In this document: in pieces, positions 1-64,000 of the stretch
Position numbering within the stretch: position 1 is the first letter of the stretch
How the letters are laid out: each line of letters begins with the position of its first letter
Assembly: GCF_900102075.1 (NCBI RefSeq)
Contig: NZ_FNAV01000007.1
Location: 124,001-188,000 of the forward strand
DNA length: 64,000 nucleotides
Reading direction: 5' to 3'
Source: Salipiger thiooxidans
GTDB taxonomy: Bacteria > Pseudomonadota > Alphaproteobacteria > Rhodobacterales > Rhodobacteraceae
Translations under genes and position numbers: made by a program
Notes under the pieces: generated by a model
Seen by the model: the letters and a program-made list of their open reading frames with translations, nothing else
Told to the model about the DNA's origin: nothing
Database searches by the model: none

Positions 1-569
1 GCAACGCGCCCGCCGCTTCCGCGACGGCGGGCGCCGATTACCGGCCGCCCGTCGCCCTTCGCGCCCTTGGCGCCGTCTCGACCCTGTTCGGGGTCATCGC
101 CGCGCTGATGATCCTCGCCTCGGTGCTGATCACCTGCCACATGATCTTCGTGCGCGGGGTTCTGGGCCAGTCGACGATCTGGCAGACCGAGGCGGTGATC
201 TACCTGATGATCGGCGCGACGCTGCTCGGCCTGCCCTACGTGCAGAAGCTGCGCGGCCACGTGGGCGTCGACCTGCTGCCGCACATGCTGCCGAGATCGC
301 TGCGCCGGCCGCTTGCCGTGCTCGTCATGGTGGCGACGATCGTCATGGTCGCCGCGATGGTCTGGTACGGGTGGGAGATGTTCCACCAGGCCTGGCGGCG
401 CGGCTGGAAATCCGAGTCGGTCTGGGCTTTCCCGCTCTGGATCACCTACCTGTCGGTGCCGCTCGGCTTCGGTCTCTACCTGCTGCAGCTGCTGGCGGAT
501 CTCTGGCTGGCCGTCTTCGGACCCGACACCACGCTTCCCGAACCCCATCCCGAACGGAGCCCTGACTGA
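1..569 (+). CDS. TRAP transporter small permease, DctQ family (5' end outside window), probable malonate uptake
   Basis: The reading frame is open from base 3 to the TGA ending at 569, so the true start lies left of the window; 188 residues are visible. Hydrophobic stretches near visible residues 24-50, 54-75, 100-121 and 143-165 give the four-helix DctQ pattern, and the conserved W-Q-x-E-x-x-x-Y segment (WQTEAVIYLM) follows the first helix. DctQ subunits sit in the inner membrane and join the periplasmic binding protein to the large permease. The stop overlaps the start of the large permease (TGATG). Downstream malonate genes suggest a MatPQM-type malonate transporter; the binding protein would lie upstream, outside the window. 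Substrate is inferred. Confidence 0.9.
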   Translation, partial: NAPAASATAGADYRPPVALRALGAVSTLFGVIAALMILASVLITCHMIFVRGVLGQSTIWQTEAVIYLMIGATLLGLPYVQKLRGHVGVDLLPHMLPRSLRRPLAVLVMVATIVMVAAMVWYGWEMFHQAWRRGWKSESVWAFPLWITYLSVPLGFGLYLLQLLADLWLAVFGPDTTLPEPHPERSPD

Positions 570-1888
570 TGGATCCCCTGACGCTCGGTCTTCTGGTGGC
601 GCTGGCCACCGTGATCGTCCTGTTTTCCGGCGTGTCCGTGGCCGTGGGCCTGCTGATCGTCGCGACCCTGTTCCTCTGGATCTTCGACGGCAGCCGCTCG
701 CTCGAAGCCCTGCCGGAGCTCTTCTACGCGGAGCTCAACAGCTTCGCCCTGCTGTCGATCCCGATGTTCATCATCATGGGGGCCGCCATCGCCTCGACCC
801 GCGCGGGGCCGGACCTCTACGAGGCGCTGGAGCGCTGGCTGACGAAGGTGCCGGGCGGGCTCGTGGTTTCGAACCTCGGCGCCTGCGCGCTCTTCGCGGC
901 GATGTCGGGCTCGAGCCCGGCGACCTGCGCGGCGATCGGCAAGATGGGCATCCCCGAGATGCGCCGCCGGGGCTATCCCGCCGAGGTCGCCTCGGGGTCC
1001 ATCGCCGCCGGCGGCACGCTGGGCATCCTGATCCCGCCCTCGGTCACGATGATCGTCTACGGCATCGCGACCGAGACCTCGATCGGGCGCCTGTTCCTCG
1101 CCGGTGTGATCCCCGGCATCCTGCTGACGCTGCTCTTCATCGCCTGGGCCATCTTCGACACCTGGCGCCGCGGGGCGGCCAGCGCGGCGCTGGTCTCGGC
1201 GCGCTACACCTGGCGGCAGCGCTTCGAGATCCTGCCGCGGGTGCTGCCCTTCCTCGCGATCATCGCCGGCGTGCTCTACGCGCTCTACGGCGGGGTGGCG
1301 ACACCGTCCGAGACGGCGGCCGTGGGCGCGCTGCTCTGCATCGTCGCGGCGGTGCTGATATACCGGATGTACAGCCGCCGCGACCTGTGGGTCGTCCTGC
1401 GAGACAGCACCCGGGAAAGCGTGATGATCCTCTTCATCATCGGCGCGGCGGGGGTGTTCAGCTTCATGCTGTCGTCGCTCTTCGTCACCCAGTCGGTCGC
1501 GCAGTGGATCGCCGCGCTCGAGGTGAACCGCTGGGTGCTGATGGCGGTGATCAACGTGTTCCTGCTGGTGGCCGGGTTCTTCCTGCCGCCGGTCGCGGTG
1601 ATCCTGATGTCGGCGCCGATCCTCCTGCCGATCATCACCGCGGCGGGGTTCGACCCCTACTGGTTCGCGGTGATCGTGACGATCAACATGGAGATCGGCC
1701 TGATCACGCCGCCGGTCGGCCTGAACCTCTACGTCATCAACGGCATCGCGCCGGACATCTCGCTGCGCCAGGTGCTGGTGGGCTCCATGCCCTTCGTGGG
1801 CTGCATGATCCTGGCCATCATCCTCATGTGCCTGTTCCCGGGGCTGGCCACATGGTTGCCCGACGCCGTCATGGGGGCCGCGCTATGA
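569..1888 (+). CDS. TRAP transporter large permease, DctM family, probable malonate uptake
   Basis: This 439-residue, almost entirely hydrophobic protein has the length and pattern of a DctM permease (about 12 helices). Family landmarks seen are the helix-breaking segment around AMSGSSPATCAAIGKMGIPEM (near residue 110), the ILIPPSVTMIVYG segment (near 153) and the matching C-terminal LITPPVGLNLYVI segment (near 376). It would carry a carboxylate across the inner membrane using the sodium gradient. Its start overlaps the small permease stop and its end overlaps the malonyl-CoA decarboxylase start (ATGA), so the three are translationally coupled. Malonate as substrate comes from the neighbours, as in the rhizobial mat genes. 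Confidence 0.93.
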   Translation: MDPLTLGLLVALATVIVLFSGVSVAVGLLIVATLFLWIFDGSRSLEALPELFYAELNSFALLSIPMFIIMGAAIASTRAGPDLYEALERWLTKVPGGLVVSNLGACALFAAMSGSSPATCAAIGKMGIPEMRRRGYPAEVASGSIAAGGTLGILIPPSVTMIVYGIATETSIGRLFLAGVIPGILLTLLFIAWAIFDTWRRGAASAALVSARYTWRQRFEILPRVLPFLAIIAGVLYALYGGVATPSETAAVGALLCIVAAVLIYRMYSRRDLWVVLRDSTRESVMILFIIGAAGVFSFMLSSLFVTQSVAQWIAALEVNRWVLMAVINVFLLVAGFFLPPVAVILMSAPILLPIITAAGFDPYWFAVIVTINMEIGLITPPVGLNLYVINGIAPDISLRQVLVGSMPFVGCMILAIILMCLFPGLATWLPDAVMGAAL

Positions 1889-3126
1889 GCCTGCTGTCCG
1901 ATGTCCTTGCGACGCTGTTCTCGCGCACCAACCGCAACCGGCTGCAGGCCGGCCCCGATGCCCGGAGCACCGAGGCGCTGATCGCGGACCTGCTGTCGGG
2001 CCGCGGCGAGATCTCGGGCATGACCACGGCGGCGCAGATCCTCGACCGCTATGACGAGCTCGACGACGCCGGCAAGCTCGCGTTCTTCGACCATCTGGCG
2101 GGGGATCTGGGGATCGACACCGATGCGGTCCGGAGCGCCCTCGACGCCTTCGAGATGGAGCAGAGCCAGTCGACCTACGGCGCCTTCCTGAGGGCCGCCG
2201 AGCCCCGGCGACAGGAGCTTGCGCGGCGGCTCAACCGGGTGCCGGGCGCGACGCCGCAGCTCGTGGCGATGCGCGGCGACCTGCTGCGGCTGATCCCGCG
2301 CAAGGATCCGCGGGCCCGGATCGACCTCGACTTCCAGCACCTCTTCGCCTCGTGGTTCAACCGGGGCTTCCTGGTGCTGCGCCGGATCAACTGGGAGAGC
2401 CCGGCCCATATCCTCGAGAGGATCATCGCCTACGAGGCGGTGCATGCGATCGATTCCTGGGAGGACCTGCGTCGCCGGGTCGAACCCTCGGACCGGCGCT
2501 GCTTTGCCTTCTTCCACCCGGCGATGCCGGACGAGCCGCTGGTGTTCGTCGAGGTGGCCCTGACCAAGGGCATTCCCAATTCGGTGCAGGGGCTGCTGAA
2601 GGACACGCGCGCATCGATGGAAGCGGTCGAGGCCGACACGGCGGTGTTCTACTCGATCTCGAACTGCCAGGCCGGGCTTGCCGGGATCTCGTTCGGCAAC
2701 TCGCTGATCAAGCAGGTGACCGAGGATCTTTCGGCCGAGCTGCCCAACCTCAAGACCTTCGTAACCCTGTCGCCCATCCCGACCCTGACGCGGTGGATGG
2801 CCGAGCAGGGGATCGACCCGAACGGGCTGGACGACGACGGGCTGAAGGCGGCGGCGGCGCAGTTCCTGCTGACCGCCAAGCGCGACGACGGCATGCCCTA
2901 CGACCCGGTGGCGCGTTTCCATCTCGGGAACGGGGCCTATGTCCATGCGGTGCACGCCGGGGCGGACATGTCGTCCAAGGGGCTGTCCGAAAGCGCCGGG
3001 GCGATGGTGAACTATCGCTACGAGGCCGAGAGTTTCGCCGAGAACCACGAACGGTTCGTCGGCCAGAAGGAAGTGGTGGCCAGCAAGGCGGTGCGCGCGC
3101 TGGTCAAGGCGCCGGTTGCGGCGTGA
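1885..3126 (+). CDS. matA: Malonyl-CoA decarboxylase
   Basis: The product (413 residues) converts malonyl-CoA to acetyl-CoA and CO2. It follows the MCD family layout: a helical N-terminal domain to about residue 110, then the acetyltransferase-like catalytic domain. The conserved block SISNCQAGLAGISFGNSLIK lies at 257-276 and a conserved His at 346 (HLGNGAY); family work assigns the active site to a Ser and a His in this domain. I chose the ATG at 1885, which overlaps the permease stop by four bases, rather than the long open frame upstream, whose extra residues are an arginine-rich shadow of the permease gene. With the next gene it forms the malonate pathway: uptake, activation, decarboxylation. 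Cytoplasmic. Confidence 0.95.
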   Translation: MSLLSDVLATLFSRTNRNRLQAGPDARSTEALIADLLSGRGEISGMTTAAQILDRYDELDDAGKLAFFDHLAGDLGIDTDAVRSALDAFEMEQSQSTYGAFLRAAEPRRQELARRLNRVPGATPQLVAMRGDLLRLIPRKDPRARIDLDFQHLFASWFNRGFLVLRRINWESPAHILERIIAYEAVHAIDSWEDLRRRVEPSDRRCFAFFHPAMPDEPLVFVEVALTKGIPNSVQGLLKDTRASMEAVEADTAVFYSISNCQAGLAGISFGNSLIKQVTEDLSAELPNLKTFVTLSPIPTLTRWMAEQGIDPNGLDDDGLKAAAAQFLLTAKRDDGMPYDPVARFHLGNGAYVHAVHAGADMSSKGLSESAGAMVNYRYEAESFAENHERFVGQKEVVASKAVRALVKAPVAA

Positions 3127-3134
3127 AGGGAGAT

Positions 3135-4654
<1,520 letters not shown>

Positions 4655-4655
<1 letters not shown>

Positions 4656-4694
4656 ACGGCGCCCGGGAGGACGGTCACCTGCCGGAGCGCCGTT
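4655..4694. other. Inverted repeat between convergent operons
   Basis: AACGGCGC (4655-4662) pairs with GCGCCGTT (4687-4694) around a 24-base GC-rich middle, directly after the matB stop. It lies between the convergent matB and uxuB genes, so it may stop transcription from one or both sides, but no T-run follows on either strand. Weak call. Confidence 0.35.
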
Positions 4695-4727
4695 CCGGAC
4701 GGGCCGGGTCCGGTCCGCCGTCGAAGA

Positions 4728-6194
4728 TCACGCCCCGGACGCGCGCGCGGCCTCCCGGACGATGACGTCGGTCATCGGCTGCGACAGCATCGGTGCGAGG
4801 ATCCCGGTCACCTCGGACCAGAAGGCATCGTCGCGGGCGACGGCGGGGGGGAGGATCTCGGTTCCGCGCAGGCCCGCCACGATGTCCGCCGCGTCCTGTC
4901 CCGCCGCGATGGCGTGGAGCCGGTCCGCGATGGGGTCGCGCAGGTCGTAGGGGGCGCAGTCATGCGTGCGGCCCGAGACGTGGCGCAGCCAGGCGGCGGC
5001 GGCGAAGGCGAAGGCGCGCACCGGCAGGTCGGCGCGCCGTGCGTCGGGGATGGCCGCGAAGATGCGCTGCGGCATCTTCTCGGAGCCGTCCATGGCGATC
5101 TGGAAGGTCTCGTGCGCGATGGCGGGGTTCTCGAACCGGCGCAGCAGCGCCTCGGCATAGGCGCCGGTGTCGATGCCCTCGATCGGGGGCAGCGTCGCGG
5201 CGGCGGCGGCGAGATGGCGGCGGACAAGTGTTGCGAGGGGGGCGTCGGCCATGACGTCGCGCACATAGGCGTCGCCCGCATGGAACCCGGCATAGGCCAG
5301 CATCGAATGGGTGCCGTTGAGCATCCGCAGCTTCATCGCCTCGAAGGCCGATACGTCATCGGTGAAGATCACGCCGGCGGCCTCCCAGTCCGGGCGGCCG
5401 AGCGGGAAGCTGTCTTCGACGACCCACTGGAAGAAGCGCTCGGTCTCGACCGCGGCAAGGTCGTCGCAGCCGAGGAGCGTCGCGGCCTCGGCGCGCGTGG
5501 CCCCGGTCGCGGCGGGGGTGATGCGGTCGACCATGGTCGAGGGGAAGGCGACCTCGCCGGCGATCCAGGCCGACAGCGCAGGATCGAGGCGGCGGGCGAA
5601 ATCGACCACGGCGCCGCGCAGCAGCACGCCGTTTTCCGGCAGGTTGTCGCAGCAGAGCACGGTGAAGGGCGCGAAACCCGCCTCGTGGCGCCGGCGCAGC
5701 GCCTCGGTCAGCAGGCCGAGCACGCCCTGCGGCGCGCGGGGCGTGGCGAGGTCGGCCGCCACCGCCGGGTGCGACGGGTCGCAGCCCTGCGCGGCGCGGT
5801 CGAGCCCATAGGCCTTTTCGGTGACCGTGAGCGAGACGATCCGCGTCGCCTCTGACGCCATCGCGGCGAGCACCGGCTCGGGGTCGCCGGCGGAACAGAC
5901 CGCATCGGCGACGGCGCCGACGACCCGGGCCGTGGTGCCCTCGGCGCCTTTCTCGATCAGCGTGTAGAGCCCGTTCTGGGGGTGCAGCTCGCCAGACGCC
6001 CTGGGCGAGCGCAGCGACACCCCGAGGATGCGCCAGTCGCCGCCCGAGGCCGCCAGCGCGAGATCGGTCAGCGCCGCCTGATGCGCCTTGTGAAAGGCGC
6101 CGAGGCCGAGATGCAGGATGCCGACCCCGTGCGCCGCCGGATCGTAGCCCGGGCGCAGACCGGCGGGCACCTGCCCGAGAGAGGTCAGCCGCAT
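4728..6194 (-). CDS. uxuB: Fructuronate reductase / D-mannonate oxidoreductase, mannitol dehydrogenase family
   Basis: The 488-residue protein has the polyol-specific long-chain dehydrogenase layout: an N-terminal Rossmann domain (GILHLGLGAFHKAHQAAL at 25-42) and a C-terminal catalytic domain with the K-x4-N-x2-H signature (K288, N293, H296 in MKLRMLNGTHS). It would reduce D-fructuronate to D-mannonate with NADH. It follows uxuA by one base on the same strand. Mannitol dehydrogenases and tagaturonate reductases share the fold; pairing with uxuA makes the fructuronate role most likely. Cytoplasmic. The ATG at 6194 comes directly after the uxuA stop. Confidence 0.93.
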   Translation of the reverse strand: MRLTSLGQVPAGLRPGYDPAAHGVGILHLGLGAFHKAHQAALTDLALAASGGDWRILGVSLRSPRASGELHPQNGLYTLIEKGAEGTTARVVGAVADAVCSAGDPEPVLAAMASEATRIVSLTVTEKAYGLDRAAQGCDPSHPAVAADLATPRAPQGVLGLLTEALRRRHEAGFAPFTVLCCDNLPENGVLLRGAVVDFARRLDPALSAWIAGEVAFPSTMVDRITPAATGATRAEAATLLGCDDLAAVETERFFQWVVEDSFPLGRPDWEAAGVIFTDDVSAFEAMKLRMLNGTHSMLAYAGFHAGDAYVRDVMADAPLATLVRRHLAAAAATLPPIEGIDTGAYAEALLRRFENPAIAHETFQIAMDGSEKMPQRIFAAIPDARRADLPVRAFAFAAAAWLRHVSGRTHDCAPYDLRDPIADRLHAIAAGQDAADIVAGLRGTEILPPAVARDDAFWSEVTGILAPMLSQPMTDVIVREAARASGA

Positions 6195-6195
6195 G

Positions 6196-7410
6196 TCAGG
6201 CCTCCGCGACGAGGGGGTGCTGGAAGGCGTGGTAGAGGCCGCGCAGCTCGGCCAGCCCCTTGAGGCGCCCGATGGCCGGGTAGCCGGGCTGGGCCTCGCG
6301 GCCGATGTCGTCGAGGATGTCCTGCCCGTGATCGGGGCGGAACGGGATCGACCAGTCGGCGCGGCCCTCGGCCTTGCGGCGGGCTTCCTCGGCGACGATG
6401 GCGCGCACCATGGCGACCATGTCGGTGTGACCGCTCAGGTGCTCGTCCTCGTAGAACGAGTTCATCACCGCATCGCCCTCGATGGCGACGTTGCGCAGGT
6501 GCAGGAAGTGTACCCGGTCGGCCAGCGCCCGGAAGATCGCGACGGTGTCGTTGTCGGGCCGTGCGCCGAGCGAGCCGGTGCAGAGCGTGACGCCGTTGGC
6601 GGGCGTGTCCACCGCGTCGAGGATCTTGCGGTAATGCGCCTCGGAGGACATGATCCGCGGCAGTCCGAGCAGCGGGAAGGGCGGGTCGTCCGGGTGGCAG
6701 CAGAGCCGCACGCCGAGCTCTTTGGCCAGCGGGGCGACCTCGGCGAGGAAGTCGATCATGTGCCCCTGCAGGCGTTCTTCCGAGATGCTGTCGTACTCGG
6801 CGAGATGCGCGCGCACGTCCTCGAGGGTGAATGTCTCGGCGGCCCCGGGCAGGCCGAAGACGACGTTGCCGGCGAGCTGCTCGCGGCGGGCGTCGTCCAT
6901 CGCGGCGAAGCGCTCGGCCGCGGCAGAGACCACGTCATCGGGGAACTGCCCGGCGGCACCGGCGCGCTGCAGGATGTGGATGTCGAAGGCGGCGAAGTCG
7001 ATCAGGTCGAAGCGCATGCAGCGCGCGCCGTTGGGCCGTTCCCAGGCGAGATCGGTGCGGGTCCAGTCGAGCACCGGCATGAAGTTGTAGCAGATCACCT
7101 CGATCCCGGCCTCGGAGAGGTGGCGCATCGAGATCTTCCAGTTCTCGATGTGGGTCTTCCAGTCGCCCTTCTGCTTCTTGATGTCCTCGGAGACCGGCAG
7201 CGATTCGACCACATCCCAGCTCAGGGTGGAGGGCCGGCCGTCCTTGCGGGTGCCGATCTCGCGCTGGCGTTGCGCGATCTCGTCGGGGGTCCAGACCACG
7301 CCCGTAGGCACATGGTGCAGCGCGGAAACCACGCCTTCGACGCCTGCCTGCATCATGTCGTCGATGCTCACACGGTCCCGCGGACCGAACCAACGCCAAG
7401 TCTGACGCAT
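6196..7410 (-). CDS. uxuA: D-mannonate dehydratase
   Basis: This 404-residue TIM-barrel enzyme dehydrates D-mannonate to 2-keto-3-deoxygluconate. UxuA hallmarks are the N-terminal MRQTWRWFGPRDRVSI segment, the G-V-V-x-A-L-H-H-V-P motif near 26-35, a conserved CCHPDDPP near 216-223 and the late CTGSLGARPDND segment near 274; these His, Cys and Asp residues build the metal site of the family. It is first in a two-gene minus-strand operon with uxuB and divergent from a GntR regulator 127 bases away. No uxaC, kdgK or kdgA is in the window, so completing the path to pyruvate needs genes elsewhere. Confidence 0.96.
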   Translation of the reverse strand: MRQTWRWFGPRDRVSIDDMMQAGVEGVVSALHHVPTGVVWTPDEIAQRQREIGTRKDGRPSTLSWDVVESLPVSEDIKKQKGDWKTHIENWKISMRHLSEAGIEVICYNFMPVLDWTRTDLAWERPNGARCMRFDLIDFAAFDIHILQRAGAAGQFPDDVVSAAAERFAAMDDARREQLAGNVVFGLPGAAETFTLEDVRAHLAEYDSISEERLQGHMIDFLAEVAPLAKELGVRLCCHPDDPPFPLLGLPRIMSSEAHYRKILDAVDTPANGVTLCTGSLGARPDNDTVAIFRALADRVHFLHLRNVAIEGDAVMNSFYEDEHLSGHTDMVAMVRAIVAEEARRKAEGRADWSIPFRPDHGQDILDDIGREAQPGYPAIGRLKGLAELRGLYHAFQHPLVAEA

Positions 7411-7476
7411 CGCTAATTCCTCCCTCGGAAGTCATGGCCGGAGCTCGGCCCGCCTTGCTGCCAATCCATAGCAGAT

Positions 7477-7506
7477 CAGAATTCTGTTGACTAGTATGGT
7501 AGTATG
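7477..7506. promoter_or_regulatory. Candidate GntR operator region in the uxuA/GntR divergent promoter
   Basis: The 127-base gap between divergent uxuA and the GntR gene holds a perfect 10-bp palindrome CAGAATTCTG (7477-7486) and a direct heptamer repeat TAGTATG-G-TAGTATG (7492-7506). ACTA...TAGT arms also overlap the second element. GntR regulators of uronate genes usually bind short dyads in such gaps; which element is bound cannot be decided from sequence. No clear -35/-10 pair was found. Confidence 0.4.
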
Positions 7507-7537
7507 CAGCACGGTGCGGTGGCAAGGGAGGACTGCA

Positions 7538-8236
7538 ATGGGTATCGAGTCGCTCGACATCGGAAATCTGGACCTGTCGGCACCGGTCGGGCCGCAGCTC
7601 ACCGCTGCCCTGCGCCAGTCCATCATCCGCAACCAGCTCAAGCCCGGCGTGCGTCTCTCCGAGGCCGAGATCGGCGCCCGTTTCGGCATCTCGCGTCAGC
7701 CCGTGCGCGAGGCCTTCATCAAGCTTGCCGAAGAGGGCCTGCTCGAGATCCGCCCGCAGCGCGGGTCGTTCGTGCGCAAGATTTCCCTCGAGGCGGTGAT
7801 GGATGCGCGCTTCGTCCGCGAGGCGGTCGAGGCGGATATCGTCAAGGCCTGCGCCGCCGATCCCGCCCCCGGGCTGGTCGAGGAGCTGCGCGACCAGATC
7901 CAGGCGCAGCAGCGGCTCGTCGACGACCGCCCGGCGGCCTTCGTGCCGCTCGACGACATGTTCCACCGCACGCTGGCGCAGGCCGCCGGCCGGCCCAATG
8001 CCTGGGCGGTGATCGAGGGCATGAAGACACAGATGGACCGGGTCCGGCAGATGACGTCGATCAACTTCCCGCTGGCCCATCTCATCACGCAGCACAACGC
8101 GGTGGTCGACGCCATCGAGGCGCATGACCCGCAGGCTGCGGAACAGGCGATGCGCGGGCACCTGCAGATGATCCTGCAGGACCTGCCCGCGATCCGTGAA
8201 GACTTTCCCGACTATTTCGACCCCTCAGGGGAATAG
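7538..8236 (+). CDS. GntR-family regulator, FadR subfamily (FCD domain), probable uronate regulator
   Basis: The 232-residue protein has an N-terminal winged helix (about residues 15-85, with LSEAEIGARFGISRQPVREA as the recognition part) and a C-terminal all-helical FCD ligand domain containing the metal or ligand residues D..FH (near 148-152) and H (near 198). I chose ATG 7538 because the ribosome site AGGGAGG lies seven bases before it; the in-frame start at 7487 would add 17 unlike residues running through the promoter. It is divergent from uxuAB and heads the TRAP and dehydrogenase operon, so it most likely represses both when no uronate is present (inference). Confidence 0.92.
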   Translation: MGIESLDIGNLDLSAPVGPQLTAALRQSIIRNQLKPGVRLSEAEIGARFGISRQPVREAFIKLAEEGLLEIRPQRGSFVRKISLEAVMDARFVREAVEADIVKACAADPAPGLVEELRDQIQAQQRLVDDRPAAFVPLDDMFHRTLAQAAGRPNAWAVIEGMKTQMDRVRQMTSINFPLAHLITQHNAVVDAIEAHDPQAAEQAMRGHLQMILQDLPAIREDFPDYFDPSGE

Positions 8237-8273
8237 TCGCGAAAACTCCAAGGCGAATGAAAGGGAGGAAACC

Positions 8274-9251
8274 ATGTTCGTCACCAAGTCTCTCAAGACC
8301 CTCATGCTCACCGGGATCGCGACCGTCGCGCTGACCGCGTCGGCGATGGCCGCCGACATGACCCTCAAGCTCGGTCACCCGGCCAACGAGGACAACATCT
8401 GGCACAAGGCCTCGATGAAATTCGCCGAGGAGGTCGCCGCCCTGACCGACGGCCGGATCGAGGTTGAGGTCTATCCGAACGAGACGCTCGGCAAGGAGAT
8501 GGACGTCATCAACGGCATGCAGCTCGGCACCGCGGACATGACCATCACCGGCGAGTCGCTGCAGAACTACGCGCCCATGGCGGCGCTGCTGGCGATCCCC
8601 TACGGCTACAAGACGCTCGAGGACATGGACGCGGTGGCCGGCGGCGAGCTTGGCGACAAGATCGAGCAGCAGATCATCGAGAAGGTCGGCATCCGCCCGA
8701 TCGCCTATTTCGCCCGCGGCCCGCGCAACCTGACCTCGAACCGGCCGATCACCTCGCCCGACGACCTGAACGGGCTGAAGATGCGCGTGCCCAACGTGCC
8801 GCTGTTCCTCAACGTCTGGAAGGCGCTTGGCGCGAACCCGACGCCGATGGCCTTCTCCGAGGTCTTCACCTCGCTGCAGAACGGCACCATCGAGGCGCAG
8901 GAGAACCCGCTGGCGCTGATCAAGTCGGCCAACTTCAACGAGGTGCAGGACTACGTGAACCTGACCCAGCACGTGCGGTCGTGGATCTACCTGACGCTGT
9001 CGGACATGGCGTGGCAGCAGATGTCGGAAGAGGATCAGGCCGCGGTGATGGAAGCCGCCTCGCGGACACAGGCCTGGGAGCGTGAGCAGTTCCTCGCGGA
9101 CGAGGAGCAGCTCCAGACGCAGCTCGAGGAGCTTGGCATGGAGTTCGTCGAGGTCGACAGCGCGGCCTTCGCCGCCGCCGCCAGGGAAGCGGTGCTGAGC
9201 TCGGTCGCCGAAGAGATCCGTCCCGACGTGGAGCAGCTCTTCGCCGAGTGA
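8274..9251 (+). CDS. TRAP transporter substrate-binding protein, DctP family (uronate/aldonate cassette)
   Basis: The product (325 residues) starts with a Sec signal peptide ending near AMA-AD (residue 26) and continues with a DctP binding domain: LKLGHPANEDNIWHKASMKFAEEV early, the carboxylate-binding Arg in the FARGPRNLTSNRPI region near residue 150, and N-x-x-A-x-Q-E-N-P near 210-218. It captures the substrate in the periplasm. ATG 8274 has a GGGAGG ribosome site; the open frame to its left belongs to the GntR gene tail. Context (uxuAB, 5-dehydrogenase) suggests glucuronate, gulonate or idonate. A strong stem-loop follows the gene. Confidence 0.94.
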   Translation: MFVTKSLKTLMLTGIATVALTASAMAADMTLKLGHPANEDNIWHKASMKFAEEVAALTDGRIEVEVYPNETLGKEMDVINGMQLGTADMTITGESLQNYAPMAALLAIPYGYKTLEDMDAVAGGELGDKIEQQIIEKVGIRPIAYFARGPRNLTSNRPITSPDDLNGLKMRVPNVPLFLNVWKALGANPTPMAFSEVFTSLQNGTIEAQENPLALIKSANFNEVQDYVNLTQHVRSWIYLTLSDMAWQQMSEEDQAAVMEAASRTQAWEREQFLADEEQLQTQLEELGMEFVEVDSAAFAAAAREAVLSSVAEEIRPDVEQLFAE

Positions 9252-9279
9252 CCGGCCGGGGATCCGTTCCCGATCTTCC

Positions 9280-9310
9280 GGCGGGCCCGCACCCTGTTGC
9301 AGGGCCCGCC
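9280..9310 (+). promoter_or_regulatory. Intercistronic stem-loop after the binding-protein gene
   Basis: GGCGGGCCC (9280-9288) and GGGCCCGCC (9302-9310) form a perfect 9-bp stem with a 13-base loop in the 125-base gap between the DctP and DctQ genes. There is no T-run, so it looks like a 3' stabiliser or partial terminator that keeps the binding protein mRNA more abundant than the permease mRNA. Function inferred. Confidence 0.55.
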
Positions 9311-9376
9311 TCCCCTCCGGTCCGGTGCTGCGCGCCGCGGCCACAGATCCCTCTCCCCCTCCCGACGAGGACGACC

Positions 9377-9877
9377 ATGGAAAAGTTCACCGCGGTCCTG
9401 ACCGTCATCGCCCGAGCCGCGACCGGCGTCTCCTTCATGGTCATCATCGTGGCCGTGGTGGTGCAGCTTCTGGGCCGTTCGGGCGTTATCAGCTCGGTCG
9501 TCTGGACCGAGGAGCTGACCCGCTTCGCGCTGCTCTACCTCGCCGCCTTCGGGGTCGGCCTGAGCTACCGCTCGGGCAACCTCGTCAACGTCGACATCGT
9601 CTGCGAGGCGCTGCCCGGGAAGCTGGCATGGCTGCTGCGGCTGCTCTGCGCCGTCATCACCTGCGCCTTCGGCCTCGTGCTGGTCAACGCGACCTGGCTC
9701 TACGTTTCGATCGGCGCGCGCCAGACCGCGCCCTCGCTGGGCGTGCGGATGGACTGGATCCACGCATCGGTGCTGGTGGCGCTGCTGTCGCTGAGCCTCT
9801 TTGCCGCGCTGCGCCTGGTCGGAATGCTCACCGGAACGACCGACGGCAAACCCGACCGTCTCGAAGAGGACGCCTGA
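9377..9877 (+). CDS. TRAP transporter small permease, DctQ family
   Basis: The 166-residue protein has four predicted membrane helices (about 15-35, 50-70, 85-107 and 130-150) and the DctQ consensus V-V-W-T-E-E-L-T-R-F near residues 40-50. I start at ATG 9377 (MEKFTAVL) because an in-frame start at 9248 would add 43 residues of low-complexity Pro/Arg sequence from the stem-loop region. One base separates its stop from the large permease start. It belongs with the binding protein upstream and the DctM permease downstream. Confidence 0.92.
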   Translation: MEKFTAVLTVIARAATGVSFMVIIVAVVVQLLGRSGVISSVVWTEELTRFALLYLAAFGVGLSYRSGNLVNVDIVCEALPGKLAWLLRLLCAVITCAFGLVLVNATWLYVSIGARQTAPSLGVRMDWIHASVLVALLSLSLFAALRLVGMLTGTTDGKPDRLEEDA

Positions 9878-9878
9878 C

Positions 9879-11156
9879 ATGGAACTCGCCATCCTTCTGA
9901 CCTGCTTCCTCGCGGGTCTCGTCATCGGCCTGCCGGTCGCGGTGACGCTGGGCGTCTCGTCGCTCGCCTACCTGTCGTTCAAGGGCATGCCGCTCGTGGT
10001 GATTCCGCAGAAGATGTACGCCGGCATGGACACCTTCGTGCTGCTCTGCATCCCGGGCTTCATCCTTGCCGGCAACCTGATGAACGCCGGCGGCATCACC
10101 GGGCGCATCGTCCGCCTGGCGCAGGCCATGGTCGGCTGGATGCGCGGCGGGCTGGGCCTGACCAACGTCGCCGCCTCGATGCTGTTCGGCGGCATCTCGG
10201 GCACCGCCGCCGCCGACGCCGCCTCGATCGGGGGCATGATGATCCCCGGCATGAAGAAGGCCGGCTACCCGGCGGATTTCTCCGCCGCGATCACCGCTGC
10301 CTCCTCGACCGTGGGGCCGATCATCCCGCCCTCGGTGCCGATGATCATCGTGGGCACGCTGTCGGGCATCTCGGTCGGCAAGATGTTCATCGCCGGCGCG
10401 CTGCCGGGCATCCTGATGGGGGTGGCGATGATGATCACCGCCTGGATCATCGCCCGCCGCCGCAACTTCCCGCGCCAGCCGTGGCAGGGCTTCGGAGAAC
10501 TCGGAAAGGCCTTCCTCGGCGCGTTCTGGGCCGTCGCCATGACCGCCTTCATCGTCGGCGGCCTGCTGATCGGCTTCGCCACCCCCACCGAGACCGCCGT
10601 GGTCGCCTCGATCTACGCCTTCGTCGTCGGCGCCTTCGTCTACCGCGGGCTCGAGCTGCGCGACGTGCCGCGCATCGTCATCGACAGCGCCGTTTCCGCC
10701 GCGGCCATCCTCGTGCTGGTGGGCCTCGCCAACGTGTTCGGCTGGATCCTCGTCTCCGAGCGCATCCCGCAGATGATCGCGGATTCGGTGCTCAGCGTCA
10801 CCGACAACAAGTTCCTCGTCATCCTGCTGATCAACCTCGTGCTGCTCTTCGTCGGCATGTTCATGGAGACCATCGCCGCGCTGATCATCCTCTTCGGCCC
10901 GCTGCTGGCGCTGGCCACCGGGGTCGGGGTCGATCCGCTGCACTTCGCGGTCTTCGCGGTGCTCAACCTGATGATCGGCCTGACCACGCCGCCGGTCGGC
11001 GTCTGCCTGTTCATCTGCGCCGACATCGGCCGGGTGTCGCTGTGGCAGGTGACCCGCGCCATCGGGCCGTTCATCCTGACCAACATCATCGTGCTGCTGC
11101 TGGTGTCCTACATCCCGTTCTTCAGCACCTGGCTTCCATCGCTTCTCAGCAACTAG
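9879..11156 (+). CDS. TRAP transporter large permease, DctM family
   Basis: This 425-residue inner-membrane protein shows the DctM pattern of about 12 helices. Landmarks are the G-I-S-G-T-A-A-A-D-A-A-S-I-G-G segment near residue 106, the PIIPPSVPMIIVG motif near 148 and the C-terminal LTTPPVGVCLFIC motif near 368. ATG 9879 directly follows the small permease stop; a start at 9801 would overlap that gene with unrelated sequence. It drives sodium-coupled uptake for the same substrate as the 8274 binding protein. The dehydrogenase gene follows after ten bases. Confidence 0.94.
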   Translation: MELAILLTCFLAGLVIGLPVAVTLGVSSLAYLSFKGMPLVVIPQKMYAGMDTFVLLCIPGFILAGNLMNAGGITGRIVRLAQAMVGWMRGGLGLTNVAASMLFGGISGTAAADAASIGGMMIPGMKKAGYPADFSAAITAASSTVGPIIPPSVPMIIVGTLSGISVGKMFIAGALPGILMGVAMMITAWIIARRRNFPRQPWQGFGELGKAFLGAFWAVAMTAFIVGGLLIGFATPTETAVVASIYAFVVGAFVYRGLELRDVPRIVIDSAVSAAAILVLVGLANVFGWILVSERIPQMIADSVLSVTDNKFLVILLINLVLLFVGMFMETIAALIILFGPLLALATGVGVDPLHFAVFAVLNLMIGLTTPPVGVCLFICADIGRVSLWQVTRAIGPFILTNIIVLLLVSYIPFFSTWLPSLLSN

Positions 11157-11166
11157 GACGGTTCCC

Positions 11167-12216
11167 ATGACGATCCGCATCGCTCGCCTGCACGGCCGGA
11201 AGGACCTGCGCGTCGAAACCCTCGAAGACCCGACCGCCGGCCCCGGCGAGGTCATCGTCGCGATCGGCGCCGGAGGGATCTGCGGCTCCGACATCCACTA
11301 CTACACCGATGGCGGCATCGGTACGATCCGGGTGCGCGAGCCGATCATCATCGGCCACGAGGCCGCCGGCACGGTGGTCAGGCTGGGCGAGGGCGTCGAG
11401 GGGCTTTCGGTGGGCGACCGGGTGGCGGTGAACCCGTCGCATCCCTGCGGCGCCTGCCGGTTCTGTCGCGAGGGCGCGCACCAGCACTGCATGAACATGC
11501 GCTTCAAGGGCTCGGCGATGTTCCTGCCGCACGAGCAGGGCTTCTTCCGCGACCGGATCGCCATCGGCGCCGCGCAGTGTCACCCGATCGCCGAGGGCGT
11601 GCCCATGGCCGAGGCGGCGCTGGCCGAGCCGCTGGCCGTCTGCTGCCGCGCCGTGACCCGGGCGATGCAGATCGCGGGCCCGCTCGAGGGCAAGCGCGTG
11701 CTGGTGACCGGCGCGGGCCCCATCGGCGCGCTCTGCGTGGCGCTGGCGAAGCATTTCGGCGCTGCCGAGATCGTGGTGACCGACCTGCAGGACGCGACGC
11801 TGGAGGTGGCGAAGGCAGCGGGCGCAACCCGTGCCATCAACGTCGCCACCGACGGCGGGGCGCTGACCGGGTACGAGGCCGACAAGGGGCAGTTCGACCT
11901 GTGCTTCGAATGCTCCGCCGCGGGCCCCGCGATCCGCTCGGCCATCGCCTGCACCCGCCCGCTGGGCACCATCGTGCAGGTGGGCGTGATGGGCGATACG
12001 CCGGTGCCGTTCAACATGCTGGTGGCCAAGGAGCTGAACCTCGTCGGCACCCACCGCTTCGATGCCGAGTTCGGGCAGGCCGTCGAGCTCATCAACAGCC
12101 GCACCCTCACCCTCGCACCGATCGTCACCCACAGCCTGCCGGTCGATCAGGTGCAGGCGGCGATGGATCTGGCGCTCGACCGGGGCAAGGCGGTGAAGGT
12201 GCAGGTGGTGTTCTGA
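11167..12216 (+). CDS. Zinc-dependent L-idonate / L-gulonate 5-dehydrogenase (MDR family)
   Basis: The 349-residue medium-chain dehydrogenase has catalytic zinc ligands C39, H64, E65 and E154, structural zinc cysteines C94, C97, C100 and C108, and the Rossmann motif GAGPIG at 182-187. The segment MRFKGSAMFLPHEQGFFRD (111-129) is typical of L-idonate 5-dehydrogenases. It would oxidise L-idonate to 5-ketogluconate or L-gulonate to D-fructuronate; sequence alone does not choose. Because uxuB and uxuA are next door, the gulonate option would feed straight into mannonate. It is the last gene of the GntR-TRAP operon; its end faces the LysR gene on the other strand, 15 bases away. Confidence 0.88.
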   Translation: MTIRIARLHGRKDLRVETLEDPTAGPGEVIVAIGAGGICGSDIHYYTDGGIGTIRVREPIIIGHEAAGTVVRLGEGVEGLSVGDRVAVNPSHPCGACRFCREGAHQHCMNMRFKGSAMFLPHEQGFFRDRIAIGAAQCHPIAEGVPMAEAALAEPLAVCCRAVTRAMQIAGPLEGKRVLVTGAGPIGALCVALAKHFGAAEIVVTDLQDATLEVAKAAGATRAINVATDGGALTGYEADKGQFDLCFECSAAGPAIRSAIACTRPLGTIVQVGVMGDTPVPFNMLVAKELNLVGTHRFDAEFGQAVELINSRTLTLAPIVTHSLPVDQVQAAMDLALDRGKAVKVQVVF

Positions 12217-12231
12217 AGGCGGCGCTGGCCG

Positions 12232-13182
12232 TCAGGGGCGGGCGGTGGCGTAGAGCTTCGCCTGACCGCTGATCCAGGTCCGGAAGGCCTTGATGACGGG
12301 AAGCTGCCACTGGTGTTCGCGACACAGCAGGTAGTAGGCCCCGGCGCTTGGCACCGGGTCGCCCTGAAGCGTGACGAGGCGGCCGGAGGCGAGGTCGTCC
12401 TCGACCAGGACCTTGGGCACGACGGCGATCCCGTCGCCACGGCGGGCGGCCTCGATCACCATGAAGTAATGGCCGAACCGCGGGCCCTCGTTGGCGACCT
12501 CGTGCGGGATGCCCGTGGCGCCGAGATAGTCCGCCCAGGCATTGGCGCGGGTGGCCATGTGCAGGAGCCGGCGCGTCAGCAGATCGGCGGGAGAATTCAC
12601 CCCGCGCATCACCCTGGCGGTGCCGACGGGCACGAGTTCGTCCGCCATGAGACGGTGGGCGCGCCAGCCCTCCTGCCGCTCGGTCATCTTCAGGTCGATG
12701 CGCGCCGAATTCGCCGGGGCGTCGCCATCGCCGAGGGTGCCGACGCGGATCGCGAGGTCGGTATCCTCGCGCGAGAAATCCACGGCGCCGATGCCGGTCA
12801 GAAGGTGGACCTCGATTGCGGGGTTGGTCTGGGAGAAATCCTCGAGCCGGGGCATCAGCCAGTTCATCGCGAAGGTCGGCAGGGCGCTGATCGTCAGCAC
12901 GCCGCCGGCGGTCCGGCGGTCGACCCGCCCGACGCTCTGCTCGAGCTGGTCCAGCGCGCTGCGCACCCCGCGGAACAGCACGTGCCCCTCGTGGGTGAGG
13001 TCGATGCGGCGCACGCTGCGGACGAAGAGCGCAACGCCGATCTCGGCTTCCAGCGCCCGCACGTGGCGCGAGATCGCGCCTTGCGTGACATTGAGTTCGG
13101 CGGCGGCTGCGGTGAAGCTCAGGGTGCGCGCAGAGGCTTCGAATGCCCTCAGGGCATTGAGGGAAGGAAGTCTGCGCCGCAT
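12232..13182 (-). CDS. LysR-family regulator, GcvA-like subgroup
   Basis: The 316-residue product has an N-terminal winged helix (SLNALRAFEASARTLSFTAA, residues 6-25, and QGAISRHVRALE recognition helix) and a C-terminal periplasmic-binding-like effector domain. The L-R-A-F-E-A-x-A-R start with S-F-T-x-A-A-x-E-L places it with GcvA/AmpR-type regulators. I begin at ATG 13182 (MRRRLPSLNALR) since homologs start there and the 20 residues further upstream are not LysR-like. It is last in a long minus-strand run starting at the 19003 dehydrogenase gene, after a 134-base gap that may hold its own promoter. Likely regulates that ABC/dehydrogenase operon (inference). Confidence 0.9.
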   Translation of the reverse strand: MRRRLPSLNALRAFEASARTLSFTAAAAELNVTQGAISRHVRALEAEIGVALFVRSVRRIDLTHEGHVLFRGVRSALDQLEQSVGRVDRRTAGGVLTISALPTFAMNWLMPRLEDFSQTNPAIEVHLLTGIGAVDFSREDTDLAIRVGTLGDGDAPANSARIDLKMTERQEGWRAHRLMADELVPVGTARVMRGVNSPADLLTRRLLHMATRANAWADYLGATGIPHEVANEGPRFGHYFMVIEAARRGDGIAVVPKVLVEDDLASGRLVTLQGDPVPSAGAYYLLCREHQWQLPVIKAFRTWISGQAKLYATARP

Positions 13183-13316
13183 CGGAAAGCCCCTGTCCAC
13201 CGTTGGTTGGCGAACGCTACGGAGCGGCGGCGGAGAGCTCAAGGCGCGGGCGCGAAGTGCGTCGCGACGGGGGACGCGACGCTGAAGAAAGCGTCAGTGC
13301 GGTCCGGAGGGGACGC

Positions 13317-14258
13317 TCAGTAGCCGCGCGCGCCGTCGACGGCCTCGGGCAGGGTGCCGTCCCGGAAGTAGGCCGCGAGGTTGGCGGCGACGATGGCGCT
13401 GGCGGTGTCGCGGTTGGTGGGGGCGGCCACGTGGGGCAGCACGGTGACCGACGGGTGCGACCAAAGCGGATCGCCCTGCGGCAGGGGTTCGGTGTCGAAG
13501 ACGTCGAGCACGGCGTGCGACAGCGCGCCTCGACCGAGTGCGTCTAGCAGGGCGGCGGTGTCGACGATGGGACCGCGTGCGACGTTGACGAGCGCGGCGC
13601 CGGGCTTGCAGTGCGCCAGCATCGGCGCATCCAGAAGGCCGCGCGTCGCGTCGGTCAGCGGCAGCAGCACGGTGACGATGTCGGCGCGGGCAAGCACCCC
13701 GGGCAGAGTCCCGGTGCCGCCGAAGGTCTCGACGCCGGCCACGGTCTTGCGGGTTCGCGACCAGCCCAGCACCTCGAATCCGACAGCCCGGAGCGCACGT
13801 GCCGCATGCTGTCCGAGATGCCCCATCCCGAGCACCGCCACGCAGCGCCGGGACGCTGCGACCTGCTCGAGCTGGCGCCACGTCTCCGCCCGCTGCTGGG
13901 CAAGATACTCGGGGATGCGGCGGTGGAGGTACAGCACGTGACCCAGCACGCCTTCGGACATGACCTGCGCGAGGTCGGGATCGACCAGCCGGACGATGCG
14001 GATCTGCGGGTCCAGCGTGCCGACCAGCCGCTCGACCCCAGCCCAGACGCTGTGCACCCACTCGAGCGCGGGAAACGCGGCAAGCGCGGCGGGCTCGGGG
14101 TTGGCGACGACGGCAACCCTCACGGCGGCGCGCTCGGCGGCATCAAGCTCCTCCGGCGCGCAGATCCGGTGTCCGGGCAGGGCGGCGCCGAGCGCCCGTC
14201 GCCAGTCGGCGGCGGGCTCGGCCGCAAGCGAGGTCACGAAGGGGACGGGCGTGCTCAT
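13317..14258 (-). CDS. D-2-hydroxyacid dehydrogenase, glyoxylate/hydroxypyruvate reductase A-like
   Basis: This 313-residue NAD(P)H enzyme has the nucleotide motif GMGHLG (144-149) and the family's catalytic trio: Arg 228 (NVARGPIVD), Glu 257 (FDTEPLP) and His 276 (LPHVAAPT). The short N-terminal catalytic domain is typical of GhrA, which reduces glyoxylate, hydroxypyruvate or other 2-oxo acids. I chose ATG 14258 (MSTPVPFV), which overlaps the VOC gene stop by four bases; the longer open frame upstream is arginine-rich shadow sequence. In an operon with an aspartate-dehydrogenase-like gene and an ABC importer, it probably handles a 2-oxo acid made by that pathway. Confidence 0.9.
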   Translation of the reverse strand: MSTPVPFVTSLAAEPAADWRRALGAALPGHRICAPEELDAAERAAVRVAVVANPEPAALAAFPALEWVHSVWAGVERLVGTLDPQIRIVRLVDPDLAQVMSEGVLGHVLYLHRRIPEYLAQQRAETWRQLEQVAASRRCVAVLGMGHLGQHAARALRAVGFEVLGWSRTRKTVAGVETFGGTGTLPGVLARADIVTVLLPLTDATRGLLDAPMLAHCKPGAALVNVARGPIVDTAALLDALGRGALSHAVLDVFDTEPLPQGDPLWSHPSVTVLPHVAAPTNRDTASAIVAANLAAYFRDGTLPEAVDGARGY

Positions 14259-14674
14259 GCTGCCCAGACGGCCTCTTCGCTGGCAAAGCCCTTGAGCTCG
14301 ATGGGGTTGCCGGCGGGGTCGCGGAAGAACATCGTCCATTGCTCCCCCGGCTGGCCCTCGAAACGGACCGAGGGCGGGATGATGAATTCCGTCCCGGCCT
14401 CGGTCAGCCGTTCCGAAAGCTCGCGCCAGAGCGGCAGCGGAAGCACGGCGCCGAGATGCGGCATCGGCACCATGTGATCGCCGACCTTGCCGGTGGCGGC
14501 GTTCGCGAAGGGCGTGCCCCGGTGCAGCGAGACCTGGTGGCCGAAGAAGTCGTAGTCGATCCACGTCTCGGTGCTGCGGCCGCGCCTGCACCCCAGCGTC
14601 TCTTCGTAGAACTGCGCGGCGGCGTCGAGATCGTCGACATGATAGGCAAGGTGGAACAGGGGCTTGAAGGTCAT
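14255..14674 (-). CDS. VOC-superfamily (glyoxalase/dioxygenase fold) protein
   Basis: The 139-residue protein has the paired beta-alpha-beta-beta-beta units of the vicinal-oxygen-chelate fold. Possible metal ligands are His 12 (HLAYHVDDLDAAAQFY), a His in the FFGHQVSLHRG segment near 47-52 and the Glu in GNPIELKGF near 123. The WTMFFRDPAGNPIELKGF ending is the classic glyoxalase/bleomycin-resistance signature. Single-domain members may be lyases, isomerases or dioxygenases, and the substrate is unknown. It overlaps the 2-hydroxyacid dehydrogenase gene (ATGA) and follows the ABC permease by 37 bases, so it is part of the same operon. Confidence 0.85.
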   Translation of the reverse strand: MTFKPLFHLAYHVDDLDAAAQFYEETLGCRRGRSTETWIDYDFFGHQVSLHRGTPFANAATGKVGDHMVPMPHLGAVLPLPLWRELSERLTEAGTEFIIPPSVRFEGQPGEQWTMFFRDPAGNPIELKGFASEEAVWAA

Positions 14675-14711
14675 GCGGGGCCTCTTTGGGTGAGTACGGG
14701 CAGGGCGGAGC

Positions 14712-15458
14712 CTACCATTTGACGAAACGGCGCTGCGCCAGTCGCATCAGCTGTTCCGCGATCAGCAGCACGAAGATGAACAGCATCAGCCACGCGAGCA
14801 GCAGCTGGATGTTGTAGATGTCATAGCCGGTCTTGACCTGCCAGCCGATGCCGTTCGGGAAGCCGAAGATCTCGGACAGGAAGGCGACCTTCCAGGCAAG
14901 GGTGAAGGCGACCCGGCCCGCCGCCAGCAGCGGCGGCATGAGGAAGGGCAGGTACATCCCGGTCACCCGTTCGCGCAGGCCGATCTTGAAGGAGTCTGCC
15001 ATCTCGGTCAGCTCGTCCTCGAAATCGCCCATGGCGTCGCGGATGTAGGTGCCGACCACCGGCATCACCACGAGCCCGACCAGCACGATCACCGTGAGGT
15101 TGGTCCGCCCCAGCGAGATCAGGAACAGGAAGATCAGGATCAGCGTGGGTGTGAAGATCGAGATCTGCAGCAGCCACAGCGTCAGCTCGCGGAAGGTGCG
15201 CGACAGCGCCGCCGCGATGCCGTAGCCGGTGCCGAGCACCATGCCGAGGGCAAAGCCCGCGAGGGTGCGCCCCAGCGTCTCGCCAAGCGGGGCGAAGGCC
15301 TGTCCGCTGACGATGAGCTCTCCCAGCGTGGCGAAGACCAGCCACGGTGCGGGCAGCGCCCGCATGTCGACGATGATGGCGGCGGCGGCCCAGAGCGCGA
15401 GGAGGACCACGATGGAGGCGATCTGCGCCAATGCGGCGGAGGTGTCGAAGCGGACCAT
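14712..15458 (-). CDS. ABC transporter permease, NitT/TauT type
   Basis: The 248-residue protein has about six membrane helices and the BPD_transp_1 EAA-type loop around DELTEMADSFKIGLRERVTG, which docks to the ATPase. I use ATG 15458 (MVRFDTSAALAQ), five bases after the ATPase stop; an upstream start would add 32 basic residues that overlap the ATPase gene. It is the second of two permeases in this importer (the other at 16285-17070), so they may form a heterodimer. Confidence 0.9.
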   Translation of the reverse strand: MVRFDTSAALAQIASIVVLLALWAAAAIIVDMRALPAPWLVFATLGELIVSGQAFAPLGETLGRTLAGFALGMVLGTGYGIAAALSRTFRELTLWLLQISIFTPTLILIFLFLISLGRTNLTVIVLVGLVVMPVVGTYIRDAMGDFEDELTEMADSFKIGLRERVTGMYLPFLMPPLLAAGRVAFTLAWKVAFLSEIFGFPNGIGWQVKTGYDIYNIQLLLAWLMLFIFVLLIAEQLMRLAQRRFVKW

Positions 15459-15463
15459 CTGCT

Positions 15464-16258
15464 TCAGAACCCGATGCCGGCGCGTTCGGCGAAGGCGTGG
15501 CGGAGTTCCTTTTCGACAGCGATCACCTCGTCGCTGTCCATCCGGCGCGGCCACGGCAGGTCGACCTTGCGGCGCAGGCAGATCTTGGACGGCGCCGGGG
15601 TCAGCATGATGATGTCGGTGGCAAGCTGCGCCGCCTCCGAGATGTCATGCGTGACGAAGACGATGGTCCGGCGCTCTTCCTCGGAGGTCCAGAGGTTGGT
15701 GAGGATCCGGCGCATCTCGGCGGCGGTGATCTCGTCGAGGTGGCTGAAGGGCTCGTCCATCAGCAGGATCTGCGGCTCGTTCACCCAGGCCCGCACGATG
15801 GAGGCGCGCTGGCGCATCCCGCCCGAAACCTGATGCGGGTAGAGGTGCTGCGCATCGCCAAGTCCCACGGCGCGGAAGTACTTGTCGATGAGGTCGCGCC
15901 ACTTTTCCCGGGGCTGGACACCCAGACCGCGCAGGCCGAACTCGGCGTTCTCGGCCAGCGTCTTCCAGCGCAGCAGCCGCGGGCCCTGGAACACGTAGGC
16001 CATCTGCCGCGACAGGTCCGGCTCGGAGCGCAGGTCGGTGCCGTCGATGACGATGCCCCTGGCGGTGTTGGGCTTGAGCAGACCGTTGATGATGTTGAGC
16101 AGGGTGGACTTGCCGCAGCCGGAGGGGCCGAGCAGGACGGTGAAGCTGCCCTTCTCGATCTGCAGCGAGAAGTCCTCGTAGATCACCTTGCGCCCGTCGG
16201 GGCGGCTGGCGTCGGGGAAGGACAGGTCGATGTTGTCGAGGGATACCTTGGGGATCAT
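15464..16258 (-). CDS. ABC transporter ATP-binding protein, NitT/TauT type
   Basis: This 264-residue ATPase shows Walker A GPSGCGKST (44-52), the Q-loop FQGPRLLRWKT near 90, the signature VSGGMRQRA (144-152) and Walker B ILLMDEPF (164-171), with the switch His in FVTHDISEA near 200. The L-R-W-K-T after the Q-loop is typical of nitrate/sulfonate/taurine importers (SsuB/TauB group). It powers uptake with the two permeases around it and the binding protein at 17099-18106. Operon member on the minus strand, 26 bases after the first permease. Confidence 0.94.
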   Translation of the reverse strand: MIPKVSLDNIDLSFPDASRPDGRKVIYEDFSLQIEKGSFTVLLGPSGCGKSTLLNIINGLLKPNTARGIVIDGTDLRSEPDLSRQMAYVFQGPRLLRWKTLAENAEFGLRGLGVQPREKWRDLIDKYFRAVGLGDAQHLYPHQVSGGMRQRASIVRAWVNEPQILLMDEPFSHLDEITAAEMRRILTNLWTSEEERRTIVFVTHDISEAAQLATDIIMLTPAPSKICLRRKVDLPWPRRMDSDEVIAVEKELRHAFAERAGIGF

Positions 16259-16284
16259 TCAGCGATACCTTGCGTTGCGCGGGC

Positions 16285-17070
16285 TCATCGGGAGAGCTCG
16301 CTTTCCTGTCGGATCCGGCGCTGGAGCGGGCCGAAGACCAGCAGGTCGACCGCCATGCCGACGGCGGTGAGCAGGATGCCCCACGCCACGATGGGGGCCA
16401 TGAACAGAGTGTCCGACCAGTAGGCCACGAGGATCCCGACGCCGTTCGGCAGGCCGATCACCTCGGCGATCAGCACGATGCGGATGCCATAGGCGAACGA
16501 GACGCGGGCGTTGGCCACCATGTAGGAGGCGATGGAGGGCAGGTAGAACCCGGTCAGGCGCTGCCAGCCCCGGACGTGGTAGCTGTCGCACATCTCGAGC
16601 AGGTCCTTCGAGATCGCCCGCACGCCCTCGGCGGTGCCGAGGAAGACCGGCGCGGTGAGCAGCAGCACGAGCGCCGAGACCGGCACGATGTTCTCGATGC
16701 CGAAGAGCACCAGCAGGATGAAGACCCAGACCACCGAGGGAACGGACATGGCGATCCACACCGGGTTGGCCATGAAGTCGAAGACCAGCCGCCTGCGCCC
16801 GGCCAGCACGCCGAGCAGCGTGCCGATGACGAAGGCGATGGACCAGGCGGTCAGAAGCCGCAGGAGGGTGGCACCGGCATGGGCATAGGTCGGGCCGAGC
16901 GGGCCGTCGTTCGACAGGATGCGCAGCAGTTCGGCCAGCACGTCCTGGGGTGGCGGGAACAGCCGGGGCTGGACGAGCACGAAGGTCGTGATCGTCCACC
17001 ACAGACCGATGCCCACCACGACGGGCGCGGCATTGAGCATCAGTCTCCGGGAACGCGTGAGGTCGGTCAT
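16285..17070 (-). CDS. ABC transporter permease, NitT/TauT type
   Basis: The 261-residue inner-membrane protein has about six helices and an EAA-type loop near DLLEMCDSYHVRGWQRLTGF (about residues 167-186). The C-terminal FGPLQRRIRQESELSR tail is the usual end of SsuC/TauC permeases. It lies between the binding-protein gene (28 bases upstream) and the ATPase gene. Together with the 14712-15458 permease it gives the importer two different membrane subunits, less common than the single homodimeric permease of this class. Confidence 0.92.
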   Translation of the reverse strand: MTDLTRSRRLMLNAAPVVVGIGLWWTITTFVLVQPRLFPPPQDVLAELLRILSNDGPLGPTYAHAGATLLRLLTAWSIAFVIGTLLGVLAGRRRLVFDFMANPVWIAMSVPSVVWVFILLVLFGIENIVPVSALVLLLTAPVFLGTAEGVRAISKDLLEMCDSYHVRGWQRLTGFYLPSIASYMVANARVSFAYGIRIVLIAEVIGLPNGVGILVAYWSDTLFMAPIVAWGILLTAVGMAVDLLVFGPLQRRIRQESELSR

Positions 17071-17098
17071 GTCGCGTGCCCGCTTGGTCCGGCCCGCC

Positions 17099-18106
17099 TC
17101 ACTCGGACGCCGTCAGCGTGCCGGGCGCGAGGAAGGCGGCGTCCTGCTCGGGCAGTTCCTCGACGAACTGGCCGTCGGCGAGCAGGGTCATGATCGCACC
17201 GATCCACTCCTGCGTGTAGTCCTCTGAGCTGAGGTACCACTTGCCTTCCTCGATCAGGCTCAGCACCGAGTCCACGGTCTCGGGACCGGCGAGCCAGCCC
17301 GCGTCCTGTGCAAGCTGCTCGTACTCGCCGCCCGACGCGAAGGCCGAGGGGTTGGCCTCGATCCAGGCCGTGGCCTCGTCGAGACCGGCGACGACGGCGG
17401 CGGCGGTCTCGGGGTTCTCGTCGAGCCAGGTGCCGGTTGCCACGGCGCCATTGATCACCAGCGGCTGGCCGGTCGCGGCTTCCATGGCCTCGGTGAACGA
17501 GAACACCGTCCTGAACTCGGGAAGGGCGCGGGCGGCCGCCGACGATCCCGAGAACAGCAGTGCCGCATCGACGCGGCCCTGTTCGACCAGCGCCAGAAGC
17601 GCGCCGGAGGAGGCGGTCACCACGTCGAAATACTCGGTCGGGTCCTCGATGTCGTAGAAGGCGCGGGTAAAGGCGCGGAAGCTGGCCCAGGTGCCGGTGC
17701 CAAAGCCCGGGATGCCGAGCTGCTTGCCCTCGAGGCTCAGCACGTCGGGATATTGGTCCGCCTCCTCGGCGCGCACCACGATGCCGTTGTACATGTTCTG
17801 CGCACCGGCGGTCGAGAAGTAGCGGAAGTCCGAGCCCTCGGTGACGAACTGCACGGTCTCGATCGGCGACATCCAGGCAATGTCGGTGTCGCCGGCGACC
17901 AGAAGCGCCTGCACCTGGTCATAGCCCACCTTCGAGACCTCGACCTCGAGCGCGCCGAAAAAGCCGCGGTCGGCGGCGACGAAGGCGGGGATGGCGCTTG
18001 CCTCGACGGTCATCGAGACGGATTGCGCTGCCAGCGGCGATGCGCCGAGGGCAAGGAGCCCGGCAAGGGCGGTGGTTCCGGGGAAGAGGGGGGAGAAATG
18101 GGTCAT
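17099..18106 (-). CDS. ABC transporter substrate-binding protein, NMT1/THI5-like (NitT/TauT)
   Basis: The 335-residue protein begins with a signal peptide (hydrophobic to about residue 24, cleavage near SPLAAQ-SV) followed by an SsuA/THI5-like domain: a short A-x-x-A-x-x-R-G-F-F segment near 41-50 and the D-I-A-W-M-S-P motif near 74-80. Such proteins bind taurine, sulfonates, nitrate, pyrimidine precursors or aromatic acids. The ligand here is not determinable. It is the second gene of the operon that starts with the aspartate-dehydrogenase-like gene, 66 bases downstream of it. Confidence 0.9.
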   Translation of the reverse strand: MTHFSPLFPGTTALAGLLALGASPLAAQSVSMTVEASAIPAFVAADRGFFGALEVEVSKVGYDQVQALLVAGDTDIAWMSPIETVQFVTEGSDFRYFSTAGAQNMYNGIVVRAEEADQYPDVLSLEGKQLGIPGFGTGTWASFRAFTRAFYDIEDPTEYFDVVTASSGALLALVEQGRVDAALLFSGSSAAARALPEFRTVFSFTEAMEAATGQPLVINGAVATGTWLDENPETAAAVVAGLDEATAWIEANPSAFASGGEYEQLAQDAGWLAGPETVDSVLSLIEEGKWYLSSEDYTQEWIGAIMTLLADGQFVEELPEQDAAFLAPGTLTASE

Positions 18107-18172
18107 GGTCTGGGGGTCCCTGTTGGTCTCAAGTCTTTGCTTGTTGTCCCTGATCGTGTTGCCCGCCGGGCG

Positions 18173-19003
18173 TCAGGTGCCCATGCGCAGCGGGGCGGTC
18201 ATCTTGCGCAGCGTGGCGATCACCGACAGCGCGGTGATGCGGCCGGTCTTGGGGTTTTCGCTGGGCACGTTCTCGATCGACATGGAGAAGCTGGCGCTGT
18301 CGGCCACCACCTCGATGGCGTGGGTATTGCGGGTGAGGGCCGGATCGGCCCAGATCTCGATGGTGGTGCGGTCCGGGCCGATGCCCGAAAGCGCCAGCGC
18401 GGCGCCGACGTTGAGGTTTGCGGGAAAGCCCCGCGCGGCCTCGCGGGCGCTGCCGCTGAAAACACGGATCGGCGCGGTGGCGCTGGCGATGTCGATGCCG
18501 TGCTCGTCGAGGTAGGGCGCGCCCAGCAATCCGGTGACGGGCTTGCGGGTGATCATCCGGACCGACTCGATGCTGCCCTCGGCCGCGGCGGTGACCGCAT
18601 CGAGCGCCAGCAGCGCGCCGGAGGGGGCGATGATCTGCCCGCCGTTCTCGGCCGCGAGCTTCACGAGATGCTCGGAGCTCAGGATGGCCCCGACCGACAG
18701 CACCACCGCTTTCTTGCCGGCGCGAACGAAGGGACCGACGATCTCGGGGAAGAGCGCGGCGGGCGCGCATTCGACCACGAGATCGGCATAGGGCTCGAGT
18801 TCTCCGACAGCGACCACCGGGACGTCCGGTGCGATTTCTGCAAGGCGCTCCCGCGCGGCGTCACGGTCGCGGGCCGACACGGCCCCGATTTCGAAGCCGG
18901 GAAGGCGGCCCGACTGGACCGCGGCGACGACGCCGAATCCAATGGCGCCGAGCCCCGCGACGGCGAGGCGGATCGGCTTGGGGGTGGGGATGTCTTGCGG
19001 CAC
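18173..19003 (-). CDS. Aspartate-dehydrogenase-like enzyme (NadX/AspDH family)
   Basis: This 276-residue protein has an N-terminal Rossmann fold with GLGAIG (17-22) and the AspDH C-terminal domain carrying the family block FPANLNVGAALALSGIGPDR (about 189-208) and NPKTGRITALSVIATLR near the end. Characterised members oxidise L-aspartate to iminoaspartate (feeding NAD synthesis) or work on other amino dicarboxylates. Here it leads an operon with an ABC importer and a 2-hydroxyacid dehydrogenase and no nadA or nadC is seen, so a catabolic role on an imported amino acid is more likely than NAD synthesis (inference). A LysR-type dyad lies about 125 bases upstream. Confidence 0.85.
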   Translation of the reverse strand: MPQDIPTPKPIRLAVAGLGAIGFGVVAAVQSGRLPGFEIGAVSARDRDAARERLAEIAPDVPVVAVGELEPYADLVVECAPAALFPEIVGPFVRAGKKAVVLSVGAILSSEHLVKLAAENGGQIIAPSGALLALDAVTAAAEGSIESVRMITRKPVTGLLGAPYLDEHGIDIASATAPIRVFSGSAREAARGFPANLNVGAALALSGIGPDRTTIEIWADPALTRNTHAIEVVADSASFSMSIENVPSENPKTGRITALSVIATLRKMTAPLRMGT

Positions 19004-19128
19004 GATCCGCGGCTCCTTCCGGTCTGCGAGGTCCAGCCCCGACCCGTCTCCGGCGGGCCGGGCGGTCGGGTGTCGAAGGGAGCGTAGAAAGGGGGAGGAA
19101 AGCCGACAAACGACAAAAACGCCGCCAT

Positions 19129-19147
19129 GCGTGAGCTTAGCTCATGC
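19129..19147. promoter_or_regulatory. Candidate LysR-type operator upstream of the AspDH/ABC operon
   Basis: GCGTGAGCT-T-AGCTCATGC (19129-19147) is an inverted repeat of nine bases per arm with one mismatch; its core TGAGCTTAGCTCA fits the T-N11-A rule for LysR regulators. It lies about 125 bases upstream of the dehydrogenase start, in the 255-base gap before the TauE gene end. No other gene or strong terminator is visible in this gap. The LysR at the far end of the operon (12232-13182) is the obvious candidate binder. Confidence 0.5.
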
Positions 19148-19258
19148 GGAGGCGATGGGCGGTGGGCGTGTTCCTGAAGCGCGTTGTGCGGGGGGTCATC
19201 TTCCCCAAGGGTCACCGGACGAGGGCGCGTTCGTTCCGCATGAGCGGTCGATTGCGCC

Positions 19259-20089
19259 TCAGAACAACGCGATCACGAAGCGGATCGCGACGATGGCCAG
19301 GAACAGCCCGAACAGGCGGGTGAGCGTCTCGCGCGAGAGGGCGTGGGCCAGCCGTGCGCCGCGTCGTGTCGTCAGGAGCGCGGTCGGCAGCGTGAGCACC
19401 AGCGCCGCCAGCGAGACGAAGCCCACGGCGTCGGGCGGCAGGTCGGGCTTGCCCCAGCCCGCGATGACGTAGCCGATGGCGCCGGGGATCGCGATCAGAA
19501 GGCCGACGCCGGCAGAGGTCGCGACGGCGCGGTGCATGGTCCAGCCGTGCAGCGTCAGGATCAGGTTGGAGATCGCCCCGCCTCCGATGCCCATCAGCGC
19601 CGAGAGCAGCCCGACGATGGCGCCGTAGAGGCCTCGGAGGGGCTCGCCCGGCAGGCCGTCTCGGATCAGCCACGGCTTCTTGACGAAGAGCATCTTGAAG
19701 GCGTTGAAGCCCGCGACCGCCGCGAAGACGATCTGGAACACCTCAGCCGGGGCGTATCGGGCAACGGCGCTGCCGATCAGCACGCCGGCGGTGACGGGCA
19801 GCGCCCAGGCCCGGAGGTGCGGCATGTCCAGCGCCCCTTTCTCGGCGTGGGTCCTCGCCGAGAGGATCGAGGTCGGTATGATCATCGCGAGCGACGTCCC
19901 CACCGCGAGCGGCATGGCGATGTCGGCGGGGGCGTCCATGAAGAGGAAGGTCTCGTAGAACACCGGCACGCTGATCGCGCCGCCGCCGACGCCGAAGAGG
20001 CCGGCAAGAAGCCCGATCAGCGCTCCGGCGACGATCAGCCCGAGGCACAGGAGCGTCAGGGTTCCGGGATCTGCGAGGAGGGCGTTCAA
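19259..20089 (-). CDS. TauE/SafE-family permease
   Basis: The 276-residue membrane protein has two homologous halves, each opening with a glycine motif (AGLFGVGGGAISVP near 25-38 and MGIGGGAISNL near 170), and about eight helices. The family exports sulfite, sulfoacetate or other small anions. No ATG is available before the first motif; I start at TTG 20089, overlapping the upstream dehydrogenase stop (TTGA), which gives the normal family length. Last gene of the FAH/aldolase/dehydrogenase operon. It could expel a by-product of the pathway or act as an importer; sequence cannot tell. Confidence 0.87.
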   Translation of the reverse strand: MNALLADPGTLTLLCLGLIVAGALIGLLAGLFGVGGGAISVPVFYETFLFMDAPADIAMPLAVGTSLAMIIPTSILSARTHAEKGALDMPHLRAWALPVTAGVLIGSAVARYAPAEVFQIVFAAVAGFNAFKMLFVKKPWLIRDGLPGEPLRGLYGAIVGLLSALMGIGGGAISNLILTLHGWTMHRAVATSAGVGLLIAIPGAIGYVIAGWGKPDLPPDAVGFVSLAALVLTLPTALLTTRRGARLAHALSRETLTRLFGLFLAIVAIRFVIALF

Positions 20090-20973
20090 CCTTCGTGCCC
20101 CGAGAGCAGGAAGCGCGTCAGGCTGGAGCCGTCCATGCCGCCCAGCCCCGCTGCGATCGCCGCGTCGTAGAGCGCCACCGTGGCCTCCGAGAGCGGCATC
20201 CCTGCCGGGCCCTCCGCGTGCGGGGCCCACGCGAGCGCAAGCCCGAGGTCCTTGCGCAGGCCGTTCAGGTCGAAGGTGCCGGGCTGGTCGGCGCCCTGCA
20301 GCGTGGTCTTGACGACCTCCAGGCGGTTCTTCAGCACGGCCGGTCCCGCGGAGCTGTCCGCCATGAGATCCGCCGCGCGCGCCGCATCGACGCCGCTGCC
20401 CTGCAGGAGCGCGAGCGCCTCGGCCATGCCCGCCCAGTAGAGCGCCAGCGGCAGGTTCACCGCGAGCTTCATCGCCGAGCCCGCGCCGACCGGGCCCAGG
20501 TGATCGACCCGTTTGCACAGGCTCTCCAGAACGGGCTTGCCGCGTGCCCAGGCGGCGTCGGAGCCTCCGGCCATGCCGAGCAGCGCCCCTTTCAGGGCCG
20601 GGCCGACGGTGCCGCCCACGGGGCATTCGAGGTAGAGCGCCCCCGCCTCTTCCGCCGCCCCGGCGCAGCGCCGCTGGTCGTCGGGCGTGAGGGTGCTCAT
20701 CTCGATCCAGAGCTTGCCGTCGAGGCCGCGGCGGATGGCCTCGTCGAGGGCGGCAGAGACCGCGGTGGCGTCGGTCAGCGACGAGATCAGCGTCCCGCAG
20801 TCCGCGACGAGATCCGCGAGAGATGCGGCGTTCTGCGCTCCGGCGGCCTCGGCGTCTGCGGTCCTCCCGGGGCTTCGGTTCCAGACGCTCACGTCATGGC
20901 CGGTCTCGATCAGTCTCTTGGCGATGGCCGTGCCCATCCGCCCGGTTCCGATGATGCCAACTCGGGCTGTCAT
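20086..20973 (-). CDS. Beta-hydroxyacid dehydrogenase, 3-hydroxyisobutyrate dehydrogenase-like
   Basis: This 295-residue enzyme has the N-terminal NAD(P) motif GIIGTGRMG (6-14), the substrate-binding E-C-P-V-G-G-T-V segment near 116-123 (family D/E-x-P-V-S-G) and the catalytic Lys in GSAMKLAVNL near 166. Members oxidise 3-hydroxyisobutyrate, tartronate semialdehyde, succinic semialdehyde or glyoxylate derivatives. I start at ATG 20973 (MTARVGIIG) because the Rossmann fold begins there; the open frame extends further but unlike the family. It lies between an RraA-like aldolase and a TauE exporter, suggesting reduction of an aldehyde or oxidation of a hydroxy acid released by the aldolase. Confidence 0.9.
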   Translation of the reverse strand: MTARVGIIGTGRMGTAIAKRLIETGHDVSVWNRSPGRTADAEAAGAQNAASLADLVADCGTLISSLTDATAVSAALDEAIRRGLDGKLWIEMSTLTPDDQRRCAGAAEEAGALYLECPVGGTVGPALKGALLGMAGGSDAAWARGKPVLESLCKRVDHLGPVGAGSAMKLAVNLPLALYWAGMAEALALLQGSGVDAARAADLMADSSAGPAVLKNRLEVVKTTLQGADQPGTFDLNGLRKDLGLALAWAPHAEGPAGMPLSEATVALYDAAIAAGLGGMDGSSLTRFLLSGHEG

Positions 20974-20998
20974 TGGTCTTCCTCCCTGTTGTCCTGAC

Positions 20999-21619
20999 TC
21001 AGGCAAATCCGAAGATCTGGCAAGTCGTCTCTCCCTGGCGCAGGCGGTCCATGACCTCGGCCTCCCTGACGGCGCGCCGCTCCCCCTTGGCGAGGGCATC
21101 GCCGACGGTCCCGGGGTCGAGGATGACGATGGCATCGCGGTCCGCGATCACGAGGTCACCGGTCCGGATCTCGACCTCGCCGATGGTGCAGGCGGTGCCG
21201 ATCTCGCCGCGACAGGACTTCGTCGTGCCGGGGATGGCCGTGCCCCGGCAGAAGACCGGGAAGCGGCTCTCGACGATCTGGGCGCTGTCCCGGACGCAGC
21301 CGTCGATGACGAGACCCGTGATCCCGGCCGCCCGGGCGGCGGTTGCCATGATTTCGCCGAACGGGCCGGTGGTCAGGTCGCCGCCGTAGCCGACGACGAG
21401 AATGTCCCCGGGTCGGGCCTGGGCCAGTGAGAGATGGAGCGCGAGATTGTCGCCCGGGGTGCAGCGCACCGTGAGCGCTGCGCCCGCCACGCACTCCTGC
21501 GCCGGGTCGAGGGCGCGCAGATCCCCCGGGACGATGCGCACCGCTGCCACCTCGCCAAGCGTGGCGGTGCCGAGCCCGGCCAGAGCAGACATCGCCGTCT
21601 GGCCGGGCCGGGGTGTCAT
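20999..21619 (-). CDS. RraA-like protein, probable 4-hydroxy-4-methyl-2-oxoglutarate-type aldolase
   Basis: The 206-residue protein has the RraA/HMG-aldolase fold. The diagnostic segment runs from GYGGDLTTGPFGEI to LVIDGCVRD, i.e. G-G-D-x-x-T-x-P-F-G-E and D-G-x-x-R-D, the active-site pattern of class II pyruvate aldolases in this family (true RraA RNase regulators lack part of it). Such enzymes split 4-hydroxy-4-methyl-2-oxoglutarate or 4-carboxy-4-hydroxy-2-oxoadipate to pyruvate plus an oxo acid and can decarboxylate oxaloacetate. Its start overlaps the FAH gene stop (ATGA). Position with an FAH hydrolase supports a catabolic aldolase. Confidence 0.88.
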   Translation of the reverse strand: MTPRPGQTAMSALAGLGTATLGEVAAVRIVPGDLRALDPAQECVAGAALTVRCTPGDNLALHLSLAQARPGDILVVGYGGDLTTGPFGEIMATAARAAGITGLVIDGCVRDSAQIVESRFPVFCRGTAIPGTTKSCRGEIGTACTIGEVEIRTGDLVIADRDAIVILDPGTVGDALAKGERRAVREAEVMDRLRQGETTCQIFGFA

Positions 21620-22314
21620 GCGGCGCGGGCGCCGATGGTGACCTTGAGCGGCTCGAGCCCGTCACAGGTGACCTCGAGCGTGTCGCCGCTCTTGACCGCG
21701 CCGACCCCGGCCGGGGTTCCGGTCATGATGATGTCGCCGGCCTTCAGCTCGTACTGCTCGGAGATCTTCGAGATGATCTCCTTGGTCTTCCAGATCATCA
21801 GGTCGACGTTGGCTTCCTGCTTTGTCTCGCCGTTGACGATGGTCTTCAGGACGTGGTGGTCGATATGACCGGTGTCCTCGACACTGCTGATCGGGCCGAT
21901 CGGGCAGGACTTGTCGAAGGCCTTGGTGATCTCCCACGGCATGCCCTTTTCCATGACGCCGACCTGATGGTCCCGCCGGGTCATGTCGAGACCGACGCCA
22001 TAGCCGAAGATGTGGGAATAGGCCTCGTCCTCGGGGATGTTGTAGCCGCCGGATTTCAGCGCGACGACGAGTTCGCCTTCGTAGTGGAAGTTCTCGGTGA
22101 AGACCGGATAGGGGATCTCGCCCCCGCCCGGGACCACCGCGTCCACGGGCTTCATGAAGATCACCGGGGGGTCACGCTCGTCGGCATTCATCTCTTGGAT
22201 GTGCGCGACGTAGTTCTTGCCGATGCAGTAGATCCGCCGGACCGGAAAACTCTGTTTGGAACTAACGATTTCGAGTTCGGGCCTCTCGGGCGCCGCCACG
22301 GCGAGTTCGGACAT
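21616..22314 (-). CDS. Fumarylacetoacetate-hydrolase-family protein, fumarylpyruvate-hydrolase-like
   Basis: This 232-residue enzyme has the short FAH layout. Metal ligands are E79 and E81 in HYEGELVV and D110 in GYGVGLDMTRRD; the late IIMTGTPAGVGAVKSGD motif is also typical. The size and the N-terminal RRIYCIGKNYVAH start resemble bacterial fumarylpyruvate hydrolases, acylpyruvases and oxaloacetate tautomerases. It would act in the cytoplasm on a 2,4-dioxo acid or similar. First gene of the minus-strand operon; its promoter lies in the shared gap with the ABC importer genes. Exact substrate unknown. Confidence 0.88.
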   Translation of the reverse strand: MSELAVAAPERPELEIVSSKQSFPVRRIYCIGKNYVAHIQEMNADERDPPVIFMKPVDAVVPGGGEIPYPVFTENFHYEGELVVALKSGGYNIPEDEAYSHIFGYGVGLDMTRRDHQVGVMEKGMPWEITKAFDKSCPIGPISSVEDTGHIDHHVLKTIVNGETKQEANVDLMIWKTKEIISKISEQYELKAGDIIMTGTPAGVGAVKSGDTLEVTCDGLEPLKVTIGARAA

Positions 22315-22347
22315 GTCTACCTCCCTGGTGATGTCGCCTTCACGCTA

Positions 22348-22442
22348 ATATATTTTTTATGAACCGGCTATATCGAAGATAATTTACTTAAAACAACAGA
22401 TTGGTCCAAATACTGGCGGATTGCAGTTCATACAAAATATAT
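22348..22442. promoter_or_regulatory. Two inverted 17-bp sites in the divergent FAH/ABC promoter
   Basis: The AT-rich 218-base gap between the FAH operon and the ABC operon holds ATATATTTTTTATGAAC at 22348-22364 and, on the opposite strand at 22426-22442, ATATATTTTGTATGAAC: 16 of 17 bases match. The copies face each other with 61 bases between. This is a strong sign of one regulator controlling both directions; the GntR gene at the end of the ABC operon (25242-25949) is the best candidate. A-T content here is far above the window average. Confidence 0.6.
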
Positions 22443-22532
22443 AAAACTACCAAAAAACCGAGAATCGCATACACTCTGCCCATGGCTTTCGTCGGGAGGG
22501 CGCGGGCCATGACTTGGGAGGAGACAAGAAAC

Positions 22533-23564
22533 ATGAAAACAAATCAGCGATTTACCCGCCGAACAACGCTGGGGGCCATGGCGGCGTCGGCGATGGTCCT
22601 GGGTCTTGCGGTCCCGGCCGCGGCGCAGACCAGCATAACGGTTGCGGTGCCGAACCCCTCGGCTGTCACTTGGGCGCCCATGTGGGCCGCCATCGGCGAG
22701 GGCTATTTCGGGGAGGAGGGCCTCAGCCTCGAGGTGCAGGCGGTGGACGGCTCGTCCTCGGTCCTGCAGGCCATGTCGGCGGGTCAGGCCCAGATCGGTG
22801 CGCCGGGGCCGGGGCCGGTGCTGAACGCCCGCGAGCGCGGGCTCGACGTGGTGTTCATCTACAACCTCTATCCGAAGAGCGTCTTCGGCCTGCTGGTGAA
22901 GGCGGAGTCCGACTACACCGACCCTGCCGGGCTCAAGGGCGAGATCATCGGCGTCGGCACCGCCGATGGCGCCGAGGTCTCCTTTGCCCGCGCCATCCTC
23001 AGCGACGCGAACATGAAGGAAGGCACCGATTACGAGTTCCTGCCGGTCGGGGACGGTGGCACCGCGGCGGTCGCCTTCATGCGCGGCGATGTCGATGCCT
23101 ATGTCGGGGCTGTCAGCGACGCCGCCATCCTCGCCAACCGGGGGATGGAGCTGAACGAGATCACGCCCGACGATTACCTCGCCTTCTTCGGCAACGGCTA
23201 CGCGGTGCTCCGCGATTACGCCGATGCCAACCCCGAGGTCGTCGAGGGCTTCGGCCGCGCGCTCGTCCGCGGCATGCGCTTCGTGTCGGATCCCGCCAAC
23301 GAGGACGCCGCGCTGGACCACATGGCGGCGGGCAACCCGAGCGAGGGCGAGGACCGCGCGTTCGCATCGGCGCTCCTTGCCGCGGCGGTCGAGCGCATGA
23401 CGCCCACAGACGCCTATATCGAGAAGGGCTACGGCTTCCAGCCGCCCGAGCACTGGGAAGCCTGGGAGAAGAGCCTTCTCGCGGCGGGCGATCTGGAGGC
23501 GCCGCTCGAGGATCTCAAGGCGGCCTACAGCAACGATTGGATCGACGCCTGGAACGCGGAATGA
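22533..23564 (+). CDS. ABC transporter substrate-binding protein, NMT1/THI5-like (NitT/TauT)
   Basis: The 343-residue protein starts with a twin-arginine-like leader (RFTRRTTLGAMAAS, residues 6-19; cleavage near AAAQ-TS, about 31) and then an SsuA/THI5-like domain with G-E-G-Y-F-G-E-E-G near 58-66 and the Q-A-Q-I-G-A-P-G segment near 90. I choose ATG 22533 (MKTNQRF), with GGAGGAG about eight to ten bases before it, over an upstream in-frame start at 22401 that runs through the operator region. It feeds the ATPase and permease that follow with four-base overlaps. Ligand unknown; pairing with FAH and aldolase genes suggests an organic acid. Confidence 0.9.
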   Translation: MKTNQRFTRRTTLGAMAASAMVLGLAVPAAAQTSITVAVPNPSAVTWAPMWAAIGEGYFGEEGLSLEVQAVDGSSSVLQAMSAGQAQIGAPGPGPVLNARERGLDVVFIYNLYPKSVFGLLVKAESDYTDPAGLKGEIIGVGTADGAEVSFARAILSDANMKEGTDYEFLPVGDGGTAAVAFMRGDVDAYVGAVSDAAILANRGMELNEITPDDYLAFFGNGYAVLRDYADANPEVVEGFGRALVRGMRFVSDPANEDAALDHMAAGNPSEGEDRAFASALLAAAVERMTPTDAYIEKGYGFQPPEHWEAWEKSLLAAGDLEAPLEDLKAAYSNDWIDAWNAE

Positions 23565-24373
23565 GTCAGGTCGTGAAGATGGACAGCAGACGAGAGGGAC
23601 CGGCCGTCACACGGCCGGTCTACCAGATCGAGCGCATGTCCAAGTCCTTCGGCGCGTTCAGGGCGCTGCAGGGCGTCAACCTGACGCTCAACAAGGGCGA
23701 GTTCGGCGCGGTGATCGGGTCCTCGGGCTGCGGGAAGTCGACCCTGCTGAAGATCATGGCGGGGCTGATGCCGCCCAGCTCGGGCCGGGTGGTGCTGGCC
23801 GGCAAGCCGGTGCTTGGTCCGCGCCGCGACATCGGCATGATGTTCCAGCAGGCGACGCTGCTGCCGTGGAAGACCACGCTCGAGAACGTCCTGCTGCCCA
23901 TCGAGATCCGCGACGGCAAGGGCGCGGCGCGGGCCGCGGCGGGCCGGGCGCGCGACCTGCTCGAGCTGGTGGGCATCGGTCGCGCCGAAAAGGTCTATCC
24001 CGGCGAGCTCTCGGGCGGCATGGCGCAGCGCGCGTCGATCTGCCGGATGCTCATTTCCGAGCCCGAGGTGCTGCTGCTCGACGAGCCGTTCTCGGCGCTG
24101 GACGAGCTTACCCGCGATTTCATGAACATGGAGCTGCAGCGGATCTGCCTTGAACGGCACGCGACGGCCTTCCTCGTGACCCATTCCATCCCCGAGGCGG
24201 TCATCCTCGCCGACCGGATCTACATCATGCAGGCAAACCCGGGCCACGTCGCCGAGATCGTCGACATCGACCTGCCGCGGCCGCGCAACCTCGACATGAT
24301 CAACACTCCGAAATTCGGCGAGATCGTCCATTACATTCGCGAGAAGCTCGGGCAGGAGGCCTTTGGCACATGA
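23561..24373 (+). CDS. ABC transporter ATP-binding protein, NitT/TauT type
   Basis: The 270-residue ATPase has Walker A GSSGCGKST (53-61), the Q-loop FQQATLLPWKT near 95, signature LSGGMAQRA (150-158), Walker B VLLLDEPF (170-177) and the switch His in FLVTHSIPEAV near 206. The L-L-P-W-K-T sequence marks the nitrate/sulfonate/pyrimidine-precursor importer class. Start ATG 23561 overlaps the binding-protein stop (ATGA) and its own stop overlaps the permease start. Long overlapping open frames upstream are shadows of the binding-protein gene. Confidence 0.93.
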   Translation: MSQVVKMDSRREGPAVTRPVYQIERMSKSFGAFRALQGVNLTLNKGEFGAVIGSSGCGKSTLLKIMAGLMPPSSGRVVLAGKPVLGPRRDIGMMFQQATLLPWKTTLENVLLPIEIRDGKGAARAAAGRARDLLELVGIGRAEKVYPGELSGGMAQRASICRMLISEPEVLLLDEPFSALDELTRDFMNMELQRICLERHATAFLVTHSIPEAVILADRIYIMQANPGHVAEIVDIDLPRPRNLDMINTPKFGEIVHYIREKLGQEAFGT

Positions 24374-25242
24374 CGGATCAGGGCTACACCGCCGCCAAGG
24401 CAGAGCACCCGGCCTACGAGGGCGACACGATCTGGACCGAGCAGGAGCCGCTGATCGACCGCATCCCGCGCTGGCTCGCCATGACCGGGCTGATGGTGCT
24501 TATCCTCGGCATCTGGTTCGGGCTGACCGCCACGGGGCTGGTCTCGCCGATCATCCTGCCGGGGCCCGGCGAGACGTGGGACGACATCGTCTTCGTGGGC
24601 AGGAACATGGTGACGGGCGGCTACGTGCTCGAGGCCATGTGGACCACCAGCCGCACCGTGCTTTATGCCTTCGCGCAGGCGACGACGCTCGGCTTCTCGC
24701 TGGGGGTGCTCGTGGGCGAGACCAAGTTCGGCGAGCGCGCCGTGATGCCCTATCTCGTGGCCATCGACACCATGCCCAAGGTCGCCTTCGCGCCGCTCTT
24801 CATCGCGTGGCTGGGCTTCGGCATCTCGTCCAAGGTGGCGCTGGCGACCTTCATCGCGACCTTCCCCATCGTCGTCTCCACCGCCGCGGGGCTCTACGCG
24901 GCTTCCGAGAACGAGCGGATGCTCTTCAAGTCGATCGGGGCGACGCGGATGCAGACGCTCCTGCGGCTGAAACTGCCGACCGGGCTGCCTTATTTCTTCA
25001 CGGGCTTGAAGATTGCCGCCGTCGGCGTCATGGCAGGGGCGATAACCGGCGAATTCCTCGGCGGAGGCGAAGGGGTCGGCGCGCTCATCCGCGTGTCGGC
25101 GTCGCAGCTCAACACGCCGCGGGTGTTCTCGCTGATCATCTACCTGAGCTTCCTCGGGCTGGCGCTCTTCCTTATGGTCGTGTGGCTCGAACGGACGCTG
25201 GTATTCTGGAGAAAGTCCGACAAGCCGAGCGGAATGGGGTGA
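24370..25242 (+). CDS. ABC transporter permease, NitT/TauT type
   Basis: This 290-residue membrane protein has a longer hydrophilic N-terminus (about 38 residues) before roughly six helices. The EAA-type ATPase contact loop is around ASENERMLFKSIGATRMQTL near residue 180. The gene overlaps the ATPase (ATGA) and the GntR gene (TGATG), so binding protein, ATPase, permease and regulator form one tightly coupled transcript. A single permease would act as a homodimer. Confidence 0.92.
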   Translation: MTDQGYTAAKAEHPAYEGDTIWTEQEPLIDRIPRWLAMTGLMVLILGIWFGLTATGLVSPIILPGPGETWDDIVFVGRNMVTGGYVLEAMWTTSRTVLYAFAQATTLGFSLGVLVGETKFGERAVMPYLVAIDTMPKVAFAPLFIAWLGFGISSKVALATFIATFPIVVSTAAGLYAASENERMLFKSIGATRMQTLLRLKLPTGLPYFFTGLKIAAVGVMAGAITGEFLGGGEGVGALIRVSASQLNTPRVFSLIIYLSFLGLALFLMVVWLERTLVFWRKSDKPSGMG

Positions 25243-25949
25243 TGGTGAAGGCAAAGTCCGATCCGAGAATGGGTGCGATCCTGTCCGATCGCGCCCATGA
25301 CTGCGTGAAGAGTGATATCCTGCTGGGGGCGCTCGAGCCCGGTGAGAAGCTGCAGCTCGAGGCGATCTCCGAGCGCTACGGCATCGGCACCGCGCCGATG
25401 CGCGAGGCGCTGAACCGGCTGTCGTCCGAGGGCTGGGTCGAGCGCCGCAGTCAGCGCGGCTTCTTCGTGTCGCCGCTGTCCTTCGCCGAGCTCGAGGAGC
25501 TGGTGAAGACGCGGATCTGGCTCGAGACGCTGTCCTTGCGGGAATCCATCGCCCACGGCGATCAGGACTGGGAGGACGCCGCGATCCTCTCGTATCACCG
25601 GCTTGCCCGGACCGAGCGGGTGCTCGACACCGGCGGCGGCGCGATGCGGTTCAACCCGGACTGGGAAACGCGGCACCACGATTTCCACCTTGCGCTGCTC
25701 TCGGCCTGCGGATCGCAGCTGATGCTGGGCTTCTGCGTCCAGATGATGGAGCGCTCGATCCGCTACCGGAACCTGTCGGTGAAATTCAACATGTTGCGAC
25801 GCGGCGATGCCCTGGCCGAGCACGAGGCCATCCTGAACGCCTCGCTCGACCGGAACGCCGACGAGGCGGTGACGCTGCTGGCCGCGCATTACCGGCTGAC
25901 GCTGGACGGGCTGCGCGAGCGGCTGTTTCCGGACGCCAGCGAAGGGTAG
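25242..25949 (+). CDS. GntR-family regulator, FadR subfamily (FCD domain)
   Basis: The 235-residue protein has a winged helix (about 8-75, with LEAISERYGIGTAPMREALN) and an FCD ligand domain with D..FH near 140 (WETRHHDFHLALLSACGS) and a late AEHEAIL motif near 195-202, where the His residues normally bind a metal that holds a carboxylate effector. It is translationally coupled to the permease (start inside TGATG) and ends the ABC operon. The inverted sites at 22348-22442 are its likely target; FCD regulators usually sense the substrate or a pathway intermediate. Confidence 0.91.
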   Translation: MVKAKSDPRMGAILSDRAHDCVKSDILLGALEPGEKLQLEAISERYGIGTAPMREALNRLSSEGWVERRSQRGFFVSPLSFAELEELVKTRIWLETLSLRESIAHGDQDWEDAAILSYHRLARTERVLDTGGGAMRFNPDWETRHHDFHLALLSACGSQLMLGFCVQMMERSIRYRNLSVKFNMLRRGDALAEHEAILNASLDRNADEAVTLLAAHYRLTLDGLRERLFPDASEG

Positions 25950-25957
25950 GGGCAGGG

Positions 25958-25980
25958 GCAGGGCACGTGTCGCGCCCTGC
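25958..25980 (+). terminator. Stem-loop after the ABC/GntR operon
   Basis: GCAGGGC (25958-25964) pairs with GCCCTGC (25974-25980) around a nine-base loop, nine bases after the GntR stop. No T-run follows, so it is at best a weak or factor-assisted terminator. The gap up to 26192 holds no other gene. Confidence 0.4.
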
Positions 25981-26145
25981 GGCACTTGGTTTCGGCCTCT
26001 GATCGAGGGCGGCGCCTGCGTCGCGGCCATGGGTCGTTGCAGGGGATATGTGCGGGGCACAGACCCGACGGGCGACAGGTCCCTCTGGCTTTGGGGGCCG
26101 CCGCGTCGGGAATGTGCGCAGGGACCGAAGCAACGGCCGGACAAG

Positions 26146-26169
26146 AGAGAGCGCCCGGGGGCGCCCTCT
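26146..26169 (-). terminator. Stem-loop at the end of the BKACE operon
   Basis: On the minus strand AGAGGGCGCC pairs with GGCGCTCTCT (one G-T pair) around the tetraloop CCCG, 24 bases after the BKACE stop. The following sequence reads CTTGTCC, only a short pyrimidine stretch. Probable transcription end of the GntR/dehydrogenase/BKACE operon. Confidence 0.5.
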
Positions 26170-26192
26170 GAATCCCTCCGGACCGGGCCGGC

Positions 26193-27125
26193 TCAGAAAC
26201 CGACGGCGTCGGCGCCCTTGAGGGCGAGAAGCTCGCGGGCCTCGTCGGGGGTGGCGATCTCGAGTCCCAGGCCCTCGATGATCTGACGCGCCGCCAACAC
26301 CTGCTCGGCGTTGGTCTGCGCCAGCTTGCCCGGGCCCGCCCAGAGCGAATCCTCTAGCCCCACGCGGACGTGCCCGCCGAGCGCCGCCGCGATGGCCGCG
26401 ATGGGGAGCTGGTTCTTGCCTGCGCCAAGCACGGACCAGCGGTACTGGTCGCCGAACAGCCGGTCGGCGGTGCGCTTCATGTGCATGACGTCGTCGTAAT
26501 GCGCGCCGATGCCGCCCATCAGGCCGAAGACGGTCTGGATGAACAGCGGACCCTTCACCAGACCGGCATCGAAGAAATGCTTGAGGTTGTAGAGGTGGGC
26601 CGTGTCGTAGCACTCGAACTCGAAGCGGGTGCCGTTCGCGGAGAGCGTGGTGAGGATGTGCTCGATGTCCTCGAAGGTGTTTTGGAACAGGATGCCCTTG
26701 TTGCCGAGGTAGTCACGCTCCCACTGGTGCTTGAGCTGGGCGTCGTAGCGGGCCAGCATCGGGAACAGGCCGAAGTTCATCGAGCCCATGTTGAGCGAGG
26801 CCAGCTCGGGCTGCCAGGTGGCAGCGGGGCGCACGCGGTCCTGGATCGTCATGGTGGGCGCGCCGCCGGTGGTGATGTTCACCACGCAGCCCGAGCGCTG
26901 CTTGATCACCTTGAGGAACGGGTCGAAGGCCTCGGGGGTCTGGTCGGGGCGGCCGTCCTGCGGATCACGCGCATGCAGGTGCACGACCGCGGCGCCCGCT
27001 TCGGCGGCGCCGATGGCGGCCTCGGCGATCTCGGAGGCGGTGACGGGAAGGTATTCCGACATCGAGGGCGTGTGGATCGCGCCGGTGACGGCGCAGGTGA
27101 TGATGACCTTGCGTTTGGGGGCCAT
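26193..27125 (-). CDS. BKACE-family beta-keto acid cleavage enzyme (DUF849)
   Basis: The 310-residue TIM-barrel protein has the BKACE zinc site H49-x-H51 in VVHLHARDP and the late G-L-E-D-S-L-W segment (near 256-262) that carries the metal-binding Glu. The start KVIITCAVTGA and the GGAPTMT block near 86 are also family signatures. BKACE enzymes split a beta-keto acid with acetyl-CoA to acetoacetyl-CoA plus an acid or amine; members act on 3-keto-5-aminohexanoate, dehydrocarnitine and other keto acids. It follows by 13 bases a dehydrogenase expected to make a 3-keto acid. Actual substrate unknown. Confidence 0.93.
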   Translation of the reverse strand: MAPKRKVIITCAVTGAIHTPSMSEYLPVTASEIAEAAIGAAEAGAAVVHLHARDPQDGRPDQTPEAFDPFLKVIKQRSGCVVNITTGGAPTMTIQDRVRPAATWQPELASLNMGSMNFGLFPMLARYDAQLKHQWERDYLGNKGILFQNTFEDIEHILTTLSANGTRFEFECYDTAHLYNLKHFFDAGLVKGPLFIQTVFGLMGGIGAHYDDVMHMKRTADRLFGDQYRWSVLGAGKNQLPIAAIAAALGGHVRVGLEDSLWAGPGKLAQTNAEQVLAARQIIEGLGLEIATPDEARELLALKGADAVGF

Positions 27126-27138
27126 GGGCTGGGTCCTT

Positions 27139-28041
27139 TCAGGAAAGGGTTTTCAGGAAGTTCGAAAGCGCCGTCAGATCGCGGTCGCGCTTCGCGGAAA
27201 GCTCGGCCACGCGGGCCGGGGCGGGCAGGGTGGCGGCAAGCTTGGCCGCGACCCCGGGTGTGAAGGCCTCGCCGCGGGCGGCACCGTCCGACAGCCGTGC
27301 CATGGTCGGGCCGTAGCGGTCGAGGTAGTCGGCCACGCCGCCGGGTGCGTTGAGGTTGATGGTCTCGAGCGCGCCGAGCAGCACCCAGCGCCGCGCGAGG
27401 CCGTGACGCAGCGTGTCGTCCACGCCCTCGGCGGTGACGATGCCGCTCTCCACCAGCCGCAGGCTCTCGGCCAGAAGCACGGCCTGCAGGCGGTTGAGCA
27501 CGAAGCCGTCGATCTCGGCGGTCATCCGCACGGGAACCTGGCGCACCTCGCGCATCAGCGTCTCGGCCCGGTCCATGGTCTCGGGCGTGGTGTCGGGCGA
27601 GGGGCAGAGTTCGACCACCGGCACGACGTGCGGCGGGTTCACCGGATGCGCCACGAGGATGCGGCCGCGCCCGGCCAGCCCTTCGGCGAACTGCGAGGAC
27701 ACCAGCGCCGAGCTCGACGAGGCGAGGATGGTCTCGGGCGATGCGAGCCGGTCGAGCTCGGCGTAGATCGCGCGCTTGATGTCGAGCTTCTCGGGGCCGT
27801 TTTCCTGCACCCAGAGCGCGCCGTCGAGCGCCTCGGCCATGCTGGCGTGGGTGGTGACACGATCGAGGATCGCCGGGTCCTCGCCTGCCTCGTCGCACAT
27901 GGCCCGCAGCCTGCCCGGGATGCTCTCCAGCACCTCGGGCGCGGCATCCCACAGGCGCACCGGGCAGCCGGCGCGGGCAAAGACGATCGTCCAGGCGCGG
28001 CCGATCAGGCCGCAGCCGATGACGGCAACGGGTGTGGTCAT
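27139..28041 (-). CDS. 3-hydroxyacid dehydrogenase, L-gulonate 3-dehydrogenase / lambda-crystallin-like
   Basis: The 300-residue protein has an N-terminal NAD fold VAVIGCGLIGRAW (5-17) and the HCDH catalytic pattern: Ser in the SSSSALVSS block near 118-125, His 141-region in LVAHPVNPPHVVPVVEL, and Glu in PVVEL. It lacks the extra CoA-binding features of fatty-acid 3-hydroxyacyl-CoA dehydrogenases and matches free-acid enzymes such as L-gulonate 3-dehydrogenase and carnitine dehydrogenase. It should oxidise a free 3-hydroxy acid to the 3-keto acid with NAD. The BKACE gene directly downstream would use that product. Confidence 0.88.
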   Translation of the reverse strand: MTTPVAVIGCGLIGRAWTIVFARAGCPVRLWDAAPEVLESIPGRLRAMCDEAGEDPAILDRVTTHASMAEALDGALWVQENGPEKLDIKRAIYAELDRLASPETILASSSSALVSSQFAEGLAGRGRILVAHPVNPPHVVPVVELCPSPDTTPETMDRAETLMREVRQVPVRMTAEIDGFVLNRLQAVLLAESLRLVESGIVTAEGVDDTLRHGLARRWVLLGALETINLNAPGGVADYLDRYGPTMARLSDGAARGEAFTPGVAAKLAATLPAPARVAELSAKRDRDLTALSNFLKTLS

Positions 28042-28066
28042 TGGGGTCTCCTCCTTGCGCGGCGGC

Positions 28067-28783
28067 TCAGTCGCCGCGCTCCTCGTAGTTCTTCAACGTG
28101 GTCCCGAGATCCGCCGCGGCATCCGAGATGTCCTTGAGGATCGCGTCGCGCAGCGCCCCGGCATCGCGGTCGCGCAGCGCCTGTTCGGCCTTGTCGTGGC
28201 TCTCCATCGAGCGCTCGAAATGGTTGGGCGAGGTCACCGCATGGCGGATCAGCGGGCCGACCCGCAGCCACATGCCCTCGATCACGCCCATCAGCACCGG
28301 TCGCCCGGCGGCCTGGTAGATCAGCTTGTGAAAGCGCCAGTTGCTCTCGAGATAGCGGTCTGCGTTGCCCTCTTCGGCGGCGCGGCGCATCACCGCGCAG
28401 GCGTTGGCGATGAGCCGGATCTGCGCTGCGGTCACCTTTTCGATGGCCAGCGTGGCGGCGAAGCCCTCGAGCTCGAGCCGGATGTCGCGGATGTCGTCGA
28501 GCTCGGCGCTGGTCAGGACCGGCACACGCAGCACGCGGTTGCCGCCCCAGACCTCGAGCCCGCCGTCCGATTCGAGCTGCCGCAGCGCCTCGCGCACCGG
28601 CGTCACGCTGGTGCCGAGAACCGAGGCGGTGCGGCGCAGGCTGATCTCTTCGCCCGGACGGAAATAGCCGGAAATCAAGGCTTCGCGCAGGCAGGCATAG
28701 ATCTGCGCCTGCGCGGTCTCTCCCTCGCGCAGGGTCAGCGGACCAAGCCGCGACCAGCCATCCAGTTCCAGTGATTCCGTCAT
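28067..28783 (-). CDS. GntR-family regulator, FadR subfamily (FCD domain)
   Basis: This 238-residue regulator has the winged helix near 22-90 (SLRRTASVLGTSVTPVREAL as the recognition part) and an FCD domain with the metal-site N..FH motif near 152-157 (ESNWRFHKLIYQ) and the H-D-K-A-E-Q-A segment late. Start ATG 28783 places the DNA-binding domain at the usual distance; longer in-frame starts run into the promoter gap. It is first in the minus-strand operon and divergent from the TRAP operon; a dyad in the gap is its likely site. Probably senses the 3-hydroxy acid or its product. Confidence 0.9.
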   Translation of the reverse strand: MTESLELDGWSRLGPLTLREGETAQAQIYACLREALISGYFRPGEEISLRRTASVLGTSVTPVREALRQLESDGGLEVWGGNRVLRVPVLTSAELDDIRDIRLELEGFAATLAIEKVTAAQIRLIANACAVMRRAAEEGNADRYLESNWRFHKLIYQAAGRPVLMGVIEGMWLRVGPLIRHAVTSPNHFERSMESHDKAEQALRDRDAGALRDAILKDISDAAADLGTTLKNYEERGD

Positions 28784-28799
28784 GCGTTTTCGGTCTAAC

Positions 28800-28808
28800 T
28801 GTGATCTC
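28800..28808 (-). promoter_or_regulatory. Half-site of the GntR operator near the regulator's own start
   Basis: TGTGATCTC at 28800-28808 repeats, in opposite orientation, the nine bases GAGATCACA of the palindrome at 28902-28919. It lies 17 bases upstream of the GntR start, placed to control the regulator's own operon. Flanks match the full palindrome only partly. Confidence 0.4.
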
Positions 28809-28871
28809 GGTTTTTCATATCTGTGCTTCAGTGTGGCCAAAAACCGCATAAAAACAAGAGAAATATTCTGA

Positions 28872-28919
28872 TTGACCATTCCGAGTGAATCGCAATACCG
28901 TAAAGTGAGATCACACTTT
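28872..28919 (+). promoter_or_regulatory. Promoter with palindromic GntR operator for the TRAP/SDR operon
   Basis: A possible -35 TTGACC (28872-28877) is followed after about 16-17 bases by AATACC/ATACCG. Immediately downstream lies AAAGTG-A-GATC-A-CACTTT (28902-28919), an 18-bp palindrome broken only by the opposed A pair. Binding there would block transcription start of the DctP gene at 28955. The divergent GntR is the obvious binder. Confidence 0.55.
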
Positions 28920-28954
28920 GATCCCGAGGAGAGAGGGTTGGGAGGCCTTCGCTG

Positions 28955-29938
28955 ATGAAACATTTCGTACTGACCGCCACCGCCACGCTGCTGCTGGGCA
29001 CCGCCGCTATGGCGCAGGAAACCCGGACCTTCGACGTCAGCCTGCCGCTGGGCGCGGAATCCCACCAGGCGGTGGGCGTGCTCAAGTTCGGCGAGGAGCT
29101 TGAACGCCTGTCCGAGGGCCGTCTCACCATCCGCCCGCATTACGACAACGCGCTCGGCGCCGAGCGTGAGGTGGTCGAGGGCATGGGCTTCGGGCTCATC
29201 GACATGGGCATCACATCGACCGGCCCGATGGGTGGCTTCACGCCCGAGTTCCTGCTGTTCGACCTGCCCTACATCTTCAGCGATCACACCCACGCCCAGG
29301 CGTTTCTCGACAGCGAGTACGGCGACCAGCTCGCCAGCGCCATCGAGACCGCGGCAGGCGTGAAGATCCTGGCCTGGATGGAGAACGGCTTCCGCCACGA
29401 GACCAACTCGGTGCGTCCGATCAACGAGATCGGCGACCTGAAGGGCATCAAGCACCGCACGCAGGAAAGCTCGGTGCAGGTGGACACCTGGACGGCGCTC
29501 GGCACCAATGCCTCGCCCATGGCGTGGACCGAGGTCTTCACCGCGCTGCAGCAGGGCGTGATGGAAAGCCAGGAGAACCCGATCCCGACGATCTACGACG
29601 TCCGCTTCTACGAGGTGCAGGATTACCTGACCATCTCGCAGCACGTCTATTCGCCGGCGCCGCTGATGATCGGCGCGCAGCTCTTCGGATCGCTGTCGGA
29701 AGCGGACCAGGCCATCATGCTCGAGGCCGCCGAACTGGCGCTGCCGGTGCAGCGCGAGGCGTCGCTGGCGCTGGAAGAGAAGTACATCGACGAGTTGCAG
29801 GAGCTGGGCATGGAAGTGACGCGCCCGGATCTCGCGCCGTTCCGCGAGGCGGTCGCCCCGGTGATCGACAAGTGGAAGGATCAGGTCGGTGCCGATCTCG
29901 TGGACGCTGCCCTGAACTTCGAGCCCGCGTCCAACTGA
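28955..29938 (+). CDS. TRAP transporter substrate-binding protein, DctP family (BKACE cassette)
   Basis: The 327-residue protein has a signal peptide (MKHFVLTATATLLLGTAAMA, cleavage near residue 20) and a DctP domain. The substrate-binding Arg region is near W-M-E-N-G-F-R-H-E-T-N-S-V-R-P-I (140-155) and the Q-E-N-P motif sits near 206. A GGGAGG ribosome site precedes ATG 28955. It delivers a carboxylate, probably a 3-hydroxy acid handled by the divergent dehydrogenase and BKACE. A stem-loop separates it from the permease genes. Confidence 0.94.
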   Translation: MKHFVLTATATLLLGTAAMAQETRTFDVSLPLGAESHQAVGVLKFGEELERLSEGRLTIRPHYDNALGAEREVVEGMGFGLIDMGITSTGPMGGFTPEFLLFDLPYIFSDHTHAQAFLDSEYGDQLASAIETAAGVKILAWMENGFRHETNSVRPINEIGDLKGIKHRTQESSVQVDTWTALGTNASPMAWTEVFTALQQGVMESQENPIPTIYDVRFYEVQDYLTISQHVYSPAPLMIGAQLFGSLSEADQAIMLEAAELALPVQREASLALEEKYIDELQELGMEVTRPDLAPFREAVAPVIDKWKDQVGADLVDAALNFEPASN

Positions 29939-29954
29939 TCGCGCAGGCCCATCG

Positions 29955-29981
29955 GCGCCGGGGGATGCGTTTCCCCGGCGC
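29955..29981 (+). promoter_or_regulatory. Intercistronic stem-loop after the binding-protein gene
   Basis: GCGCCGGGG (29955-29963) pairs with CCCCGGCGC (29973-29981) over a nine-base loop in the gap between the DctP and DctQ genes. No T-run. Same position and style as the stem-loop at 9280-9310, suggesting mRNA 3'-end protection and higher binding-protein output. Confidence 0.55.
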
Positions 29982-30005
29982 GTGCCATGATACCGGAGAG
30001 TGACG

Positions 30006-30557
30006 ATGCAAGGCGCCCTGCGCATGACCGTTCGTGTGGTGGACGGCATCAACTGGCTTGTCGGCTGGCTTCTGGCCGCGCTGATGCTGGTGATGACGGT
30101 GCTCATCAGCTGGCAGGTCTTCGCCCGCTACGTGATGGGCAACTCCCTGAGCTTCTCCGAAGAGGTGTCGCGCTTCTCGATGGTCTGGATGACCATGCTG
30201 GGGGCGGCCTACGCCTATCGCTACGGCTCGCTGATCTCGGTCGATCTGTTCGAGAGCCTGTCCGGACCCAGAGTGTCGCGGTTGCTTCGCATCGTGGTGG
30301 CGGTGGCCTCGTGCATCTTCGCCTGGGTGCTGCTGACCCAGGGCCTCGACATCACCCAGCGTGTCGCGATGCAGGTCGCGCCGAGCACCCGGATCTCGAT
30401 GGGCTGGCTCTACGCGGCGATGCCCGCCGGGGCGGGGCTCGTGCTGCTGAACGCGATCGGCATCCTGGCCGAGGATTTCGCCGGGCTGCGCGAGCGTTTC
30501 ACCGATCCGCAAGATGACCCGCACCGGACTCCGCTGCACGAGGGAGGTTCCACATGA
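30006..30557 (+). CDS. TRAP transporter small permease, DctQ family
   Basis: This 183-residue protein has four predicted helices and the DctQ consensus S-F-S-E-E-V-S-R-F near 47-55. I prefer ATG 30006 to GTG 30000 because the GGAGAG ribosome site sits five bases before the ATG and would overlap a GTG start. The end overlaps the large permease start by four bases. Inner membrane. Confidence 0.91.
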   Translation: MQGALRMTVRVVDGINWLVGWLLAALMLVMTVLISWQVFARYVMGNSLSFSEEVSRFSMVWMTMLGAAYAYRYGSLISVDLFESLSGPRVSRLLRIVVAVASCIFAWVLLTQGLDITQRVAMQVAPSTRISMGWLYAAMPAGAGLVLLNAIGILAEDFAGLRERFTDPQDDPHRTPLHEGGST

Positions 30558-31819
30558 TCGCGCTGCTCTTCGGCTCGCTCCTGCTGTTCCTTCTGGTTGG
30601 CGTGCCGGTCACCTTCGCGCTCGGTCTGGCCGCGGTCACGACGATCTGGGAGGGCTCGATCATGCCCCTGATGATCGTCCCGCAGGAGATGATCCGCTCG
30701 GTCAACTCCTTCCCGCTGCTGGCCATCCCGTTCTTCATCCTCGCCGGCAACCTGATGCAGGAGGGCGGGATCTCGGCCCGCCTCGTGACCTTCTCCAAGA
30801 CCCTCGTGGGCGCCATGACCGGCGGGCTCGCGATGGTGGCCATCGTGACCTCGGCCTTCTTTGCGGCGATCTCGGGTTCGGGCGCGGCGACCACCGCCGC
30901 CGTCGGTGCCATCCTGATCCCGGCCATGGTCACGCAGGGCTATTCCAAGCCCTACGCGGCGTCGAACCAGGCAGCCTCGGGGGCGCTCGGGGTGATCATC
31001 CCGCCGTCGATCCCGCTGATCCTCTACGCGATTTCGGCCAACCAGTCGGTGGGCGCGATGTTCGTGGCGGGGGTGCTGCCGGGGCTTCTGGTGGTGGTGT
31101 CGCTGCTGATCTACGCCTACGTGCATGCCCGCGGCATGCAGACCACGCCGGGCGAGCCCTCGTCGCTGCGCGAGGTGGCGCTGGCCGGGTGGAAGGCGCT
31201 GCTGGCGCTCGCCATGCCGGCGCTGATCCTTGGCGGCATCTACGGCGGCATCGTGACGCCGACCGAGGCCGCGGTGGTGGCGGTCGTCTACGCGCTGCTG
31301 GTCGGCGCCGTGATCTATCGCGAGCTTCCGCTGTCGGCGATCCCCCGCATCCTGCGCAGCAGCGCCGTGACCGCGGCCATCGTGCTGTCGATCATCGCCG
31401 CGGCGGGGCTCTACGGCCGGATCATCCTGCAGCTGCAGGTCCCGGCGGTGATCTCGGATTTCGTCGTCGGCGCGATCCAGAGCCCGTGGGTTTTCATCAT
31501 CCTGGTCAACGTGCTGTTGCTTCTCGTGGGCATGTTCCTCGAGGCCGCGGCCGCGATCCTGATCTTCACGCCGATCCTGCTGCCCATCGCCACCACCTTC
31601 GGGTTCGATCCGGTGCATTTCGGGGTGATCATGGTGGTGAACCTCGCCATGGGGATGTTCACGCCGCCCGTCGGTCTGAACCTCTTCATCGCCTCGGGGA
31701 TCGCCCGCATCGGTGTCCCGCAGATCGCGCGCGGGGTCGTGCCCTTCGTGCTGATCCTGCTGGTCGACCTGCTCATCATCAGCTTCCTGCCCTGGCTGTC
31801 GCTGGTCTTCACTCAATGA
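30554..31819 (+). CDS. TRAP transporter large permease, DctM family
   Basis: The 421-residue permease shows about 12 helices with the family motifs A-I-S-G-S-G-A-A-T-T-A-A-V-G near 105, VIIPPSIPLILYA near 149 and FTPPVGLNLFIA near 370. It starts inside the small-permease stop and ends ten bases before an SDR gene. With the 28955 binding protein it forms the importer of the BKACE cassette. Confidence 0.94.
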   Translation: MIALLFGSLLLFLLVGVPVTFALGLAAVTTIWEGSIMPLMIVPQEMIRSVNSFPLLAIPFFILAGNLMQEGGISARLVTFSKTLVGAMTGGLAMVAIVTSAFFAAISGSGAATTAAVGAILIPAMVTQGYSKPYAASNQAASGALGVIIPPSIPLILYAISANQSVGAMFVAGVLPGLLVVVSLLIYAYVHARGMQTTPGEPSSLREVALAGWKALLALAMPALILGGIYGGIVTPTEAAVVAVVYALLVGAVIYRELPLSAIPRILRSSAVTAAIVLSIIAAAGLYGRIILQLQVPAVISDFVVGAIQSPWVFIILVNVLLLLVGMFLEAAAAILIFTPILLPIATTFGFDPVHFGVIMVVNLAMGMFTPPVGLNLFIASGIARIGVPQIARGVVPFVLILLVDLLIISFLPWLSLVFTQ

Positions 31820-31829
31820 CGGAGGTTCC

Positions 31830-32597
31830 ATGGACCTGACCCTGAAAGGTGCCCGCGTGATCGTGACCGCGGGCGCAGGCGGCATCGGCCGCGCCATCGT
31901 GGAGGGCTTCCTTGCGGAGGGCGCCTCGGTCGCCACCTGCGACATCGACGAGGCCGCGCTGGCCACCCTTCCGGACGCGGTCTTCCGGGCGCGCGTGGAC
32001 GTGTCGGACAGCGAGGCGCTGGTCGGCTTCATGGATGCGGCGATGGCGCATCTCGGCGGGCTGGACTGCCTCGTGAACAACGCGGGCATCGCCGGGCCCA
32101 CCGGTCGCATCGAAGAGCTCGACCCCTCGGACGTGCGCCAGACGCTCGACATCTGCCTGACGAGCCAGTTCGTCACCATCGCCCGCGCGGTGCCGCAGCT
32201 GCGCGCGTCCGGCAATGCCTCGATCGTCAACGTCTCCTCGCTCGCCGGGCGGCTTGGCTTCCGCCTGCGCAGCCCCTACGCGGCGGCGAAATGGGGGGTG
32301 ATCGGCCTGTCGAAATCCATGGCCATCGAGCTTGGCCCCGACGGCATCCGCGTCAACGCGCTGCTTCCTGGATTGGTCGCCGGCGACCGCCAGCGCCGCG
32401 TGCTCGAGGCGCGGGCACAGGCGCAGGGGGTCAGCTTCGAGGAGGCCGAGCGCGACGCCTTCTCGAGGACGTCGATCAAGGAATACGTGACCCCGCAGCA
32501 GCTGGCCGACCAGGTCCTGTTCCTGGCGAGCCCGCGCGGACGCACGATCTCGGGGCAGGCGCTGTCGGTCTGCGGAGACACGGGGATGCTGGGATGA
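31830..32597 (+). CDS. Short-chain dehydrogenase/reductase (SDR)
   Basis: The 255-residue protein has the SDR fold: nucleotide loop T-A-G-A-G-G-I-G near residues 13-20 (Ala in place of the usual second Gly), N-N-A-G at 83-86, and the catalytic Ser 137, Tyr 150 and Lys 154 (SPYAAAKWG). D38 after the second strand (TCDID) favours NAD over NADP. It follows the TRAP permease by ten bases and overlaps a second SDR gene (ATGA). Probably oxidises or reduces a hydroxyl of the imported acid; substrate unknown. Confidence 0.9.
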   Translation: MDLTLKGARVIVTAGAGGIGRAIVEGFLAEGASVATCDIDEAALATLPDAVFRARVDVSDSEALVGFMDAAMAHLGGLDCLVNNAGIAGPTGRIEELDPSDVRQTLDICLTSQFVTIARAVPQLRASGNASIVNVSSLAGRLGFRLRSPYAAAKWGVIGLSKSMAIELGPDGIRVNALLPGLVAGDRQRRVLEARAQAQGVSFEEAERDAFSRTSIKEYVTPQQLADQVLFLASPRGRTISGQALSVCGDTGMLG

Positions 32598-33346
32598 GCG
32601 GCCTGTTCAGTCTCGAGGGGCGCCGCGCGCTGGTCACAGGTGCGGGCAGGGGCATCGGGCGCGGCATCGCGCTGGCCCTCGCCGAGCACGGCGCCGAGGT
32701 CACGCTCTGTGCCCGGAGTGCCGACGAGATCGGCGCGGTGGCCGAGGAGATTGCCGCCGCCGGCGGCAAGGCCGATGCGCTGGTGCTCGACGTCACCGAC
32801 AGCGCGGCCTTCGCGCGCGAGATCGCTGCCCGGCCGCCCTACCACGTCTTCGTCAACAACGCGGGGACCAACCGGCCCAACCTTCTCGCCGATCTCACGC
32901 CCGACGACTACGACCTGATCCTCGGCCTCAACCTTCGGGCCGCGATCTTCGCGGTGCAGGCGGTGGCCGGGCGCATGACCGAGACCGGCACCCGGGGGTC
33001 GATCATCAACATGTCGTCGCAGATGGGCCACGTGGGCGCGGCGAAGCGCAGTCTCTACTGCGCCTCGAAATGGGCGCTCGAGGGGTTCACCAAGTCGGTC
33101 GCCATCGAGCTGGGCCCGCGGGGCATCCGGGTCAACACGGTCTGCCCCACCTTCATCGAGACCCCGCTCACCAAGCCCTATTTCGAGGACCCCGCCTTCG
33201 CGACCGAGGTTCTGGCCAAGATCAAGCTGGGTCGCGTGGGGCAGGTGCAGGACGTGGTCGGCGCGGCGGTCTTCCTCGCCTCCGACGCCTCGAGCATGAC
33301 CACCGGCTCGGCGATCATGGTCGATGGAGGCTGGACGGCGGAATAG
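32594..33346 (+). CDS. Short-chain dehydrogenase/reductase (SDR), gluconate-5-dehydrogenase-like
   Basis: This 250-residue SDR has the full motif TGAGRGIG (15-22), NNAG (88-91) and catalytic Ser 142, Tyr 155 and Lys 159 (SLYCASKWA). R41 after the second strand (LCARS) suggests NADP. The S-S-Q-M-G-H-V-G segment and I-E-T-P-L-T-K-P ending resemble sugar-acid dehydrogenases of the IdnO/gluconate 5-dehydrogenase type, but no substrate can be assigned. Two adjacent SDRs of different cofactor preference could epimerise a hydroxyl by oxidation then reduction (inference). Last gene of the TRAP operon, convergent with a TetR gene. Confidence 0.9.
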   Translation: MSGLFSLEGRRALVTGAGRGIGRGIALALAEHGAEVTLCARSADEIGAVAEEIAAAGGKADALVLDVTDSAAFAREIAARPPYHVFVNNAGTNRPNLLADLTPDDYDLILGLNLRAAIFAVQAVAGRMTETGTRGSIINMSSQMGHVGAAKRSLYCASKWALEGFTKSVAIELGPRGIRVNTVCPTFIETPLTKPYFEDPAFATEVLAKIKLGRVGQVQDVVGAAVFLASDASSMTTGSAIMVDGGWTAE

Positions 33347-33435
33347 CCCTGCCCGGCGGCTGCGGGCGCGCTGTCAGTGCGACGGGATGGCAACGCCCGG
33401 CGAGAGCGCCACAGCTTCCGTCCGCCTGCCTGACG

Positions 33436-34119
33436 CTAGCCGTCCGCGATATCCAGATCGCGGACGTAGCCGAGCGCCACGCGTTTGATCAGCGCCTTGC
33501 GGGCATCGAGCGTCTTGGCATCGAGCACGTCGACATCGAAGGTGAAGCCGAAGGTGTAGGACGTGGCGACGGCGTACCAGCATTGCGCCGACACCACCGT
33601 ATAAAGGTCGACCGGGTCCAGCCCCTTGCGGAAGACGCCCTTGCGCTCGCCGTCTTCGATGATCCCCCGGTAGCGGTCGATCAGGTCCGGGACGCGCAGG
33701 CTGCGGCGGTCGAGGGTCTTCAGGTGCTCGCCCTGATGCAGGTTCTCGATGCCCACGAGGATCAGGAACTCGGGGTTCTCGACATAGTAGGAGAGCGTGA
33801 AGCAGACGATCTGCTCGATCGCCGCGATGGGATCGGCCGAGAGGGTGAGCTCGCTCTCGCTCTCGCGCATCCGGGCATAGGCGGCGTTCAGCACGTCGCG
33901 ATAGAGCTGCTCGCGGCTGCCGAAATGGCGGTAGACCAGCGCCTTGTTGACGCCGGCCTCGGTGGCGATGGCCTCCATCCGGGTGCCCTCGAGCCCGTTC
34001 GCCACGAACTGCGAGCGCGCCGCCTCGAGGATGCGCGCACGGGTGGCCTCGCTGCGCTCGCGGTGCGAGAGCGCGGCGGTTTCGCTGCCCGGATCCCTGG
34101 TGTTCGCCTCTGTGCTCAT
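33436..34119 (-). CDS. TetR-family regulator
   Basis: The 227-residue protein has a TetR DNA-binding domain at about residues 24-70 (RILEAARSQFVANGLEGTRM then IATEAGVNKALVYRHFGSRE) and a helical ligand domain after it. The 22-residue polar N-terminal extension is unremarkable. It is divergent from the hydantoinase/TRAP operon, and a perfect 8-bp inverted repeat lies in the 164-base gap. It most likely represses that operon and is released by the substrate (inference). Confidence 0.92.
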   Translation of the reverse strand: MSTEANTRDPGSETAALSHRERSEATRARILEAARSQFVANGLEGTRMEAIATEAGVNKALVYRHFGSREQLYRDVLNAAYARMRESESELTLSADPIAAIEQIVCFTLSYYVENPEFLILVGIENLHQGEHLKTLDRRSLRVPDLIDRYRGIIEDGERKGVFRKGLDPVDLYTVVSAQCWYAVATSYTFGFTFDVDVLDAKTLDARKALIKRVALGYVRDLDIADG

Positions 34120-34222
34120 GCGCTGGCCTCTCTGGATGCTGAAACCTTAGCCGTCCTGATCCGCCGAGACCATATCGCCCCGCGATTTCGGCACCAATGA
34201 TCCTCTGGGGAAAATTTTGTTC

Positions 34223-34252
34223 TTGACGAGAATCGTATTTCCTTACTTCTAT
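34223..34252 (+). promoter_or_regulatory. Promoter of the hydantoinase/TRAP operon
   Basis: TTGACG (34223-34228) is a good -35 element; TTCTAT (34247-34252, 18-base spacer) is a plausible -10. The region is AT-rich compared with surrounding DNA. The inverted repeat at 34255-34274 abuts the -10 element, so a repressor there would block initiation. Confidence 0.5.
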
Positions 34253-34254
34253 AA

Positions 34255-34274
34255 CTGTAACGTTATCGTTACAG
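34255..34274. promoter_or_regulatory. Perfect inverted repeat, likely TetR operator
   Basis: CTGTAACG (34255-34262) and CGTTACAG (34267-34274) are exact reverse complements with the spacer TTAT. The dyad begins right after the -10 element and ends nine bases before the hyuA start. Size and symmetry suit a TetR dimer, and a TetR gene is divergent from this point. Confidence 0.7.
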
Positions 34275-34283
34275 GGAAGTGCC

Positions 34284-36383
34284 ATGTCTGTCGAGCAAAG
34301 GATACGGGTGGCGTCGGACGTTGGGGGCACCTTCACCGACAGCATCGCCTACGATTCCACCAGCCGCCGCATCACCGTCTCGAAGGTGTCGACCACGCCG
34401 GAGAACCGCGCGCTGGGAACCGCCGAAGGGCTGAAGAAGGCACTTGCGCTGCAGGGCGCGACCGGGCGCGACGTGTCCTACATCGGGCATGGCATGACCA
34501 CCGCGACCAACGCGGTGATCCAGCGCAACGGCGCGCGGACGGCCTTCCTGACCAACCGCGGCTTCCGCGACCTGCTGCTGATCGGGCGCCAGAACCGCCC
34601 GACGCTCTTCGACATCACCGTGGTCCGGCCCGAGCAGCTTGTCCCGCGCGAGCTCTGCTTCACCGCAGGTGGCCGGCTCGACTATGCCGGGCAGGAGATC
34701 GAGCCTCTTGACGAGGGCGATGTGCGGGCCGCGGCGCGCGACATGGCCGCCGCCGGGGTCGAGGCGGTGGGGATCCTGTTCCTCCATGCCTACGCCAACC
34801 CGGTGCACGAGCAGCGCGCCCGCGAGATCCTCGAGCAGGAGCTGCCCGGCGTCGCGATCTGCGCCTCGACCGAGATCAACTCGGAGTTCCGCGAATACGA
34901 ACGCGCCAGCACCACGGTGTTGAACGCCTACCTGCGCCCGGTGATGGAAACCTACCTGCGCACGCTCTCGAGCATCCTGCAGGACCCCGAGAAGGGGCTC
35001 GGCATGGGCGAGGACCGTCCGGTGATGGTGATGGACGCCGCGGGCGGGCTCATGAGCCTCGACAGTGCCCGCGAAAAGCCGGTGCATACAGTGCTCTCCG
35101 GGCCCGCGGGCGGGGTGGTCGCCGCGGCCCACGTGGCGGGCGAGGCGGGCCTTCCCGACATCATCACCATGGACATCGGCGGGACTTCGACCGACATCAG
35201 CCTGATCCGCGACGGCGTGCCCGAGATCACCCGCAGCGCCTCGCTCGAGACCGTGCCGATCCAGTTGCCGGTGATCGACATCAACGCCATCGGGGCCGGG
35301 GGCGGCTCGATCGCCTGGATCGACGAGGGCGGCGCGCTGCGCGTGGGTCCGATGAGCGCCGAGGCGGTGCCGGGGCCGGTGTGCTATGGCCGTGGAGGCG
35401 ACCGCCCCACGGTGACCGATGCCAACATCGTGCTGGGCCGCTTCGACGGCAGCTCGCGGCTTGGCGGCACGCTAGAGCTTGACGTGACCGGCGCCGCGCG
35501 CGTGATCGAACGGGACATCGCGGGGCCGCTGGGGCTGAGCCTCGAAGAGGCGGCGGCTGGCATCCTGCGGGTGGCGCATGCCAACATCGTGCGCGGCATC
35601 CGCGTCGTCTCGGTCGAGCGCGGCTACGACCCGCGCGACTTCGCGCTGGTGCCCTTCGGCGGCGCGGGGCCGATGCACGGCAGCCCGGTGGCGCGCGATC
35701 TCAAGATGCCGAGCGTCATGGTGCCGCCGACGCCGGGCATCCTTTGTGCGCTCGGTCAGCTGATCTCGGACCTGCGGCACGATTTCGTCGAGACCCACGT
35801 GGCGCGCTTCGCCGATCTCGGCGAGGCCGGGGCCGGAGCGCTGATCGAACGGCTGGTGCAGCGTGCGACCGAGCACCTTGCCGCCGATGGTGTGCCCGAG
35901 GACCGGCGGGTCTTCGAGATCCGGCTCGACCTGCGCTACGAAGGCCAGAGTTTCGCCCTGCCCATCGCCGCCGATCCGGCGCAACCGGGCTGGTGGGACG
36001 CGCTGCCCGAAGCCTTCAACGCGGCGCATCTGGCCCGCTTCGGCCACGCCGACCCGAGCGCCCCGCTCGAGGTGGTGGGCGTCAACGTCACCGGCATCGG
36101 CCGCATCGACAAGCCCGCGCTGCCCGAACTGCCCGAGGGCAGCGGTTCGCCTGCCGAGGACGCCCTGCGCGGCACCCGGCGGATCTATTTCGAACCGGGC
36201 GACGGCGGCGGCGAGGGCGCCTGGCACGAGGCCCGGGTCTGGGCACGCGACGGCCTCAGGGCCGGCGACGTGATCGCGGGACCCGCGGCCATCGAGGAGG
36301 TCTCCTCCACCACCATCCTTTATCCCGGCGACCGCGCGACGGTCCACAAGTCGGGAAGCATTCTCGTGGAGGTCGCGGAATGA
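34284..36383 (+). CDS. Hydantoinase/oxoprolinase A-type subunit (HyuA family), first copy
   Basis: The 699-residue protein has the N-terminal ATP-binding signature SDVGGTFTDSIAYD (11-24), the G-M-T-T-A-T-N-A-V-I segment near 71-80 and the actin-fold block TMDIGGTSTDISLI near 295. HyuA subunits use ATP to activate a cyclic amide or a ketone (hydantoin, oxoproline, caprolactam, acetone) for ring opening or carboxylation together with HyuB. Start ATG 34284 follows the operator. Its end overlaps hyuB (ATGA). First gene of a seven-gene operon; substrate unknown. Confidence 0.93.
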   Translation: MSVEQRIRVASDVGGTFTDSIAYDSTSRRITVSKVSTTPENRALGTAEGLKKALALQGATGRDVSYIGHGMTTATNAVIQRNGARTAFLTNRGFRDLLLIGRQNRPTLFDITVVRPEQLVPRELCFTAGGRLDYAGQEIEPLDEGDVRAAARDMAAAGVEAVGILFLHAYANPVHEQRAREILEQELPGVAICASTEINSEFREYERASTTVLNAYLRPVMETYLRTLSSILQDPEKGLGMGEDRPVMVMDAAGGLMSLDSAREKPVHTVLSGPAGGVVAAAHVAGEAGLPDIITMDIGGTSTDISLIRDGVPEITRSASLETVPIQLPVIDINAIGAGGGSIAWIDEGGALRVGPMSAEAVPGPVCYGRGGDRPTVTDANIVLGRFDGSSRLGGTLELDVTGAARVIERDIAGPLGLSLEEAAAGILRVAHANIVRGIRVVSVERGYDPRDFALVPFGGAGPMHGSPVARDLKMPSVMVPPTPGILCALGQLISDLRHDFVETHVARFADLGEAGAGALIERLVQRATEHLAADGVPEDRRVFEIRLDLRYEGQSFALPIAADPAQPGWWDALPEAFNAAHLARFGHADPSAPLEVVGVNVTGIGRIDKPALPELPEGSGSPAEDALRGTRRIYFEPGDGGGEGAWHEARVWARDGLRAGDVIAGPAAIEEVSSTTILYPGDRATVHKSGSILVEVAE

Positions 36384-37954
36384 GCGGTTTCGATCCGATC
36401 CGGCTGGAAGTGCTGCGCAACGCGCTCGAGGCGACGGCGCAGGAAATGGGCTCGGTGCTGAAGCTCACCTCGTTCTCGCCCAACATCAAGGAGCGTATGG
36501 ACGCCTCCTGCGCGATCTTCACCGCCGATGCCGAGCTGGTGGCGCAGGCCGAGCACGTGCCGGTGCATCTGGGCTCGATGCTGCGCGCGGTGGGGCCGAC
36601 GCTGGAGCGCACGGGCGCGCTGGCCGATGGCGACGTGGTCATCGTCAACGACCCCTATGTCGGCGGCGCGCACTTGCCGGACATCACGCTCATCGCGCCG
36701 GTGTTCATCGACGGGCGGCGGGTGGCCCACGTGGCGACGCGGGCGCACCATTCCGATGTGGGCGGGATGGAGCCGGGCTCGATGCCCGGGCGCTCGACCG
36801 AAATCTTCCAGGAAGGCCTGATCATTCCGCCGGTGCGTCTCTACCGGGCCGGCGCGCTGCAGGAGGACATCCTCGAGATGGTGCTGGCCAACGTCCGCAC
36901 CCCTGAAGAGCGGCGGGGCGATCTCAACGCCCAGCTTGCGGCGCTCCGGATCGGGGCGCGGCGCATGGGCGAGCTGGCGGAGCGCTTCGGCGCCGAGACG
37001 CTCGAGCAGGGGCTGGGGGCGATCCTCGACTACACCGAGCGCCGGATGCGGGCACGGATGGCCGAGCTGCCCAAGGGCGTGTGGTACGCCGAGGACTGCC
37101 TCGACAGCGACGGCTCCTCGGACGAGCCGGTGCGGATCAAGGTCCGGGTCGAGCTGACCGGCGACCGCTTCCTGTTCGACTTCGCGGGCACTTCGCCGCA
37201 GGTCCGCGGCAACGTCAACGCGGTGGCACCGATGTGCTGGTCGGCGACCTTCTACTGCCTCAAGCTCTTGACCGACGCGAGCCTCCCGCCCAACGCGGGC
37301 GTGCTGCGGCCGGTGACGGTCGACATCCCCAGGGGCAGCTTCCTTGACGCGCAGCGCCCGGCGGCGGTCTGCGCGGGCAACACCGAGACCACCCAGCGGC
37401 TTGCCGACACCATCCTGCGCGCCTTCGCCCAGATCGCGCCCGAGCGCATCGCGGCGGCCTCGAACGGCACCATGAACCTCATCGGCATCGGCGGTACCGA
37501 CCCGCGCAACGGCCGGCCCTACACCTATATCGAGACCTCGGGCGGCGGGCAGGGCGGGCGTCCCATGGGCGCGGGCATGTCGGGCGTGCACGCCAACATG
37601 TCCAACACGCTCAACACCCCCATCGAGGCGCTCGAGATCAGCTACCCGCTGCGCTGCCTGCGCTACGAGCTGCGCGAGGGCACCGGCGGCGAGGGCCGGA
37701 ACCGCGGCGGCGACGGCGTGGTGCGCACCATCCAGATCGTCGGCCACGACGCGCGGGTCTCGTTGCAGACCGACCGCAGGGCCTTTGCGCCCTACGGGCT
37801 GCACGGCGGGGGCGATGGTGCGAAGGGGCGCAACTCCACCATTGCCCGCGACGGCGCGGTCCAGACGCAGCCCGCCAAGGGCTCGCTCACGCTCGGCGAC
37901 GGCGAGGCGGTGATGCTCGAGACGCCGGGAGGCGGCGGCTGGGGCACGCCCTGA
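36380..37954 (+). CDS. Hydantoinase/oxoprolinase B-type subunit (HyuB family), first copy
   Basis: This 524-residue protein is the HyuB partner. Seen are the start FDPIRLEVLRNALEATAQEM, D51-region DASCAIFTADAELV, the metal-site block VNDPYVGGAHLPDIT (about 90-104), whose Asp and His residues correspond to the metal ligands of the family, and the C-terminal RGGDGVVRTI and LHGGGDGAKG blocks. The ATG at 36380 overlaps hyuA. It would catalyse hydrolysis or carboxylation of the phosphorylated substrate made by HyuA. A 79-base gap leads to the TRAP genes. Confidence 0.93.
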   Translation: MSGFDPIRLEVLRNALEATAQEMGSVLKLTSFSPNIKERMDASCAIFTADAELVAQAEHVPVHLGSMLRAVGPTLERTGALADGDVVIVNDPYVGGAHLPDITLIAPVFIDGRRVAHVATRAHHSDVGGMEPGSMPGRSTEIFQEGLIIPPVRLYRAGALQEDILEMVLANVRTPEERRGDLNAQLAALRIGARRMGELAERFGAETLEQGLGAILDYTERRMRARMAELPKGVWYAEDCLDSDGSSDEPVRIKVRVELTGDRFLFDFAGTSPQVRGNVNAVAPMCWSATFYCLKLLTDASLPPNAGVLRPVTVDIPRGSFLDAQRPAAVCAGNTETTQRLADTILRAFAQIAPERIAAASNGTMNLIGIGGTDPRNGRPYTYIETSGGGQGGRPMGAGMSGVHANMSNTLNTPIEALEISYPLRCLRYELREGTGGEGRNRGGDGVVRTIQIVGHDARVSLQTDRRAFAPYGLHGGGDGAKGRNSTIARDGAVQTQPAKGSLTLGDGEAVMLETPGGGGWGTP

Positions 37955-38033
37955 CGACCGACCGACAGGACGACAGCACAGAGAGGCGGGGCCACCGCCC
38001 GGGACACCACGACACAACAAAGGACCAACAGGA

Positions 38034-39041
38034 ATGACAGACCATCAAACGTATCGCGGCCGGATGCTCCTGGCATCGCTGGCCCTTCTCGGGGTCACCG
38101 CGGGTGCGGCGCAGGCCGAGACCTGGCGCTTCGCCCACAAGCAGCCCGCCGACAGCCCCGAGGGCGTCGTCTACCAGTTCTTCGCCGACCGCGTGGCCGA
38201 GCTCACCGATGGCGATCTCGAGATCCAGGTGTTCCCGGCGGAGCAGCTCGGCAAGGAAGACTCGATCCTTGAACAGCTCGAGCTCGGCACCGTGAACTTC
38301 TACGCCGAGGACGCCTTCTTCCTTCAGAAATGGGTGCCCGAGATCAAGTGGGTCGCCCCGCACTTCCTGTTCCAGAGCCGCGAGGAGTGGGTCGAGTTCA
38401 CCAACTCCGACCTCGTGAAGGGCTGGTTCGAGACCGCCGAAGAGGTGGCGGGCGTGCGGGCGCTCGGCGAGCCGATGGCGATGGTGCGCGGGCCGTACCG
38501 GGTGCTGATCTCGGATCGTCCGATCGAGCGCTACGAGGACATCGAGGGGCTCAAGCTGCGCATGTACCCCGACGAGCTGGCCATCGAAGTGTGGCGCAGC
38601 CTTGGCGCCGACCTGCAGATGCTGGCCTGGACCGAGACCTACCAGGCGCTGCAGTCGGGTGTGGCCGAGGCCGTCACCAGCCCCGCGGCGCTGGTCGAGG
38701 CGATGAAGTTCTACGAACAGGCGCCCTACATCACCCGCACCAACGAGTTCTGGCAGGGCCTGCCCTACATGATGAACGCCGCCGCCTTCGACGCCCTTCC
38801 AGAGAAGGACCAGCAGGCGCTGCTTCAGGCCCATGCCGAGGCCGGTGACTACTCGATGAAGCTGATGACCGAGAACGCCGAGGCGATGCGCGCCGCGGTC
38901 GAGGCGCAGGGCGTGACCTTCACCGAGATGCCGCTCGAGCCGCTGTTTGCGCGCATGGCCGACTGGTACCGCGAGCGCGACGCTGCGGGCGAGTTGCCCA
39001 AGGGGCTGATCGACGCCGCTCTCGGCGGCTCGGAAGACTGA
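38034..39041 (+). CDS. TRAP transporter substrate-binding protein, DctP family (hydantoinase cassette)
   Basis: The 335-residue protein has a signal peptide (hydrophobic core about 10-22, cleavage near AAQA-ET) and a DctP domain with W-R-F-A-H-K-Q-P at its start, the M-V-R-G-P-Y-R-V binding-Arg region near 147-154 and S-P-A-A-L near 220. It would bind the acid or amide feeding the two HyuAB pairs. The gene lies between the pairs, 12 bases before the small permease, without the stem-loop seen after other binding proteins here. Confidence 0.93.
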   Translation: MTDHQTYRGRMLLASLALLGVTAGAAQAETWRFAHKQPADSPEGVVYQFFADRVAELTDGDLEIQVFPAEQLGKEDSILEQLELGTVNFYAEDAFFLQKWVPEIKWVAPHFLFQSREEWVEFTNSDLVKGWFETAEEVAGVRALGEPMAMVRGPYRVLISDRPIERYEDIEGLKLRMYPDELAIEVWRSLGADLQMLAWTETYQALQSGVAEAVTSPAALVEAMKFYEQAPYITRTNEFWQGLPYMMNAAAFDALPEKDQQALLQAHAEAGDYSMKLMTENAEAMRAAVEAQGVTFTEMPLEPLFARMADWYRERDAAGELPKGLIDAALGGSED

Positions 39042-39053
39042 TCCGGGACCGAC

Positions 39054-39605
39054 ATGACCACACACCGCCCGCCCAATTGCGGACCGGCATGGTTCCGCGG
39101 CGCCAACCGTCTGCTCGACGGCGCCGCGGGGCTGTTCCAGACCGCTGCCGAACTCCTGCTGACCGTCATGCTGGTGATCAACTTTGCCAACATCGTGCTG
39201 CGCAACACCGGACAGCCGAGCCTGCTGTGGGTCTCGCCCTGGACGCTCGTGCTGATGGTCTGGGCGGTGTTTCTCGGCTTTTTCGTCATGTACCGCCGCC
39301 ATCTCGACATCGTGCTCGGGCTGGTGATCGACCGGCTGGGGCCGTTCGGGCGGCGCATGGCGCGGGTCCTGACCGCCTTGGCGGGGCTCGCGTTCACGCT
39401 GATCCTGCTGGCCGAGACGCCGCAGATCCTGGCCCGCCAGCGCGGCACGATGGAGCTCATCGGCCTGACCCGCTACTGGCTGTCGCTGCCGCTGCTGGCC
39501 TCGGCGGCGATGCTGACGCTGCATTTCCTGACCGATCTCATCGGCGTGCTGGCCGGCTGGGCCGACGATGACGCGCCCGGCAGCGAGGAGGCCGCGCAAT
39601 GGTAG
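39054..39605 (+). CDS. TRAP transporter small permease, DctQ family
   Basis: The 183-residue protein has four predicted helices (about 30-50, 62-82, 103-125 and 141-165). The L-L-W-V-S-P-W-T-L-V segment replaces the usual W-x-E-E motif at helix two, a small departure from the consensus. It overlaps the large-permease start by seven bases. Inner-membrane part of the importer in the hydantoinase operon. Confidence 0.9.
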   Translation: MTTHRPPNCGPAWFRGANRLLDGAAGLFQTAAELLLTVMLVINFANIVLRNTGQPSLLWVSPWTLVLMVWAVFLGFFVMYRRHLDIVLGLVIDRLGPFGRRMARVLTALAGLAFTLILLAETPQILARQRGTMELIGLTRYWLSLPLLASAAMLTLHFLTDLIGVLAGWADDDAPGSEEAAQW

Positions 39606-40891
39606 CCATCACCATCTTCGGCCTGTTCTTCGTGCTGATGACGCTGGGGGTTCCGGTGGTCGTGGCACTGGCCGCGGGCACCCTTGCTGGGTTCTGGCAG
39701 ATCGGCCTCGCCGACAACCTGCGGGTGCTCTACACCTTCCCGCTCAACATCCTCGAAGGCGTACACACGCCCGCGCTGACGGCGGTGCCCTTCTTCATCC
39801 TCGCCGGTCACCTGATGGGCGCCATCGGTCTGACCGAGCGCATCTTCAGCCTCGCCAACGCGCTGGTGGGCCACCTGCGGGCGGGCCTCGCGCAGGTCAA
39901 CGTCATGTGCTCGCTGCTCTTCGGCGGCGTCACCGGCTCGGCCATCGCCGACGTCGCGGGTATCGGCAATCTCGTCATCGCCCAGATGGAGCGCCACGGC
40001 TACCCGCGCGCCTTCTCGGCGGCGCTCACCTGCGCCAGCTCGGTGATCGGGCCGACCATGTGGCCGTCGGTGCCGCTGCTGATCTACGCGTTCGGCGCGC
40101 AGGTCTCGGTCGAGCGCATGTTCCTTGCGGGGATCGGGCCGGGGCTGGTGCTGGTCATCGCGCTGATGGTCTACAACCGCTGGGTCGCGGGCCGCTTCGA
40201 CGTGCCGCTGTCGCCGCGTCCGACCCGCAAGGTGCTGGTCTCCGAGGTCTCGCGTTCCGGCTGGGCGCTGCTGGCGCCGCTCATCATCATCGGATCGGTC
40301 ACCGGCGGCTTCGCCACGCCGGTCGAGGCGGGCGTCATCGCCTGCGCCTACACGCTGATCCTGGGCCTCGGCTACCGGACGCTGGCCTTCGGCAAGCTGC
40401 GCCGCGCCGTGGGAGAGACCATCATCCTGTTCGGCTCGATCCTGATGATCATCGGCGTGACCCACGCCATGGGCTTCGTGCTCACCTACGACCGGGTGCC
40501 GCAGACCATCGCCGAGGCGGTGCTGGGCCTCACCGAGAACAAGTACCTGTTCCTGCTGCTGGTGATCGTCTTCTTCCTGCTGCTGGGCATGATCCTCGAG
40601 AACATCCCGGCGATGATCATCCTGATCCCGATCATGATGCCGCTGGTCGATCACTTCGGCATCGACCGGGTGCATTTCGGACTGATCATGGTCTACGGCC
40701 TGCTGATCGGCATCGTCACCCCGCCCGTGGGTGTGGCACTCTTCATCGTGACGCGGATCGCGGACATCTCGTTCGAGCGCGTGTGCTGGGCGGCGGCACC
40801 CTTCCTCGTGCCGCTGATCCTCGTGCTCTTCATCATCACTTACGCGCCGGGGGTCGTTCTCTTCCTCCCGGACCTGCTGCTTGGGAACTGA
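39599..40891 (+). CDS. TRAP transporter large permease, DctM family
   Basis: The 430-residue permease shows the G-V-T-G-S-A-I-A-D-V-A-G-I-G segment near 117, S-V-I-G-P-T-M-W-P-S-V-P near 146 and the C-terminal IVTPPVGVALFI motif near 370. The replacement of the usual IPPS by MWPS at the first hairpin is unusual for DctM. Starts inside the small-permease gene; its stop lies five bases before the second hyuA start. Confidence 0.93.
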   Translation: MVAITIFGLFFVLMTLGVPVVVALAAGTLAGFWQIGLADNLRVLYTFPLNILEGVHTPALTAVPFFILAGHLMGAIGLTERIFSLANALVGHLRAGLAQVNVMCSLLFGGVTGSAIADVAGIGNLVIAQMERHGYPRAFSAALTCASSVIGPTMWPSVPLLIYAFGAQVSVERMFLAGIGPGLVLVIALMVYNRWVAGRFDVPLSPRPTRKVLVSEVSRSGWALLAPLIIIGSVTGGFATPVEAGVIACAYTLILGLGYRTLAFGKLRRAVGETIILFGSILMIIGVTHAMGFVLTYDRVPQTIAEAVLGLTENKYLFLLLVIVFFLLLGMILENIPAMIILIPIMMPLVDHFGIDRVHFGLIMVYGLLIGIVTPPVGVALFIVTRIADISFERVCWAAAPFLVPLILVLFIITYAPGVVLFLPDLLLGN

Positions 40892-40895
40892 TACC

Positions 40896-43007
40896 ATGAC
40901 CGGAAAGCTGCGCATCGCCGCGGACATCGGAGGCACCTTCACCGATGTCGCACTCATCCGCGCCGACAGCACCATCGCCACGCGCAAGGTCTCGTCGACA
41001 CCCGACGACTACGCCCGCGGCGTAGCCGAAGGCATCCTCGAGCTGGTCGAGGTCGAGGCTTTGTCGCCCGACGAGATCGGCGAGGTCATGCACGCCTGCA
41101 CCGTGGCCACCAACGCCATTCTCGAGGGCAAGGGCGCGAAGACCGCGCTGATCACCACCGAGGGCTTCCGCGACGTGCTCGAGATGCGCCGCATCCGGGT
41201 GCCGCGGCTTTACGATCCGCTCTACGAGAAGCCCCCCGCACTGTCCCCGCGCAAGTGGCGCTACGAGGTCACAGAGCGGCTCGACCACAAGGGCAACGTG
41301 CTGACCGCGCTCGACGAGGCCAGCGTGCTCGAGGCGATCGGCCGGATCCGCGACAGCGGCGTCGAGGCGGTGGCGGTGTGCCTGCTGCACTCCTACGCCA
41401 ACCCCGCGCACGAGCGGCGCATCGGCCAACTGCTCGCCGAGCACCTGCCGGGGATGTATGTCTCGCTCTCGGTCGACGTGCTGCCCGAGATCCGCGAGTA
41501 CGAGCGGACCTCGACCACCGTGATCAACTCCTTCGTCGGCCCGCCGGTGAAGACCTACCTCGACTCGCTGCGCGACCGGCTGGCGGCGGCCAGGCTGCCC
41601 TCGCAATTCTTCATGATGCACTCGGCGGGCGGGATCGTGGACAGCCGTACCGTGGTCGCCAAGCCCGCGCAGATCGTCGAATGCGGCCCGGCGGCGGGCG
41701 TGATCGGGGCACGGGCGGTGATGCTCGAGGCCGGCTTCACCGACGCCATCACCTTCGACATGGGCGGCACCACCGCCAAGGCCTCGCTGATCGAGGGCGG
41801 CGCGCTGATCCGGGCCGACGACTACGAGGTCGGCGGCGGCATCTCGCTGTCGTCGAAGCTCGCCAAGGGCGGCGGCTACGCGCTGAAACTGCCGGTGATC
41901 GACATTTCCGAGGTCGGCGCCGGCGGCGGCTCCATCGTCTGGCAGGACCGGGCGGGGGCGCTCAAGGTCGGGCCGCACAGCGCGGGCGCCTATCCGGGCC
42001 CCGCCTGCTACGGCACCGGCGGCACCGAGCCCACGGTCACCGACGCCAACATGGTTCTGGGCTTCCTCAACCCCGAGGCGCTGGCCGGCGGCGCCGTGCC
42101 GGTGGACCCCGAACTCAGCCGCGCGGCGCTCGAGCGTGTGGTGGCGGGCCCGATGGGGATCGAGCTCGACCGTGCCGCGCATGGCGTGCACGAGCTGGTG
42201 TCGACAGTGATGACCCGCGCTGTGAAGTCGGTGACGACCTTTCGGGGCCTCGACCCGCGCGACTTCGCGATGATCGCCTTCGGCGGCAACGGCGGCATTC
42301 ACTCGGTCTCGCTCGCCCGCTCGCTGGGAGTGCGCACGGTGATCGTGCCGCCGGGTGCGGGCGTGCTGTCGGCGCTGGGGCTGCTCTACGCCGATATCGA
42401 GACCTCGGCCTCCGCGGCGCTTCTCAGGAGGCTCGACGCGGTGGCGCCCGAGGCGGTGGCCGAGGGCTTTGCGGCGCTGGCCGCGCAGACCGCCGCCGAG
42501 CTTGGCCGCGAGATCGACACCGTCGAGCTGATCCACGAGGCCGACTTCCGCTATCGTGGGCAGGCCTTCGAGCTGACGCTGCCCTTCGCGGGCGGGCTGG
42601 CGCTGACCCCCGAGGCCACCGCCACGGCGCGCGAGGAGTTCGACGCCGCGCATGAACGCTCGTACGGCTACCGTCTGGCCGAGACCCCGGTCGAGATCGT
42701 CAGCCTGCGGGTCACCGCGCGGGTGCAGAAGGGGGCGGGCAGCCTGCCCGAGTACCGCCGCCGCGAGGCCGCGCCCGAGCGTCGTCGCAGTGTCTACTTC
42801 GGCCCCGAGTGGGGCCGCGTGGACACCGCCGTGATCAACCGCGCCGCCCTTCTGGCGGGCACCCGTCAGGGTCCTGCGATCATCGAGGAATACGAGGGCA
42901 CCACCATCGTGCCGCCCGATTGCACCGCGGCGCTCGACGCCAAGGGCAACATCATCGTCACCCTGCCGGTGGCGGCAGAGATCACCGAAAAGGAGGCCGC
43001 CGAATGA
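40896..43007 (+). CDS. Hydantoinase/oxoprolinase A-type subunit (HyuA family), second copy
   Basis: This 703-residue protein resembles the first copy in layout but not in detail: ADIGGTFTDVALIR (residues 8-21), C-T-V-A-T-N-A-I-L near 70 and TFDMGGTTAKASLIE near 285. The T-A-K in place of T-D-I after the second glycine motif matches the N-methylhydantoinase A/acetone-carboxylase-beta type more than oxoprolinase. I use ATG 40896; a TTG 15 bases earlier lies inside the permease gene. Its end overlaps the second hyuB (ATGA). Confidence 0.92.
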   Translation: MTGKLRIAADIGGTFTDVALIRADSTIATRKVSSTPDDYARGVAEGILELVEVEALSPDEIGEVMHACTVATNAILEGKGAKTALITTEGFRDVLEMRRIRVPRLYDPLYEKPPALSPRKWRYEVTERLDHKGNVLTALDEASVLEAIGRIRDSGVEAVAVCLLHSYANPAHERRIGQLLAEHLPGMYVSLSVDVLPEIREYERTSTTVINSFVGPPVKTYLDSLRDRLAAARLPSQFFMMHSAGGIVDSRTVVAKPAQIVECGPAAGVIGARAVMLEAGFTDAITFDMGGTTAKASLIEGGALIRADDYEVGGGISLSSKLAKGGGYALKLPVIDISEVGAGGGSIVWQDRAGALKVGPHSAGAYPGPACYGTGGTEPTVTDANMVLGFLNPEALAGGAVPVDPELSRAALERVVAGPMGIELDRAAHGVHELVSTVMTRAVKSVTTFRGLDPRDFAMIAFGGNGGIHSVSLARSLGVRTVIVPPGAGVLSALGLLYADIETSASAALLRRLDAVAPEAVAEGFAALAAQTAAELGREIDTVELIHEADFRYRGQAFELTLPFAGGLALTPEATATAREEFDAAHERSYGYRLAETPVEIVSLRVTARVQKGAGSLPEYRRREAAPERRRSVYFGPEWGRVDTAVINRAALLAGTRQGPAIIEEYEGTTIVPPDCTAALDAKGNIIVTLPVAAEITEKEAAE

Positions 43008-44668
43008 GCCGGATCGACCCCATCCGCCTGGAGGTGATGAAGAACGCCTTCGACGCCATTGCCGACGAAATGGCCCTGATGCTGATGCGCGCGGCCTATT
43101 CGCCCATCGTGCGCGACAGCATGGACTACTCGACCGCGCTCTGCGACGCCGACGGCCAGACGCTGGCGCAGGGCGTGACCACGCCGATGCACCTCGGCAG
43201 CTTCTACGACGCGATGCAGCACCTGATGCAGCGCTACGAGGGCGACATCCACCCGGGCGACGTCTTCATCGGCAACGACCCCTACGTGGCGGCGGGCCAG
43301 CACCTGCCCGACATCTACATCGTCGAGCCGATCTTCCACGAAGGCAGGCTCGTCGCCTGGACCACGACGCTTGCGCACCACGCCGACGTGGGCGGCATCG
43401 TGCCCGGCTCGAACGCGCTCGGGGCCGAGGAGATCTACCAGGAAGGGCTGCGGCTGCCGTTCCTCAAGCTCTACGATCAGGGCGTGATGAACGCCGCGAT
43501 CTGGGAGATCATCGGCCTCAACGTCCGCGTCCCCGAGATGGTGTACGGTGACCTGCGCGCGCAGATGGCGGCCAGCCACGCCGGGCGGCGGTCGTTCCTC
43601 GAGCTGGTGGCGCGGCACGGCATCGAAGACGTGCTGGCCTGCGCGCACGAGCTCCACGATTACGCCGAGCGCCTCGGCCGGGCCGAGATCCGCGACCTGC
43701 CGAACGGGACCTACCATTTCACCGACCACCTCGACGGGCTGGGCGAGAACCCCGAGCCCATCGTCATCCAGATCGCGCTGACCATCCACGACGACACCAT
43801 CAGCGTCGATTTCGCGGGCTCCTCGCCGCAGGTGAAGGGGGGCGTCAACACGCCGATCCCGTTCACCAAGGCCTCGGTCTACACGGCGCTGCGCTCGGTC
43901 ATGCTGTCGGACGTGCCGAACTGCCACGGCTTCGAGCGTGTCGTGACGGTCACCGCGCCCAAGGGCACGGTGGTGAACTCGGTACACCCGGCGCCCTGCG
44001 GCGCGCGGGGCATCACCGGCTACCGCATCATCGACGCCATGTTCGGCGCGCTGGCACAGGCGCTGCCTGACCGGGTGACGGCGGACGGCATGGGCGGCTC
44101 GACGGTGCCGACCTTCGCGGGCTACGAGGACGGGCGCGCCTTCGTCTTCTCGGAAACCGTGATGGGCACATGGGGCGCGACCTCGGCCCATGACGGGCAG
44201 GTGGGCGTCCCGCACATGGGCGCCAACCAGGCCAACGTGCCGGTCGAGATGATCGAGGCCTCCTACCCGCTGCGCATCCGCCGCTACGGCATCGTGCAGG
44301 ACACCGGCGGCGCCGGGCGTCACCGAGGCGGGCCGTCGTTCATCCGCGAATACGAGTACCTCGGCGAGACCGAGGGCGTGATGTCGCTGCGCTCGGACAA
44401 GCGGGATTTCCTGCCACACGGGCTTTACGGCGGGTCCGAGGGCACCGGGCCGGTCAACATCCTGATCCGCGACGGCATCGAGACGATGCTGCCGGTGCTG
44501 GTAACCCAGCCCTACGCGATGAAGAAGGGCGACGTGTTCCGCCATATCTCGCCCTCGGGCGGCGGCTTCGGCCCGGCGGCGGAGCGCCCCGAAGCCGAGG
44601 TGCGCAGCGATCTCGAGGCGGGGCTGATCTCGGAAGAGGTCGCACGGCGGGACTTCGGCCTGGTCTGA
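43004..44668 (+). CDS. Hydantoinase/oxoprolinase B-type subunit (HyuB family), second copy
   Basis: The 554-residue HyuB starts IDPIRLEVMKNAFDAIADEM and has D-Y-S-T-A-L-C-D-A-D-G-Q-T-L-A-Q-G near 40-56 and the metal-site block GNDPYVAAGQHLPDIYI (about 88-104), where one extra residue splits the usual G-G-x-H spacing compared with the first copy. The C-terminal GAGRHRGGPSFIREY block is conserved. It completes the second pair. About 30 residues longer than copy one. Last gene of the operon; no clear terminator is seen before the SDR remnant. Confidence 0.92.
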   Translation: MSRIDPIRLEVMKNAFDAIADEMALMLMRAAYSPIVRDSMDYSTALCDADGQTLAQGVTTPMHLGSFYDAMQHLMQRYEGDIHPGDVFIGNDPYVAAGQHLPDIYIVEPIFHEGRLVAWTTTLAHHADVGGIVPGSNALGAEEIYQEGLRLPFLKLYDQGVMNAAIWEIIGLNVRVPEMVYGDLRAQMAASHAGRRSFLELVARHGIEDVLACAHELHDYAERLGRAEIRDLPNGTYHFTDHLDGLGENPEPIVIQIALTIHDDTISVDFAGSSPQVKGGVNTPIPFTKASVYTALRSVMLSDVPNCHGFERVVTVTAPKGTVVNSVHPAPCGARGITGYRIIDAMFGALAQALPDRVTADGMGGSTVPTFAGYEDGRAFVFSETVMGTWGATSAHDGQVGVPHMGANQANVPVEMIEASYPLRIRRYGIVQDTGGAGRHRGGPSFIREYEYLGETEGVMSLRSDKRDFLPHGLYGGSEGTGPVNILIRDGIETMLPVLVTQPYAMKKGDVFRHISPSGGGFGPAAERPEAEVRSDLEAGLISEEVARRDFGLV

Positions 44669-44772
44669 GCTCCGCGCCGGGCCCCTGTCGGGCCCGGTGT
44701 CGCGACCCCTGCGGGGCGCGTGCAGAATGGAGAGCGGGACATCGGCCTTCAGCTTCGGGGCCGGACCGCCCG

Positions 44773-45012
44773 GTCACGGTGAACTGCATCGCGCCGGGGC
44801 GTCTCGAGAGCCCAGATCCACGAGCGCCTGCATCCGAGCCAGGCCTCGCGCGAGGCCTGTATTGCGGCGCATATCGCCGCGGGCCGCTTCGGTGCGGCGG
44901 ACGAGGGGACGAGGGCGCGGCGGTGATCTGCTTCCTTGCCTGCGCGCCCGTGCGCTGCGTCACGGGCGTCACCCTCCGGGTGGACGGCGGCACCATGCGG
45001 ACGTCGTCCTGA
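44773..45012 (+). pseudogene. Decayed C-terminal fragment of an SDR gene
   Basis: Reading frames in this 357-base gap spell the end of a short-chain dehydrogenase in pieces: VTVNCIAPGRLES from 44773, then HIAAGRFGAADEGT in a shifted frame near 44868-44910, then GAAVICFLA and VTGVTLRVDGGTMRTSS back in the first frame to the TGA at 45012. The order matches a normal SDR C-terminus, but the N-terminal half with its NAD loop and Ser-Tyr-Lys site is missing and at least two frame changes are needed. The rest of the gap (44669-44772 and 45013-45025) shows nothing. Confidence 0.7.
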
Positions 45013-45025
45013 GGCGACTGGGCCG

Positions 45026-45793
45026 TCAGCGCCGGTTGAAGATCACCGCCGCCAGCCAGCCCGCGAGCAGCGCGATCAGCGACGCCGCGATGCCGTAAAG
45101 CAGACCGTAATCCTGCGCGGCCCGGTAGATCAGCCGCTGTACCGAACTCTTGCGCACTGGCAGGTCCACGTCGGAGCGGCTGAGCACCAGCCCGTCCTTC
45201 AGCAGGAACACCCGCACGTCGTAGGTGCCGGGCACGAGGCTCACCGGCAGCGGGATCCGCGCCTCGAAGAGCACGCCCTCGGTGAGCTCGACGATGCCTT
45301 CCTCGAGCGTGATGCGGTGGCTGTCAGCCGTGATCCGGTGCATCGCGTCGATGTAGAGCTGGGTTTCCTCCTCGGTTCCGAGACCGGTGGGGGCGGGGAT
45401 GTAGGTGCTGGGCGCGATGCCGTGGCGCAGGTTCTCGACCGGGTCGACGATCTCGTCCAGCGGGCCGGAACTGGCGACGGTGTAGAAGCTGGGCATCCAC
45501 GCGAACTGGGCTTCGCCGGTGAACACCCAGATGCCCGCGACCTGCTCCTTCTGGCGAAGGGTGGCGCGGCCGGGCGGACCGGTGACGGTGATCACCACGT
45601 CGTAGTCGCCGGGCGTGCCGCCGGCGGGGGCGCCGAAGATCAGCAGCTCGGCGCCGTGGAAGCCGGTGTTGATCTCGACCTCGTCAAGGCTGAGCGCGAA
45701 GGTGGCGCGGGGCGGCTCGGGCGCGTCGTCGGCGGCGATAGCGGGCACGGGCGAAAGCGCCAGCGCGAGGAGAAGCGCCGCGGCGCGCCTCAC
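45026..45793 (-). CDS. TIGR02186-family membrane-anchored periplasmic protein
   Basis: The 255-residue protein has a signal peptide (cleavage near AIA-AD, residue 21), a beta-rich exported domain (about 25-220) and one C-terminal helix (about 232-251) with a short basic tail, so the bulk faces the periplasm. It matches the alphaproteobacterial TIGR02186 family (Alph_Pro_TM), usually found next to TauE/SafE permeases, as here (four-base overlap). Function is not established; a partner or gate for anion export is a reasonable inference. Last gene of the minus-strand sulfatase/TTT operon. Confidence 0.87.
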   Translation of the reverse strand: MRRAAALLLALALSPVPAIAADDAPEPPRATFALSLDEVEINTGFHGAELLIFGAPAGGTPGDYDVVITVTGPPGRATLRQKEQVAGIWVFTGEAQFAWMPSFYTVASSGPLDEIVDPVENLRHGIAPSTYIPAPTGLGTEEETQLYIDAMHRITADSHRITLEEGIVELTEGVLFEARIPLPVSLVPGTYDVRVFLLKDGLVLSRSDVDLPVRKSSVQRLIYRAAQDYGLLYGIAASLIALLAGWLAAVIFNRR

Positions 45794-46695
45794 CGCGTTG
45801 CCTCCCAGAAGAGCGCGAAGGGCTCGGACGGCATGCGGATCAGGTCGACCGCGACCTTGGCGCTGACCGCGAGCACGAGGATCGAGAGCAGGATGCGCAC
45901 CTGCTCGCCGCGCAGCCGGGCGCCGAAGCGGGTGCCGATCTGTGCGCCCACCACGCCGCCCACCAGCAGCAGCAGCGCCAGCACGATGTCGACCGTGTGG
46001 TTGGTAGCCGAGTGCATCACGGTGGTGAAGACCGACACGAAGGTGATCTGGAAGAGCGAGGTGCCGACCACGACCTTGGTGGGCATCTTCAGCAGGTAGA
46101 TCATCGCGGGCAGCATGATGAAGCCGCCGCCGACGCCCATGATCGCCGCGAGCACCCCGCAGAGCACCCCCACCAGCAGCGGCGGGATGGCCGAGATGTA
46201 GAGCCCCGAGGTGCGGAACTTCATCTTGAGCGGCCAGCCCTGTCCCCAGCCGTGGCGGCGCCTGCGGGGCTTGCGGGTGCCGCGCAGGGCGTTGAGGCTC
46301 TCGAAGAACATCATCGCGCCGATGAAACCGAGGAAGACCACGTAGAAGAGCTGCACCGCGAGGTCGATCTGCCCCAGCGAGCGCAGGAAGGCGAAGAGCC
46401 AGACCCCCAGCGTCGATCCCGCGAGGCCCCCCAGCAAGAGCACCGTCCCCATCCGGATGTCGAGCGTCTTGCGGCGCCAGTGGGCCAGCGCTCCGGAACA
46501 GGACGAGGCGACGATCTGCACCGCCTGCGTCGAGACTGCCACTGCGGGCGGAATGCCGATGAAGAACAGCAGTGGGGTCAGGATGAAGCCGCCGCCGACT
46601 CCGAACAGGCCCGACATGATCCCGACGACTCCGCCCAGTCCCACGATGAGGAACAGGTTCACCGGAATTTCGGCTACGGGGAGATAAATGTGCAT
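45790..46695 (-). CDS. TauE/SafE-family permease, probable sulfite/sulfate exporter
   Basis: This 301-residue membrane protein has two halves with the motifs MSGLFGVGGGFILTP (28-42) and MGVGGGFIMLP near 193, each opening a four-helix unit, and a basic middle loop (RGTRKPRRRRHGW near 138-150). It follows a TctA gene by 19 bases and overlaps the TIGR02186 gene. In an operon with a sulfatase, export of released sulfate or sulfite is a sensible role (inference); the family is known for sulfite and organosulfonate export. Confidence 0.9.
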   Translation of the reverse strand: MHIYLPVAEIPVNLFLIVGLGGVVGIMSGLFGVGGGFILTPLLFFIGIPPAVAVSTQAVQIVASSCSGALAHWRRKTLDIRMGTVLLLGGLAGSTLGVWLFAFLRSLGQIDLAVQLFYVVFLGFIGAMMFFESLNALRGTRKPRRRRHGWGQGWPLKMKFRTSGLYISAIPPLLVGVLCGVLAAIMGVGGGFIMLPAMIYLLKMPTKVVVGTSLFQITFVSVFTTVMHSATNHTVDIVLALLLLVGGVVGAQIGTRFGARLRGEQVRILLSILVLAVSAKVAVDLIRMPSEPFALFWEATR

Positions 46696-46714
46696 CCTGC
46701 CCTTGCCTGAGTGG

Positions 46715-48190
46715 TCACATCTTCCTGGAGAGGACCATTACCAGCAGGCCCACGATGCACAACCCGAGAAAGGCCGCAGAGATTGGGGATGTGACGAAGG
46801 TGCTGAAGTCTCCGCGCGAGAGCAGCAGCGCGCGGCGGAAGTTCTCTTCCATCATCGGCGACAGGATGAAGGCCAGCACCAGCGGCGCCGGCGGAAAGCC
46901 GAGCCGCGCCATGATCAGGCCGAAGATCCCGAAACCCAGCACCAGGTAGATGTCGACCACCGAGGAGTTGATCGAGTAGACGCCGATCGACACGAGCACC
47001 AGGATGATCGGGAAGAGCGCGTTGTAGGGCACCTGCAGAAGCCGGGTCCAGATCCCCACGAAGGGGATGTTGAGCAGCACCAGCAGCAGGTTGCCGACGA
47101 AGAAGCTGACCACGAGCCCCCAGAACATCGTCGGGTTCTCGGCGATGAAGGTGGGTCCCGGCGTGATGCCGTGGATCATCAGCGCGCCGATCATCACCGC
47201 CATCACCGCGTCGCCGGGCACGCCCAGCGTCAGCGTCGGGATGAAGGCCGCCTGCGCGGTGGCGTTGTTGGCGCTTTCCGGCGCGGTCAGCCCCTCGATC
47301 CTGCCCTTGCCGAAGAGCTGCGGCACGCGGCTCAGGCGCAGCTCGACCGCGTAGGCCATGAACGAGGCCATGGCGGCGCCGGCGCCGGGCAGGATGCCCG
47401 CCACCGCGCCGATGGCCGAACCGCGGCCCATGGCGGGGACGGACCGGCGCCATTCCTCGCGGGTGGGCAGCATGGTGGAGAAGGTGAAGCGCTCGAAGCT
47501 GGTCGAGTGGCTGCGCATCGCGATGGTCGAGATGATCTCGGAGACGCCGAAGACGCCCATTGCGACCGCCACGATGTTGAGCCCGTCGGCAACCGCGGGC
47601 AGGCCGAAGGTGAAGCGGAAGATGCCCGAGGTGACGTCCTGCCCGACGATGCCGAGGATCAGCCCGATCACCACCATCGAGAGCGATTTCAGCATGTCGG
47701 AGCCGCCCACGGCGGCGGCGGCAAAGAGCGCGAAGACCATGAGCGAGAAATACTCGGCTGCGCCGAACTCGAGCGCGAAGCGGGCCAGCACCGGCGCAAA
47801 GGCCGCGACGAGCACGATGCCCACCATCGAGCCCACCAGCGAGGCGATGGCGGTCATGAAGAGTGCCACCGAGGCGCGGCCGTTCCTGGCCATCGGGTAG
47901 CCCTCGAGGCAGGTGACGGCGGCGGCGGGCGTGCCCGGCAGGTTCAGCAGGATCGAGGCGGTCGAGCCGCCGTATTGCCCGCCGTAGTAGATCCCCGCGA
48001 GCATGATGATCGCCTCGGAGGGCTCGATGTAGAAGGTCAGCGGCAGCAGCATGGCGATGGCGGGCAGCGGCCCGATGCCGGGCAGCACGCCCACGACCAT
48101 GCCGAGGCTGACGCCGATGAAGCAGTAAAAGATGGCCGACCAGCTCAGCGCGATGCTGGCGCCGTCCGCGAGGTTTGAGAGAAGTTCCAT
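46715..48190 (-). CDS. Tripartite tricarboxylate transporter large permease, TctA family (module A)
   Basis: The 491-residue protein has about 12 helices and TctA signatures: the G-V-L-P-G-I-G-P-L-P-A-I-A block near 35-47, Y-Y-G-G-Q-Y-G-G-S-T-A-S-I-L-L-N-L-P-G-T-P near 68-88 and the mirrored G-A-V-A-G-I-L-P-G-A-G block near 260. It moves the substrate across the inner membrane using the ion gradient. It lies in an operon TctC, sulfatase, TctB, TctA, TauE, TIGR02186, so the cargo is probably a sulfate ester (inference). Confidence 0.95.
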   Translation of the reverse strand: MELLSNLADGASIALSWSAIFYCFIGVSLGMVVGVLPGIGPLPAIAMLLPLTFYIEPSEAIIMLAGIYYGGQYGGSTASILLNLPGTPAAAVTCLEGYPMARNGRASVALFMTAIASLVGSMVGIVLVAAFAPVLARFALEFGAAEYFSLMVFALFAAAAVGGSDMLKSLSMVVIGLILGIVGQDVTSGIFRFTFGLPAVADGLNIVAVAMGVFGVSEIISTIAMRSHSTSFERFTFSTMLPTREEWRRSVPAMGRGSAIGAVAGILPGAGAAMASFMAYAVELRLSRVPQLFGKGRIEGLTAPESANNATAQAAFIPTLTLGVPGDAVMAVMIGALMIHGITPGPTFIAENPTMFWGLVVSFFVGNLLLVLLNIPFVGIWTRLLQVPYNALFPIILVLVSIGVYSINSSVVDIYLVLGFGIFGLIMARLGFPPAPLVLAFILSPMMEENFRRALLLSRGDFSTFVTSPISAAFLGLCIVGLLVMVLSRKM

Positions 48191-48211
48191 GACGCCTGTC
48201 TCAGTCCTGTC

Positions 48212-48703
48212 TCAGTAGAGCTTGAAGGGAAGGCCGAAGCCGAGCACGAAGATCACCCAGGCGCCGACCGGCGCCAGCAGCGCGATCACCACGAGCCGCC
48301 TGAGGTCGGGCTTTTCCGCCGCAAGTCCCGAGATCAGCACCAGCGCGAAGGTCGCGATCAGCAGGCCGGCGGTCTCGAGCAGCGCCGCGAAGGCCGCGAT
48401 GCCGAGCGGCACCAGCAGCATCGGCCGCAGCCGGTGCCAGCGCTCGGCCCAGTCGAGGGTCTCGGGCACGGGCGTCTCGGCCTCGTCGCTGCGCACCGGG
48501 AACAGCCCCTGCAGCAGCGTGATCGCCAGCCCCAGCAGGATCGCGCCGGCGCCGAGGAGCATCGGGAAGAAGCCCGCGTCCATGCGGCGCAACGACCCGA
48601 TGCCGTAGCCGAGCGAGGTCACGGTGACGGCGATGCCGATGGCCAGCATGATGGCACCGGAGATCAGCCCGCCCGGATCCGGGGCAAAGGTCCTGCGTGT
48701 CAT
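48212..48703 (-). CDS. Tripartite tricarboxylate transporter small permease, TctB family (module A)
   Basis: The 163-residue protein has four helices (about 13-32, 45-65, 95-125 and 135-158) and the TctB start pattern G-x-I-S-G-A-I-M-L with R-R-M-D-A-G-F-F-P near 40-48 (family G-x-G-x-F-P). I start at ATG 48703, 22 bases after the sulfatase stop; the open frame to the right belongs to the sulfatase gene in another frame. Partner of the TctA at 46715-48190. Confidence 0.9.
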   Translation of the reverse strand: MTRRTFAPDPGGLISGAIMLAIGIAVTVTSLGYGIGSLRRMDAGFFPMLLGAGAILLGLAITLLQGLFPVRSDEAETPVPETLDWAERWHRLRPMLLVPLGIAAFAALLETAGLLIATFALVLISGLAAEKPDLRRLVVIALLAPVGAWVIFVLGFGLPFKLY

Positions 48704-48725
48704 GTCGTTCCTCCCGTGGTCGTGC

Positions 48726-50210
48726 TCAGGCCGATCCCACCGCGACCGCCGGGTCGCTGGCCGGAACCTGCGGATAGTGAAAGCCGCGCTGCCCGGACAG
48801 CCCGCGATTGTCGGGGGTGGTGTCAGCGGGTTCGGGCAGACCCACGAAGCGGTCGCCGTCCACCATCTCGAGATCGCTGCCGTAGAGATGGCCGCGCAGC
48901 AGCGCCTTGAGCCGGTCCAGCGTCTCGGCCTGCGCCGGGTCGGCGGCAAGGTCATGGCCTTCGCGCGGGTCCTCCATCATGTCGAAGAGCTGGAAGCGGT
49001 TGCCGGCGGGGTACCAGATCAGCTTGTGCTGGCGGTCCCGGATCATCCGCGTCGCCTTTGCGCCGGACTGGCTCTCGCCGTAGAGGTGGTCGCGGGTGTC
49101 GGGCGCCAGCAGCGAGCAGCCCTCGACGCCCTCGGGGATGGCCACCCCCGCCATATCGAGCATCGTGGGCATGAGGTCATGCAGCGCCACGAGCCTGTCG
49201 CTGGTGGCATTGCGCCCGATGCGGTCGTGCGTGCGGGTGTCGATGACCAGGAGCGGCACGTTGGCCGAGGCGTCGTACATCAGCCGCTTGCCGAACATGC
49301 CGTGGTCTCCCAGCATGTCGCCGTGATCCGAGCAGAAGACGATGATCGTGTTGTCGAGGATGCCCTCCTCGCGCAGCGTGCCGATCAGCAGCCGGATCTG
49401 GTGGTCGATGTGGGTGCAGAGCGCGTAGAACGCCCGACGGGTGTCGGCGAGCTGCTCGGGCGGCAGCGTCGCGTAGTAGCCCCGGACCGAGCGCAGGAGC
49501 GCCGGCATCGCCGCGGTCTCTGCCGACCAGTCGCTCTCCAGCGGCGCGGCGACGCTGCGCCTTGCGTAGCGGTCGAAGTAGCGCTGCAGCGGCACCAGCG
49601 GCGGGTGCGGGTGGGTGTAGGAGACGTGCCAGAAGCCGGGCCGCGTGGGGTCGCGGCGCCGGATCTGCCGCGCGGCGGTGCGCGTGGTCCAGTTGGTCAC
49701 GTGCAGGTCGTCGGCAAGGTGCCAGGTGTTCCAGCCGTATTCGTTGTTGCTCATGCCGTGGGCGAATTGCTCGCCCGGGTGGCCGGCGTCGGCGAGGGAC
49801 ATCTCGTAATCGTCGGGACCGCCGAGGTGGCCACGGCCTTCCTCGGCCAGCAGCGCGTCGTCAAAGCCGATGCGGTCGCGGGGCGGGTAGACGTGCAGCT
49901 TGCCGATGGCGCCGGTCTGGTAGCCCGCGGCAGAGAAGGTCCCGGCCAGCGTCCGGGCCTTGGCGGGCATGCGCAGCGCAGGCTGGAAATCGCGGTCGCC
50001 GTGGCCGCGCGCGGTGAGGCCTGTCATCATCGAGCGGCGCGAGGGGATGCAGATCGGCGTTTCGGCATAGCAGTTGCGGTAGAGCGTGCCGGAACGCGCC
50101 AGCATGTCGAGCGTCGGGGTCTCTATGTCGGGATGGCCCATGCAGCCCAGCAGGTGTGCGGGCCACTGGTCCACGGTGACGAAAAGGACATGCGGTTGAT
50201 CGGACATCAT
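48726..50210 (-). CDS. Sulfatase (type I, formylglycine-dependent), cytoplasmic, choline-sulfatase-like (module A)
   Basis: This 494-residue enzyme has the formylglycine motif C-x-P-S-R with C54 (ICIPSRRSMMTG), an N-terminal metal Asp in VTVDQ (14) and the second metal block IVFCSDHGDMLGDHG near 285. It would hydrolyse a sulfate ester to an alcohol and sulfate. There is no signal peptide, so it acts inside the cell on an imported ester. Layout resembles choline sulfatase (BetC) but no choline genes are near. It sits between the TctC and TctB genes of one transporter, which argues that transporter and enzyme share a substrate. No formylglycine-generating enzyme gene is in the window. Confidence 0.9.
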   Translation of the reverse strand: MMSDQPHVLFVTVDQWPAHLLGCMGHPDIETPTLDMLARSGTLYRNCYAETPICIPSRRSMMTGLTARGHGDRDFQPALRMPAKARTLAGTFSAAGYQTGAIGKLHVYPPRDRIGFDDALLAEEGRGHLGGPDDYEMSLADAGHPGEQFAHGMSNNEYGWNTWHLADDLHVTNWTTRTAARQIRRRDPTRPGFWHVSYTHPHPPLVPLQRYFDRYARRSVAAPLESDWSAETAAMPALLRSVRGYYATLPPEQLADTRRAFYALCTHIDHQIRLLIGTLREEGILDNTIIVFCSDHGDMLGDHGMFGKRLMYDASANVPLLVIDTRTHDRIGRNATSDRLVALHDLMPTMLDMAGVAIPEGVEGCSLLAPDTRDHLYGESQSGAKATRMIRDRQHKLIWYPAGNRFQLFDMMEDPREGHDLAADPAQAETLDRLKALLRGHLYGSDLEMVDGDRFVGLPEPADTTPDNRGLSGQRGFHYPQVPASDPAVAVGSA

Positions 50211-50242
50211 CCACCTCGGGTAATCGGTACGTTCTTGGAAGG

Positions 50243-50267
50243 CGGGCGCCGGATCGTCCGGCGCCCG
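50243..50267 (-). promoter_or_regulatory. Intercistronic stem-loop between TctC and sulfatase genes
   Basis: CGGGCGCCGGA (50243-50253) and TCCGGCGCCCG (50257-50267) form a perfect 11-bp stem with a three-base loop, 10 bases after the TctC stop. No T-run follows on the minus strand. It probably protects the TctC mRNA or lowers expression of the downstream genes. Confidence 0.55.
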
Positions 50268-50277
50268 CGGGGCGGGC

Positions 50278-51264
50278 TCAGTTGCGGCTGGCGCCCGACA
50301 TCTCGACCAGCTCGCCGAGTGTGCCGGCCTGCTCGGTCACGAAGGCGGTGAAGTCCTCGGGGCTGCCGCCGACAAGGCCGATGTTCAGCGCTTCGAAGCG
50401 TTCCCGGATGTCGGGGCGGCCGAGGATCTCGTCCAGCGCGCCGTTGACCGTCTCGATGATCTCGGGGTCGGTGCCCTTGGGCGCCATGATCCCGTGCCAC
50501 GATGTGTAGACCATGTCGACGCCCTGTTCCCTGACCGTGGGCACGTCGGGCAGGGCGGCGACCCGCTCTTCCGAGGTGACCGCGAGCGCGCGCAGGGTGC
50601 CGTCCTTGATCATCGGCACCACCGTGCCGTCGATCATCACGCCGACCTCGCCGCTCATCAGCGCGGTGCGTGCGGGGGCCGAGCCCTGGTAGGGAATGTG
50701 CAGCGCCTCGATGCCCGCGAGCGAGCGGAAGAGCTCGAAGGCGAGGTGCTGCGCGGTACCGACACCGGCGGAGGCGTAGTCGATATACTCGGGGTCCTCC
50801 TTGGCGCGGGCAATCAGGTCGGGCAGGTCCGCGACCTCTTCCAGACGGGGGCCGACCGCCATCACCAGCGGGATCGAGGTGATCTGGATCACCGGGTCGA
50901 AATCCTCGAGCGGGTCGTAGACGAGGTTGTCGTAGACGTGCGGGTTGATGCCCATGGTGGCGATGTCGCCGACCACGAGCGTATAGCCGTCGGGCTCGGC
51001 GCGCGAGGCTTCGCCCACGCCTACGGTGCCACCGGCGCCGCCGCGGTTCTCGATCACCACGGGCTGGCCCAGCACTTCGGAGAGCGGCTCTGCGAGGGTG
51101 CGCGCGATCAGGTCGGTGTTCCCGCCCGGCGGGTAGGGCACGATGATGTTGACGGGCTGTTGCGGCCAGCCGTCCTGCGCGAGGGCGGGCGCGGCGGACA
51201 GGCCGAACGCGGCGGTTCCGGCCAGCATCAGGGCACGACGGGTGATGGTGAGCATTCGGGTCAA
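50278..51264 (-). CDS. Tripartite tricarboxylate transporter substrate-binding protein, TctC family (module A)
   Basis: The 328-residue protein has a signal peptide with a twin Arg (TRRALMLAGTAAFGL; cleavage near ALAQ, residue 30) and TctC motifs VNIIVPYPPGGNTDLIAR (38-55), NRGGAGGTVGVGEASRAEPDGYT (73-95, a phosphate-loop-like substrate site) and the Y-A-S-A-G-V-G-T-A-Q-H-L block near 163. I use the TTG at 51264, five bases after GGAGGAGG; ATG 51255 is possible but sits 14 bases from it. First gene of the operon and divergent from a LysR gene. Confidence 0.92.
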   Translation of the reverse strand: MTRMLTITRRALMLAGTAAFGLSAAPALAQDGWPQQPVNIIVPYPPGGNTDLIARTLAEPLSEVLGQPVVIENRGGAGGTVGVGEASRAEPDGYTLVVGDIATMGINPHVYDNLVYDPLEDFDPVIQITSIPLVMAVGPRLEEVADLPDLIARAKEDPEYIDYASAGVGTAQHLAFELFRSLAGIEALHIPYQGSAPARTALMSGEVGVMIDGTVVPMIKDGTLRALAVTSEERVAALPDVPTVREQGVDMVYTSWHGIMAPKGTDPEIIETVNGALDEILGRPDIRERFEALNIGLVGGSPEDFTAFVTEQAGTLGELVEMSGASRN

Positions 51265-51347
51265 GGGGTCCTCCTCCTTCGGTCGACGGTCCAGAGTGTG
51301 GGTCTGGATGGAACTGATAAGTGTTGTCAGGGATACCTAATTGGGAA

Positions 51348-51362
51348 ATAAGCGATGCTTAT
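51348..51362. promoter_or_regulatory. LysR-type operator in the TctC/LysR divergent promoter (module A)
   Basis: ATAAGC-GAT-GCTTAT (51348-51362) is a perfect 6-bp inverted repeat and fits the T-N11-A consensus exactly. A related GATAAG lies at 51316-51321, in position to be the weaker activation half-site. The palindrome is 17 bases before the LysR ATG and the pair lies between LysR and the divergent TctC gene. Confidence 0.65.
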
Positions 51363-51379
51363 CATTCGGCGGAGGCACC

Positions 51380-52267
51380 ATGGACACGGGACAGATGCGG
51401 GCGATCGTCGTGCTGGCCGAAGAGCTGCACTTCGCCCGCGCCGCGCGCATTCTCGGGATCAGCCAGCCGGCGCTGTCGCAGAAGATCCAGCGCGTCGAGA
51501 CCGAGATCGGCATGACGCTGTTCGACCGGGGCCAGCGGCACGTGTCGCTGACCCCCGCGGGCAGGGCGCTGGTGGCCGACCTGCCCGAGCTTCTGACCCG
51601 TATCGACACGGTGCTGGCACGGGCCGGGCGCATCGCCCGTGGTGACGAGGGCTTCCTGCGCGTGGGCTTCATCGAGAATGCCAGCTTCCACCTCGTTCCC
51701 CATGTCATCACCCGGCTGCGGCGGCGCTTTTCCAATGCGCAGGTCGAGCTGGTCGAGATGATCTCGCCCGACATTCCCGACGCGCTGGCACGCGGTGACA
51801 TCGACGTGGCGCTGACCCGGCCTTTGCCCACCGACACACTGCGCGCACACGAGGTGATGCGCGAGCGGTACTACGTGGCGCTGTCGGACGGCGACCCGCT
51901 GGTACGGCAGGAGACGGTGCCGGTGCGGGCGCTCTGCGAGATGACCTTCATCGCTGCGGCGGGGCGCAAGTCGTCCTACCTGCGCGGCCAGTTCGCAGCA
52001 CTGTTCGAGCGCCACGGCTTCCGGCTCGGTATCGGGCAGGAGGTCAACCAGCTGCCGGCGATCATCGCGCTGGTGGCGGCGGGGGGCGGCTTCACCATCC
52101 TGCCGCGCTCGGCCACCGGGCTGTCGATCCCCGGCGTCTGCTACCGCCCGATCCGCGACGCGGACGCGCCCGAGGCAGTGCTGCACGCCTGCAGTCGCGA
52201 GCATGACACCAACCCGCTGGTGCAGGCTTTCTTCGCCTTCGCGCTTGAGCTGCGCGGCCAGGGATAG
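51380..52267 (+). CDS. LysR-family regulator (module A)
   Basis: The 295-residue protein has the winged helix MRAIVVLAEELHFARAARIL (6-25) and ISQPALSQKIQRVETEIG, then an effector domain with two alpha/beta lobes. The E-E-L-H-F-A-R-A-A form is typical of the CbnR/BenM-like group that senses small organic acids. ATG 51380 has a GGAGG ribosome site; the in-frame start at 51341 would run through the operator. It is divergent from the module A TctC gene and probably activates it. Its end faces the module B TctA gene with an eight-base gap. Confidence 0.92.
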   Translation: MDTGQMRAIVVLAEELHFARAARILGISQPALSQKIQRVETEIGMTLFDRGQRHVSLTPAGRALVADLPELLTRIDTVLARAGRIARGDEGFLRVGFIENASFHLVPHVITRLRRRFSNAQVELVEMISPDIPDALARGDIDVALTRPLPTDTLRAHEVMRERYYVALSDGDPLVRQETVPVRALCEMTFIAAAGRKSSYLRGQFAALFERHGFRLGIGQEVNQLPAIIALVAAGGGFTILPRSATGLSIPGVCYRPIRDADAPEAVLHACSREHDTNPLVQAFFAFALELRGQG

Positions 52268-52275
52268 GGCCCGGC

Positions 52276-53760
52276 TCAGCGGGCCTTGCGCGGGCGCAGC
52301 GTGGTGACGGTCACGTAGACCAGCATCACCGCCGCGATGGCGAGGATCGTCGCGCTGATCGGGCGCTCGAGGAAGATCATCGGCCCGTCGCGCGACAGCA
52401 ACAGCGCCCGGCGGAAGTTATTCTCGAGCACCGGCCCGAGGATCATGCCGATGATGATCGGAGCCAGCGGGTAGCTGGCCTTGCGCAGCACGTAGCCGAT
52501 GCACCCGAAGGCCAGCATCACCCAGAGGTCGAAGACCGAGTTTTGCAGCGCGTAGGTGCCCATGGTCGAGAGCAGCAGCACCAGCGGCAGCAGCCAGGCC
52601 TTTGGCACCTTGAGCACGGTGCCGAAGAACGGCACCAGCAGGATGCCCAGCACGATCAGCACCACGTTGCTGGCGAGGTAGGCGAGGAAGATCCCGCCCG
52701 CCACGTCGGCGTGGTACTGGAAGAGCTCGGGGCCGGGGAAGAAGCCGAGCAGGAACAGCGCACCCAGCAGCACCGCGGTCGAGGCGTCGCCCGGGATGCC
52801 CAGCGACAGCGTCGGGATCAGCGCGCCGCCGCAGGTGCCGTTGTTGGCGGCCTCGGTGGCCACGACCCCGCCCTCGGCACCCTCACCATAGCCGTCCTCT
52901 TCCGCAGCGAGACGCTTGGCCACCGCGTAGGAGACAAAGGCGCTGACGTCGCCGCCGGCGCCGGGAATGGCGCCGAGCCCGGTGCCCAGAAGGGCCGAGC
53001 GCACCACGTTCCAGCGGTGGTTCACGATCAGGCGCAGGGCGCGGAACGAGATCCGCAGCTTCTGGATCTGCGGCCGGTCACGGAAGTTGCCGCCCTCGAC
53101 CTGCACGAAAAGCTCGGAAAGGGCGAAGAGCCCCACCACCACCGCGACGAGGTTGGGCCCCGAGGTCAGGTTGATGGTGCCGAAGGTGTAGCGGTAGGCT
53201 TGGGTGAACTCGTCGGTGCCGACGGTCGCCACCGCCAGCCCGAGCCCGCCCGCGAGCATGCCCTTGATGGCCGAGCCCTCGGAGACCACGGCGATGGTCA
53301 GCAGGCCGAGCAGCGCCATGGCGGCATATTCCGGCGGGGCGAATTTCAGCGCGAAATCGGCCAGCACCGGCGAGAAGAAGATCAGCACGATGCCCGCGAC
53401 CAGACCGCCCAGAGACGAGGCGGTGATCGAGAGGCCGATGGCGTCCTGGCTGCGGCCCTTCTGGGCCAGCGGGTAGCCGTCGAAGAGCGTCGCCGCCGCC
53501 AGCGGCGTGCCGGGGATGCGCAGCAGGATCGCCGAGATCGAGCCACCGGCGGAGCCTCCGACATAGACGGCGATCAGCATGGCCATGGCGGGGATCGGCT
53601 CGAGGTGGAAGGCCACCGGCAGCAGCAGCACGATGCCCATGAGCGGCCCCAGCCCGGGCAGCACGCCGATGACGAGGCCGCCGATGATGCCGAGCACGGT
53701 CAGCAGGACCGAGGCGGCGGAAAAGTAGAGGGGTGCCCCCTCGAGCAGCAGGTCGAACAC
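52276..53760 (-). CDS. Tripartite tricarboxylate transporter large permease, TctA family (module B)
   Basis: The 494-residue permease has V-L-P-G-L-G-P-L-M-G-I near 33-43, V-G-G-S-A-G-G-S-I-S-A-I-L-L-R-I-P-G-T-P near 67-86 and G-A-I-P-G-A-G-G-D-V-S near 263, the TctA hallmarks. It is the last gene of module B (sulfatase, TctC, TctB, TctA). It differs clearly from the module A permease, so the modules look like old paralogs or separately acquired rather than a recent duplication. Confidence 0.95.
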   Translation of the reverse strand: MFDLLLEGAPLYFSAASVLLTVLGIIGGLVIGVLPGLGPLMGIVLLLPVAFHLEPIPAMAMLIAVYVGGSAGGSISAILLRIPGTPLAAATLFDGYPLAQKGRSQDAIGLSITASSLGGLVAGIVLIFFSPVLADFALKFAPPEYAAMALLGLLTIAVVSEGSAIKGMLAGGLGLAVATVGTDEFTQAYRYTFGTINLTSGPNLVAVVVGLFALSELFVQVEGGNFRDRPQIQKLRISFRALRLIVNHRWNVVRSALLGTGLGAIPGAGGDVSAFVSYAVAKRLAAEEDGYGEGAEGGVVATEAANNGTCGGALIPTLSLGIPGDASTAVLLGALFLLGFFPGPELFQYHADVAGGIFLAYLASNVVLIVLGILLVPFFGTVLKVPKAWLLPLVLLLSTMGTYALQNSVFDLWVMLAFGCIGYVLRKASYPLAPIIIGMILGPVLENNFRRALLLSRDGPMIFLERPISATILAIAAVMLVYVTVTTLRPRKAR

Positions 53761-53770
53761 GGAAGCAGGC

Positions 53771-54259
53771 CTATCCGAAGAGGGTGAAGCTGAAGATGCC
53801 GAGCGGCAGGACCACGTTCAGCAGCCCTTCGAATACGGCCGCCACGAGCAGCGTGGCGGCGATGGCACCGGCGATGGCGGCAAGCGGGCTCAGCCCCAGC
53901 ATCGCGAAGAGAACCGCCAGCAGGACCGGTGTCGTGAGATAGTAGCCGAGCCAGCCGAGGCACAGCAGGTAGACCACGAAGAGCCCCGTCGCGATCAGCG
54001 CGAGCCGCGTGGTCGCGGTGGGATCGAGCGGGGAGCGCTGCGAGATCTGGCCCGCGACGATGCGCAACGCATTGATCAGGCTCAGCGCCAGCAGGATCCA
54101 CGCGATGATCGAGGGATAGGCCGCGGCGTTGGACATCGGCCCGCCCGAGGCCACGCCCTGATCGCTGAGCGAGGTCGCATTCTGCCAGAAGATCAGCAGC
54201 GGCACCGCGCCGATCAGGATCCAGGCAAGCCAGTCATAGGCATGTTCACGCAGCTTCAT
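53771..54259 (-). CDS. Tripartite tricarboxylate transporter small permease, TctB family (module B)
   Basis: This 162-residue protein has four helices: one near 10-30, one near 47-70, and a C-terminal pair near 88-122 and 130-155. S-N-A-A-A-Y-P-S near 43-50 stands where TctB proteins usually carry G-x-G-x-F-P. It follows the TctC gene after a 79-base gap with a stem-loop and precedes TctA by ten bases. Its identity rests mostly on position, size and helix pattern. Confidence 0.85.
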   Translation of the reverse strand: MKLREHAYDWLAWILIGAVPLLIFWQNATSLSDQGVASGGPMSNAAAYPSIIAWILLALSLINALRIVAGQISQRSPLDPTATTRLALIATGLFVVYLLCLGWLGYYLTTPVLLAVLFAMLGLSPLAAIAGAIAATLLVAAVFEGLLNVVLPLGIFSFTLFG

Positions 54260-54289
54260 GACACTCTTCCGGTTGCGGCCAGGGCAGGA

Positions 54290-54316
54290 CGGGCGGCGGC
54301 CGCAGCGTGCCGCCCG
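54290..54316 (-). promoter_or_regulatory. Intercistronic stem-loop between TctC and TctB genes
   Basis: CGGGCGGC (54290-54297) pairs with GCCGCCCG (54309-54316) around an 11-base GC-rich loop, 22 bases after the TctC stop on the minus strand. No T-run. Same arrangement as the stem-loops after the binding-protein genes at 9251, 29938 and 50278. Confidence 0.5.
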
Positions 54317-54338
54317 AATGCGCGTGCCGGGTGACGGG

Positions 54339-55328
54339 TCAGAGCCCGTTCAGGCGCTCGGTTTCCCAGTCGATGGCGGCCTGGCCGTGCTCGAGTTCGC
54401 CCGCGACGGCGCCGACGATCTCTTCGTACTGGTCAGGCGAGAAGCCGGTGGGCACGTAGCCCATGTCGAGCAGGCGCTGGCGCACGTCGTCCCGCTTGAG
54501 GGCTGCTTCCATGGCATCGCGCAGCTTGGTGACGACATCCTCGGGGGTGTCCTTGCGCACCAGCCACCAGTTCCAGCCCGAGGGGCTGAGGTTGGCCATG
54601 CCGATGTCGATGTCGAACGAGCCGACCAGCGGCGCGCCGCCGTAGGTGGCCGAGGCGTCCTCCATATCCGAGAGCACCGCAAGCACTTTCATGTCGTCCT
54701 TGTTGACGTTGTAGACGCCGGGGTTGGTGATCATGAAGTCGAGGATGCCGCCGCGCATGTCGCGCACCGCGATGTCGATCTCGGGGTAGGGCACGAGCTG
54801 GGCGATGGTGTCTGTGGCCATCAGCGTCGCGGCGCCGACCATGTGCGGGATGCCTCCGGCGACGCCGGGGGAGTAACGCAGGTCTCCCGGATTCTCCTTC
54901 ATGTAGGCGATCAGGTCGGAGAGGTCGTTGAACCGGTCGTCATCCGCGCGCACGGCGATGGCGAAGCTGTTCGAGGTGGCGGACCACAGCGGGGTGAAGT
55001 CCTGGTAGGTCCAGTCGGCGTTGCCCTTCATCGGCTGGATCACCAGCGGGGCCACGTAGCCGTCGAACAGGGTATAGCCGTCGGCGTCGCGCGACATGGC
55101 GGTCTCGAAGGCCTTCACGCCGCCGGCGCCGGGGGTCGAGACCACCGAGATGTTCACGCCGAGCTCGTCGCCCATGGCGTCGGCGATCACCTGGCTCGCG
55201 GCCATGGTGGCCCCCGGTGCCCAGGGGTAGATGCTCTCGATGTTGCGCTCGGGGAATTCGGCCAGCGCGGGACCGGCCAGAACGGCGAGCCCAAGGGCCG
55301 CCGCGACGAGGCGAGATGTCAGGGTCAT
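54339..55328 (-). CDS. Tripartite tricarboxylate transporter substrate-binding protein, TctC family (module B)
   Basis: The 329-residue protein has a signal peptide (MTLTSRLVAAALGLAVLAGP; cleavage near ALA-EF, residue 23) and a divergent TctC domain: IESIYPWAPGATMAASQVI in place of the usual V-P-y-p-p-G-G, and TPGAGGVKAFETAMSRDADGYT near 61-82. I choose ATG 55328 with the ribosome site GGGAGG; the ATG at 55346 overlaps the sulfatase stop and lacks one. The altered first motif suggests a ligand different from that of module A. Confidence 0.9.
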   Translation of the reverse strand: MTLTSRLVAAALGLAVLAGPALAEFPERNIESIYPWAPGATMAASQVIADAMGDELGVNISVVSTPGAGGVKAFETAMSRDADGYTLFDGYVAPLVIQPMKGNADWTYQDFTPLWSATSNSFAIAVRADDDRFNDLSDLIAYMKENPGDLRYSPGVAGGIPHMVGAATLMATDTIAQLVPYPEIDIAVRDMRGGILDFMITNPGVYNVNKDDMKVLAVLSDMEDASATYGGAPLVGSFDIDIGMANLSPSGWNWWLVRKDTPEDVVTKLRDAMEAALKRDDVRQRLLDMGYVPTGFSPDQYEEIVGAVAGELEHGQAAIDWETERLNGL

Positions 55329-55342
55329 GAGGTTCCTCCCAA

Positions 55343-56872
55343 TCATGCGGTTACTTCCAGTGCGATCCCGTACCAGCCATAGGTCTCTTCGGGGGCGTCA
55401 TGCGCGCGGAATGCGGCTTCGGCCTCTGCCACGAGCCGGGCCTGAACCTCCGGATCGGTGACCGGCGCTTTCTGCGCCGGGTCGGTTCGGAGGTCGTAGA
55501 GCCGGGTCTCGGCGTCGTCGAACCCGAGACCGTCGTTCATCGGCACCCGCTTGGCATCGGGCAGGGCGTCGATCGCCATCAGCGGCACGCCCTTGGTAAA
55601 GTCGAAGCCCGGCACCATGGCGGCGGTCTTCAGCTCGGTGGTGGTGAAGGGCCCGGTCATGTGCTGCGGCGCGAGCGTGTATTCCCTGAGCCCCGGCGCG
55701 CGCCAGTCCACCGGGTAATGGTAGAGCGCATAACGGCCGTCGGCGATGCCCACCGGCCCGCCGAAGATCCCGAAGATGGCACTGTCGCGCACCTTCTCGG
55801 CCGTGCCCGCCAGCAGCGGCGCCAGGTCATGGGCGCGCACCTCGGGCGGCAGCTCGGCGCCGTGCAGCCCCAGCAGCGTCGGCATGATGTCCGGCGTCTG
55901 GGTGACGGCGCCGCAACGGCTGCCCGCCGCCTGCGGGTTGCGCGGGTCGTGGATCATCAGCGGGATGTGGCTGACTTCCTCGTAATACGGCATCCGGCAT
56001 TTGCCCCACCAGCCGTGCTCGGACAGCAGGAAGCCGTGATCGGTCGACACCACGAGCGCGGTGTCCTTCCACATGTCATGGGCATCGAAATAGTCGAGCA
56101 GCCGGCCGAGATACTCGTCGCACATCGCCACGAGCGCGGCATAGTTGGCGCGGATCTCGTCGAGTTCGGTCGGACTCTCGGTGGCGCGGGCGTAGTAGGG
56201 CCAGTCCAGAGCGCCGCCCTCGTAGTCGGTCGGGAAGGCGTCGCGGAAGCGTTCGGGCGCGTGAAACGGCTCGTGCGGGTCGAAGCATTCGAGCATCAGC
56301 AGCCAGTCGTCGGCCGCGCGGTTGCGCTCGAGGAAGTCGAAACCCGCGGCAAAGCACTTGGGACCGGGGAAGTCGGCCTCGTCTTGCATCACCTCGCGGT
56401 TCACCATGTGCTGGAAGCGCTTGCTCGAGCGGTCGAGCGGGTAGTGCTTGTCCGAGAATTCCGCGCGGAACCTGTCGAGCGGCGGCGCGACCATCGGCAC
56501 CCAGGGGTCGTATTCCTGCCCGCGGATGAATTCCCAGCTGTCGAAGCGGGTGTGGTAGCCGGCGCCGCCATCCTCGAAGTAATGCACGTGGTCTGTGATG
56601 AGGTGCGAGTAGACCCCCTTGTCGCGCAGCACGTCGGCAAAGGAGTTGTCGAAGGCTTCGAGCGGTCCCCATGACCGGTGCATGAAGTTCAGCCGGCCGG
56701 TGTGCAAATCGCGCCGCGCGGGCATGCAGGGCAGCGAACCGGCGTAATGTTGATCGAAGGTCACGGACCGTGCCGCAAGCCGGTCGAAGTTCGGCGTGGC
56801 AATGGCGTCGCCGCCATAGGCCCCGAGCGCCGTCCGGTTCAGGCTGTCGAAAAGTACGAAAACTGTGCGCAT
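55343..56872 (-). CDS. Sulfatase (type I, formylglycine-dependent), cytoplasmic (module B)
   Basis: The 509-residue enzyme has C49 in L-P-C-M-P-A-R-R-D-L-H-T-G, i.e. the less common C-x-P-A-R form of the formylglycine motif, the N-terminal metal Asp 9 (LFDSLNRTAL) and ALVVSTDHGFLLSEHGWWGK near 233. No signal peptide is present. It leads module B and its stop lies 15 bases before the TctC start. Sequence differs strongly from the module A sulfatase, which together with the different TctC argues for a different sulfate ester. Related enzymes of the superfamily include phosphonate ester hydrolases, so a sulfatase role is likely but not certain. Confidence 0.87.
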   Translation of the reverse strand: MRTVFVLFDSLNRTALGAYGGDAIATPNFDRLAARSVTFDQHYAGSLPCMPARRDLHTGRLNFMHRSWGPLEAFDNSFADVLRDKGVYSHLITDHVHYFEDGGAGYHTRFDSWEFIRGQEYDPWVPMVAPPLDRFRAEFSDKHYPLDRSSKRFQHMVNREVMQDEADFPGPKCFAAGFDFLERNRAADDWLLMLECFDPHEPFHAPERFRDAFPTDYEGGALDWPYYARATESPTELDEIRANYAALVAMCDEYLGRLLDYFDAHDMWKDTALVVSTDHGFLLSEHGWWGKCRMPYYEEVSHIPLMIHDPRNPQAAGSRCGAVTQTPDIMPTLLGLHGAELPPEVRAHDLAPLLAGTAEKVRDSAIFGIFGGPVGIADGRYALYHYPVDWRAPGLREYTLAPQHMTGPFTTTELKTAAMVPGFDFTKGVPLMAIDALPDAKRVPMNDGLGFDDAETRLYDLRTDPAQKAPVTDPEVQARLVAEAEAAFRAHDAPEETYGWYGIALEVTA

Positions 56873-56923
56873 TGCCCCTCCAGTCCGCAGGAGAGCATGG
56901 ACGAAGTGCGGTGATAGTGTAAA

Positions 56924-56959
56924 ATAGATAAACCGCTGCCAAAGATAAATCTAATCTAT
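56924..56959. promoter_or_regulatory. Candidate LysR-binding region between module B sulfatase and LysR genes
   Basis: In the 100-base divergent gap ATAGAT (56924-56929) and ATCTAT (56954-56959) form an outer inverted repeat, with AGAT-AA-ATCT (56943-56952) inside and the direct repeat AGATAAA at 56926 and 56943. Such nested dyads at 15-30-base spacing are common for LysR tetramers. The exact site is uncertain. The region is much more AT-rich than its surroundings. Confidence 0.45.
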
Positions 56960-56972
56960 CGAACTGGCCCTC

Positions 56973-57908
56973 ATGTCGCCCTACGATGCCTTTCTGAGCC
57001 GCCGGCTGCTGCACTTTCTCGCCGCGGCGGACGCGGGCAACCTCCACCGCGCCGCCGAGACGCTGGGCCTGTCGCAGCCGGCGCTGACCGTGAGCCTGCG
57101 CAACCTCGAGCAGGAGATCGACGCCACGCTCTTCGAGCGCTCGGTGAAGGGGGTCACGCTGACCCCGGCGGGAGAGCTGTTCTACCGCCACGCCGGTGCC
57201 CTGCGCACCGCCTCGCGGCAGGCGCAGGATGAGCTGAAGGCGCTGCGCACCGGCGAGGCGGGCACGCTGCGGATCGGCGCCGGGGTGGCGTGGTCCGCGA
57301 CGGTGCTGCCCGAGGTGCTGCGCGACATGCGGCGGGACTACCCGGGCCTCTCCATCGACCTGCTGACCGGGGTCGGAGACCAGCTGGCCATGCAATTCGC
57401 CGAGGGTCGGATCGACCTCTTGCTGGTGGCGGGCGGGTTGGCCGGGCAGCCGCTGGAGGATGCGCGGCGCGAGCAGCTGGTGACCCTGCCGATGGAACTG
57501 GTGGTGGCGCGCGATCACCCGCTGGTCGGGCAGGGGCCGGTCGGCGTGCGACAGATCGCGGGCTACGACTGGGTCGGCTTCGCCGATGACGACAGTTTCC
57601 TGCATCTTTCGGCGCTGCTGACCGCGCGCCACGGCCTCGCGCCGCCGCGGATGGCGATGCGGGCCAATTCGGTCGCCGCCCTCGGCACCTTCGTGCGCGG
57701 CACCGATGCGGTCATGGTGGTGATCTCGTCGCTGGCTTCGGCGATGTGCGACGAGACCCTCGTGACCCTGCCGCTGCAGGAGCCGCTCTGGGACATGCCG
57801 GTGAGCCTCTTCTGCCGCGAGCTGGTGGCGGGCCGCCCGGTGACGCTGGATTTCACCGAACGGCTGCGCCGTGCCATCGAGACCGTGGTCGCGCAGGGCC
57901 ATGCCTGA
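56973..57908 (+). CDS. LysR-family regulator (module B)
   Basis: This 311-residue protein has the winged helix RRLLHFLAAADAGNLHRAAE (10-29) and LSQPALTVSLRNLEQEI, followed by an effector domain beginning near residue 95 (GTLRIGAGVAWSAT). It is divergent from the module B sulfatase gene and is the likely controller of sulfatase, TctC, TctB and TctA there. A 1.36-kb region without protein genes follows. Confidence 0.92.
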   Translation: MSPYDAFLSRRLLHFLAAADAGNLHRAAETLGLSQPALTVSLRNLEQEIDATLFERSVKGVTLTPAGELFYRHAGALRTASRQAQDELKALRTGEAGTLRIGAGVAWSATVLPEVLRDMRRDYPGLSIDLLTGVGDQLAMQFAEGRIDLLLVAGGLAGQPLEDARREQLVTLPMELVVARDHPLVGQGPVGVRQIAGYDWVGFADDDSFLHLSALLTARHGLAPPRMAMRANSVAALGTFVRGTDAVMVVISSLASAMCDETLVTLPLQEPLWDMPVSLFCRELVAGRPVTLDFTERLRRAIETVVAQGHA

Positions 57909-58227
57909 TTCCGTAAGCGCCCCCATGGGCGGCGCTCGGGCGCTCTCGGCGTGATCCGCGCGGGGCGCGTCTTGGTTGGTATATCCCGGCCTGCGACAAG
58001 GGTTCGGTCCGGACAGGTAAGGGTCGCGTTGCTCGGAGACTGTCGTTCTCAGCGGTCCTCGGGCACGGAGCCGCCTGTGATGGTCTGATGGACGGCGCCG
58101 GGCGGCCAGTTGCCGGAGGAGGCTCGGGCGGGGCCAGAGGTGCTTCAGCCGACATGATCGAAGGCCCGAGCAAACAGCCGCGGCACGTCGCGGAGAGGTC
58201 GATGCCGCATCAGAGGAGGGGAGGAGC
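57909..58227. other. Non-coding stretch, nothing recognised
   Basis: No convincing gene is seen on either strand. GCTCGGGC near 58127 pairs with GCCCGAGC near 58164 over a long loop; without a T-run its role is unclear. On the minus strand this DNA follows the tandem hairpin RNA, and 58212-58229 continues the C-rich CTCC pattern of that RNA (GCTCCTCCCCTCCTCTG), so the transcript may reach into it. Confidence 0.5.
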
Positions 58228-58330
58228 GCGGCGACCCTCAGGGAGGAGGAGAGAGGGTCGCCGCTGATTTCCGGGGTTCAGGGAGGAGGAGAGAACCCCA
58301 GGAAACTTTGTGGCGCATCGCTGCGCCGTT
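58228..58330 (-). ncRNA. Cuckoo/CcsR-type small RNA: two tandem hairpins with CCUCCUCCC loops
   Basis: On the minus strand two perfect hairpins follow each other: stem GGGGTTC/GAACCCC (58293-58299 with 58273-58279) and stem GCGGCGACCCTC/GAGGGTCGCCGC (58253-58264 with 58228-58239). Both have the identical 13-base loop TCTCCTCCTCCCT, which contains CCTCCTCCC, the anti-Shine-Dalgarno-like motif of alphaproteobacterial cuckoo RNAs and the Rhodobacter CcsR RNAs. A small 5' hairpin GGCGCA-GCGA-TGCGCC (58312-58327) precedes them. The stems differ while the loops are the same, so the loop is what is conserved. Ends are estimated from the promoter and last stem. Known CcsR genes lie behind a DUF1127 gene; none is visible here. 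Confidence 0.75.
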
Positions 58331-58336
58331 GAGATC

Positions 58337-58365
58337 AAACTAGCCAATGCTGCATTGCAGAACAA
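58337..58365 (-). promoter_or_regulatory. Promoter of the tandem-hairpin RNA
   Basis: On the minus strand TTGTTC (58360-58365) and TAGTTT (58337-58342) are 17 bases apart, giving a start near 58330, about 30 bases before the first CCUCCUCCC hairpin. CcsR RNAs are known to be stress-controlled through RpoH-type sigma factors; whether this promoter is sigma-70 or RpoH type cannot be told from two hexamers. Confidence 0.55.
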
Positions 58366-59266
58366 TGGTCAGGATCGCAGACCTGATTTGCGGTGAGCGC
58401 ATGGCAAGGGACCTCGAGCCCTGCCGGGCGGCATCTGTTCCGGGAAAGGCGCCCTCAGCGCAGCTGACAGGTCGCAGGAGGACGATTCAGACTGACCGTT
58501 TTCGTCGACGCTGCCGCCCCGCAGATTCTTGCGGCGTTCAGGACTTCCATCGGCGGAGCCGAGATCTGCCGCAACATCGCGTCTGATGGGCTGCACAGGA
58601 AGTCTCTCAGCGGCCCGCCAAAGCCGGTCTCTCGTGCCGGACCAGCGGCCAAGGGGAGGCGGTGCAAAAGGCGCGGACACGGGGCCTTGCGGCATGGGGC
58701 TGACGGCCCAGAGCATCTGCCCAGATGTCCCGGGCCGGTTCACAAGGCCGCCTCTGCGCTCCCCACGCTCCCCCTCGGCAGCCTGTCACCGGCCCGGTTC
58801 CTCACCTGGGCGCGGTCTGTCTCGTGCATCGGCGCGCGCGGCGCCTTGATCTGGATCATGAAAACAGCCGAAGGCGAGAGCGCATTGCCTCGGCGGGGCG
58901 TCTGATGCGCGGGCGGTGCGGTCGCAGTGCGCCGAACAGTTTTCGTACAGCCTCCGTGAGGTGCGCGCATACGCACAGAACTTATGAATGAATGCGAACC
59001 GCTGTGTAAAAGGTCATCTGTTCACGAACATTCAGCGGATTTGCGATCACACTGCGCCAGCGCTTCCCAGCATTCCCTGGCCCTGGGCATGCGCTGGTGC
59101 GCGAAGACTCACTTTCAAGGCCACGAGTTCGCGAGCGGCAGTGAGGTTCGGCGTGATTTGAAAGCCGCCGCGGCGGGGACGATATCAGCCTCATTCGACA
59201 GACGCCGAACACGAGAAACGATCGCGCTTCGGCGCACCGCAAACCGAAATCGAAAAGGAACGCATC
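58366..59266. other. Long non-coding stretch upstream of the small secreted protein
   Basis: About 900 bases show no gene with recognisable protein features; open frames here are short and rich in Arg/Pro. Two structures are visible: TGTTC-AC-GAACA near 59019-59030, a possible operator, and a long imperfect stem GCGCCAGCGC/GCGCTGGTGC (59054-59063 with 59091-59100) with further pairing inside. They may belong to the promoter or leader of the 59267 gene. Confidence 0.5.
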
Positions 59267-59515
59267 ATGAAAAACGTTGCACTCATCGCCGCCGCCGCCC
59301 TGACCGCCGCCACCACCTTTGCTGGCGTCGCATCGGCGCAGACCTTCAAAACCGGCGACTTCGCCCGCTCGGCTCTGGAGCGTATCGCACCCGACGCCGA
59401 CGTGGCTGCTCTGAGCAATGCGCAGGCGGTTGCCGTGTACCAGGTGGTTCAGGACGAAACCGGCGCAGCCAACCAGAAGGCCCGCGCCGAGTCGATGATC
59501 CGCTCCTATCAGTAA
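59267..59515 (+). CDS. Small secreted protein of unknown function
   Basis: The 82-residue product has a clear signal peptide (MKNVALIAAAALTAATTFAG, cleavage near ASA-QT, residue 25) leaving a mature periplasmic protein of about 57 residues, mostly helical (SALERIAPDADVAALSNAQA and a second helix to the end). No Cys, no metal motif. An AAAAGGA ribosome site lies before the ATG and a strong terminator follows, so it is a single-gene unit. I do not recognise a named family; similar short alanine-rich exported proteins are common in Rhodobacterales. Confidence 0.8.
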   Translation: MKNVALIAAAALTAATTFAGVASAQTFKTGDFARSALERIAPDADVAALSNAQAVAVYQVVQDETGAANQKARAESMIRSYQ

Positions 59516-59577
59516 TCGCGGCCTTCCCGGTTTCGCCCCGCGCGATGACCGAGGAGATCCGGGGATCTGACGAAAAA

Positions 59578-59605
59578 GGGGTGTCCGTGAGGACACCCCT
59601 TTTTT
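59578..59605 (+). terminator. Strong intrinsic terminator, usable from both sides
   Basis: GGGGTGTCC (59578-59586) pairs perfectly with GGACACCCC (59591-59599) over the tetraloop GTGA, followed by six T on the plus strand; five A precede the stem, so it could also work on the minus strand. It ends the transcript of the 59267 gene and isolates it from the exporter gene downstream. Confidence 0.9.
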
Positions 59606-59804
59606 GCGTGTGAGAGGGCAGCGCAGTCATTCACGAGACAACGGCAGCATACCTCTCATCAACCGAAGGTGATTGGCCCTCGACCCGCTTTCGGGAGACG
59701 TACGGACCGATGCACAGCGCCACGCCGTTCCGCGGCCCAGCTTCGTCGTGTCCATCAATTACCCATTGCCCTGTCGATCCAAACCCGCCAACGGGCCCGG
59801 AGCC

Positions 59805-61679
59805 ATGTTCCCCATGTTTGACCGCACCGTGAAAATCGAAACGCCGGATGCGCAGGACAACGCCGCGCCAGATCCGGCCTCCGCGCCCGCGTCCGAGAGC
59901 AAGGCGGCGCGGAAGAAGAGAAGGTCGCAGAAGTCCCGGCAGCGCATCCGGGCGCTCATTCTGTCGAGCCTCCGGTCGCAGTCGAAGACCTACATCATCG
60001 CCATCCTCGCCATGGTCGTCGGTGCCTCGGGTGCTGCGCTGACCGCGTGGGTGATGGAGGGCATCGTCGACGCGATGAACGACAGCGGCAACATGCGGCG
60101 GGTGTTCTCGGTCTCGGTCACGGTGGCGGCGATCTTCACGGTCAAGGGCCTCGCGAGCTACGTGCAGGCGGTGTTCATGACCCGGGCCGGAAACCGCATC
60201 GTGGCGATGCTGCAGATCCGGTTCTACGAGCAGTTGTTGCGGCAGGGCGTCGCCTTCTTCAACGTCAACGAATCCTCGAGCATCCTGCTGCACAGCTCGC
60301 GCAGCGCCCAGAAGGCGCGGCAGATCATCGACCTCGTCGTGACCTCCTTCGTTCGCGACATCCTCACGCTCTGCGGGCTGATCTTCGTGATGTTCTGGCA
60401 GCAGCCGGTGCTGACCCTCGTGGCGCTGGTGATCGGGCCGATCCTGATGGTCGTCGTCCGGGTGATCATCAAGCGGGTGCGCGCCATCGTCGAAAAGGAG
60501 ACGAGCTCGCTCACCGAAATCCTGAAGGTCACGCAGGAGACCGCCGCGGGCTTTGCGGTGATCAAGCTCTTCGGGCTCGAGGACCGGATGGCCGCGCGCA
60601 TGAACACCGCCGTGCGACAGGTCGAGGAGCGTTCCAACGCCGTCGCACGGATGCAGGCCATCACCTCGCCGCTGGTCGAGACGCTCTCGGGCCTCGTCAT
60701 CGCGGCGGTGGTGATGATCAGCGCCATCGACCTCTTCGACGGCCAGCCCACCACGCCGGGTCAGCTCATGTCCTTCATCACCGCGCTGCTCATGGCCTAC
60801 GAGCCGGCGAAGCGGCTGACCCGGCTGCGCGTGCGGCTCGAGGCGCTGATCAAGCCGGTGCACATGATGTTCGATCTGATCGAGACGCCGCCCGCCATCG
60901 GGACCGAGGACGAGACGCGCGACCTCGTCCCGGGGCCGGGCGAAATCGAGATGCGCGGGGTGTCGTTCGGCTATCGCGAGGGGCAGGACGTGCTTCGCGC
61001 GCTTGACCTGCGCTTCGAGGCGGGCAAGACCACGGCGCTCGTCGGACCGTCGGGCAGCGGCAAGTCCACCATCCTTCAACTGCTCATGCGGCTCTATGAT
61101 CCGACCTCGGGCGAGGTGGTGGTCGACGGGCAGGACCTGCGCCGGATCGCGCCGAAATCGCTGCATCGCACGCTGTCCTATGTCGGGCAGGAGACCTTCC
61201 TCTTCTCGACCACGGTGATGGACAACCTGCGGGTCGCCCGCCCCGATGCGAGCGACGAGGAGGTGATCGCCGCGGCGCGGAACGCCAATGCGCATGACTT
61301 CATCTCGGCGCTGCCACAGGGCTATCAGACCGAGGTTGGCGAGAACGGCGCGCTGCTGTCCGGCGGCCAGCGCCAGCGCCTCGCGATTGCGCGCGCCTTC
61401 CTGCGCAGCGGCCGGATTCTGCTGCTCGACGAGGCCACCAGCGCGCTCGATGCGGACTCCGAGCGGCTGATCCGCGAGGCGATGCAGCGGGTGAGCAGGG
61501 AGACGACGACCGTGGTCATCGCCCACCGCCTGTCGACGGTGATGGACGCCCATCGCATCCACTTCATCGAGGACGGGCAGGTGATCCAGTCGGGCAGCCC
61601 CTCCGAGCTGCTGCAGGCAGACGGGCCCTTCCGGGTGCTCTTCGAGCAGCAATTCGGCGGGATGGTGCAGGAGGCCTGA
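59805..61679 (+). CDS. ABC exporter, MsbA/lipid-A-type half transporter
   Basis: This 624-residue protein fuses a six-helix membrane domain (about 62-345) with a C-terminal ATPase: Walker A GPSGSGKST (414-422), Q-loop VGQETFLFS near 460, signature LSGGQRQ (518-524), Walker B ILLLDEATSALD (538-549) and switch H in VIAHRLST near 580. Such half transporters dimerise and export lipids, peptides or drugs; the MsbA group moves lipid A-type glycolipids. A charged N-terminal extension (residues 15-48, KKRRSQKSRQR) precedes the first helix. I use ATG 59805; earlier in-frame starts add sequence unlike the family, and ATG 59814 is also possible. Confidence 0.9.
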   Translation: MFPMFDRTVKIETPDAQDNAAPDPASAPASESKAARKKRRSQKSRQRIRALILSSLRSQSKTYIIAILAMVVGASGAALTAWVMEGIVDAMNDSGNMRRVFSVSVTVAAIFTVKGLASYVQAVFMTRAGNRIVAMLQIRFYEQLLRQGVAFFNVNESSSILLHSSRSAQKARQIIDLVVTSFVRDILTLCGLIFVMFWQQPVLTLVALVIGPILMVVVRVIIKRVRAIVEKETSSLTEILKVTQETAAGFAVIKLFGLEDRMAARMNTAVRQVEERSNAVARMQAITSPLVETLSGLVIAAVVMISAIDLFDGQPTTPGQLMSFITALLMAYEPAKRLTRLRVRLEALIKPVHMMFDLIETPPAIGTEDETRDLVPGPGEIEMRGVSFGYREGQDVLRALDLRFEAGKTTALVGPSGSGKSTILQLLMRLYDPTSGEVVVDGQDLRRIAPKSLHRTLSYVGQETFLFSTTVMDNLRVARPDASDEEVIAAARNANAHDFISALPQGYQTEVGENGALLSGGQRQRLAIARAFLRSGRILLLDEATSALDADSERLIREAMQRVSRETTTVVIAHRLSTVMDAHRIHFIEDGQVIQSGSPSELLQADGPFRVLFEQQFGGMVQEA

Positions 61680-61716
61680 GCGGGCTCCGTGCGGCCGTCA
61701 GCGGCCGACGCTGCGT

Positions 61717-62769
61717 TCAGTCCCGGCGGCCCGAGCGTCGGGCGGCGAAGCGCGCCAGCGGCGGGCCGAAGAACAGCACGATCAGGAAGCGCATGGTCTG
61801 CAGCGCCATGACGAAGGGCAGGTCGACCTGCGTCGAGGCGGCGATGATGGCGACGGAATCCATGCCTCCGGGGCTGGTCGCGAGATAGGCGGTCACCGGG
61901 TCGATGCCGAGCCAGAAATGCAGCATCGCCGCGAGGCAGCCGCTGAAGGCCAGCAGCGCGAGGATCGAGCCGATGATCTTCGGAAGCGCCCGCCACGCAT
62001 AGGCCAGAACGGCGGTGCTGAAGCCTAGTCCGATGCGCCAGCCGAGCATCGCGTAGGCCAGCGCGAGGAACCATTCCGGCAGTTGGAAATGACCGAGCCC
62101 GCTGACGTTGAGGACGATGCCCACCAGCATCGGCACCAGCATCTGGCCCGCGGGGATGCGCGACAGGCGCCCCAGCCAGCTTCCGCCCAAGATCAGCGCC
62201 GCGGTCACCGCCAGCGCCGACCAGTCGGGGGCGGGGAACCAGACCGTCTCGCCCGTGGCGCTGCCGCTGCCGTCGCCCCAGAGCCCGGCCAGCAGCGAGG
62301 CCGCGAGCGCCACGAAGAGCACCCGCAGGTACTGCATGAACGCCACGAGCCGCACGTCGGCGCCGAAGGCCTCGGCCATGAGCGTCATCGCCGTCGCGGC
62401 CCCGGGCCACGAGCCCCAGATCGCGGTGGTGCCGGGCAGCACGTTCCAGTGGCTCAGCATCAGTCCGAGCGCGGCGCTGGCCATCAGGATCAGGATCACC
62501 ACGCCCAGATAGATCGGCCAGTCCTCCGCGAGGTTGCTGAGCACCTCCATCGAGATCGACGAGGCCACGAGCACGCCCACGGTCGCCTGTGCCAGCTGGA
62601 AGGGGATCACCGGCACCCTCAGGCCGAAGCCCCGCGCGCCGCAGATGACGCCCGCAATCATCGGCCCTAGAAGCAGCGCCGCCGGGACCCCGACCAACTC
62701 CATTCCGACGCCGAAGATGAGCGACAGCGCAACGAGGACGCCCCATTTCTGTCCCGCTCTCATCGTCAT
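61717..62769 (-). CDS. AbrB-family membrane protein
   Basis: The 350-residue protein has about ten helices in two repeats, each with the AbrB pattern L-L-G-P-M-I-A-G near 33 and Q-M-L-V-P-M-L-V-G near 210, and the early W-G-S-W-P-G-A-A-T-A-M block near 125. The family was first named for ammonia-monooxygenase-linked or AbrB regulators, but members are membrane proteins of largely unknown, possibly transport, function. I choose ATG 62769, nine bases after the GGAAGGA site; ATG 62778 directly abuts that site and ATG 62763 is also in frame. It stands alone between convergent and same-strand neighbours. Confidence 0.85.
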   Translation of the reverse strand: MTMRAGQKWGVLVALSLIFGVGMELVGVPAALLLGPMIAGVICGARGFGLRVPVIPFQLAQATVGVLVASSISMEVLSNLAEDWPIYLGVVILILMASAALGLMLSHWNVLPGTTAIWGSWPGAATAMTLMAEAFGADVRLVAFMQYLRVLFVALAASLLAGLWGDGSGSATGETVWFPAPDWSALAVTAALILGGSWLGRLSRIPAGQMLVPMLVGIVLNVSGLGHFQLPEWFLALAYAMLGWRIGLGFSTAVLAYAWRALPKIIGSILALLAFSGCLAAMLHFWLGIDPVTAYLATSPGGMDSVAIIAASTQVDLPFVMALQTMRFLIVLFFGPPLARFAARRSGRRD

Positions 62770-62998
62770 CCGCTGCATTCCTTCCGATCTCGCCGGATAT
62801 CTCCGACATAGGCCGGAGATGTGCAATCGACATGCCGGGGTATTATTTGCCAGATCCGTGTGGCGCGGGGGCCGATCGGGGGCGGAGCCACGGCGATCCG
62901 CACACCTGCCACCTCCGGCCAGAGCGGGCGGAGGTGGCAGGCCCGGTGAAGATGCTGTCTGCCGCCGACGACCCCAAGGACGTCGCAGGACCCGACGC

Positions 62999-64000
62999 CT
63001 ACATCGTCACGCAGATCTTGCCGAAATGCGCGCCGCTTTCCTGATGGCGGAAGGCCTCGGCCAGGTCGGCGAGCGGGAAGCTGCGGTCGATGACGGGGCG
63101 GAGTTCCAGCGCCTCGAGGCCCCTGACAAAATCGAGCTGGTGCTGCCGCGAGCCGACGATCAGGCCCTGAAGGCGCTGTTGCCGGGCCATCAGCAGCGCG
63201 GTGGGGATCTCGCCCGAGCGGCCGGTCAGCACGCCGATCAGCGCAATATGGGCGCCCGGGCGGCCGGCGACGATCGACTGCGCCAGCGTCGCCGGCCCGC
63301 CGACCTCGACCACGATGTCGACGCCGCGCCCGCCGGTGAGACGGCGCATCTCCTCGCCCCATTCCGGCGTGGTGCGGTAGTTCATGACGTGATCGGCGCC
63401 GAGCGTGCGCAGACGGTCGAGCTTGGCATCCGAGGACGAGGTGGCGATCACCGTCGCCCCCATCGCCTTGGCCAGTTGCAGCGCGTAGATCGACACGCCG
63501 CCGGTGCCCAGCACGGCCACCGTGTCGCCAGCCTTGATCCCGGCATCGACCACCAGCGCGCGCCACGCGGTGAGGCCCGCGGTGGTGATCGTCGCGGCCT
63601 CTTCGTGGGTCCAGCCCTCCGGCGCGCGGGTGAACCACGAGGCGGGCAGGGTGACGCGCTCGCGGGCGTAGCCGTCGCGGCCGTCGCCGGGGGTGGTCGA
63701 GAAATCGCTGGGCCGGTCGTCGCCGGTCTGCCAGTCGGGGAAGAAGCAGGACACCACGCTGTCGCCCACTGCAAGACCGTCGACGCCCTCGCCCACGGCC
63801 TCGACCACGCCGGCCCCGTCGGCCATCGGGATGCGCCCGTCGGGCAGTGCGCCCTCGACCGCGCAGACGCGGTAGTCGTGGTAGTTGAGCGAGCTGGCGT
63901 GGATCCGAACGGTGATCTCGCCGGGACCGGGGGCGGCCGGGTCGCTCATGTCGCTCATCACGAGGTTGTCGAGCCCGCCGGGGGCCTTGATCGCCACCTG
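62999..64000 (-). CDS. MDR-family NAD(P)-dependent alcohol dehydrogenase / quinone-oxidoreductase-like (5' end outside window)
   Basis: About 334 residues are visible; the frame is open at the right edge, so the true start is beyond 64000 although a GTG at 63997 exists. It is a medium-chain dehydrogenase with the N-terminal GroES-like domain (H-A-S-S-L-N-Y-H-D-Y-R near 33-43) and the Rossmann motif V-L-G-T-G-G-V-S near 160. Cysteines for a structural zinc are absent, and no clear catalytic zinc trio is seen, placing it with zinc-free quinone oxidoreductase or crotonyl-reductase-like members. Substrate unknown. Confidence 0.85.
   Translation of the reverse strand, partial: QVAIKAPGGLDNLVMSDMSDPAAPGPGEITVRIHASSLNYHDYRVCAVEGALPDGRIPMADGAGVVEAVGEGVDGLAVGDSVVSCFFPDWQTGDDRPSDFSTTPGDGRDGYARERVTLPASWFTRAPEGWTHEEAATITTAGLTAWRALVVDAGIKAGDTVAVLGTGGVSIYALQLAKAMGATVIATSSSDAKLDRLRTLGADHVMNYRTTPEWGEEMRRLTGGRGVDIVVEVGGPATLAQSIVAGRPGAHIALIGVLTGRSGEIPTALLMARQQRLQGLIVGSRQHQLDFVRGLEALELRPVIDRSFPLADLAEAFRHQESGAHFGKICVTM

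Follow-up and report, generated by a model that had tools for sequence, protein, structure and literature searches.

Gene content of the two modules

The window, the whole 64,000-nucleotide stretch of DNA analysed here, from the marine-type bacterium Salipiger thiooxidans, carries twelve genes between positions 45026 and 57908, all of them present and open. The original prediction described two neighbouring modules, each combining TctA, TctB, TctC, a sulfatase and a divergent LysR regulator, with a TauE/SafE permease and a TIGR02186 protein as extras in module A; the open genes and profile matches (PF01925 and PF09608 for the extras) bear this out. The Pfam search took in ten window proteins, with sulfatase B and LysR B outside that set. 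LysR B matched NCBIfam LysR models below their cut-offs, so its assignment is at the family level only. The features are as follows:

45026..45793, minus strand: TIGR02186/Alph_Pro_TM family protein (PF09608, 200.8 bits; cut-off 24.5)
45790..46695, minus strand: TauE/SafE permease (PF01925, 180.9 bits; cut-off 32.6)
46715..48190, minus strand: TctA, module A (PF01970, 502.7 bits)
48212..48703, minus strand: TctB, module A (PF07331, 65.3 bits; start chosen, MTRRTFAP)
48726..50210, minus strand: sulfatase A, 494 aa (PF00884, 134.9 bits)
50278..51255, minus strand: TctC, module A (PF03401, 229.3 bits)
51256..51379, no strand: divergent promoter region with a candidate LysR box
51380..52267, plus strand: LysR regulator, module A (PF03466 and PF00126)
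52276..53760, minus strand: TctA, module B (PF01970, 469.4 bits)
53771..54259, minus strand: TctB, module B (PF07331, 50.5 bits)
54339..55346, minus strand: TctC, module B (PF03401, 76.6 bits)
55343..56872, minus strand: sulfatase B, 509 aa (NCBIfam matches; PF00884, 107.4 bits in the genome search)
56973..57908, plus strand: LysR regulator, module B (family-level NCBIfam matches below cut-offs)

The likely true starts of TctB, TctC and LysR in module A lie at 48703, 51255 and 51380, respectively. At 51349-51361 lies a perfect inverted repeat, TAAGCGATGCTTA, that agrees with the LysR box T-N11-A as a pattern match only; further T-N11-A matches are present within the same promoter stretch. Base composition gave no signal of acquisition (0.685 and 0.680 G+C for the modules vs 0.684 for the window). 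Next to the modules, the window holds neither recognised catabolic enzymes nor a formylglycine-generating enzyme (FGE).

Leaderless sulfatases

Both sulfatases enter their first beta-strand by residue ten (A, MMSDQPHVLFVT; B, MRTVFVLFDSLN), which leaves no room for a signal peptide. Both combine the PF00884 fold with the CxPxR motif recognised by FGE, as formylglycine-dependent (type I) sulfatases do, and the same genome encodes an FGE (one PF03781 match, contig C49, 186324-187142, 252.8 bits). Sulfatase A carries CIPSR (C54), GKLH (K104 and H106), D295, H296 and K308. In the alignment of its clade, C54, K104 and H106 were found in all 20 rows and D295, H296 and K308 in at least 19; one row reads CLGAR at the C54 motif. 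The corresponding motif of sulfatase B is CMPAR, whose cysteine (residue C49) was conserved in all 29 rows covering that position. Sulfatase B has TDHVH in place of the usual GKxH, a replacement that characterises its clade ([TS]DHxH in 29 of 30 rows, DHLQ in one).

Both enzymes fell below the cut-offs of the family models for choline sulfatase (TIGR03417; A 206.0, B 102.6, cut-off 433.45), arylsulfatase (PRK13759, NF010322; A 398.0, B 106.6, cut-off 481), manganese-dependent arylsulfatase (NF052527; A 252.1, B 53.2, cut-off 850) and the phosphoric/sulfuric ester hydrolase PehA (NF045661; A 165.2, B 128.0, cut-off 900). A PehA identity was dropped on this last score. By sequence, the best PDB relatives of sulfatase A were EfAS (9KOQ, 226.8 bits) and BT1918 of subfamily S1_46 (7OZ8, 224.4 bits); excerpts of the report on EfAS describe it as active on phosphate and phosphonate esters too (PMC12421950). 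The structural model of sulfatase B was moderate (mean pLDDT 76.7, with residues 47-74, including C49, below 50) and matched sulfatases and phosphonate monoester hydrolases (PMHs) alike, so the model leaves the chemistry of this enzyme unsettled.

Importers and binding proteins

TctA, TctB and TctC are encoded together in both modules, all above the Pfam cut-offs, as is characteristic of tripartite tricarboxylate transporters (TTT). Both TctC proteins have N-terminal leaders, as judged by eye. The TctC motif PFxAGGxxD holds the ligand carboxylate and is described in excerpts of a review as almost ubiquitous, if not strictly defining (PMC5812351). TctC-A keeps it, as PYPPGGNTD. TctC-B has PWAPGATMA at this position, and GGxxD is missing from 12 of 12 B-type rows, the window's included. 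Arg157 is present in the same 12 rows, and an arginine occupies that position in several other TctC proteins too, so it is not diagnostic. Among 394 genomes, B-type TctC gave nine matches in eight genomes, the window's included. Eight of these have a B sulfatase next to them; the remaining one adjoins an SDR gene and a gene of the enolase superfamily with a distant likeness to sugar-acid dehydratases.

Recurrence of the importer-sulfatase pairing

The original prediction called for a neighbour search in other genomes, and there the pairing recurred. TctA lay within 5 kb of 13 of the 19 sulfatase-A homologues and 13 of the 29 sulfatase-B homologues, against one of 74 distant sulfatases, a control set drawn mostly from Rhizobiales and unmatched for TctA density. 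The host's own genome, with 14 TctA and ten PF00884 matches in all, agrees with this control: the two window sulfatases have a TctA gene within 5 kb, and the other eight PF00884 matches, two of which are probably fragments of a single gene, have none. The association of TTT genes with these sulfatases thus goes beyond chance. The remaining homologues (6 of 19 for A, 16 of 29 for B) had no TctA within 5 kb, nor did the weaker homologues at loci L216-L218 and L250-L252; relatives without a TTT usually had an ABC or TRAP importer nearby.

Gene calls in relatives came from a simple script and are rough. In Jannaschia (locus L083) both modules are adjacent with their order swapped, and on the Salipiger abyssi plasmid pPABY1 both lie beside one shared FGE gene. 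The cassette is plasmid-borne in several relatives. FGE genes were also found near homologues in Jannaschia, Chelativorans and others, inside the clusters of several relatives, from which we infer that the modules may be coupled to FGE.

Taken together, the missing leaders, the recurrent TTT linkage, the swapping of importers and the FGE genes beside relatives' modules argue for import of the intact ester followed by desulfation in the cytosol, a predicted route that genomics by itself supports well. The leaderless enzymes and TTT linkage uphold that part of the original prediction; its substrate class did not fare as well.

The TauE-TIGR02186 pair

The TIGR02186 protein passed PF09608 and missed the NCBIfam model TIGR02186 (138.8; cut-off 255.25). 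By eye, it consists of a leader, a periplasmic beta-rich part and a C-terminal membrane helix. Its model was confident (mean pLDDT 89.5), and the fold search gave no convincing match: the seven matches at E <= 0.001 were GM2 activator proteins with TM 0.21-0.33. Lower-ranked matches reached TM 0.50 on the target's length.

PF09608 occurs in 96 of 100 genomes of the host's family, and TauE stood beside it in all 30 family loci fetched, with 62-70% identity to the window TauE. A second pair is present in the host's genome on contig C42, and the copy in module A appears to be a recruited second copy of this family-wide pair. Its near-universal presence in the family and its absence from the Jannaschia and Psychromarinibacter modules (loci L083 and L082) rule out the pair as an essential module part and make anion export optional at most.

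Neighbouring genes and proposed function

Genes beside the modules of relatives point to sugar-acid catabolism. Between the two modules of S. abyssi lie an IlvD/Edd dehydratase (PRK13017, 976.8; cut-off 684), a KdgK-like kinase and an FCD/GntR regulator; the window has no such insert between its modules, and a 73% identical relative lies on contig C49. At locus L215, sulfatase and TTT genes are followed directly by L-threonate dehydrogenase (421.0; cut-off 350), 3-oxo-tetronate kinase (543.9; cut-off 350) and decarboxylase (285.2; cut-off 250) genes, and Paracoccus seriniphilus has the same order by annotation, tetronate links that rest on homologues only 47-48% identical. A gluconolactonase-family gene follows the TTT genes at locus L232. 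Several other sugar-acid-like neighbours scored under curated cut-offs. For one neighbour cluster the name aldose epimerase was dropped, as the member tested matched DUF4432 in Pfam. SulP sulfate permeases within 5 kb at loci L089, L203 and L247 suggest that sulfate is a product.

We propose, with a probability of roughly 60%, that each module is an uptake-and-desulfation cassette for sulfated sugar acids (aldonate, tetronate or similar), a class that is our best guess given the links in relatives to tetronate, aldonate and polyol catabolism. The periplasmic TctC would capture the sulfated acid, TctAB would carry it in whole, and the cytosolic, FGE-matured type I sulfatase would strip the sulfate. 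The desulfated acid would then pass to dehydratase/kinase or tetronate pathways, a step that we infer from the relatives. The divergent LysR may sense the substrate or its product, and in module A the recruited TauE-TIGR02186 pair probably helps expel surplus sulfate or sulfite. The ligand, the regulation, and the direction and anion of TauE transport are all predictions.

The modules might instead take up neutral sulfated sugars or polyols (e.g., sulfated rhamnose, fucose or mannitol) and remove their sulfate, the TTT having shifted to ligands whose sulfate stands in for the carboxylate. The missing carboxylate motif in all 12 B-type TctC rows would fit such ligands. So would several neighbourhoods: B homologues occur together with DUF4432 genes and, often, with sugar ABC systems; in P. 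seriniphilus p449297 a B homologue has genes annotated as gluconolactonase family, L-rhamnose mutarotase, amidohydrolase and D-mannonate oxidoreductase beside it; and at locus L081 L-iditol 2-dehydrogenase (409.3; cut-off 338) accompanies a 70% identical A sulfatase within a polyol ABC operon. The polyol operon and the sugar ABC systems indicate that carboxylate substrates are no requirement for the sulfatases. However, TctC-A keeps its carboxylate motif, and several TTT-linked relatives adjoin dehydratase, tetronate or lactonase genes, a sign that acids or lactones are handled; we consider neutral substrates unlikely, at about one chance in four.

Another reading, that the hydrolases are of the PMH or PehA type, with phosphate mono- or diesters or phosphonates as their substrates, and that the TTT imports such esters, is improbable. 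The shared superfamily, the promiscuity of EfAS, the loss of GKxH from sulfatase B and the ambiguous model of that enzyme would allow it, as would a weak, sub-threshold match of TctC-B to the phosphonate-binding family PF12974 (21.1; cut-off 27). Near B homologues, ABC ATPases bear the annotation ugpC, a name that comes from glycerol-3-phosphate uptake but is given rather freely to the ATPases of sugar ABC systems. Against this reading, both enzymes scored far under the PehA cut-off, sulfatase A keeps GKxH, and sulfate suits the SulP and TauE neighbours better than phosphate does.

Scavenging of choline-O-sulfate or of aryl or alkyl sulfates, substrates put forward for assay in the original prediction, found little support and is very improbable. 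In its favour, sulfatase A scored 398 on an arylsulfatase model (cut-off 481), homologues are often named arylsulfatase in their sources, one 49% identical B homologue is annotated choline-sulfatase, and there are known cases of choline- and arylsulfatases that work in the cytosol alongside ester importers. Against it, both enzymes missed the choline-sulfatase cut-off, and where neighbours in relatives are informative they belong to sugar-acid, sugar or polyol metabolism.

Relation to known systems

Import of intact esters for cytosolic desulfation is established for the Pseudomonas arylsulfatase AtsA with its ABC importer AtsRBC and for the choline sulfatase BetC with its transporters. Those systems use ABC or other importers for aryl or choline esters in sulfur or osmolyte supply, whereas the modules of the window use a TTT and have sugar-acid genes as neighbours in relatives. 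Tetronate operons (L-threonate/D-erythronate, with DUF1537 kinases) share the enzymes found directly behind the sulfatase and TTT genes at L215 and in P. seriniphilus; unlike them, the window has no recognised tetronate genes next to its modules. To our knowledge, tetronate operons as described contain no sulfatase. Excerpts of the report on EfAS mention no TTT importer (PMC12421950).

The closest parallel within the TTT family is SlcHFG, listed in excerpts of a review as the 3-sulfolactate importer of Roseovarius nubinhibens and Chromohalobacter salexigens (PMC5812351). Like the ligand proposed here, 3-sulfolactate is an anion that bears both a carboxylate and an oxidised sulfur group. However, 3-sulfolactate is a C-S sulfonate for which no sulfatase is needed, and the sulfatase inside the window's operons points to O-sulfate esters. 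The novelty claimed for a sulfate-ester TTT would therefore hold for sulfate esters but not for organosulfur anions at large, given SlcHFG. Our literature searches returned no TTT for sulfate esters and nothing on such an importer-sulfatase module.

For the sulfated-sugar-acid cassette, a bolder and decidedly tentative extension, which we consider unlikely, is that a TTT branch dedicated to these acids, a TctC-B that binds the sulfate group itself and the DHxH sulfatase clade could together form a hitherto undescribed way of using sulfated sugar acids from the sea inside the cytosol.

In the usual picture of how bacteria use sulfated carbohydrates, the sulfatases act outside the cytoplasm. A recurrent importer-sulfatase cassette would mean that cells also import sulfated acids or sugars of small size intact and, if so, sulfate esters would join the known ligand range of the TTT family. 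The cassette would also point to concrete candidate ligands, and its tetronate-linked version opens the question of the ligand to a direct test. A TctC gene beside a leaderless sulfatase gene may also serve as a signature for spotting users of sulfated metabolites in genomes.

Two adjacent transporter–sulfatase modules

Gene calls and family profiles placed two adjacent modules at window positions 45026-57908, each combining TctA, TctB and TctC of a tripartite tricarboxylate transporter (TTT) with a sulfatase lacking a signal peptide and a LysR regulator, which is the arrangement described in the original prediction:

Module A, minus strand: TctC, sulfatase A, TctB, TctA, TauE and TIGR02186, with a divergent LysR
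Module B: sulfatase B, TctC, TctB and TctA, with its own divergent LysR

A gap of 8 bases separates the end of the module A LysR gene from the end of the module B tctA gene. The first beta-strand aligns at or near the start of both sulfatases, leaving no room for a signal peptide in either. The genome comprises 5.87 Mb in 68 contigs (the window lies on contig C26), and by protein similarity its closest named relative is Salipiger abyssi (95% for sulfatase A, 89% for sulfatase B), which makes a Salipiger-like member of the Roseobacteraceae the probable host.

Beside module A, at 40881-44668 (+), is a hydantoinase/caprolactamase-like gene pair, apparently unrelated to the modules, whose first gene scored 491.4 bits against the caprolactamase alpha model (cut-off 1000). 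An MsbA-like ABC exporter (458 bits, cut-off 602) lies beyond module B at 59673-61679 (+), and no convincing gene was found among the ORFs called at 58.0-59.6 kb.

Conservation of the TTT–sulfatase linkage

Profile searches of the contigs yielded 14 TctA and 10 PF00884 matches in this genome; by coordinates, TctA lay within 5 kb of both window sulfatases and of none of the other eight PF00884 matches. Among homologs from other genomes, a TctA within 5 kb accompanied 13 of 19 in the A clade (identity at least 44%) and 13 of 29 in the B clade (at least 41%; window excluded from both), compared with 1 of 74 control sulfatase homologs of less than 40% identity. TctA and sulfatase shared a strand in 12 of the 13 cases in each clade (exceptions: loci L084 and L231). 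Fisher tests against the control gave 1.4e-10 (A) and 7.4e-8 (B), values that are only rough: the control, mostly Rhizobiales, was not matched for TctA density, nor are related loci independent.

The 19 A loci combine 6 from the homolog search that also gave the 74 controls with 13 from the family-genome search, whose other four rows were three weaker homologs (L216-L218, 35-37%, none with TctA nearby) and one from genome G446, left out of the 19. The 29 B loci came from the control-yielding search (2), the family-genome search (20) and another homolog search (7); the family-genome search gave 28 rows for B, one being the window and seven weak or partial rows being left out of the wide-stretch count. 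TctA was absent near the weaker B homologs L250-L252 (34-36%; outside the 29). Some relatives' stretches are clipped by contig ends or by the chosen borders, and the miss scored for L212 is borderline: its stretch starts 94 bases before the sulfatase, and the TctA of L211 on the same contig is 4.9 kb away.

With the binding protein as the starting point, a search of 394 genomes for B-type TctC (E <=1e-50) gave 9 matches in 8 genomes, counting that of the window, and a B sulfatase adjoined 8 of the 9. The ninth (L301) neighbors an SDR gene and an enolase-superfamily gene whose distant similarity to gluconate/galactonate dehydratases (116.3 bits, cut-off 750) indicates class only.

Exchange of importers

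The 16 B homologs without nearby TctA were accompanied by sugar-type ABC genes in ten cases (L223, L224, L235, L237-L240, L243-L245), a TRAP system in one (L229), oligopeptide-type ABC genes in two (L241, L242) and only an ABC permease-like gene, 4.5 kb away, in one (L249); no recognized importer was found beside L246 (a 4.2-kb contig) or L248. Binding-protein families were assigned by Pfam for L229, L235, L239, L241 and L242, and by similarity for the remaining loci. Eight of 64 plasmid records, chosen among the best 40, provide named examples: B sulfatases are TTT-linked in Chelativorans and Martelella mediterranea, and sugar-ABC-linked in S. meliloti, Roseibium, Neorhizobium, Nitratireductor, Martelella NC20 and P. 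seriniphilus p449297. Among the six A homologs without nearby TctA, L081 lies in a polyol ABC operon and L204-L206 have other ABC genes (L205 with an additional DctM-like match), and no importer genes were seen beside L208 or L212. A Paraburkholderia A homolog has MFS and porin genes. A leaderless hydrolase with varying importers would be expected if the substrate is imported before hydrolysis.

A DUF4432 protein, a candidate enzyme for sulfated sugar, recurs near B-type sulfatases with sugar ABC importers (L223 by Pfam; L306, L308 and L312 by annotation; L224, L235, L237 and L238 by similarity). On the S. meliloti M162 plasmid accessoryA (L307), cysD, cysN and a sulfotransferase gene are found near a B-type sulfatase with sugar ABC genes, so sulfate esters may be both formed and cleaved by the products of neighboring genes. 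A 25.5-kb Klebsiella pneumoniae plasmid (NZ_CP032171.1, 13584-14417) holds a partial sulfatase A match (57% of the query, 63.6% identity).

Active sites and activation

Sulfatase A has the canonical residues C54 (CxPxR), K104 and H106 (GKxH) in 20 of 20 aligned rows, and D295, H296 and K308 in at least 19 of 20. In sulfatase B, C49 within CMPAR is found in all 29 rows covering it; [TS]DHxH replaces GKxH in 29 of 30 rows (DHLQ in the remaining one), and D94, H95 and H97 are invariant across the window protein and 33 close homologs. Genes for formylglycine-generating enzyme (FGE), which activates sulfatases, are found no more than 5 kb from A or B homologs at eight loci (L083, L203, L204, L206, L210, L211, L216, L231) and are annotated near those of S. 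abyssi and Chelativorans; this genome has one FGE match, on contig C49. SulP sulfate permeases occur within 5 kb at L089, L203 and L247 (two by Pfam). Sulfate is therefore the likely product, although EfAS, the best PDB match of sulfatase A, illustrates superfamily promiscuity (PMC12421950), and TctC-B matches a phosphonate-binding family at a score under the threshold.

Relation to known systems

Import of an intact ester followed by desulfation inside the cell is established for aryl and choline sulfates, systems that follow the same general plan with importers other than TTT. The sulfate-ester role had been proposed as new for TTT systems, and no TTT–sulfatase module appears in the titles and abstract openings of the open-licence literature searched. 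This novelty is narrowed by SlcHFG, a TTT for the organosulfonate sulfolactate listed in a review (PMC5812351). The case for both modules rests wholly on genomics.

Candidate substrates

Five lines of evidence suggest a sugar-acid substrate. The insert between the S. abyssi modules encodes an IlvD/Edd dehydratase scoring 976.8 bits (cut-off 684), a KdgK-like kinase that at 230.1 stays under its cut-off (400), and an FCD-type GntR regulator. At L215, an A-type sulfatase (48%) and TTT precede L-threonate dehydrogenase, 3-oxo-tetronate kinase and decarboxylase genes, all above cut-off, and an isomerase just under it (267.3 vs 325); P. seriniphilus p420573 (sulfatase 47%) has the same annotated gene order, and the two loci are possibly not independent. 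At L211, a PdxA-like gene (241.4, cut-off 290.35) stands between a second TTT and two further sulfatases only 27-28% like sulfatase A, and at L232 a gluconolactonase-family gene lies behind a B-type TTT. Finally, TctC-A keeps in alignment the loop PYPPGGNTD, a type that binds the carboxylate of the ligand via two waters in TctC structures, according to the same review (PMC5812351). Enolase-superfamily genes near L084, L214, L218, L236 and L244 all scored under curated cut-offs and indicate class only.

Module B speaks against a simple carboxylate rule, since this loop is missing from TctC-B in 12 of 12 aligned rows and neutral-sugar genes often lie beside B relatives. Our best guess from these comparisons would be sulfated sugar acids for module A, and sulfated sugar acids or sulfated sugars for module B.

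Apparent recruitment of TauE–TIGR02186

The TIGR02186 protein belongs to PF09608 (window 45026-45793), a near-universal TauE partner in this bacterial family (L253-L282). Its predicted model has beta-rich parts and a C-terminal helix, and a structure search returned no clear fold match. Of 100 family genomes, 96 have PF09608, as a single copy in every other listed genome and two copies in this one, and TauE adjoins it in 30 of 30 loci examined. This genome's other pair lies on contig C42, and its TauE shares 67% identity with the S. abyssi module copy. Among the best 120 of 193 matches, close (85%) relatives of the module A TIGR02186 protein came only from one Rhodobacteraceae MAG and two Salipiger species. 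In the Salipiger lineage, module A thus seems to have recruited a second copy of a family-wide pair; a putative role in the export of excess sulfate or sulfite would fit.

Co-occurrence and probable mobility of the modules

On S. abyssi pPABY1 the order is LysR, FGE, LysR, module B, the three-gene insert, LysR, and module A with TauE and TIGR02186; two more sulfatase genes and a sugar ABC system are a few kb off. This further pair (L309, 203263-208349) lies near the same FGE, and the plasmid's island for sulfated carbohydrates includes at least four sulfatases. An uncultured Jannaschia (L083) has the two modules next to each other in swapped order and followed by an FGE, with A and B sulfatases 70% and 71% identical. 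Nearer home, contig C49 (L287, 169-189 kb) holds sulfatase pieces near the genome's FGE match, a short piece of TctA interrupted by a stop, and a gene 73% identical to the S. abyssi dehydratase, all within ~16 kb, possibly a decayed third cluster.

Homologs at E <=1e-60 were found in 14 (A) and 21 (B) of 393 other family genomes, and both in 5, against 0.75 expected (p ~4e-4). Six A/B pairs among the 120 A and 120 B homologs listed had a longest contig of the same size (45455, 86215, 1976413, 756675, 30380, 27449), suggesting linkage; the 45455 pair is the only one inspected. Because G375, the sole other genome of the genus in the sample, has neither homolog at E <=1e-60 and the S. abyssi JLT2014 copy is plasmid-borne, the module island is patchy and probably mobile.
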